A DNA stretch of 32,515 bases from contig JAICKU010000044.1 in NCBI GenBank assembly GCA_025927765.1, positions 1-32,515 on the forward strand, given 5' to 3'. Positions 1-32,515 of this stretch are shown in pieces (the stretch's first letter is position 1; the number at the start of each line of letters is the position of its first letter). The notes below the pieces were generated by a model. The model had not been told where the DNA came from. It worked only from the letters and a program-made list of their open reading frames with translations, and did no database searches. Both the position numbers and the translations under genes were made by a program. The stretch is from Burkholderiales bacterium. Its GTDB lineage: Bacteria; Pseudomonadota; Gammaproteobacteria; Burkholderiales; Casimicrobiaceae.

Positions 1-292
1 AAACGGGTATTAAAGGGTATTGGCCGATGACTCGCCGTACGAATTTCCCGTCGACTGTAGCCTCGACAAAATATGACTTGACATTCCTAGGACTAACTCG
101 GACTCCGAAGCCTCGTAGGTCTGTATCTCGAATGAAGCGGTCTTTGCCAGTACTATTTGCGAAGCGTGCGAGCTTGGATTCGGATAGCTGCGTATGGATT
201 ACGGATGGTGCAGGCATATTGGGCCTCTAGGAGGGAGGCCCAGTGCTGAGCTAAGATATTGATAGCTATAGGACGATCATTTCTAGGTAGTT
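1..292. mobile_element. Low-GC end of a probable integrated element
   Basis: This stretch has about 49% GC by hand count, far below the GC-rich genes that follow. It contains no gene I can recognise. It abuts a 3' tRNA-Phe half at 293, and nothing in it can form the 5' half of that tRNA. Elements that integrate into tRNA genes leave exactly this junction, with an intact tRNA at one end and a copied 3' end at the other, so I infer that the window starts inside such an element. Its integrase and body would lie beyond the left edge. A short direct repeat (GGGTATT, 5-11 and 15-21) is present. The alternative is ordinary tRNA gene decay. Confidence 0.5.
220..242. repeat. Perfect 8-bp stem-loop near the element end
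   Basis: TGGGCCTC (220-227) and GAGGCCCA (235-242) form a perfect 8-bp stem with a 7-base loop. No T-run follows on either strand, so it is not a standard Rho-independent terminator. It lies 51 bases from the tRNA fragment and could be a recombinase or accessory-protein arm site or an mRNA 3' end. Confidence 0.4.
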
Positions 293-337
293 CTGAAAAT
301 CCTTGTGTCGGTGGTTCGATTCCGCCCTTGGCCACCA
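293..337 (+). other. 3' half of tRNA-Phe(GAA), probable attachment site
   Basis: In order the sequence holds an anticodon loop CTGAAAA (293-299, anticodon GAA), the 3' anticodon stem TCCTT, the variable loop GTGTC, a T stem GGTGG/CCGCC around TTCGATT, an acceptor strand CTTGGCC, discriminator A, and an encoded CCA (335-337). This matches the 3' half of bacterial tRNA-Phe. The bases before 293 (TAGTT) cannot pair with TCCTT, and there is no D-arm or matching 5' acceptor strand in the expected place. It is therefore a non-functional half gene and the likely 45-bp core of an integration site. The functional tRNA-Phe should lie elsewhere. Confidence 0.8.
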
Positions 338-508
338 CTCCACTTCTTCGGGTTTGCGAGGAAGAGGTAGGAGTCGGTAGGGGTCCGGTTCGAGCGTTGC
401 TCCTGCCTGCCCAGTCCGCGAAGTGCAGGGTCCGGCAGGTGAAGAATCAAGGCCTTGCGCTGCACTGCCTGACGCCAGCCGGCGGCGCATCAGGCGCCAA
501 GCGTGGTT
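338..508. other. Intergenic region, no gene seen
   Basis: GC-rich sequence between the tRNA fragment and the 3' end of the dehydrogenase. GGCGC-type inverted repeats near 482-498 could form a weak hairpin downstream of the dehydrogenase stop, without a T-run. I see no coding region or RNA gene. Confidence 0.4.
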
Positions 509-1492
509 TCACGGGACGAGCACGGCCGCACCCACGATCCGGCCGTCGCGCAACGCGTGCAGCGCCTCGTTGGCCTGCGAGAGCGGGTAGGTCGTGATGC
601 TGCTTTCGATGTTCGCTTGCTGCGCGAGCGCGATGAACTCGACCGCGTCCTGGCGCGTGAGATTGGCCACCGATCGGACCGATCGCTCACCCCAGAGGAT
701 CGCATACGGGAACGATGGAATGTCGCTCATGTGGATGCCGGCGCACACCACGCGGCCGCCTTTGCGCACGTCGCGCAGCGCCTTCGGCACGAGCGCGCCG
801 ACCGGGGCGAAGATAAGCGTGGCGTCGAGTTCGCACGGTGCGGCTTCGTCGCTGCCGCCTGCCCATGCGGCGCCCAGCGCGCGAGCGAACGCTTGCGCCG
901 CCTCGTCACCGGGCCGCGTGAACGCGAACACTTCGCGCTGCTGGTGGCGGCACACCTGCGCGATCATGTGCGCCGCGGCGCCGAAACCGTAGATGCCGAT
1001 CCGCTGGGCGTCGCCGGCGAAGCGCAGTGCGCGGTAGCCGATGAGGCCCGCGCAAAGCCAGGGCGCGAGTTCGTCCGGATCGTGATCGCGCGGCAACGCA
1101 AAGCAGTAGCGCGCATCGGCGAGCGTGTATTCGGCGTAACCGCCGTCGACGGTGTAGCCGGTGAAGCGCGCGAAGTCGCAGAGGTTTTCCTGGCCTGCGA
1201 GACAGAAGCGGCAGGTGCCACACGTGGAGGCGAGCCACGGAATGCCCACGCGATCGCCGGCGCGCACATCGCGAACGTCAGCTCCAATGTCCACGATCGT
1301 GCCGACGATCTCGTGACCGGGGACGAGCGGGAGCGTGGCGTCGGGCAGTTCGCCGTCGACGACGTGGAGATCGGTGCGACACACACCGCACGCGGCGACG
1401 CGCACCAGCACCTGCTGCGGCCCGGGCCTCGGCACGGGACGGTCGACGGGCGCGAGCGGCGTGCCCGGCACCCGCAGCTCCATCGCGCGCAT
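509..1492 (-). CDS. Zinc-dependent alcohol dehydrogenase
   Basis: A 327-residue cytoplasmic medium-chain dehydrogenase that interconverts alcohols and aldehydes with NAD(H). The N-terminal GroES-like domain carries catalytic zinc ligands in CGVCRTDLH and GHE. The structural zinc lobe is CGTCRFCLAGQENLC with four Cys. The Rossmann nucleotide site is GIYGFGAAAH. Length and order are normal for the AdhA/AdhP type. A GTG at 1513 would extend it by seven residues, but the ATG at 1492 gives the family-like start MRAMELRVPGTP; neither has a strong ribosome site. It follows the universal stress gene by under 40 bases on the same strand, so it is probably co-transcribed from the FNR-type promoter at 2139-2180. 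I infer that it re-oxidises NADH as an alcohol-forming enzyme at low oxygen; the true substrate is unknown. Confidence 0.9.
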   Translation of the reverse strand: MRAMELRVPGTPLAPVDRPVPRPGPQQVLVRVAACGVCRTDLHVVDGELPDATLPLVPGHEIVGTIVDIGADVRDVRAGDRVGIPWLASTCGTCRFCLAGQENLCDFARFTGYTVDGGYAEYTLADARYCFALPRDHDPDELAPWLCAGLIGYRALRFAGDAQRIGIYGFGAAAHMIAQVCRHQQREVFAFTRPGDEAAQAFARALGAAWAGGSDEAAPCELDATLIFAPVGALVPKALRDVRKGGRVVCAGIHMSDIPSFPYAILWGERSVRSVANLTRQDAVEFIALAQQANIESSITTYPLSQANEALHALRDGRIVGAAVLVP

Positions 1493-1531
1493 CGCGTCGT
1501 GGCCGGGCGTCACGATGCGCGTCGCATCGCG

Positions 1532-2080
1532 TCAGATGATCGTCGCGGCGCCACTGCGCTTCGTGGCGGTGCGCTTCTCGTTCGCGCTCGCCGCCTTCTT
1601 CGCGCGTGGCTTCGCGGGCGCGCTCTCGCTTGCGCGCACCAGCAGCACCGGCACCGGCGATTCGCGCACCACGGCTTCGGCATCGCTGCCCATCAGCACG
1701 CGCGACAGCCCGCGCCGGCCGTGCGTGCCGATCACGATCACGTCGGCCTTCGCTTTGCGCGCCTGCGCGAGGATCGTTTGCGCGATCGTCTGCCCGCGCG
1801 ATTCGACCAGCACCGGCTGCATGTCGACGCCGGCGGTCTTCGCCACGGCTTCCGCCTGCTTGAGGATTTCGCGGCCGCGCTGACGCAGCGACTGGAAGAG
1901 CTTGTCGACGTACGGCGCCGGAACATAGGCGCCTTCGAAATTCAGCGTGACCGACGAATCGTCGAGCACGTGCAAGCCGGCGAGCATCGCGTGCTCGTCG
2001 CCTGCCAGCTGCAGTGCGGATTTGAAGCCTGCGTTCGACGCGGCGCTGCCGTCGAGCGCGACCAGGATGCGTTTGAACAT
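1532..2080 (-). CDS. Universal stress protein (UspA family)
   Basis: A 182-residue single-domain Usp. It opens with the typical MFKRILVALDGS strand and has the ATP-binding loop GTHGRRG (118-124) followed by MGS (133-135) and the closing strand VPVLLVR. The family binds ATP or AMP and supports survival under stress. An Ala/Lys/Arg-rich tail of about 30 residues after the domain is unusual and may bind nucleic acid or simply be disordered. The start is fixed by GGAGG six bases before the ATG; the GTG 12 bases upstream would include the ribosome site. It heads a two-gene unit with the alcohol dehydrogenase and has an FNR-type site 87 bases upstream. Confidence 0.93.
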   Translation of the reverse strand: MFKRILVALDGSAASNAGFKSALQLAGDEHAMLAGLHVLDDSSVTLNFEGAYVPAPYVDKLFQSLRQRGREILKQAEAVAKTAGVDMQPVLVESRGQTIAQTILAQARKAKADVIVIGTHGRRGLSRVLMGSDAEAVVRESPVPVLLVRASESAPAKPRAKKAASANEKRTATKRSGAATII

Positions 2081-2138
2081 GGCGACCTCCACGTGGTGGA
2101 CCGGTTGCGGCGGCCGGGCGATCCAAGCCGCCTGTCAG

Positions 2139-2180
2139 ATTTGACACCCCGCAGCGCTCGCCTGTGTTGATCGAGGTCAA
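2139..2180 (-). promoter_or_regulatory. FNR/ANR-type class II promoter of usp-adh
   Basis: The palindrome TTGATCGAGGTCAA lies at 2167-2180. On the minus strand a -10-like TCAAAT lies at 2139-2144, its centre 32 bp from the palindrome centre, as expected for an activator at -41.5. The predicted start near 2132 leaves a leader of about 50 bases with GGAGG before the usp ATG. The plus strand has no gene to serve here. Confidence 0.7.
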
Positions 2181-2330
2181 CGGCGACTCCTGGATGAGCA
2201 CAGGTATCGATGCCCAACGGGCCGCCGCGTCCGTCGACGTCGCGCCTCCTCGATGTACGACTGACGCCGAACCGGACGGCGATAACGCGGCCGACGCCAT
2301 CGGGACGATCGCCGCTTCGAATGCGTCGCG

Positions 2331-4727
2331 TCAGTGCGCCTCCATTTCGCTTGTCGTCCATTTCCAGTCGCGCACCTCGGGCATGTCGTCGCCGTACTCG
2401 CGGATGTAGCGCTCGTGGTCCTGCAGCCTGTCGCGCAGCCATTGCTTGACGTAGGCCGCGCGGGCGCCGAGCGAGGGCACGCGATCGATGACGTCGCCGA
2501 CGAGATGGTAGCGGTCGAGGTCGTTGCGCACGACCATGTCGAACGGCGTCGTCGTCGTGCCTTCTTCCTTGTATCCCCGCACGTGCAGATTCGCATGGCC
2601 CGCTCGCCGGTAAGCGAGGCGATGGATCAGCCACGGATAACCGTGGAAGGCGAAGACGATCGGTCGATCACGCGTGAAGAGCACGTCGAAATCGGCGTCG
2701 GACAGCCCGTGCGGATGCTCGCTTCGAGGTTGCAGCGTCATCAGGTCGACCACGTTGACGACGCGTAACTTGAGGTCGGGAAACTGTGCGCGCAGGATGC
2801 TGACCGCGGCCAGCGTCTCGAGCGTCGGAACGTCGCCCGCACACGCCATCACGATGGCGGGTTCGTCGCCGCGATCGTTGCTCGCCCATTCCCAGATCCC
2901 GATGCCGGCGGTGCAGTGGCTGATCGCCGATGCCATATCCAACCACTGCGGAGCCGGCTGCTTGCCCGCGACGATGACGTTGACGCAATTGCGGCTGCGC
3001 AGGCAGTGGTCGGTCACGCATAGAAGCGTGTTTGCATCCGGCGGTAAATAAACGCGCACGACGTCGGCCTTCTTGTTCAAGACGTGGCCGATGAAGCCCG
3101 GGTCCTGGTGGCTGAAGCCGTTATGGTCCTGCCGCCACACGTGCGACGTGAGCAGGTAGTTGAGCGAGGCGATCGGGGCCCGCCACGCGATCCTGCACAC
3201 TGCCTCCAGCCACTTCGCGTGCTGGTTGAACATCGAGTCGACGATGTGGATGAACGCTTCGTAGCAGTTGAAGAGCCCATGGCGCCCGGTGAGGAGGTAG
3301 CCCTCGAGCCAACCCTCGCATTGATGCTCGCTCAGCATTTCCATCACGCGCCCATCGGGCGCCACGTGATCGTCGCCGGGCTCGATCTCTGCAGTGAAGC
3401 AGCGATCGGTCGCTTCGAACACGGCATCCCAGCGATTCGACGCAGTCTCGTCCGGGCTGAAGATGCGGAAATTGCGCGCCTCGGCATTTGCCCGCAGCAC
3501 GTCGCGGACCCATCGCCCCTGGATCCGCGTCGCCTCGGCCGTGGTTTCTCCCGGCGCTCGCACGGCGACCGCATGTTCGCGAAAATCGGGCAGACGCAAG
3601 GCGCGCAGCAGCAAGCCGCCGTTCGCATGCGGGTTTGCACCCATCCGTCGGTTGCCCTCAGGGGCGAGCTCGGCGAGTCGAGGAACGAGCCGGCCGTTCG
3701 CATCGAAGAGCCGCTCCGGTCGGTAGCTCCGCAGCCACTGCTCGAGGATTTGCAGATGGGCGGGCTTGGTGTCGAAGTCGGCGACCGGCACCTGGTGGGC
3801 GCGAAACCTTCCCTCGATCTGCGCTCCGTCCACGACCTTGGGGCCCGTCCAGCCCTTCGGCGTGCGCAAGACGATCATCGGCCAGCGCGGCCGGCGTGTG
3901 AACCCGTGCACGCGCGCTTCGTGCTGGATGCGACGAATCTCGGCGATGATCGAATCGAGCGTGGTCGCCATGCGCTCGTGCATGGGCAGCGGATCGTCGC
4001 CTTCGACGAAATGGGGCGCATACCCGTAGCCACGCAGGAGTGCGTCCAGCTCGTCGCGCGGTATGCGCGCGAGCACGGTGGGACCCGAGATCTTGTACCC
4101 GTTGAGATGCAGGATCGGGAGCACCGCACCGTCGCGGACCGGATTGAGATATTTGTTCGAGTGCCAGCTCGTGGCGAGCGGGCCGGTTTCAGCTTCGCCG
4201 TCGCCGATGACGCACGCCACGAGCAGGTCGGGGTTGTCGAAAGCCGCGCCGAACGCGTGCGAAAGGCTGTAGCCAAGCTCGCCGCCTTCGTTGATCGAAC
4301 CGGGTGTTTCCGGCGCCGCATGGCTCGGTATCCCGCCCGGGTAGGAAAACTGGGTGAAGAGCCTCTTCAGGCCGGGCTCGTCGCGGCTGACGTTCGGGTA
4401 GATCTCGCTGTACGGTCCCTCGAGGTACGTGTTGGCGACCACGCCCGGCCCGCCGTGGCCCGGGCCGGCCACGAAAATCATGTCGACGTTCCGCTCGCGG
4501 ATTATGCGGTTCAGATGCACGTAGACGAAGTTGAGCCCGGGTGTCGTGCCCCAATGGCCGAGGAGCCGCTGCTTGATGTCGGAACGCTGCAACGGGCGCC
4601 GCAGGAGCGGGTTGTCACGGAGATAGATTTGCCCGACGGTCAGGTAGTTGGCCGCACACCAGTATTCATGGATCGCCGCCAGCAGGCCCGGCTCGAGGCT
4701 TGCCGCGGTCGTCGCTTCATCGTTCAC
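2331..4727 (-). CDS. xfp: Xylulose-5-phosphate/fructose-6-phosphate phosphoketolase
   Basis: A 798-residue thiamine-diphosphate enzyme that splits xylulose 5-phosphate (or fructose 6-phosphate) with phosphate into acetyl phosphate plus glyceraldehyde 3-phosphate (or erythrose 4-phosphate). The family start YLTVGQIYL, the GPGHGGPG loop (88-95) and the cofactor motif [10 protein letters not shown] (175-184) are visible, and the length is full. The start is a GTG with GAGGA nine bases upstream; no later start fits the family N-terminus. It lies between the usp-adh pair and the acetate kinase cluster, so its acetyl phosphate can feed AckA or Pta. A near-consensus FNR site lies only 27-40 bases upstream, too close to activate this gene in the usual class II way, so its promoter is unclear. 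Confidence 0.96.
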
Positions 4728-4753
4728 TCGGATGTCCTCGTGTCATAGCCGAT

Positions 4754-4795
4754 ATGACCTGCATCAAGCGTCGCCGGGTTCCTCGCGCGCACAAT
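4754..4795 (+). promoter_or_regulatory. FNR-type promoter facing a truncated usp gene
   Basis: ATGACCTGCATCAA (4754-4767) matches the FNR consensus except at one outer base. On the plus strand CACAAT (4790-4795) has its centre 32 bp from the site centre, class II spacing, and predicts a start near 4802. The ATG of the usp remnant lies at 4823. On the minus strand the same geometry would put the start inside the phosphoketolase gene, so I assign it to the plus strand. Confidence 0.55.
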
Positions 4796-4822
4796 TTCGT
4801 GATGACTTTGCGGGCGAGTGCC

Positions 4823-4915
4823 ATGACGTTCAAATCCATTCTTGTCCCCATCGACAACACCGCCGCCGGCGAACGGCGAGTCGGCGTCGCTGCCGACATC
4901 GCTCGCCGACGCGCG
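4823..4915 (+). pseudogene. 5' remnant of a universal stress protein gene
   Basis: The ATG at 4823 begins MTFKSILVPIDNTAAGERR, followed by VGVAADIARR. This is the first strand and helix of a Usp domain (compare MFKRILVALDGS in the intact neighbour). After about 30 codons the similarity stops and the frame runs on as Arg-rich sequence antisense to the acetate kinase gene; no ATP-binding GxxG loop follows. I infer that a deletion removed the rest and joined the stump to the acetate kinase 3' end. The 3' limit given is approximate. The FNR-type promoter at 4754-4795 still points at it. Confidence 0.65.
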
Positions 4916-4957
4916 GGCTCGGCGCCCGCAGCCCGCTGCAGGCGTCGACGGCAACGA

Positions 4958-6133
4958 TCACGCGAGCAGGCGCTGTGCGTGATGCGCGACCATCAGGTTC
5001 TCGTCCGTCGGAATCACCCACGCCGAGGCGCGCGCACCGTCGCGCGAGATGCGCACGGCATGGCGCTCGTTCGCGGCGTTGTCAAGTGCGACGCCGAGCC
5101 AGGCGGCATCTCGGCAGACGCGCGCGCGGATCGGCGCGGCATGCTCGCCGATCCCGGCGGTGAAGACGATCGCGTCGAGTCCTCCGAGTGCCGCTGCGAG
5201 CGAGCCCAGCTCGCGCCCGACCCGGTAGACGAAGAGGTCGACGGCCTCCTTCGCTTTCGCATCGTCGCTCGCGAGCAGCACGCGCATGTCGCTCGACGAC
5301 TGCGATACGCCGAGCAGCCCGGAACGCTGGTAGAGCATGCGCTCGAGCTCGCTCGCCTCCATCCCTTCGTGCGAAAGGAGATAGAGCACGACGCCAGGGT
5401 CGAGGCTCCCGCAGCGCGTACCCATCACGAGGCCGTCGAGCGCGGTGAAGCCCATCGTCGTTGCCACCGGCCGGCCGGCGTGGATCGCGCACATGCTCGC
5501 GCCGTTGCCGAGGTGCGCGACGACCAGCTTCGCGTTCACCAACTTCGGGGCGACGCGCGGGAGTGCCGAAACGATGTATTCGTACGAAAGACCGTGGAAG
5601 CCATAGCGGCGAATGCCTTTCGCGGTCAGCTCGCGCGGCAATGCGAACGCACGCGCGACGTCCGGCTGGCGGCGGTGGAAGGCGGTGTCGAAGCACGCGA
5701 TTTGCGGCACGTCCGGCGCCAGCGCCGCCATCGTCCGGATTCCCGCAATCTCGACGGGCTGATGCAGCGGCGCGAGCGGGACGAGCGCGTCGAGCGTGGC
5801 GAGGACCGAATCGTCCACGAGCACGGGCGCGGAAAAGATTGCGCCGCCGTGGACGAGGCGGTGCGCGACGGCAGTGAAGGCCGGGTCGGCTTCGCTGGCC
5901 ACGAGCCAGCGATGAACGAGCGCGATGGCGTCGGCGTGCGTCGCCGCAACCGCCGCGTCATCGATCAACACGCGACGCGACGCATCGACGGCACGAAAAT
6001 GCGGCGCGATGCCGATCGCGTCCACTTCGCCCTGCTTCGCGAGCGCCGGCGTGTCGTCCGGTGCACAGTCGAAGATGGAAAACTTGACGCTCGACGAGCC
6101 CGCGTTGAGGACGAGGATCCGCTCGCGCGTCAT
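4958..6133 (-). CDS. ackA: Acetate kinase
   Basis: A 391-residue cytoplasmic enzyme of the ASKHA fold: acetyl phosphate + ADP gives acetate + ATP. Visible signatures are NAGSSSVKF near the N-terminus, RRYGFHGLSYEYI, AHLGNGASM, GTRCGSLDPG and FTAGIGEHA. Length is normal. The ATG at 6133 starts four bases after the TGA of the phosphotransacetylase gene; the longer frame upstream overlaps that gene and lacks homology. Its place downstream of two P-type ATPases and a Pta, and near phosphoketolase, suggests substrate-level ATP formation when respiration is limited. Confidence 0.96.
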   Translation of the reverse strand: MTRERILVLNAGSSSVKFSIFDCAPDDTPALAKQGEVDAIGIAPHFRAVDASRRVLIDDAAVAATHADAIALVHRWLVASEADPAFTAVAHRLVHGGAIFSAPVLVDDSVLATLDALVPLAPLHQPVEIAGIRTMAALAPDVPQIACFDTAFHRRQPDVARAFALPRELTAKGIRRYGFHGLSYEYIVSALPRVAPKLVNAKLVVAHLGNGASMCAIHAGRPVATTMGFTALDGLVMGTRCGSLDPGVVLYLLSHEGMEASELERMLYQRSGLLGVSQSSSDMRVLLASDDAKAKEAVDLFVYRVGRELGSLAAALGGLDAIVFTAGIGEHAAPIRARVCRDAAWLGVALDNAANERHAVRISRDGARASAWVIPTDENLMVAHHAQRLLA

Positions 6134-6137
6134 GGCG

Positions 6138-7091
6138 TCATGTCGTGAGCCTGCTGATCGGCATCGTGGCGGTGCGCGTGGCATGCGCATGGAGCACCAC
6201 GATCGCGCAACTCGCCATGCGTGCGCGCATGTTGTCCGCGCGGCTCGTCAGAATGATCGGCACGCGTGCACCAAGCACGATGCCCGCTGCATCGGCGTTG
6301 GCGAGAAAGGTGAGTTCCTTCGCGAGCATGTTGCCGGCTTCGAGGTCGGGGACGACCAGGATATCGGCGTCGCCGGCAACGTCGGACTTGATTTCCTTCA
6401 TCGCCGCCGCTTCGCGGCTCACGGCGTTGTCGAAGGCGAGCGGGCCGTCGACGAGCCCGCCGCGGATCTGCCCGCGCTCGGCCATCTTGCACAACGCGGC
6501 GGCGTCGATCGTCGACGGCAGCTTCGACGTCACGGTCTCCACCGCCGACAGGACCGCGACCTTCGGCGTGGCGATGCCGAGCGCATGCGCGAGATCGATG
6601 GCGTTCTGCACGATGTCGACCTTGTCCTCGAGGGTCGGCGAGATGTTGATCGCGGCGTCGGTGATAAGGAGCGGCTTCGGGTACATCGGCACGTCCATGA
6701 CGAACACGTGGCTCACGCGCCGTGCCGTGCGGATGCCGGTATCGGTTCGCAGCACTTCCGCCATCAGCTCGTCGGTGTGCAGGCTCCCTTTCATCAACGC
6801 GTCGACCTTGCCGGCGCGCACGATCTCGACCGCCTTGGCCGCCGACGCGTGACTGTGCGGCGTGTCGACGAGCTCGAGCGTCCCGATGTCGAGCGACAGC
6901 GCATCGGCAAGCGCGCGAATGCGTGCGGACGGACCAACAAGGATCGGCTCGATCAAGCCAAGCGCGGCGGCTTCGACGGCGGCCGAAAGTGACGTTTCGT
7001 CGCATGGATGCACGACGGCCGTGCGCACCGGCGGCAATTGCCGGCAGCGCCGGATCAGCGCGTCGTATTTCTCGTGTCGCCGTTGCGTCAT
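6138..7091 (-). CDS. Phosphate acetyl/butyryltransferase
   Basis: A 317-residue enzyme of the short Pta/Ptb family that exchanges CoA and phosphate on acyl groups (acetyl phosphate to acetyl-CoA and back). Family features are the central MKGSLHTDELM, the stretch VFVMDVPMYPKPLLITDAA, and the C-terminal GDADILVVPDLEAGNML. It lacks the long N-terminal regulatory domain of the 700-residue Pta. The ATG (7091) overlaps the TGA of the upstream ATPase as ATGA, so translation is probably coupled. With acetate kinase directly downstream this is the classic Pta-AckA pair. Acetyl rather than butyryl preference is inferred from context. Confidence 0.92.
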   Translation of the reverse strand: MTQRRHEKYDALIRRCRQLPPVRTAVVHPCDETSLSAAVEAAALGLIEPILVGPSARIRALADALSLDIGTLELVDTPHSHASAAKAVEIVRAGKVDALMKGSLHTDELMAEVLRTDTGIRTARRVSHVFVMDVPMYPKPLLITDAAINISPTLEDKVDIVQNAIDLAHALGIATPKVAVLSAVETVTSKLPSTIDAAALCKMAERGQIRGGLVDGPLAFDNAVSREAAAMKEIKSDVAGDADILVVPDLEAGNMLAKELTFLANADAAGIVLGARVPIILTSRADNMRARMASCAIVVLHAHATRTATMPISRLTT

Positions 7092-9601
7092 CGCGTGACC
7101 TCGTACGTCCCCAGCATCTCGTAGACGGCGTTCAGGACGCCCAGGGCAAACCATAGCATCAGGGTCGCGACACCCAGGATCAGCCCGTCGGCCGCCAACG
7201 GCATCGCCATGCGAAAGAACTGGCGCAATGGCGACACGAGCACGATCAGCGAATACATCGCCATCGTGCCGAGCACGATCGCCCACAGCGCCCGATTGGC
7301 GGCGGCGACGTGGCGAAGCATGCGACGTCCGCCGGCGCGCGCGAATAGGATCAGCGACAGGTTCGCGACGATGATCGCCGTGAACGCAAGAAGACGCGTC
7401 CGTTCCTCCGGCATGTTCTCCCGGAGTGCGAACCCGTAGACGACCAGGCAGAAAGCGAGCGCGATCACGCCTTCGAGCACGGCGAGCGCGAACACGCGCC
7501 CGCCGAGCAGCCGTGTGCCTGCGCGCCGCGGCGCGCGGCGCATCACGTCGGACTCGGCCGGTTCGGCCTCGAAGGCGATCGAGCACGCGGGATCGATCAC
7601 GAACTCGAGAAAGACGACGTGCGCGGGAAAGAGCACGAGCGGTCCCCCGACGAGCACGGGCAGAAGGCCGAGCCCGGCGATCGGCACGTGCACGGAGACG
7701 AGGTACGACAGCGCCTTGCGCAGGTTGTCGAAGATCGTGCGCCCCTGCCGGATCGCGCGCACGATCGAGCCGAAATCGTCGTCGAGCAGCACGAGGTCGG
7801 CCGCTTCGCGCGCCACGTCCGTGCCCCGCGCGCCCATGGCGATTCCGATCTGTGCCGCCTGCAATGCGGGCGCGTCGTTCACGCCGTCGCCGGTCATCGC
7901 GACGACGTGCCCGCCGCGTGCGAGCGCCTCGACGATGCGCAGCTTCTGCGCGGGCACGACGCGTGCGAACACATCGCTCGTCGCGAGGCGAATGGCGAAC
8001 TCGTCATCGGTCATCGCATCGACTTGCGTGCCCGTCACCACCACCGGGTCGTCGCTGACGCCGGCTTCCCGCGCGATCGCACGCGCGGTGACGGCGAAAT
8101 CGCCGGTGATGACGATCACGCGCACGCCGGCGCTGCGGCATTCGCGCATCGCCTTCGGTACCGAGGGACGCAGCGGGTCGACAAGGCCGACGAGGCCGAC
8201 GAACGCGAGGGGCAGCGCGCGTGGATCGTCGGGAAGCGCTGCCGCGCCATACTCGCACCGGGCAACGCCGAGGACGCGCATGCCGCTCGCCGCCATCGAC
8301 GTGGCTTCGTGCAGCACCGCCTCTGCCTCGCCTGGCGCCAATGCACATGCTGCGACGATCGCTTCCGGCGCGCCTTTCGCGGCGACGAGCAGTGGCCTCG
8401 ATTGCGGATCGCGCCACGCGTGCGTGACGATCAGCCGCCGGGACGAAAGCGGATAGCGGCGGACGAGTTCGGCTGGCCGCGCGGACGACGGTGCGTGGAG
8501 TTCGTGGAACGCGCGCTCCATGGGATCGAGCGGGCGCGGCTCGCTCGCGAGAACACCGATGCGGACCACCTCTGCAAACGGGTCGGGTACGTCGCGTCCC
8601 GTCACTTCGAAGACCTGCCCGTTTGCGTAGATCCTTCGCACCGTCATGCGGTTCTGCGTCAACGTGCCGGTCTTGTCGACGCAAAGCACGGTCGCGGCGC
8701 CGAGCGCCTCGATCGCCGCGATGCGTCTTGTCAGCACACGGGCGCGCGTCATGCGCCAGGCGCCGAGCGCGAGGAACACCGTGAGCACGACCGGGAACTC
8801 CTCGGGAAGTATCGCCATCGCGAGCGTCACGCCGGCGAGGATGCCGCCGAGCCATCCGCCGCGCGTCGCGACATAGACGGCGACGAGCAGCGCACAGACG
8901 AAGAACGCGAGCACCGAGAACGCCAGCACGAGCCCGCGCATCTCGTGTTGCAGCGCAGTCGCCTGCGTGTCGAGCCGTTCGAGCGAGCGGCCGATGCGGC
9001 CCATCTCGCTCTGCGCGCCGGTTGCCGTCACGCGTGCGAGACCTTGGCCACGCACGACGAGCGTCCCGGCGAACACTCTCGATGCACCGTCGGGAACCGG
9101 ATCGCGGGATGGCGACTTCATCACCGGCACCGATTCGCCGGTCAGCAGCGATTCGTCGACGTTCACAACGTCGCCTTCGAGCAGCACGCCGTCGGCGGCG
9201 ACGCGATCGCCTTCGCCGATGACGAGTACGTCGTCGACGACCACCTCGCGGCCCGGAATGCGCCGCTCGATGCCGTCGCGGATCACGAGGGCGCGCGGAC
9301 TCGCGAGATCGCGCAGCGCCTCGAGCACGCGCTCGGTCTTGAATTCCTGGTAGAGCGTGATCGCCATCACGACGACCACCGATGCGGCGAGGAACGCCGC
9401 CTCGACGCGGTCGCCGAGCGCGAGATAGATGGCAACGGCCGCGACGAGCAGGCCGAACATGGGTTCCGCGAGCGCATGGAGGGCGCTTGCGAGAAACGAG
9501 CGCGCCCGGCTTCGCGGCAGCTCGTTCGGGCCGTGCTTCGCGAGCCGCCGTTGCGCGTCTTCGCCGGTGAGGCCATGCACTCGATCGCCCGCGGCGCTCA
9601 T
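7088..9601 (-). CDS. Cation-transporting P-type ATPase (PEEFP type)
   Basis: An 837-residue inner-membrane ion pump. In order it has an N-terminal cation ATPase domain (LTGEDAQRRLAKHGPNELP), the actuator TGES (154-157), a TM4 motif PEEFP (266-270), the phosphorylation site DKTGT (309-313), KGAPE in the nucleotide domain, the hinge TGDGVNDAPA, and a C-terminal set of membrane helices. Overall it looks like the Ca2+-type P2 pumps, but those usually have PEGLP in TM4, so the ion cannot be assigned. The ATG overlaps the upstream Mg-type ATPase stop as ATGA, and its own stop overlaps the pta start, so it is the second gene of a coupled four-gene operon. Confidence 0.93.
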   Translation of the reverse strand: MSAAGDRVHGLTGEDAQRRLAKHGPNELPRSRARSFLASALHALAEPMFGLLVAAVAIYLALGDRVEAAFLAASVVVVMAITLYQEFKTERVLEALRDLASPRALVIRDGIERRIPGREVVVDDVLVIGEGDRVAADGVLLEGDVVNVDESLLTGESVPVMKSPSRDPVPDGASRVFAGTLVVRGQGLARVTATGAQSEMGRIGRSLERLDTQATALQHEMRGLVLAFSVLAFFVCALLVAVYVATRGGWLGGILAGVTLAMAILPEEFPVVLTVFLALGAWRMTRARVLTRRIAAIEALGAATVLCVDKTGTLTQNRMTVRRIYANGQVFEVTGRDVPDPFAEVVRIGVLASEPRPLDPMERAFHELHAPSSARPAELVRRYPLSSRRLIVTHAWRDPQSRPLLVAAKGAPEAIVAACALAPGEAEAVLHEATSMAASGMRVLGVARCEYGAAALPDDPRALPLAFVGLVGLVDPLRPSVPKAMRECRSAGVRVIVITGDFAVTARAIAREAGVSDDPVVVTGTQVDAMTDDEFAIRLATSDVFARVVPAQKLRIVEALARGGHVVAMTGDGVNDAPALQAAQIGIAMGARGTDVAREAADLVLLDDDFGSIVRAIRQGRTIFDNLRKALSYLVSVHVPIAGLGLLPVLVGGPLVLFPAHVVFLEFVIDPACSIAFEAEPAESDVMRRAPRRAGTRLLGGRVFALAVLEGVIALAFCLVVYGFALRENMPEERTRLLAFTAIIVANLSLILFARAGGRRMLRHVAAANRALWAIVLGTMAMYSLIVLVSPLRQFFRMAMPLAADGLILGVATLMLWFALGVLNAVYEMLGTYEVTR

Positions 9602-12162
9602 GGCGCGCGTTCCAGCGTCCCGATCGACGCGCGCGGACGCCCGCGGATCCGCGCGTCGTGTGCCTGAAATGCGCGCTTCTTCACGAGTTGCGCGAGCACG
9701 AGATAGACGGCGACGAGCACGACGAGCACCACGAAGAACGTGGCCGGGGGCGCGACGAAGCCCACCAGCGGGCCGAGCGGCGTGAACGGCAGCGCGAGTG
9801 CGACGCAGAGCACGCCGAGCGATGTCGCCACCAGCATCGGATGCGGCCGGCTCGAAAGCGGATCGTGCCGCGTGCGAATGATGAAGATGACGAGCACCTG
9901 CGTGGCGATCGACTCGATGAACCAGCCGGTCTGGAAGAGAGCGACGCCCGCTCCGAGCAGCAGCAGCACGCCGAACGTCAGCAGGTCGAAAAGCGAGCTC
10001 ACCGGCCCGAGTACCAGCATGAAGCGCCGGATCTCGCGCACGTCCCATACGTGCGGCCGCCGCAGCTCGGACTCGTCGACGCGGTCGAACGGAATCGCCG
10101 TCTCCGACACGTCGTAGAGCAGGTTGTTGAGCAGGATCTGTACGGGAAGCATGGGCAGGAACGGGAGGAACAGCGTCGCCGCCGCCATGCTGAGCATGTT
10201 CCCGAAGTTCGAGCTCGTCGCCATCATCAGGTACTTCATGATGTTCGCGTAGGTGCGCCGGCCCTCGAGCACGCCGTCGCGCACGACGCCGAGCCGCCCG
10301 CGCGTGAGGATCACGTCGGCCGCTTCGCGCGCGACGCCAACCGCGCCCTGCACCGAGATGCCGACGTCGGCGGCGTGCATCGCGGGTGCGTCGTTGATGC
10401 CGTCGCCGATGAAGCCCACGATGCGCCCCCGCGATCGCAGCGCCTGGACGATGCGCGTCTTCTGCGCGGGCGACACGCGTGCAAAGAGCTTCGCGCGCAA
10501 GGCGGCCGCAGCCAGCGCATCGCCGGCAAGCGCGTCGATGTCGCGTCCCGTCAGGACGTCGGTCACGTCGACGTGCAGCGCGCCGCACACGTGACGCGCC
10601 ACGCGCTCGTTGTCACCGGTCAGGATCTTCATCTCGATGCCGGCGCGCGCGAGTGCGGCCACGGCATGGGCCGCATCCGCGCGAGGCGGATCGAGGAATG
10701 TCACGAAGCCTTCGAACGCGAGGCCGGATTCGTCGGCCGGTTCGAGCCGTTCGCCTTCGCGGTCGAGGCGGCGCGTCGCGACCGCGAGCACGCGCAGGCC
10801 CTGCTCGCCGAGCGCATGGAAGCGAGCGATGGCCGCGTCGTTGTCCGATGCGCAAAGATCGCGCACGTTGCCGTCCGGGGTAGCGATGCGGTTACAGCGC
10901 CCGAGGACGTCCTCGGGCGCGCCCTTGACGATCAGCAGCGGTCCCGCATCGGTCGCGACGAGGATCGAGACGACGCGCCGCACGAAATCGAACGCGAGCT
11001 CGTCGAGCTTGCGGTACCGCTCCGGATCGCGATCGTCGCGGTCGGCAAGCAGTGCGTCGTCGAGCGGGCTCCGGACGCCGGTGGCGAAGCGGCTGTTGAC
11101 GCGCGCGAGGCGCAGGACGCGATCGCCGGCGGCGCCGTCCGCGCCTTCTGCATTCGCGACGCAAATCCGCGCCTCGGTGAGCGTCCCCGTCTTGTCCGAG
11201 CACAGCACGTCGATGCTGCCGAGCGCGTAGATCGCTGACGGCCGCTTGACGATCACGTGGCTCCGCGCAAGGCGCAACGCGCCGCGAGCGAGCGTCACCG
11301 ACACGATCATCGGTAGAAGCTCCGGCGTGAGCCCCACGGCGAGCGCGACCGCGAACAGGAAGGACTCGAGCCAGGGCCGATGGAACGCGGCATTGACGAG
11401 CACCACGAACAGCACGAGGAAAATCGTGAGCCGCAGGATCATCAAGCCGAAGCGGTGCACGCCGCGCTCGAGCGGTGGCTCGGGCCGCTCGGAGGCGAGC
11501 TCGCCGGCCATCGATCCGAGCAGGGTCGCGCCGCCGGTCTTCTCGACGACGAAGCGCCCCGCGCCGCTCGCGATCGACGAGCCCATGCGCATCGCGTGCT
11601 CTGCCGCACCTTCGCCCACGTGCTTCTCGACGGGAAACGGCTCGCCGGTCAGCGCGGCTTCGTTGACGAAGAGCCGGTCCGCGTCGACCAGGGTTCCATC
11701 GGCGGGCACGACGTCGCCGGCGCGAAGCAGCGCGAGATCGCCGGGCACGACCTGTGCGACCGGCACTGCGCGGCGTTCGCCGTCGCGCACGACGATCGCC
11801 GTCGCCGCGATTGTCGCCTGCAAACGCGCAAGCGCGCGCTCGGCACGGTGCTCCTGGACGAAGTCGAGCGTCACGCTGGCGACGACGATTACGAGGATGA
11901 TCGTCATGCTCGTCGTTTCGCCGGTCCAGCCGAGCACGGCGCTCGCCGTCATCAGGAGCAGGACGAGCGGGTTGCGGAAGTGCAGCAGGTATTCGACGAA
12001 GACGGCGTGCCGCGCGCTCGCGAGAACGACGTTCGGGCCGTACGCCACGAGTCGCTCGCGTGCCTCGCGCGCGGTCAGCCCGGACGCGGCGGTGCGATCG
12101 CCGGGAGCACGCTCGCCCTCGTGCATCTCGTGCTCCATCGACGGCGAAGGACGATCTTCCAT
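9598..12162 (-). CDS. Magnesium-type P-type ATPase (MgtA/MgtB family)
   Basis: An 854-residue inner-membrane pump. It shows the actuator TGEP (172-175), TM4 motif PELLP (280-284) as in MgtA, DKTGT (323-327), the hinge IGDGINDAPA, and the family signature TYANIMKYLMMATSSNFGNM followed by FLPFLPMLPVQILLNNLLYD. MgtA pumps import Mg2+ using ATP. The chosen ATG (12162) lies downstream of the predicted FNR-type promoter start near 12187; the longer frame from 12216 would begin upstream of that. The N-terminal ~25 residues are acidic and His/Met/Glu rich. It is the first gene of the ATPase-ATPase-pta-ackA operon. No magnesium-sensing leader was recognised, so control by oxygen rather than Mg2+ is inferred. 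Confidence 0.92.
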   Translation of the reverse strand: MEDRPSPSMEHEMHEGERAPGDRTAASGLTAREARERLVAYGPNVVLASARHAVFVEYLLHFRNPLVLLLMTASAVLGWTGETTSMTIILVIVVASVTLDFVQEHRAERALARLQATIAATAIVVRDGERRAVPVAQVVPGDLALLRAGDVVPADGTLVDADRLFVNEAALTGEPFPVEKHVGEGAAEHAMRMGSSIASGAGRFVVEKTGGATLLGSMAGELASERPEPPLERGVHRFGLMILRLTIFLVLFVVLVNAAFHRPWLESFLFAVALAVGLTPELLPMIVSVTLARGALRLARSHVIVKRPSAIYALGSIDVLCSDKTGTLTEARICVANAEGADGAAGDRVLRLARVNSRFATGVRSPLDDALLADRDDRDPERYRKLDELAFDFVRRVVSILVATDAGPLLIVKGAPEDVLGRCNRIATPDGNVRDLCASDNDAAIARFHALGEQGLRVLAVATRRLDREGERLEPADESGLAFEGFVTFLDPPRADAAHAVAALARAGIEMKILTGDNERVARHVCGALHVDVTDVLTGRDIDALAGDALAAAALRAKLFARVSPAQKTRIVQALRSRGRIVGFIGDGINDAPAMHAADVGISVQGAVGVAREAADVILTRGRLGVVRDGVLEGRRTYANIMKYLMMATSSNFGNMLSMAAATLFLPFLPMLPVQILLNNLLYDVSETAIPFDRVDESELRRPHVWDVREIRRFMLVLGPVSSLFDLLTFGVLLLLGAGVALFQTGWFIESIATQVLVIFIIRTRHDPLSSRPHPMLVATSLGVLCVALALPFTPLGPLVGFVAPPATFFVVLVVLVAVYLVLAQLVKKRAFQAHDARIRGRPRASIGTLERAP

Positions 12163-12193
12163 GAAGGGCCGTCTGTTGCTGTCCACGTCCGGG

Positions 12194-12235
12194 ATGAAAG
12201 CGGATGCGCGATGCACCGGTGTTGACGACGGTCAA
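12194..12235 (-). promoter_or_regulatory. FNR-type promoter of the ATPase-pta-ackA operon
   Basis: The perfect palindrome TTGACGACGGTCAA (12222-12235) is followed on the minus strand by TTTCAT (12194-12199), a 4/6 match to a -10 box, with 32 bp between centres. The predicted start near 12187 precedes the ATG at 12162. The same palindrome also faces the Hsp20 gene. Confidence 0.6.
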
Positions 12236-12262
12236 TACCGGCCGCATCCGGGCTCCTATGAT
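12222..12262 (+). promoter_or_regulatory. FNR-type promoter of hsp20-CBS
   Basis: The shared palindrome at 12222-12235 is followed on the plus strand by TATGAT (12257-12262), a 5/6 match to a -10 box, centre spacing 31 bp. The predicted start near 12269 gives an untranslated leader of about 90 bases before hsp20. No strong -35 box is needed or seen, which fits an activator-dependent promoter. Confidence 0.68.
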
Positions 12263-12359
12263 GGATGCGTTCGGTGCGCGACGCCGTCACTGAATCGCCA
12301 CCGGACCGGTCAGGCGGCGCCGGGTCTTCATAGTCTCGACAACGACACGGAGGAGCACG

Positions 12360-12797
12360 ATGGCCAATCTGACACACTTCAATCCGCTTGTGGAACTGGC
12401 TCGCTTCGATCCGTTCCGCGAGTTCGACGAGACGTTCCGGATGCCGCGCGGAGTTCTGCGCGCGCTGCCCGAGGAGCCCCAGATCCGGATGGACGTCACC
12501 GAGGACGACAAGGGCTACCACGTCCGCGCCGAGATCCCGGGCGTACGCAAGGACGACATCAAGGTCTCGATCGACGGCAACCGCGTGTCGATTCAGGCGG
12601 AGGTGCGCAAGGAGAAGGAAGAAAAGAAAGGGGAGACGCTCCGCAGCGAACGCTACTATGGCACGCAGTATCGAGGTTTCACGCTCGCCCAGGACATCGA
12701 CCAGGCGAGCGCCGACGCCACCTATGAGAGCGGCATCCTGTCGCTGACGTTGCCGAAGAAGGCGCCGCGTCGTGCGACCGAAGTCGCCGTCAAGTAA
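12360..12797 (+). CDS. Small heat shock protein (Hsp20)
   Basis: A 145-residue ATP-independent chaperone that holds unfolding proteins in the cytoplasm. A short N-terminal arm (with FDPFREFDETFR) is followed by the alpha-crystallin domain from about residue 42 (IRMDVTEDDKGYHVRAEIPG) to about 134, ending in the family motif YESGILSLTLPKK. The C-terminal I/V-x-I/V anchor is weak (VAVK). GGAGGA lies seven bases before the ATG. It is the first gene of a two-gene unit with the CBS-BON protein. An FNR-type site instead of a heat-shock element in front points to induction by oxygen loss. Confidence 0.95.
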   Translation: MANLTHFNPLVELARFDPFREFDETFRMPRGVLRALPEEPQIRMDVTEDDKGYHVRAEIPGVRKDDIKVSIDGNRVSIQAEVRKEKEEKKGETLRSERYYGTQYRGFTLAQDIDQASADATYESGILSLTLPKKAPRRATEVAVK

Positions 12798-12833
12798 TAC
12801 CGTCGAGGCGGCCACGCGCTAACGGAGGATGCC

Positions 12834-13565
12834 ATGAAAACCGAAGACGTGATGACGCGGGCCGTGGTGACGGTTGGGCCGGACGCGACGTTGCGCGAAG
12901 CGATCGAGCGGATGGTGTCGTACCGAATCAGCGGCGTGCCCGTCGTCGATTCGAGCGGCAAACTCGTCGGCATGTTGACGGAAGGCGACCTCGTCCGCCG
13001 GACCGAGATGGGCACCGAGGCACCGCGCCGGCGCTGGCTCGAGCTCTTGCTCGGCCCGGGATCGCGCGCCGACGACTATTCGCGCACGCACGGCGTGCGT
13101 GTCCGGGACGTGATGTCCCCGAACGTCGTCGCGGCCGCGCGCGACACGCCACTGCACGAGATCGTGCGGCAGATGGAGGAGCACGCCATCAAGCGCGTGC
13201 CGGTCGTCGAGAAGGGCAAGCTTGTCGGCATCGTGAGCCGCGCCGATCTCGTCGCCGCGCTCGCGCACCACCTTGCACCCGGGAGCGAAACGCTGGTCAC
13301 CGACGAGGCTATCCGCCGCCGCATCGTGGCGGCGATGAAGCGCGAGGCATGGTGTCCGTCGCACTCGCTGCGCGTGTCCGTGCACGACGGCGTCGCTCGC
13401 ATCGACGGCATGGTCTTCGACCAGCGCGAGCGTCGGGCGCTGCACGTGCTACTCGAAACGATGGAAGGCGTTCGTGGCATCGACGATCGCGTCGTATGCG
13501 TCGAGCCGATGTCGGGCACGGTCGTCGACGAGCCGTCAGGCGGCGTCGAACCCGTGCAACGATAG
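12834..13565 (+). CDS. CBS-pair protein with C-terminal BON domain
   Basis: A 243-residue soluble protein. CBS1 spans about 1-57 (MKTEDVMTRAVVTVGPDATL, then GVPVVDSSGKLVGMLTEGDL). A ~35-residue linker follows, CBS2 spans about 90-145 (VRDVMSPNVV, then RVPVVEKGKLVGIVSRADL), and a BON-like domain runs from about 160 to 225 (LRVSVHDGVARIDGMV). CBS pairs sense adenosine nucleotides; BON domains are linked to membrane or ligand binding. GGAGG lies before the ATG, 36 bases after hsp20. I infer an energy-state sensor in the low-oxygen set; its target is unknown. It ends 15 bases from the convergent ABC ATPase stop, with no terminator visible. Confidence 0.92.
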   Translation: MKTEDVMTRAVVTVGPDATLREAIERMVSYRISGVPVVDSSGKLVGMLTEGDLVRRTEMGTEAPRRRWLELLLGPGSRADDYSRTHGVRVRDVMSPNVVAAARDTPLHEIVRQMEEHAIKRVPVVEKGKLVGIVSRADLVAALAHHLAPGSETLVTDEAIRRRIVAAMKREAWCPSHSLRVSVHDGVARIDGMVFDQRERRALHVLLETMEGVRGIDDRVVCVEPMSGTVVDEPSGGVEPVQR

Positions 13566-13580
13566 CGAGCGTGAAAGCCA

Positions 13581-14435
13581 TTATTTCCGGGCCGTGCTGC
13601 CGGCGCAGTTCGACGAGTGCGTGCGGTTCGACGGGACGAACGCGGTGACGCCGTTCGCCGCGCGCGAGCCCTCCGGGTTGCCGGAGGCGTACCCGCTCGG
13701 CGTCTGATCGAGAGCGTCCGCCTGGTGCATCTCGCGCACGTTCGGCCGGTCGTTCACGATCCGGCCGTCGACGAGCTCGATGATGCGATCGCAGCGCCGC
13801 GCAAGCCGCGGGTCGTGCGTGACGATCAGGAACGTCGTCTTCTGCACTTCGTTCACCTTGCGCAGCAGGTCGAACACCGCGTCGGCCGACTGCGTGTCGA
13901 GATTGCCGCTCGGCTCGTCGGCCAGCACGAGCGCCGGCGACATCGCGAGGGCGCGCGCAATCGCGACTCGCTGCTGCTGACCCCCCGACAGGTCGTTCGC
14001 CTTGTGATGCGCACGATCGGCGAGGCCCACCTCCGCGAGGAGCCCGCCGGCCGTTTCGCGCATCGCTCGATCGGGGCGTCCGTGCGCCGCCATCATCGGC
14101 ATCATGACGTTCTCGAGCGCGGTGAACTCGGGCAGCAGATAGTGGTACTGGAAGACGAAGCCGATCGTGCGGCCGCGCAGTTGCGTCCGTTGCGCTTCGT
14201 CGAGCCGCGCCGAGGCTGCACCGGCGATCCACACTTCGCCCGTCGTCGGTCGATCGAGCAGGCCCATCACGTTCAGGAGCGTGCTCTTGCCCGATCCCGA
14301 CGGGCCGATCAACGCCGTGAACTCGCCACGATCGAGCGTCAGGTCGATTCCGTGCAGCACCTCGAGCTCGGCTGGCGTGCCGAGGGCATAGGACTTGTGC
14401 ACGCCGTCGAGGCGAAGGACCGGCGACTCGTTCAT
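13581..14435 (-). CDS. Exporter ABC ATPase (MacB/LolD/DevA type)
   Basis: A 284-residue ATPase that drives the permease encoded just upstream. Visible are Walker [11 protein letters not shown]-loop [12 protein letters not shown], signature LSGGQQQR, Walker [14 protein letters not shown] and the switch VTHD. Homologues of about 230 residues end after VDGRIV; this one runs on for about 50 residues of Ser/Asn/Ala-rich sequence without known features. In the DNA that tail includes a perfect hairpin (13670-13687). The ATG lies two bases after the permease stop. It is the third gene of the membrane-fusion/permease/ATPase operon, so an export or lipid-extraction system. Confidence 0.92.
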
Positions 14436-14437
14436 CG

Positions 14438-15660
<1,223 letters not shown>

Positions 15661-15664
<4 letters not shown>

Positions 15665-16968
15665 CGTGCGCGGCCCGCGGCGAACGTGACGGGACGCACG
15701 TGCTGGCCCTCCCTGACGCGGACGTTCGTCGCCGGCACCATCACGTCGCCCGCCGTGAGGCCGGAAACGATTTCGACCGCGCTGTCGCCGCGCAGACCCA
15801 GCGTCACCGGTTGCTTCGCTGTCCGGCCGCCGTGCACGGTGAGCACCCAGGGTTCGCGCGTCGCCGCATCATGCAACGCGTCGGCAGGCGCGATCAGCAC
15901 GTCGTTGCGCCGCGCGACTTCGATGTCGACCGATACCGTCATGTCCTGTCGCAGGTACGCGGGCGGATCCGGCACGCGGAGCTTGACCTGCACGGCGCCG
16001 CGTACCGCATCGATGCCTGGGTTCACGTAGAAGAGGTCGGCGGCGAACGTGTCACCGGGAAACGCGTCGGCCGACGCGAGCGCCTTCTGGCCGAGCGCGA
16101 GCTTGCCGAGGTTGCGCTCGTCGATGTTCACGACGAGTTGCGTCTCGCCGGCGGGGGCGAGAACGAGAAGCTCCTTGCCGGCCTGCGCCACGTCGCCCGA
16201 CTCGACGCTTCGCGCGATCAGCACTCCATTGGAAGGCGCGCGAATGAGGGTCGCCGCGAGCTTCGCCTCGGCCACGGTCACCTGCGCCTCCGCCTCCCGC
16301 AGGCTCGTCTGCGCGACCAAATAATCGGCGCCGCCGGGCCGCGCGTTCACGACCTGCAGTTGCGCGGTGCGCACCTGGCTACGGGCGATGTCGAGGTTGC
16401 GCTTCGCGTCGTCCAGTTGAGAGGGCGACACGAAATGGCTCGCGACGAGGTCGCTGGTGCGCTGGTACGTGCGCTCGGCCTGCGTCAGATTCGCTTGCGC
16501 CTGCGCAAGCGACTGCATCGCCATGGGCAGCGCCGAGGCGGTCATCTGGGCGAGCTTCGCCTGCGCTTGCGCGCGCGCCGCCTGCGCCTGCGCCAACGCG
16601 GCGCGCTCGTCGGACTGGTCGAGCTCGACCAGCACCTGGTCGCGTCGCACGGTGTCGCCTTCATCGACGGGAACGCGCGCGACGCGTCCGGTGATCTCCG
16701 ACGCGATCGACGCGCGCTGCGGCGTGATCACCTGGCCGCTCGCGACGACGCTTTGCACGAGATTTCCGCGCACGACCGAGTAGACGTCGACCGGCTTGTC
16801 GATGACGCGGAGCCAGACGAGCGTGGCGCCGCCGATCGCGATCGCCAGCGCAAGCGCGATGCCCGGCGCATGCCTTCGCACGATCGACACGAGCGTCGGC
16901 TTTCGACGGTCCTGGCCGATGACCGCCGTTCCTGCTCCGCCCGCCACGCCTTTTCCGATACGACGCAT
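15661..16968 (-). CDS. Membrane-fusion (HlyD/DevB-type) protein
   Basis: A 435-residue periplasmic adaptor. A cytoplasmic N-terminus leads to one membrane helix ([17 protein letters not shown]), then the lipoyl half-motif [11 protein letters not shown], a long Ala/Gln-rich coiled-coil hairpin ([20 protein letters not shown] onward), the second lipoyl half with [20 protein letters not shown], and beta-barrel and proximal domains. It would link the permease to an outer-membrane channel of the TolC class, which is not in this window. The ATG at 16968 overlaps the stop of a nine-residue upstream reading frame; longer in-frame starts lie upstream of the predicted promoter. The FNR-type promoter at 17018-17058 precedes it. 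Confidence 0.9.
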
Positions 16969-16997
16969 CACCTGCGCGCCGGCTGCTCGAACTGCAT
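16968..16997 (-). CDS. Possible 9-residue leader peptide
   Basis: ATG at 16997 with AGAGGA placed seven bases upstream opens MQFEQPARR and stops at TGA, whose A is the first base of the adaptor ATG (TGATG). The predicted transcript start is near 17011. The adaptor itself has only a weak ribosome site, so coupled translation through this leader is plausible. No codon bias suggesting an amino-acid attenuator is seen. Confidence 0.4.
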   Translation of the reverse strand: MQFEQPARR

Positions 16998-17017
16998 GTT
17001 CGTTCCTCTCGCAGGCG

Positions 17018-17058
17018 ATTGTAGGGACGCCGCGAGGCGACGTATTGACTGCGGTCAA
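17018..17058 (-). promoter_or_regulatory. FNR-type promoter of the exporter operon
   Basis: The perfect palindrome TTGACTGCGGTCAA (17045-17058) is followed on the minus strand by TACAAT (17018-17023), a 5/6 match to a -10 box, with centres 31 bp apart. Predicted start near 17011. The palindrome also faces the ligase gene on the other strand. Confidence 0.7.
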
Positions 17059-17086
17059 GACCGGGACGGGACGCTGCGCGCAAGAT
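17045..17086 (+). promoter_or_regulatory. FNR-type promoter of the PaaK-like ligase
   Basis: The same palindrome has CAAGAT (17081-17086) 32 bp away centre to centre on the plus strand. It matches the -10 consensus at three positions, including the second A and final T. The predicted start near 17093 coincides with the first ATG, so the transcript would be leaderless or the ATG at 17135 would be used. Confidence 0.45.
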
Positions 17087-17092
17087 GACTCG

Positions 17093-18526
17093 ATGAGCGG
17101 CTTTCCCGCACAGCGCTTCACTGGCGGCGACGTCATGCGAGCCGCCGTGGATGCGATCGCCGTTGCGTCGAAAGTCGCTGAAATCTCGTGGACCAGAACC
17201 GCGGGACGCGACGCCGTGCGCATGGCCGCGTCGGGCCGCTTCGCCGAGATCGTCCGCATCGCGCGGGCCCGTTCTCCCTATTACCGTCGTCTGTGGCGCG
17301 CGCTGCCCGATCGTCCGTTGTCGCTACGCGAACTGCCCGTCGTCACGAAACGCGATCTGATGGCGAATTTCGACGACTGGGCAACGGAGCGGCAGATCGA
17401 CCGTCGCGGGGTCGAGCGCTTTCTCGCCGATCGCAGCCACATCGGTGCCGATTACCTCGGCCGTTTCGTCGTCTGGAAAAGCTCGGGCAGCTCGGGCGAG
17501 CCGGGGATCTACGTGCAGGACCGCGACGCGCTGTCGACCTACGACGCGCTTCTGATCGTGCAGTTGCTGTCGCTGCAGGTTGTCGCCCGCTATGCATGGA
17601 GCCTCGCCGCGAACGGCGGCCGCGCGGCACTCGTCGCCGCGACGGGCGACCATTTCGCCAGCATCGCGTCGTGGCAGCGCGTATGTCGCGGCATGCCGTG
17701 GCCGAGCGCGCGGGCGTTCTCGGTGATGGAGCCGCTGCCTGCACTCGTCGAGAAGCTCAATCGCTTTGCGCCCTCGTTTCTCGCGAGCTATCCGACGACA
17801 CTCGCCGCACTGGCCGGGGAACAACGATCACGCCGGCTGCGCATTTCCCCTACCTGCATCTGGTCGGGCGGCGAACATCTGTCGGATCCCGCGCGCGAGT
17901 CGATCGAGGCGGCGTTTCGCGCGATCGTGATCAACGAATACGGCGCGTCCGAGTGCATGAGCATCGCCTTCTCGTGCCCGCGCGGCGCGCTGCACGTGAA
18001 TGCCGACTGGGTGATGCTCGAACCCGTCGATCGTGACTACCGGCCTACGCCCCCCGGCGAGCGCTCGCACACGGTGCTGCTCACGAATCTCGCCAACCGC
18101 GTGCAGCCGATCATCCGCTACGACCTCGGCGACAGCATCACCGCGAGCGAGCGCGCGTGCCGCTGCGGCAGTGCGTTGCCGGTCATTCGCGCCGAAGGTC
18201 GTCGCGACGACGTGCTCGTCCTGAAGGCGCACGACGGAAGCATCGTGCGCCTGTCGCCGCTCGCACTCACCACGGTGGTCGAAGACGCGACGACGTGCCA
18301 CCCGTTCCAGTTGCTGCAGACGGCCCCCGATTGCATCGCGGTCAGGCTCTGCGCCCGCGATCCGCGCTCACGCCGCGAAGGCCTGCGCTCCGCGACGCGG
18401 GCGTTGCACGCGTATCTGGCCCACCAGTCGCTCGGCAACGTGCGTGTGGTTGCCGACGACACGCCGCCGCTGCCTGACGCCCGAAGCGGCAAGCTTCGCG
18501 AGGTCGTCTACCACTCGTCGTCCTGA
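17093..18526 (+). CDS. PaaK/F390-synthetase-like adenylate-forming ligase
   Basis: A protein of 477 residues (463 if it starts at ATG 17135, which has GGCGG upstream). The phosphate loop KSSGSSGEPGIYV, the adenine-binding INEYGASECMS, and the hinge region QPIIRYDLGDSI with a following CRCG pair place it with phenylacetate-CoA ligase and coenzyme F390 synthetase relatives. These activate a carboxylate or phosphate-bearing substrate with ATP. No phenylacetate, F420 or polyketide genes are nearby, so the substrate is unknown. It is transcribed divergently from the exporter operon and shares its FNR-type palindrome, hinting that it may activate a compound that the exporter moves or anchors. Confidence 0.85.
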   Translation: MSGFPAQRFTGGDVMRAAVDAIAVASKVAEISWTRTAGRDAVRMAASGRFAEIVRIARARSPYYRRLWRALPDRPLSLRELPVVTKRDLMANFDDWATERQIDRRGVERFLADRSHIGADYLGRFVVWKSSGSSGEPGIYVQDRDALSTYDALLIVQLLSLQVVARYAWSLAANGGRAALVAATGDHFASIASWQRVCRGMPWPSARAFSVMEPLPALVEKLNRFAPSFLASYPTTLAALAGEQRSRRLRISPTCIWSGGEHLSDPARESIEAAFRAIVINEYGASECMSIAFSCPRGALHVNADWVMLEPVDRDYRPTPPGERSHTVLLTNLANRVQPIIRYDLGDSITASERACRCGSALPVIRAEGRRDDVLVLKAHDGSIVRLSPLALTTVVEDATTCHPFQLLQTAPDCIAVRLCARDPRSRREGLRSATRALHAYLAHQSLGNVRVVADDTPPLPDARSGKLREVVYHSSS

Positions 18527-18592
18527 TTTCTGCCATCGGCACTTCCCGGCCGAATCCGGTTCGAACCGGCATCTCCAGGGAGGAGGCGGCGG

Positions 18593-19675
18593 ATGGTCTG
18601 GACCGCGCTGCTCGTGCTCGTGCCGATCGCGCTCGGCGTGCACTACCTGAGCGACATCGGGCCGCTGTGGACGTTCGTCCTCGGCATCGCCGCGATCGTG
18701 CCGCTCGCCGAATGGATTCGCCGCGGCACCGAGCAGATCGCGCATCGCACCGGCCCGGCCATCGGCGGCCTGCTGAACGCGACGTTCGGCAACACCGCCG
18801 AGCTCGTGCTCGCGATCTTCGTGCTGCTGCAGGGCCACGAGAGCGTGGTCAAGGCGCAGATCACCGGATCGATCATCGGCAACGGCCTGCTGGGCTTCGG
18901 GCTCGCGATCCTGGCCGGCAGCGTCGGCAAGCGCGAGCTCAAGTTCAACCCGGAGCGCGTGGGCCTGTTGTCTTCGTTGCTGATCCTCGTGCTGATCGCG
19001 CTCCTCGTGCCCGCGCTCTTCAACTACACCGAACGTGGCATCTTCGCGTCGACGGACGCGACGAGGCTCGACGAGAAGCTCTCGCTGTCGGTGGCGGTGG
19101 TGCTGCTCGTCGTGTATGCGGCGAACCTCGTCTACACGCTGATCACGCACCGCGACGCGTTTGCCGCGCATCAAACCCCCGGAAGCGACGAGCAGCCGTG
19201 GCCGGTGTGGCGGGCGATCGCCGTGCTCGTGGCAGCGACGCTTGGCACCGCGATCATGGCCGAGCTCGTGTCGGGGGCGCTTGAGGACACGGCGAAGCGC
19301 ATCGGCGTGTCCACGTTCTTCCTCGGTGTGATCGTGCTCGCGATCGTCGGCAACACCGCCGAATATTTCTCGTCGATCTACTTTGCCCGCCAGGGACGCA
19401 TGGGCCTCGTGGCGAGCATCACCGTCGGCTCGACGATCCAGGTGGCGCTGCTCGTCGCACCCATTCTCGTGCTCGTGTCGCATCTCGTGGGCACGCCGAT
19501 GAACCTCGTGTTCGACAACCCGCTCGAGCTCGTGGCGGTCGCGAGCGTCGCGTTGGTCGTGAACTCGATCACGCGCGACGGCGAGGCGACGTGGATCGAA
19601 GGTGCGCTGCTGATCGCAGTGTACGTGCTGCTCGCGTTCGCGTTTTTCTTCGCCACGCCGCCAGGCGAGGCGTGA
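18593..19675 (+). CDS. Calcium/proton exchanger (CaxA/ChaA family)
   Basis: A 360-residue inner-membrane antiporter that expels Ca2+ (sometimes Na+ or K+) in exchange for protons. The two inverted halves each carry the CaCA signature: GLLNATFGNTAELVLAIF in the first and VIVLAIVGNTAEYFSSIYFA in the second, the Glu residues being the ion ligands. About ten to eleven hydrophobic segments are visible, and length is normal. GGGAGGAGG lies just before the ATG. It follows the ligase by 66 bases, a gap holding the 14-bp palindrome CCGGTTCGAACCGG (18556-18569), and could be co-transcribed with it. Confidence 0.94.
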   Translation: MVWTALLVLVPIALGVHYLSDIGPLWTFVLGIAAIVPLAEWIRRGTEQIAHRTGPAIGGLLNATFGNTAELVLAIFVLLQGHESVVKAQITGSIIGNGLLGFGLAILAGSVGKRELKFNPERVGLLSSLLILVLIALLVPALFNYTERGIFASTDATRLDEKLSLSVAVVLLVVYAANLVYTLITHRDAFAAHQTPGSDEQPWPVWRAIAVLVAATLGTAIMAELVSGALEDTAKRIGVSTFFLGVIVLAIVGNTAEYFSSIYFARQGRMGLVASITVGSTIQVALLVAPILVLVSHLVGTPMNLVFDNPLELVAVASVALVVNSITRDGEATWIEGALLIAVYVLLAFAFFFATPPGEA

Positions 19676-19758
19676 GCGGACGGCGAGCGATGCGATGAAC
19701 CGCACGTCTCACGACCGGTCACATCGTTTGCATCCACCCTTTGCGAGGATCCATCGTC

Positions 19759-19959
19759 ATGGCCACCGGAACGCAGAAGTGCGCACATTCAGGCTGCCAA
19801 TGCTCGGTCGACGCCGGGCAAACGTATTGCAGCCCGTCGTGCCAGCAGCAGGCCCAGCAGTCGCAGGGCCGGCAGCAGAGTCAGCAGGGTTCGTCGAGCG
19901 GGCAGCAGGGCGCCCGCTGCAGCTGCGGCCACGCCGCGTGCCGCCAGCATTCGGCCTGA
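19759..19959 (+). CDS. Metallothionein-like Cys-rich protein
   Basis: A 66-residue soluble protein with eight Cys (8, 13, 15, 24, 28, 54, 56, 61) and three His (10, 58, 64). The N-terminal KCAHSGCQCSVDAGQTYCSP, then SC, follows the bacterial metallothionein pattern in which the family ends a similar stretch with YCSEAC. A 25-residue Gln/Ser-rich linker separates it from a second cluster CSCGHAAC. Such proteins bind Zn2+, Cu+ or Cd2+ in a cluster; the metal here is not determinable. The start is set by GAGGA ten bases before the ATG; the TTG at 19741 precedes that site. A GC-rich hairpin follows the stop (about 19977-20006). Confidence 0.85.
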   Translation: MATGTQKCAHSGCQCSVDAGQTYCSPSCQQQAQQSQGRQQSQQGSSSGQQGARCSCGHAACRQHSA

Positions 19960-20040
19960 CGACAACGATGTCGAGTCCGCCGCGCCGACGTTTTCAGCGT
20001 GGCGGCGAGAGGCAGGGTCAGCTTTGCGCTACCGGGCGGT

Positions 20041-20478
20041 TCAGCGGCCCATCTCGACGTACTCCCACGCCGACGGTCCGCCCCGATGCAGCCGGAAATA
20101 ATGATCGCGGAGCGTGGCGAGCTCGTTGGCCACGGGCAGCGGAAAGCCCTTGCGGCCGCCGCGGCGATCGATCATCAGGTCATCGAGCAGGCGTTCGCAT
20201 TTCGCGCGCGTGCCCCACACTTCGCACAGGCGATTGGCGAGGCGCGCATAGCGCAGCGCGAGTTGCTTCGGACGCACCGCTTCGGGAAGCTCGGCGAGCC
20301 ATGCATGCGTCGCATCGCTCAGAGTCTCGGGCGGCGTGTCCTTGCGTTTCGCTTCCCAGTTTTCGGGTTGCCGGCGCACGGCGTAGGCGCCCGCGCCCGA
20401 TTCGTCGAGCGCCTTGCGCGCATCGGCCACCGAAACTTTCTCGAACTCGAATGCGCCGGGATCGGGTGTAGTGGACAT
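20041..20478 (-). CDS. Conserved-looking protein of unknown function
   Basis: A 145-residue soluble protein that I do not recognise. It has no signal peptide, no membrane segment and no Cys-rich motif; the composition is ordinary for a cytoplasmic protein, largely helical by eye (RPKQLALRYARLANRLCEVW). It has strong coding character and GGGAG eight bases before the ATG at 20478, which also removes a low-quality N-terminal extension from the open frame. It is monocistronic, tail-to-tail with the metallothionein-like gene and upstream of the cold-shock terminator. No function is assigned. Confidence 0.8.
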   Translation of the reverse strand: MSTTPDPGAFEFEKVSVADARKALDESGAGAYAVRRQPENWEAKRKDTPPETLSDATHAWLAELPEAVRPKQLALRYARLANRLCEVWGTRAKCERLLDDLMIDRRGGRKGFPLPVANELATLRDHYFRLHRGGPSAWEYVEMGR

Positions 20479-20633
20479 GCACGCTCCCTTTCGTTCGCGA
20501 TGACAGTGCTGCGTCGTCGTCGATGCGGACAACAGTATAACGAGCGATCGTTGCCGTGCGTCGACGCGCATCGGCGCGCGGCGACCGTACGACGCCTCGG
20601 CGCGCACCATCGTCGACGATGATTGTCGCTTGC

Positions 20634-20667
20634 AAAAACAGAAAGGCCGGGCGCGGGCCCGGCCTTT
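20634..20667 (-). terminator. Rho-independent terminator of the cold shock gene
   Basis: An 11-bp perfect stem, AAAGGCCGGGC (20642-20652) with GCCCGGCCTTT (20657-20667), loop of four, followed on the minus strand by a TTTTT run (20635-20639). It lies 22 bases past the csp stop. Confidence 0.93.
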
Positions 20668-20688
20668 CCGTACGAAGCGAAGCGAACG

Positions 20689-20892
20689 TCAGACGGCCTG
20701 GATGTTCGAAGCCTGCTTGCCCTTCGGGCCTTGCGTCACTTCGAAGCTGACCTTCTGGCCTTCCTTGAGCGTCTTGAAGCCCTGCATGTTGATCGCCGAG
20801 AAGTGAGCGAACAGATCTTCACCGCCGCCGTCCGGCGTGATGAATCCGAAGCCCTTCGCGTCGTTGAACCACTTGACAGTTCCGGTTGCCAT
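20689..20892 (-). CDS. Cold shock protein (CspA family)
   Basis: A 67-residue single cold-shock domain: [19 protein letters not shown] carries RNP1 (KGFGFI) and DLFAHFSAI carries RNP2. It binds single-stranded RNA and DNA and melts RNA structure. Length is exactly standard. It has its own promoter, a leader of about 140 bases and its own terminator, the usual cspA plan; the leader length suggests temperature-dependent folding. It may be a constitutive paralogue rather than cold-induced. Confidence 0.97.
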
Positions 20893-21065
20893 TTTCTTGG
20901 TAATTCCTTAAGTACGAGAAGTAAACGGGACGTTGCCCGGCCGATGTTTCGATCTCAAGGAAAGTACGGCGGTCGAACGACTGCGTGGCGGTCGTACAGA
21001 GCGTGCCTTTACTGCTTGGAACAAAACACGGCGGGCACTATACGTCAGTTTTCCCAAAATTGCGA
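20893..21065 (-). promoter_or_regulatory. cspA-type promoter and long 5' leader
   Basis: On the minus strand TATAGT (21037-21042) is a good -10 box, with a weak TCGCAA (21060-21065) 17 bases upstream. This predicts a leader of roughly 140 bases before the csp ATG, in line with the long structured leaders of cspA-type genes. An AGGAATTACCAAGAAA stretch precedes the ATG. Confidence 0.6.
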
Positions 21066-21324
21066 CAGGTTTCCGGCGGAAGGTCGGTCGACTGTTGCGC
21101 GCAAACCCAAGCCAGACGCGGGATTCCGGGTTTGGACCGCCCGGCGGAGAGCGGTCCGGAAGTGAAATCCCGCCGATGGGGAAGTAAGGGCTTACTCTTG
21201 CCGGAACCGGGAAGCACGTCGCGGATGGCGGCCTTGGATGACGTCCACTTAAGGGCCGTCGGGCGGGTGGCCGCCCACGCCGATCGGCCGGCTCCCGACC
21301 GAGTCGACGGCGCGGCCGTTGTGT
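21066..21324. other. Intergenic region with an imperfect long hairpin
   Basis: Between the methionine synthase 3' end and the csp promoter. GCGGGATT (21118-21125) pairs with AATCCCGC (21166-21173), and inside it GGACCGC (21134-21140) pairs with GCGGTCC (21151-21157). No T-run follows. It could be a 3' mRNA structure or a small RNA; no coding region is credible. Confidence 0.35.
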
Positions 21325-22353
21325 TCAGACGTTCAATTCGCGGCGGACCAGCGCCGCCCCGGCCCCGAGCGCCCGGAGCTTGCCGCGTGCGACCGGCCGC
21401 GCCAGCGGCACCATGCCGCAGTTGGTGCACGGGTAGAGCCGTTCGGCGGGCACGAACCGGAGCGCGTTGCGGAGCACCGTCGCGACTTCCTCCGGCGTTT
21501 CGATGCGCTCGGTCGCGACGTCGATTGCGCCCACCATCACGTCCTTGCCCGGCAGCAGCGCGATCAGGTCGATCGGCACGTGCGAGTTTGCACACTCGAG
21601 CGACACCTGGTCGATCGACGAGGCGGCGAGCAGGGGAAACGTCTGCTCATACTGGCGCCATTCGCCGCCGAGCGTCTTCTTCCAGTCGATGTTCGCCTTG
21701 ATGCCGTAGCCGTAGCAGATGTGCACGGCCGTCTTGCACGCGAGGCCGGCCGCCGCGCGCTCGAGCGTGGCGATGCCCCAGTCGCGCACCTCGTCGAAGT
21801 AGACGTTGAACGCGGGCTCGTCGAACTGGATCACGTCCACCCCGGCGTCGGCGATCGCCCGCGCTTCCTCGTTCAGGATCTCGGCGAACGCCCACGCGAG
21901 CTTCTCGCGGCTGCCGTAATGCGCGTCGGAGAGCGTGTCGACCATCGTCATCGGGCCGGGAAGCGTGTACTTGACCGCGTGATCGGTCTGCGAACGCAGG
22001 AACGCGGCGTCGTCGACGTAGATCGGATGCCGCCGCGCGACGGATCCCACCACCACGGGCACCGACGCGTCGTAGCGGTTGCGGATGCGCACGGTCTTGC
22101 GATGCTCGAAGTCGACGCCGTCGAGGCCTTCGATGAACGTCGTCACGAAGTGGCGACGCGTCTGCTCGCCGTCGGTGACAATGTCGATGCCCGCGTGCTC
22201 CTGCTCGAATAGCGCGAGGCGTACGGCGTCGCGCTGACCTTCGGCGAGTGCGTCGCCTTCGAGCTTCCACGGTGCCCACAGCGCCTGGTTTTCGGCGAGC
22301 CACGCGGGCTTGGGCAGGCTGCCGGCGATGGTCGTGTGCAAGACTTCGTTCAT
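21325..22353 (-). CDS. Core-MetE-type methionine synthase (MesD-like)
   Basis: A 342-residue protein matching only the C-terminal catalytic barrel of cobalamin-independent methionine synthase (the full enzyme is about 750 residues). Zinc-site regions are visible as VSLECANSH and PCTNCGMVPL; an N-terminal AGSLPKPAWL and QFDEPAFNVYFDEV are typical of the core family. It resembles the folate-independent MesD group, which transfers a methyl group to homocysteine and is described as needing a partner (MesX, DUF1852). No such partner is present here, so the methyl donor is open. GGAGG precedes the ATG. It is divergent from the hydroxyacid dehydrogenase. Confidence 0.85.
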   Translation of the reverse strand: MNEVLHTTIAGSLPKPAWLAENQALWAPWKLEGDALAEGQRDAVRLALFEQEHAGIDIVTDGEQTRRHFVTTFIEGLDGVDFEHRKTVRIRNRYDASVPVVVGSVARRHPIYVDDAAFLRSQTDHAVKYTLPGPMTMVDTLSDAHYGSREKLAWAFAEILNEEARAIADAGVDVIQFDEPAFNVYFDEVRDWGIATLERAAAGLACKTAVHICYGYGIKANIDWKKTLGGEWRQYEQTFPLLAASSIDQVSLECANSHVPIDLIALLPGKDVMVGAIDVATERIETPEEVATVLRNALRFVPAERLYPCTNCGMVPLARPVARGKLRALGAGAALVRRELNV

Positions 22354-22472
22354 GGCAGCCTCCGTGCGTGGAATGTTCGGCATTCTAAGCGCGCCCGCGT
22401 GTGCTGGAGTATCTTGACGCCCGCGCGGCGCCCGACCCTGCTTTTTCGTTACCGAGCGATACGTCCTGCCCG

Positions 22473-23447
22473 ATGCGTCCCGTTCTCTTCAGCGACCACG
22501 ACTTTCCCGACGTCGAACTCGAGCGCGAAATCTTTGCGGCGGCCGGACTGCCGCTGCGCATCGCGCAATGCAAGACCGAAGCGCAGGTGATCGACGCCGC
22601 ACAGGACTGCGCCGCGATCCTGCTCCAGTACGCGCCGATCACCGCGCGCGTCGTCGCTGCGCTGCCCGCACTCGGTCTCGTGAGTCGCATCGGCGCCGGT
22701 TTCGACACCGTCGACACGAAGGCCTGCGGCGAGCGCGGCGTGTGGGTCGCCAATTCGCCGGATTACGGCGTGGGCGAAGTGGCGACGCACGCACTCGCCC
22801 TCGCGCTCGCTGCGATCCGCAACGTCGTGCGCTACGACCGCGACATCCGCGACGGCCGCTGGCACTACGAATCGTCGGGCAAGCTGCGCCGGCCCGCGGA
22901 GCTGACGCTCGGCATTGTCGGCCTCGGCCGCATCGGCAAGCGCATGGCGCATGTGTCGCGCAACGTGGTGAAACGCGTCGTCGCGTACGACCCCTATCTG
23001 ATCGATGGCGACTTTCCCGCGTACGTCGAGCGCGCACCGTCGCTCACCGCGCTCGCCGCGCAATCCGATATCGTGTCGCTGCACACGCCCCTCGACGCCA
23101 CCACGCGCGGCATGATCGACCGCACATTCTTCGCCGCGTTGAAGCGCGACGCGACGCTCGTCAACACGGCGCGCGGCGCGATCGTCAACATTCCCGATTT
23201 GCTCGCGGCGCTCGATGCTGGAATACTGCAGACCGCCGCGCTCGACGTGCTGCCGGACGAGCCGGTGCCCGCCGATTCGCCGCTCGTCGCGAATCCGCGG
23301 GTGGTCCTGACGCCGCACGCCGCGTTCTACTCGGTGGAAGCGGAACGGGAGCTGCGGCGCAAGGCAGCGCAGAATATCGTGACGTGGTATCGCACCGGGC
23401 GGCCGGACTACCGGGTCGTGCACGGGACGAGAACCGCGACGGCGTGA
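22473..23447 (+). CDS. D-isomer-specific 2-hydroxyacid dehydrogenase
   Basis: A 324-residue NAD(P)H-dependent oxidoreductase reducing a 2-keto acid or oxidising a D-2-hydroxyacid. The nucleotide site is [12 protein letters not shown]; catalytic Arg lies in NTARGAIVN, Glu in [11 protein letters not shown] and His in TPHAAFYS, in the usual order and spacing. The ATG at 22473 fits the family start [10 protein letters not shown]; a GTG at 22401 would add a non-homologous extension. It ends 25 bases before the ABC ATPase with GAGGAGGAACGAGGAG between, so it probably heads the importer operon and may act on the imported sugar acid or its product. It resembles phosphoglycerate/glyoxylate reductases; substrate not determinable. 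Confidence 0.92.
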
Positions 23448-23472
23448 CCGATCCGAGGAGGAACGAGGAGCA

Positions 23473-24546
<1,074 letters not shown>

Positions 24547-24588
24547 TCTCGCCGCTTCGTTTCGCACCAGCCCTGAAGGAGGAGAACC

Positions 24589-25917
24589 GTGAGTGAATTC
24601 AAGCGCCGCAAATTCCTGAAGACGTCCGCCGCCCTCACCGCCGGCGCCGCCGTCGGGCCCATGATCTGGGTGAAGAACGCCGATGCGCAGGCAACGTGGC
24701 ACAACACGCCCGAGAAGGGCGCGAAGCTGCGCGTGCTGCGCTGGAGCCAGTTCGTCCCGGCCGACTGGGACATGTACATGAAGAACGTCAAGAAGTTCGA
24801 GGACAAGTACGGCATCGAGGTGCGCGTCGACAAGGAAGGCTGGGAGGACGTGCGGCCGAAGGCGGCCGTCGCGGCGAACACCGGTGCGGGTCCCGACATC
24901 ATCCTGTCGACGAACGACGACGCGAATCTCTATCCCGAGAAGCTCGTCGACGTCACCGACGTGTGCACGTACCTCGGCAACAAGCTCGGCGGCTTCTATC
25001 CGGTGTGCGATCCGTACCTGCGGCCGGACGGCAAGAAGTGGATCGGCGTGCCGCTCGGCGTGGCGGGCGTGTGCATGGTGTATCGGCAAAGCCAGGTGAA
25101 GGCCGCGGGCTTCGAAACATTCCCGAAGGACACCGACGGGTTCCTGAAGCTCTGCAAGGCGTTGAAGGAAAAGGGCACGCCGCCCGGCTTCGCGCTCGGC
25201 AACGCGACCGGCGACGGCAACACCTGGTGCCAGTGGATCGTGTGGGCGCACGGCGGCAAGCTCGTCGACCAGAACAACAAGGTGGTGATCGACAGTCCCG
25301 AGACGCTGAAGGCGCTCGAATACGTCAAGGAGCTGTATCCGACGTTCGTGCCGGGAACGCTGTCGTGGCTCGACTCGAACAACAACAAGGCTTACCTCGA
25401 CAGCCAGCTGTCGCTCACGAACAACGGCATTTCGATCTACTTCGCCGCCAAGAATTCGCCGGAAGCGAAGCTGAAGGAGATCGCTGCCGACACGTTCCAC
25501 GCGAACATGCCCGTCGGTCCGATCGGCAAGCCGACCGAGTTCCAGCTGTTCTTCAACCAGATGATCTTCAAGTACACGAAGTATCCGAAGGCGGCGAAGG
25601 AATTCCTGCGCTTCATGATGGAGCCCGAGCAGATGGACCCGTGGGTCGAGGCATCGATCGGCTACGTGACGCCGGCGCTTCGTCATTACGAGAAGAACCC
25701 GATCTGGACGTCGGATCCGAAGATCACGCCGTATCGCGATTCGATGAAGAACATGCTGCCGTCGGGCTACGCCGGGAAGATGGGGTATGCGTCGGCGGGG
25801 GCGCTCGCCGATTTCATCGTCGTGAACATGGTCGCGGAAGCGGCGTCGGGCACCCGCTCGCCGAAGGAAGCGGCCGAGCGGGCGCAGAAGCGCGCGGAAA
25901 GGTATTACAAGGTCTGA
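24589..25917 (+). CDS. Tat-exported sugar-type ABC binding protein
   Basis: A 442-residue periplasmic solute-binding protein of family 1. The N-terminus has a twin-arginine signal KRRKFLK (5-11), a hydrophobic stretch to about 26 and a cleavage-like NADAQA, so it is probably exported folded by Tat. The mature part has typical family segments (LRWSQFVPADWD, PDIILSTNDDANLY). The start is a GTG with GAAGGAGGAG upstream. Ligand unknown; a polyol, sugar or sugar acid is likely from the ATPase and permease types and the neighbouring dehydrogenase. Confidence 0.93.
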   Translation: MSEFKRRKFLKTSAALTAGAAVGPMIWVKNADAQATWHNTPEKGAKLRVLRWSQFVPADWDMYMKNVKKFEDKYGIEVRVDKEGWEDVRPKAAVAANTGAGPDIILSTNDDANLYPEKLVDVTDVCTYLGNKLGGFYPVCDPYLRPDGKKWIGVPLGVAGVCMVYRQSQVKAAGFETFPKDTDGFLKLCKALKEKGTPPGFALGNATGDGNTWCQWIVWAHGGKLVDQNNKVVIDSPETLKALEYVKELYPTFVPGTLSWLDSNNNKAYLDSQLSLTNNGISIYFAAKNSPEAKLKEIAADTFHANMPVGPIGKPTEFQLFFNQMIFKYTKYPKAAKEFLRFMMEPEQMDPWVEASIGYVTPALRHYEKNPIWTSDPKITPYRDSMKNMLPSGYAGKMGYASAGALADFIVVNMVAEAASGTRSPKEAAERAQKRAERYYKV

Positions 25918-25956
25918 CGATCGCTGCCGCCGCCGGCCCGATGGGCTGGTGATCGC

Positions 25957-25986
25957 AACGGGGTGCGCCTCGCGGCGCACCCCGTT
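25957..25986 (+). repeat. Perfect 13-bp hairpin in the ABC importer operon
   Basis: AACGGGGTGCGCC (25957-25969) and GGCGCACCCCGTT (25974-25986) enclose a four-base loop. There is no T-run, so it is more like the stem-loops that protect the mRNA of an abundant binding protein and lower permease expression than a full terminator. It lies 40 bases after the binding protein stop. Confidence 0.75.
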
Positions 25987-26010
25987 CCACCCCTCACCTC
26001 GCTTCGTCTC

Positions 26011-26919
26011 GTGGCTTCCTTCGCTGCTCGCCTGCAGGACAATCGCAACGCGCTGGGGCTGCTGTTCATGCTGCCGAGCGCGCTGATCCTGCTCGTCTTC
26101 CTCACGTATCCGCTCGGCCTCGGCACGTGGCTCGGCTTTACCGACGCCAAGGTCGGGCGGCCCGGCGAGTTCATCGGCCTCGGCAACTTCGATTTCCTGT
26201 GGCACGACCCGGTCACGCGGCTCGCGCTCTTCAACACGATCTTCTACACGGTCGTCGCGAGCGTGATCAAGTTCGGCCTCGGGCTCTGGCTCGCGCTGAT
26301 CCTGAACCAGCACCTGCCGTTCAAGGCGTTCCTGCGCGCGATCGTGCTGCTGCCGTTCATCGTGCCGACCGCGCTGTCGGCGATCGCGTTCTGGTGGATC
26401 TACGACTCGCAGTTCTCGATCCTGAGCTGGCTGCTCGTGAAGATGGGGCTCATCACCCAGTACATCGACTTTCTCGGCGACCCGTGGAACGCGCGCTTCT
26501 CGACGATCGCGGCCAACATCTGGCGCGGCGTACCGTTCGTCGCGATCACGCTGCTCGCCGGCTTGCAGACGATCTCGCCGTCGTATTACGAAGCCGCCAG
26601 CCTCGACGGGGCGACGCCGTACCAGCAGTTCCGTCACGTCACGCTGCCGCTTCTGACGCCGATCATCGCCGTCGTGATGACGTTCTCGGTGCTGTTCACG
26701 TTCACCGACTTCCAGCTGATCTACGTGCTGACGCGCGGCGGGCCGCTCAACGCGACGCACCTGATGGCGACGCTGTCGTTCCAGCGCGCGATTCCGGGCG
26801 GCAGCCTCGGCGAAGGCGCGGCCATCGCGACGGCGATGGTGCCGTTCCTGCTCGCGGCGATCCTGGTGTCGTATTTCGGCCTGCAGCGGCGCGCCTGGCA
26901 GCAGGGGGGCAAGGATTAA
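26011..26919 (+). CDS. ABC sugar importer permease (MalF/UgpA type)
   Basis: A 302-residue inner-membrane permease with six predicted helices, starting with LGLLFMLPSALILLVFLTYP. The EAA loop that docks the ATPase is visible as YEAASLDGATPYQQFRHVTL. A GTG at 25963 opens a longer frame but lies inside the 13-bp hairpin, so I choose the GTG at 26011 (MASFAARLQDNRNALG); neither start has a clear ribosome site. It is followed seven bases later by the second permease. Confidence 0.92.
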   Translation: MASFAARLQDNRNALGLLFMLPSALILLVFLTYPLGLGTWLGFTDAKVGRPGEFIGLGNFDFLWHDPVTRLALFNTIFYTVVASVIKFGLGLWLALILNQHLPFKAFLRAIVLLPFIVPTALSAIAFWWIYDSQFSILSWLLVKMGLITQYIDFLGDPWNARFSTIAANIWRGVPFVAITLLAGLQTISPSYYEAASLDGATPYQQFRHVTLPLLTPIIAVVMTFSVLFTFTDFQLIYVLTRGGPLNATHLMATLSFQRAIPGGSLGEGAAIATAMVPFLLAAILVSYFGLQRRAWQQGGKD

Positions 26920-26925
26920 CCCGCC

Positions 26926-27843
26926 GTGCGTACGCCGATGAGACCCGAGGTCGAATTACCCACCGCCATCACCGTGCCCCGCGCGACCGATTCGCAGGGG
27001 ATGAGCTATCTCGTCTCGCTGCCGCGGCGCATCGTCACCGTGTGGATCCCGCTCGGCGTCTTCGTGATCGTGCTGCTGTTCCCGTTCTACTGGATGGTGA
27101 TCACGAGCATCAAGCCCGACGCCGAATTGCTGTCGCGCACCGGGAATCCATTCTGGGTCATCCATCCGACGCTCGCGCATATCGAGAAGCTGTTCTTCCG
27201 CACCGGCTACCCCGAATGGCTGTGGAACACCGTGCTGGTGTCCGTGGTGGCGACGTTCGTGTCGATCGCCTGCAGCGTGCTTGCGGCGTATGCGATCGAA
27301 AGGCTGCGCTTCAAGGGCTCGCGCTACGTGGGGATGAGCATCTTCCTCGCGTACCTCGTGCCGCCGTCGATCCTGTTCATCCCGCTCGCGGCGATGGTCT
27401 ACAAGCTCCACCTCTTCGACACGCGGCTCGCGCTGATCCTCACGTACCCGACGTTCCTGATCCCGTTCTGCACGTGGCTGCTGATGAGCTACTTCAAGAC
27501 CATTCCGTTCGAGCTCGAGGAGTGCGCGCTGATCGACGGGGCGAGCCGCTGGCAGGTGCTCGTCAAGATCGTCCTGCCGCTCGCCGTGCCCGGGCTGATT
27601 TCCGCCGGCATCTTCGCCTTCACGCTGTCGTGGAACGAGTTCATCTACGCGCTGACGTTCATCTCGTCGTCGGAAGTGAAGACCGTGCCGATCGGCGTCG
27701 TGACCGAGCTCGTCGAGGGTGACGTCTACCAGTGGGGTTCGCTGATGGCGGGCGCGCTGTTCGGCTCGCTGCCGGTGGCGATCCTCTATTCGTTCTTCGT
27801 CGAGTACTACGTGTCGGGCCTCACGGGAGCGGTGAAGGAATAG
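26926..27843 (+). CDS. ABC sugar importer permease (MalG/UgpE type)
   Basis: A 305-residue inner-membrane permease with six helices. The first is IPLGVFVIVLLFPFYWMVIT, followed by the MalG-type phrase TSIKPDAELL; the EAA loop reads LEECALIDGASRWQVLVKIV. The GTG at 26926 follows GGGGGGCAAGG; ATG at 26938 or 27001 are alternatives, the last giving a shorter cytoplasmic tail. Last gene of the importer operon; a 9-bp hairpin (27855-27875, AGGAAATGA/TCATTTCCT) follows the stop. Confidence 0.92.
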   Translation: MRTPMRPEVELPTAITVPRATDSQGMSYLVSLPRRIVTVWIPLGVFVIVLLFPFYWMVITSIKPDAELLSRTGNPFWVIHPTLAHIEKLFFRTGYPEWLWNTVLVSVVATFVSIACSVLAAYAIERLRFKGSRYVGMSIFLAYLVPPSILFIPLAAMVYKLHLFDTRLALILTYPTFLIPFCTWLLMSYFKTIPFELEECALIDGASRWQVLVKIVLPLAVPGLISAGIFAFTLSWNEFIYALTFISSSEVKTVPIGVVTELVEGDVYQWGSLMAGALFGSLPVAILYSFFVEYYVSGLTGAVKE

Positions 27844-27854
27844 GGAAATGAGGG

Positions 27855-27875
27855 AGGAAATGACCGTCATTTCCT
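27855..27875 (+). terminator. Hairpin after the ABC importer operon
   Basis: AGGAAATGA and TCATTTCCT form a 9-bp stem with a three-base loop, 12 bases past the permease stop. The following GGTTGCTGCTTG is only weakly T-rich, so termination is uncertain. Confidence 0.45.
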
Positions 27876-27952
27876 GGTTGCTGCTTGCGATCAAGCTCCC
27901 CGGCCCGCATCTTTCGTAGAATGTGACGACCCACCGACGAACGGAGCCACCC

Positions 27953-28273
27953 ATGAGCGATATCAAGGACACCATCCAGGACCAGGTCAAGCAGAACCGC
28001 GTGGTCCTCTACATGAAGGGCACGCCGCAGTTTCCGCAGTGCGGCTTCTCGGCCACGGCCACCGAGATCCTGAAGCGCTGCGGCGTCACGAACTTCGCGT
28101 CGTACAACGTGCTGCAGGACGACGCGCTGCGCCAGGGCATCAAGGACTTCTCGAACTGGCCGACGGTCCCGCAGCTCTACGTGGACGGCGAATTCGTCGG
28201 CGGCTGCGACATCATGCGCGAGATGTACCAGTCGGGCGAACTGCAGCAGTTGCTGTCGAAGCAGCCCGCCTGA
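27953..28273 (+). CDS. grxD: Monothiol glutaredoxin (Grx4/GrxD family)
   Basis: A 106-residue cytoplasmic protein with the active-site motif CGFS (in FPQCGFSATA), the glutathione-binding TVPQLYVDGEFVGGCDI and normal length. Grx4 carries [2Fe-2S] clusters, often with BolA, and serves iron-sulphur delivery and iron sensing. GGAG precedes the ATG; a TAGAAT -10-like box lies at 27917-27922 with no clear -35. Its TGA is also the first three bases of a 25-base repeat unit. Confidence 0.95.
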   Translation: MSDIKDTIQDQVKQNRVVLYMKGTPQFPQCGFSATATEILKRCGVTNFASYNVLQDDALRQGIKDFSNWPTVPQLYVDGEFVGGCDIMREMYQSGELQQLLSKQPA

Positions 28274-28373
28274 CTTCGGGGTCAGAGCCGTAAGTCGCGC
28301 GCGGTGACTTCGGGGTCAGAGCCGTAAGTGGCACGGGCGACTTTCGGCTCTGACCCCGAAGTCAGCGAAGTCA
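28271..28373. repeat. Cluster of three 25-base REP-like repeats
   Basis: Unit one at 28271-28295 and unit two at 28305-28329 are identical (TGACTTCGGGGTCAGAGCCG then TAAGT). Unit three at 28340-28364 is inverted with one difference. A further partial inverted CGAAGTCA (28366-28373) ends at the spoT stop. Units two and three can fold as a long hairpin. They fill the whole gap between two convergent genes and supply both stop codons. The GGGGTCAGAGCC motif recalls REP-type repeats mobilised by RAYT transposases; none is encoded here. Confidence 0.85.
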
Positions 28374-30500
28374 GGTGCGGGCGCGCTGCACGCGCCGCAC
28401 ATCGGGAATGCGGTGCAGCGCGCGTATCACGTGCGCGAGGTGACGCCGGTCGCGCACTTGCAGCCCGAAGAACATCGCGACGTCGCCGCCGTCGGGTCGC
28501 TCCATCGACACGGTGTCGATGTTCGCGTCGGCGTTGCCGATCGTCGTCGCCAGTTCCGCCAGCATGCCGCGGCGATCGGCCACGAGCACGCGTATGCCGC
28601 AATCGAACACGCCCTGCACGTCGGGCGCCCACTCGACGTCGACCAGTTCGCCGCCGTCGATGCGCTGCTTGCGCAGAGTCGCGCAATCGCGCAGGTGCAC
28701 GATCAGCCCCTGGCCCTTGCGGAACTGGCCGATGACCGCGTCGCCCGGAATGGGCCGGCAGCACTTCGCGTACTGGATCGCCACGCCCTCGACGCCGCGC
28801 AGCGTGAGCGCCGCGGCTTTGGGCGGCGTGGCGGTCGCGCCCGCATCGTCGGCCTTGCCCGGCTGACGCGTCAGCGCCTGCGCGACCACGAACGACAGCC
28901 GCTTGCCGAGCCCGATGTCGGCGAGGATCTCGAGCTGCGTCTTCGCCGCGTATTCCTTCGCGAGCGCTTCCCACCGGTCCCACGTGATCGACTCGGGCTC
29001 GATGTTGAGCGTCTCCAGCGCCTTGTTCAGGAGCCGCTCGCCGAGCGCCGCCGATTCCTGCTGCTGCAGGCCCTTCAGGTAATGGCGGATCCGCGAGCGC
29101 GCCTTGCCCGTGGTGACGAACGACAGCCACGACGGATTCGGCCGCGCGGTGGGCGAGGTCAGGATCTCGACGTGATCGCCGTTACGCAACTCGGTGCGTA
29201 GCGGAAGCAATTCGTAGTTGATCCGTGCCGCGACGCAGTGATGCCCGATGTCGGTGTGCACGCCGTACGCGAAATCGACGGCCGTCGCGCCGCGCGGCAG
29301 CGCCATGATCTTGCCCTTGGGCGTGAAGAGGTAGATCTCGTCGGGAAAGAGGTCGCCCTTGACGTGCTCGAGGAATTCCTTCGAATCGCGCGATTCGGAC
29401 TGGATCTCGAGCAGGCTCTGCAGCCAGCGATGCGTCTCGCGCTGCGCTTCGGCGAGATCGAGCTGCCCGCCCGATTTGTAGAGCCAATGCGCCGCCACGC
29501 CCGCTTCGGCGACGCGATGCATGTCGTGCGTGCGCAGCTGGGCCTCGAGCGGCGTGCCGAACGGGCCGAACAGCGTGGTGTGCAGCGACTGGTAGCCGTT
29601 CGCCTTCGGGATCGCGATGTAGTCCTTGAACTTGCCGGGGATCGGCTTGTAGAGCTCGTGCAGCACGCCGAGCGCCGCGTAGCACGTCGACTTGTCGGCG
29701 ACGAGCACGCGCACGCCGTAGATGTCGAACACCTGCGAGAACGTGTAATGCTTCTCGCGCATCTTCTTGTAGACCGAAAACACCGTCTTCTCGCGGCCGG
29801 TGACGACCGCCGCGATGTTGGCGCGCGCGAGCCCGTCGCGGATCACGTCGAGCAATCGGTTCATCACCTCGCGGCGATTGCCGCGCGCCATCTTGATCGC
29901 ATGCGCGAGCACGCGGTAGCGCAGCGGATAGAGGTGCTTGAACGACAGGTCCTGCAGCTCGAGGAAGAGCGCGTTCAGCCCGAGGCGATTCGCGATGGGC
30001 GCGTAGATGTCCATCGTCTCGCGCGCGATGCGCTTGCGATGGCTCGGCGCCATCGCATCGAGCGTGCGCATGTTGTGCAGCCGGTCCGCGAGCTTGATCA
30101 GGATCACGCGCACGTCGCGCGCCATCGCGAGCAGCATCTTGCGGAAGCTCTCGGCCTGCGCGTCCTCGCGCGTGGCGAACTCGATCTGGTCGAGTTTCGA
30201 CAGGCCGTCGACGATGGCGGCAACCGGCTTGCCGAACGTCGACTCGATCTCGCTGCGCTTGACCGAGGTGTCCTCCATCACGTCGTGGAGGAGGGCCGCC
30301 GCGAGCCCCTCGGCGTCGAGGCGCCATTCGGACAGGATGCTCGCGACCGCGAGCGGATGCGTGATGTACGGCTCGCCCGACTTGCGAAACTGGCCGCGAT
30401 GGGCCGATTCGGAGAACTCGAACGCGCGCTCGACGAGCGCGATGTCGGGCGACGGAAGGTAATGCCCGAGGTGCCGGGTGAATTCGGCGATCTCGGACAT
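28371..30500 (-). CDS. spoT: Bifunctional (p)ppGpp synthetase/hydrolase
   Basis: A 709-residue stringent-response enzyme. In order: HD hydrolase domain (HRGQFRKSGEPYITHPLAVA, LLHDVMED) at about 25-180, synthetase domain with KFKDYIAIPKANGYQSLHT at about 230-350 (the charged KFKD fits bifunctional enzymes rather than RelA's EFDD), TGS domain (IYLFTPKGKIMALPRGATAV), helical and zinc-finger-like regions, and a C-terminal ACT domain (VLVADRRGMLAELATTIG). Both catalytic sets look intact. It lies directly after rpoZ (13-base gap), the usual gmk-rpoZ-spoT order. Confidence 0.96.
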   Translation of the reverse strand: MSEIAEFTRHLGHYLPSPDIALVERAFEFSESAHRGQFRKSGEPYITHPLAVASILSEWRLDAEGLAAALLHDVMEDTSVKRSEIESTFGKPVAAIVDGLSKLDQIEFATREDAQAESFRKMLLAMARDVRVILIKLADRLHNMRTLDAMAPSHRKRIARETMDIYAPIANRLGLNALFLELQDLSFKHLYPLRYRVLAHAIKMARGNRREVMNRLLDVIRDGLARANIAAVVTGREKTVFSVYKKMREKHYTFSQVFDIYGVRVLVADKSTCYAALGVLHELYKPIPGKFKDYIAIPKANGYQSLHTTLFGPFGTPLEAQLRTHDMHRVAEAGVAAHWLYKSGGQLDLAEAQRETHRWLQSLLEIQSESRDSKEFLEHVKGDLFPDEIYLFTPKGKIMALPRGATAVDFAYGVHTDIGHHCVAARINYELLPLRTELRNGDHVEILTSPTARPNPSWLSFVTTGKARSRIRHYLKGLQQQESAALGERLLNKALETLNIEPESITWDRWEALAKEYAAKTQLEILADIGLGKRLSFVVAQALTRQPGKADDAGATATPPKAAALTLRGVEGVAIQYAKCCRPIPGDAVIGQFRKGQGLIVHLRDCATLRKQRIDGGELVDVEWAPDVQGVFDCGIRVLVADRRGMLAELATTIGNADANIDTVSMERPDGGDVAMFFGLQVRDRRHLAHVIRALHRIPDVRRVQRART

Positions 30501-30513
30501 GGGCGACGACTCG

Positions 30514-30732
30514 TTAGATGGAGGTCGGCGGCGTCGTCTTGTGCAGCATTTCGATACCGACCTTGCCCGACGCGATTTCGCGCAACGCGATGACCGTGGG
30601 TTTGTCGCGGTCGGCGTCGAGCAGCGGTGCTGCGCCCGACGTGATCTGGCGTGCGCGGTTGGTGGCCGCGAGCGTCAGCTCGAAACGATTGGGAATCTTC
30701 GAGAGGCAGTCGTCGATCGTGATGCGTGCCAT
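30514..30732 (-). CDS. rpoZ: RNA polymerase omega subunit
   Basis: A 72-residue subunit that helps assemble RNA polymerase and forms part of a ppGpp site. [20 protein letters not shown] and the helix [11 protein letters not shown] are diagnostic. The ATG follows the gmk stop by five bases and the gene is followed by spoT, matching the conserved operon. Confidence 0.96.
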
Positions 30733-30737
30733 GGCGG

Positions 30738-31385
30738 TCAGGTTTCCGAAGTCAGTAATTGGGCGAGCGCCTTCGCGTGGCGCACCTGCTGGCGCGCGGC
30801 TGTGAGCCGCGCAGCACGCACGATGGCCGACAGGTCGTCGACGGCGCGTGCAAAGTCCTGATTCATAATAACATAATCGAACTCGCCGCAGTGGCGCATC
30901 TCCTCGCGCGCCGCCGCGAGCCGCTGCACGATCACGTCGGCGGGATCCTGGCCGCGCTTTTCGAGCCGCTCGCGCAGTGCGTCGATCGACGGCGGCAGGA
31001 TGAAGATCTGCACCGAGCCCGGGATAAGGCGGCGTACCTGCGCCGCGCCCTGCCAGTCGATTTCGAGCAGCACGTCCTGCCCGGCCGCGACCTGCGCCTT
31101 GAGCCACGTCGCCGACGTCGCGTACCAGTTGCCGTGAACGAACGCCTGCTCGAGGAATTCGCCGCGCTCCTTCAGCGCCAGGAACTGCGGCACGTCGACG
31201 AAGTGGTAGTGCTGCCCCTCGCTCTCGGCCGGACGCGGCGGGCGCGTGGTGTACGAGATCGACAGCCGGATGCCGGGCTCGCGCTCGAGGAGCGCGTTGA
31301 CCATGCTGCTCTTGCCGCCGCCGGAGGGCGCGGCCACGACGAACAGGCAGCCCGCGGCTCCGGGGGCTTTGGTGGTGATGCTCAC
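30738..31385 (-). CDS. gmk: Guanylate kinase
   Basis: A 215-residue enzyme phosphorylating GMP to GDP with ATP. The P-loop is [15 protein letters not shown]-binding residues are in [20 protein letters not shown], and the lid and [12 protein letters not shown] region are normal. The start is a GTG with GGAG about 12 bases upstream, nine bases after the yicC stop. Confidence 0.96.
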
Positions 31386-31394
31386 GCGCGCGGA

Positions 31395-32261
31395 TTACTC
31401 CAGATTTTGGACCTGTTCGCGCATCTGCTCGATCAGCACCTTGAGCTCGAGCGACACCTGCGACAGCTCCGCGTCCACGGACTTCGAGCCCAGCGTGTTC
31501 GCCTCGCGGTGCAGCTCCTGCGCGAGGAAATCGAGCCGCTTGCCCACGCTGCCGCCCTGCGCCAGTACGCGCCGGATTTCGGCGACATGGGTGGCGATGC
31601 GCGCCACTTCCTCGGCGACGTCGATCTTGGTGGCGAACAGCGCGAGCTCCTGCTTCAACCGCTCGTCGTTGCGGTCGAGGCCGGCTTCGGTCAGACGCGC
31701 GCCAAGCTTGTCCACGAACGCGCGATGCAGCGCCGGGATGCGGGGGGCGACCCGCGACACCTGCGCGTCGATCTCGCTGCAGCACTGCTCGAGCACGGCG
31801 CGCAGTTTCGCGCCCTCGCGCGCCCGCGCCGCCGTCAGTTCGGAGAGCGCCTGCTGGACCAGCGTGTCGACCTGCTCGGCCAGCGCTTCGGGTGAAATCG
31901 TCGCGTCCACCATTACGCCGGGCCAGCGCAGGATGTCGGCGGTGGTGAGCGGGGGCGTACCCGGCAACGCCTTCGCGACGGCGTTCGCCGCATCGGCAAG
32001 CTGCCGGATGCGCTCGGTGTTGACGGCGATCGTGCCGGAGGCGCCGAGCGTGCGGGCGAGCGAGACCCGGCACTCGACCTTGCCGCGTTTCTGGACCGAC
32101 GCGATGCGCTCGCGCAACAGCGGTTCCATCGTCCGCAGCTCCTCCGGGAGCTTCAGGGTGACGTCGAGGTACCGGTGATTGACCGAGCGAAGTTCCGCAG
32201 CAAGCGAAATGCCCGGCAGCTCGGCGGTGGCGGCCGCGAAGCCCGTCATGCTGAGAATCAT
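31395..32261 (-). CDS. yicC: YicC family endoribonuclease-like protein
   Basis: A 288-residue protein of the YicC/YloC family (members reported as endoribonucleases). The family start [11 protein letters not shown], the segment [12 protein letters not shown] and the C-terminal [20 protein letters not shown] followed by K are conserved marks. The ATG at 32261 fits these better than the longer frame. It heads yicC-gmk-rpoZ-spoT and is divergent from a kinase gene. Confidence 0.94.
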
Positions 32262-32434
32262 GACGGGATCGGACCGGGAAAAGCGGGGAAAATTGCGTCT
32301 TCTGGCTTTACTTCGTGCGGCTGCATCGGGGAGAATGTACGGGTTCTGCGCCCCTCGCGCAAGGCAGGCGGGGAGTCTTGGCACGCGACTTGCGGGCTTT
32401 TCCGCGCGCGCCCGCCCGCATCAAACCCAACGCG
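32262..32434. promoter_or_regulatory. Divergent promoter region yicC / kinase
   Basis: A 173-base gap that must hold promoters for both directions. I see AT-richer patches (32279-32310 and around 32333) but no hexamer pair convincing enough to place, and no FNR-type palindrome. Confidence 0.4.
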
Positions 32435-32515
32435 ATGCCCGTCACCAATCAAGCGCTGCCGAGCGGCTACGCGCTTCTCAACTACCGGATCGACCGCCAG
32501 ATCAGCCGCGGCGGC
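32435..32515 (+). CDS. Ser/Thr protein kinase, N-terminal fragment
   Basis: The ATG at 32435 opens 27 codons that run off the window edge: MPVTNQALPSGYALLNYRID then RQISRGG. A phrase such as L-x-Y-R-I followed by I-S-R-G-G is the glycine-rich loop opening of bacterial Hanks-type kinases, and a kinase gene commonly sits opposite yicC in Burkholderiales. The kinase core is not visible, so the call rests on the loop start and context. Confidence 0.6.
   Translation, partial: MPVTNQALPSGYALLNYRIDRQISRGG

What the first reader, a model, noticed from the sequence alone, without database searches (positions are those of the whole stretch)
2139..17086. Four FNR/ANR-type palindromes wire an 16-kb low-oxygen island
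TTGATCGAGGTCAA (2167), ATGACCTGCATCAA (4754), TTGACGACGGTCAA (12222) and TTGACTGCGGTCAA (17045) all lie in promoter gaps. Each is followed, centre to centre at 31-32 bp, by a -10-like hexamer (TCAAAT, CACAAT, TATGAT or TTTCAT, TACAAT or CAAGAT). That is class II FNR geometry repeated at six promoters. The genes behind them (Usp, ADH, Pta-AckA, ATPases, Hsp20, CBS) match known low-oxygen sets such as the B. cenocepacia lxa locus. The exporter and ligase would be new members.
Basis: partly seen in the sequence, partly recalled or inferred. Interest (0 to 1): 0.78.

Follow-up and report, generated by a model that had tools for sequence, protein, structure and literature searches.

The report
Oxygen-sensor (FNR) promoters in stress island
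A cluster of stress, fermentation and transport genes in a probable betaproteobacterium carries the DNA switches of the well-known low-oxygen sensor FNR, and relatives suggest that an unstudied ligase and an exporter belong to the same low-oxygen programme.

Summary
The four palindromes are at the stated places in promoter gaps, and six -10-like hexamers lie 31-32 bp away as stated. It is not chance: the genome has 28 exact TTGAYN4RTCAA sites against 2 for the reversed control; 4 of 28 lie in called genes although about 90% is coding; outside the window 12 of 27 gene-directed promoters have a -10 at 31-32 bp against 1.9 at other distances. Other sites precede nosZ, ccoN and a NorB-type gene. 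The genome encodes an FNR with four cluster cysteines. This is an FNR-type regulon with class II promoters. 47 of 72 Hsp20 loci keep the promoter site (38 exact). Relatives support the proposed new members: the PaaK-like ligase lies behind such a site in 11 of 20 loci examined, five times in Usp or Hsp20 units; the exporter in 3 of its 4 closest usable orthologues. Corrections: site 4754 is degenerate and faces a Usp remnant; Pta-AckA has no site of its own; phosphoketolase is unsupported. Oxygen response is untested.

The parts
509..1513 (-). zinc-type alcohol dehydrogenase, second gene of the Usp-ADH unit
   Evidence: Pfam ADH_N; 18-nt gap after Usp
1532..2080 (-). universal stress protein (Usp), first gene behind site 1
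   Evidence: Pfam Usp; start
2139..2144 (-). -10-like TCAAAT, 32 bp from centre of site 1
2167..2180 (.). FNR-type site 1, TTGATCGAGGTCAA
   Evidence: exact match to TTGAYNNNNRTCAA
2331..4727 (-). phosphoketolase (XFP); no class II -10 from site 2 on this strand
   Evidence: Pfam XFP
4754..4767 (.). degenerate FNR-type site 2, ATGACCTGCATCAA (one mismatch)
4790..4795 (+). -10-like CACAAT, 32 bp from centre of site 2
4823..4909 (+). truncated Usp remnant (29 residues resembling a Usp start)
   Evidence: best outside match 48% over 29 residues (L035), E 0.011, weak
4958..6133 (-). acetate kinase
   Evidence: Pfam Acetate_kinase
6138..6956 (-). phosphate acetyl/butyryltransferase (called start; frame extends upstream)
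   Evidence: NCBIfam PRK11890 above cut-off
7088..9580 (-). P-type ATPase, PMR1-like calcium type, below that model's cut-off
   Evidence: NCBIfam
9598..12138 (-). P-type ATPase, magnesium-translocating type IIIB, first gene behind site 3 on the - strand
   Evidence: TIGR01524 above cut-off
12194..12199 (-). -10-like TTTCAT, 32 bp from centre of site 3
12222..12235 (.). FNR-type site 3, TTGACGACGGTCAA, divergent
   Evidence: exact match; a site precedes Hsp20 in 47 of 72 usable Hsp20 loci
12257..12262 (+). -10-like TATGAT, 31 bp from centre of site 3
12360..12797 (+). Hsp20 small heat-shock protein
   Evidence: Pfam HSP20
12834..13565 (+). protein with two CBS domains and a BON domain
   Evidence: Pfam CBS, BON
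13564..13704 (+). remnant: last 47 codons of a PCMT/erythromycin-esterase-type gene that is whole on contig C129
   Evidence: 68% over 47 residues, E 6e-16
13581..14435 (-). exporter ATP-binding subunit, LolD/MacB-like; its tail runs antisense through the remnant
   Evidence: NCBIfam, below equivalog cut-offs
14438..15664 (-). exporter permease, LolCE/FtsX-like
   Evidence: NCBIfam, below equivalog cut-offs
15661..16890 (-). exporter periplasmic adaptor (called start; frame extends upstream)
   Evidence: TIGR01730 above cut-off
17018..17023 (-). -10-like TACAAT, 31 bp from centre of site 4
17045..17058 (.). FNR-type site 4, TTGACTGCGGTCAA, divergent
   Evidence: exact match
17081..17086 (+). 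-10-like CAAGAT, 32 bp from centre of site 4; weak
   Evidence: score 3.0
17093..18526 (+). PaaK/F390-synthetase-like adenylate-forming ligase; the in-frame ATG at 17135 is the likelier start, as 17093 coincides with the predicted transcript start
   Evidence: TIGR02304 E 1.8e-34, below cut-off
18593..19675 (+). calcium/proton exchanger, probably co-transcribed with the ligase
   Evidence: TIGR00378 above cut-off; 66-nt gap

Best explanation
The four palindromes are operator sites of an FNR-family activator, three good and one decayed, that put this island into the genome's low-oxygen regulon. When oxygen is low, a [4Fe-4S] FNR dimer would bind TTGAY-N4-RTCAA centred near -41.5, contact RNA polymerase as a class II activator, and start transcription about 41 bp downstream without a -35 box. 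Site 1 drives Usp-ADH; site 3 is shared by two divergent promoters, Hsp20-CBS/BON one way and the series Mg-type ATPase, Ca-type ATPase, Pta, AckA the other; site 4 is shared by the three-gene exporter and the ligase-CAX unit; site 2 faces a Usp remnant and is probably a relic. Shown: sites, spacing, genome-wide enrichment, company of respiratory genes, the FNR gene, conservation in relatives. Inferred: which FNR-family protein binds, transcript starts, operon read-through and oxygen response.
For: 28 exact sites against 2 control in 4.01 Mb, 24 of 28 outside called genes where about 90% is coding. -10 of at least 2 bits at 31-32 bp in 12 of 27 gene-directed promoters outside the window against a mean of 1.86 in other two-base bins, p 7e-8. 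Sites precede NosZ, CcoN and a 2-oxoacid:acceptor oxidoreductase (above NCBIfam cut-offs), a gene with NorB and COX1 domains, a nirK-like copper oxidase (below cut-off), a hemerythrin and a second Hsp20-CBS/BON cluster. The FNR at C99:14534 keeps CxxCx5C, the fourth cysteine and the ETVSR recognition helix and matches chains named FNR type regulator at E 1e-47. Hsp20 upstream stretches: 38 exact plus 9 one-mismatch of 72 usable loci, control 0 of 72. 176 exact sites against 2 in 59 of the 73 Hsp20 loci.
Against: No transcript or binding data. Several -10s are weak (CAAGAT 3.0, CACAAT 3.7 bits). 15 of 27 off-window gene-directed promoters have no -10 of 2 bits at 31-32 bp (13 of 27 at 30-33), so many sites may act otherwise or not at all. 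Directions facing no gene still give 3 of 24 (p 0.08). The FNR scores 202 bits against NCBIfam's Fnr cut-off of 228. Two other proteins with an E-x-x-S-R helix, an FtrB-like one at C51 and an FNR-like fragment at C93, could share the sites. No exact site lies in the 3.2-kb locus of the fnr gene itself. 25 of 72 Hsp20 loci lack the site, 12 of them not titled as outside the betaproteobacteria.
Confidence: 0.9

Rival explanations
1. The sites belong to a different CRP/FNR-family activator, such as a NO-responsive DNR/NnrR or a FixK under FixLJ, so the island answers NO or another signal instead of oxygen directly.
For: The regulon includes nosZ, a NorB-type gene and a nirK-like gene; a second regulator with an E-x-x-S-R helix (FtrB-like by NCBIfam) lies between two sites on contig C51. 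In B. cenocepacia the proposed low-oxygen regulator BCAM0049 is a homologue of FixK (PMC6127331, passages).
Against: An FNR with all cluster ligands is present; ccoN, Usp and Hsp20 fit an oxygen sensor as well as or better than a NO sensor (general knowledge). Site sequence alone cannot separate the regulators.
Confidence: 0.25
2. The palindromes are only pairs of sigma-70 -35 boxes (TTGACA-like) of divergent constitutive promoters.
For: TTGAC resembles the -35 consensus (recalled).
Against: A -35 use would put the -10 about 19 bp from the site centre; 2 of 34 gene-directed promoters have one at 18-20 bp, against 18 of 34 at 31-32 bp.
Confidence: 0.02
3. Chance palindromes in a high-GC genome.
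For: 4754 is imperfect, and one-mismatch sites are not rare.
Against: 28 against 2, intergenic placement, spacing and conservation.
Confidence: 0.02

Closest known systems
FNR/ANR regulons with class II promoters (E. coli FNR, Pseudomonas ANR, Herbaspirillum Fnr1/Fnr3)
   Same: Same operator type, same spacing to the -10, same cysteine and recognition-helix residues in the regulator; in Herbaspirillum two usp genes are direct Fnr targets and fnr1 has a site centred at -42 (PMC5934665, passages).
   Different: Of 28 exact sites here 12 have two TTGAC half-sites, 15 are mixed and one is TTGATN4ATCAA, a ratio that high GC alone may explain; ligase and exporter were not mentioned in the passages seen.
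Burkholderia cenocepacia lxa locus
   Same: Usp, Hsp20 (alpha-crystallin) and the low-oxygen theme (PMC6127331, passages); the Hsp20 region of B. cenocepacia NCTC13227 (L026) has six exact sites in 20 kb, one in front of Hsp20. That L026 is the lxa locus itself was not tested.
   Different: Gene order is not shared: within 10 kb of its Hsp20, L026 shows only Usp, ADH and Hsp20 of the window's set; lxa has six Usps among 50 genes (PMC6127331, passages), here one Usp and a remnant.
Bradyrhizobium diazoefficiens micro-oxic / FixK2 set
   Same: Usp, CBS protein, Hsp20, AdhP, phosphoketolase, PCMT and a HlyD-type adaptor are micro-oxia-induced (PMC6515984, table passages).
   Different: Rhizobial FixK2 instead of FNR; the ligase listed there is PaaF beside other paa genes.
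Candidatus Accumulibacter FNR regulon
   Same: Predicted FNR motif before denitrification, cbb3 and pta genes (PMC6446978, passages).
   Different: The words Hsp20, ligase and phenylacetate do not occur in its main text.

Membership tests
FNR regulon, class II promoters | TTGAT/C-N4-A/GTCAA operator enriched over chance and intergenic | tested here: met
   28 vs 2, 24 of 28 outside called genes
FNR regulon, class II promoters | operator centred about 32 bp from the -10 centre, no -35 spacing | tested here: met
   18 of 34 at 31-32 bp, 2 of 34 at 18-20 bp; met as a set, not by every site
FNR regulon, class II promoters | FNR with four cluster cysteines and E-x-x-S-R helix in the genome | tested here: met
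   L001, though 202 bits against the NCBIfam cut-off of 228
FNR regulon, class II promoters | anaerobic/micro-oxic respiratory genes under the same sites | tested here: met
   nosZ, ccoN, NorB-type, nirK-like
FNR regulon, class II promoters | FNR binding and oxygen-dependent transcription | not testable with these tools
   no expression or binding data
B. cenocepacia lxa locus | gene content with several Usps, Hsp20, ADH | tested here: inconclusive
   Usp, ADH, Hsp20 shared with L026; one Usp plus remnant here
B. cenocepacia lxa locus | conserved gene order (orthologous locus) | tested here: not met
   against L026
PaaK (phenylacetate-CoA ligase) | equivalog score | tested here: not met
   TIGR02155 28.5 bits against cut-off 646.3; the better TIGR02304 119.5 against 251.9
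PaaK-like adenylate-forming superfamily | adenylation motifs (SSGxxGEPG, EYGxSEC, RYDLGD, SGKxR; motif roles recalled) | tested here: met
   present in the window protein and, with small changes, in 10 aligned relatives; PaaK-like PDB chains at E 2e-18 and weaker

The most novel reading that the evidence does not exclude
In this bacterial family a PaaK/F390-synthetase-like ligase is a core, unrecorded member of the FNR low-oxygen programme, travelling with Usp, Hsp20, the PCMT/esterase fusion and AckA, and together with the divergently controlled LolCDE/MacAB-like exporter it makes and exports an unknown product, or activates an acid, specifically under hypoxia.
Probability: 0.3. Interest if true: 0.6.

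Novelty: new member of a known kind. Interest (0 to 1): 0.45.

Why it matters
It turns a by-eye reading of one window into a genome-wide FNR-type regulon of a likely denitrifier and shows that Hsp20 is a widely kept target of such sites in the Burkholderia group, B. cenocepacia included. It gives two concrete orphan genes, the ligase and the exporter, a testable physiological context.

Tried and rejected
Sigma-70 -35 reading: rejected by spacing. Phosphoketolase as a target: no exact site within about 400 nt upstream of XFP in the 29 relatives' loci examined; L144 has two one-mismatch sites before an AckA-XFP unit and L157 one about 390 nt upstream. Exporter in distant relatives: 1 of 24 with a one-mismatch site, so the link holds only in the close group. 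Orthology with the B. cenocepacia region: rejected by gene order. Site 2 as a working promoter: disfavoured, it faces a remnant; a first translation in the wrong frame was redone. tRNA search of the window found none. Paper searches: one search found no paper with 4 of its 5 terms; one search listed 5 papers, one search listed 10 of 21; from these I saw listings, and passages of PMC6515984, PMC6446978 and PMC5934665, and met no report of this ligase or exporter in such a regulon. The 2013 lxa discovery paper was not held, so whether it already shows the motif is unknown to me. In PMC9733578 the words FNR, Anr, FixK, motif and promoter do not occur.

Weak points of my counts: gene calls come from a codon-usage caller of my own trained on window genes; the -10 matrix is recalled; the ligase start and the Usp remnant were added by hand as genes; contig C93 (L093), with few called genes and lower GC, was left out of the coding fraction. 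In one search some Hsp20 matches do not begin at residue 1, so part of their 350 nt is coding. Relatives are not phylogenetically independent, and L010, L104 and L193 are the same genome region. Of flanking genes of off-window sites I scanned 30, not all.
Full report
Observation. The four palindromes are present at 2167, 4754, 12222 and 17045, all between called genes. Three match TTGAYNNNNRTCAA exactly, 4754 has one mismatch. A -10-like hexamer of at least 2 bits lies 31 or 32 bp centre to centre from the site at six of the seven gene-directed promoters of the window; the seventh, phosphoketolase from site 2, has none.

Chance. TTGACNNNNGTCAA with up to two mismatches occurs 16 times in the window against 7.9 in shuffles, 0 of 100 shuffles reaching 16. 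In the whole genome (4.01 Mb, 148 contigs) exact TTGAYNNNNRTCAA occurs 28 times against 2 for the reversed control. In 61 genomes searched, own included, the motif is found in all and usually exceeds the control severalfold, with exceptions such as G064 (2 against 2), G006 (5 against 3), G067 (19 against 14), G014 (9 against 4) and G087 (14 against 7). Of the 28 own sites 25 lie outside the window; I fetched all 25 and 4 fall inside called genes, two of them at or near a called start. About 90% of the sequence read is called coding, L093 left out, so the placement is far from random.

Spacing. I scored hexamers against a TATAAT matrix (recalled frequencies) at every distance from 29 sites, the 28 exact ones plus 4754. 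Among 34 directions with a gene start within 350 nt, 18 have a hexamer of at least 2 bits at 31-32 bp; the mean for other two-base bins is 2.07 and the largest 5. Without the window, whose promoters prompted the claim, it is 12 of 27 against 1.86 (p 7e-8); 15 of 27 have none. Directions without a gene give 3 of 24 against 1.0 (p 0.08; largest other bin 4). The distance that a -35 reading would need gives 2 of 34 at 18-20 bp. As a set this is the class II FNR arrangement.

Company. Off-window sites stand before NosZ, CcoN (cbb3 oxidase), a gene with NorB and COX1 domains (no NCBIfam hit at 1e-10), a nirK-like copper oxidase with cytochrome c (193.7 bits, cut-off 296.3), a 2-oxoacid:acceptor oxidoreductase, 2-hydroxyglutaryl-CoA dehydratase-type genes, a hemerythrin, a cupredoxin and iron permease pair, glutamyl-tRNA reductase, and a second Hsp20 and CBS/BON pair on contig C129, 73% and 77% identical to the window's. 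Some sites stand before genes with no evident oxygen link (a TPR protein, an ABC binding protein, an acyl-CoA dehydrogenase).

Regulator. Five of nine HTH_Crp_2 matches pass the cut-off. One, at C99:14534, has CxxCx5C, a fourth cysteine aligned to that of solved FNR chains and the ETVSR helix; it scores 202 bits against the NCBIfam Fnr cut-off of 228. An FNR-like fragment (C93) and an FtrB-like protein with PEHFSR (C51) are the only others of the five with an E-x-x-S-R helix.

Relatives, Hsp20. The only scan of named genomes, with Hsp20, gave 73 loci. 72 have 350 nt upstream: 38 hold an exact site, 9 a one-mismatch site, 25 none, 13 of these from organisms titled as outside the betaproteobacteria (titles); the control motif, exact or with one mismatch, gives 0 of 72. 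In 59 of the 73 loci, whole length, there are 176 exact sites against 2. B. cenocepacia NCTC13227 (L026) has six.

Ligase. 39 of 149 genomes, own included, have a match; I examined the 20 best of the 29 loci returned besides the own one and fetched wider context for 14. 11 of the 14 have a site with at most one mismatch in front of the ligase or of the unit it appears to lie in: Hsp20-ligase in L193, Hsp20-PCMT/esterase-ligase in L195, a DksA/TraR-type gene and ligase in L196, Usp-ligase in L198, L199 and L200, ligase directly in L194, L202, L204, L205 and L206 (the last five with one mismatch). 7 of these 11 have a -10 of at least 2 bits at 31 bp; the three Usp-ligase cases and L196 do not. 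L197, L201 and L203 have none, nor do the six loci without wider context, two of them truncated at the start. For comparison 25 of 153 genes in all 20 regions fetched, these targets included, have such a site within 200 nt, the control 0 of 153.

Exporter. 37 of 149 genomes, own included, match the adaptor. Of 29 loci besides the own one, L164 lacks its upstream; of the other 28, 4 have a site with at most one mismatch within 450 nt, control 0 of 28. Three of them are among the four closest usable orthologues (L165, L167, L168 at 51-57%; L166 at 56% has none), each with a -10 at exactly 32 bp (GATAAT, AATAAT, TACTAT).

History of the island. The window's Hsp20-CBS/BON stretch aligns with contig C129 at 79% over 1235 bp, and the alignment then jumps to the last 47 codons of the PCMT/esterase gene that follows CBS/BON on C129; these codons remain at 13564-13704, and the exporter's ATPase tail runs antisense through them. 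With Hsp20-PCMT/esterase-ligase in L195, the simplest inference is an older order Hsp20, CBS, PCMT/esterase, ligase, from which the window lost most of one gene and gained the exporter. The ligase would then have moved from the Hsp20 promoter to the exporter's divergent site 4. This is inference from three loci.

Reading of the island. Site 1 drives Usp-ADH. Site 3 drives Hsp20-CBS/BON and, the other way, Mg-type ATPase, Ca-type ATPase, Pta and AckA with gaps of 17, 131 and 4 nt, so Pta-AckA is reached only if that unit is read through. Site 4 drives the exporter and ligase-CAX. If class II geometry holds, the ligase transcript starts at 17093, the first ATG itself, so the next in-frame ATG at 17135 is the likelier start; called frames of relatives begin at or after that point in five of ten. 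Site 2 faces the start of a Usp that breaks off after 29 residues.

Known context. lxa, its proposed regulator BCAM0049/FixK and Usp induction under Anr are described in PMC6127331 (passages); a possible Anr box before cytochrome bd in PMC9104464 (passages); Fnr control of usp and a class II promoter in Herbaspirillum in PMC5934665 (passages); micro-oxic Usp, CBS, Hsp20, AdhP, phosphoketolase and HlyD in PMC6515984 (passages); an FNR motif before pta in PMC6446978 (passages). The kind is therefore known; the ligase and exporter as members are what is new, within the limits of the searches named.

Noticed in passing
L102 (G000:C129:1-9000), 220-5412: A second low-oxygen cluster with three exact sites in 4 kb: LOG-like gene, Hsp20, CBS/BON protein, a fusion of PCMT with an erythromycin-esterase-type domain, and another CBS protein.
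   Followed up: partly
window 13564-13704: Last 47 codons of the PCMT/esterase fusion gene survive behind CBS/BON; the exporter ATPase frame ends antisense inside them, which may explain its 284 aa against 228-246 aa in four relatives.
   Followed up: partly
window 4823-4909: Start of a Usp gene that breaks off after 29 residues, still behind a degenerate site and -10.
   Followed up: partly
L093 (G000:C93:1-14000): Contig with lower GC (0.625), only 35% called coding and a fragmentary FNR-like HTH; may be foreign, degraded or misbinned.
   Followed up: no
L085 (G000:C51:36200-44200): Two exact sites around a nitronate monooxygenase, an FtrB-like CRP/FNR regulator and cytochrome oxidase genes, with -10s at 32-33 bp in three directions.
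   Followed up: partly
window 18593-19675 and 7088-12138: A calcium/proton exchanger and two P-type ATPases (Mg type and Ca-like type) share the island, an unexplained divalent-cation theme.
   Followed up: no
L195 and L193: In two relatives AckA follows Usp under its own FNR-type site, unlike the window, where AckA follows Pta.
   Followed up: no
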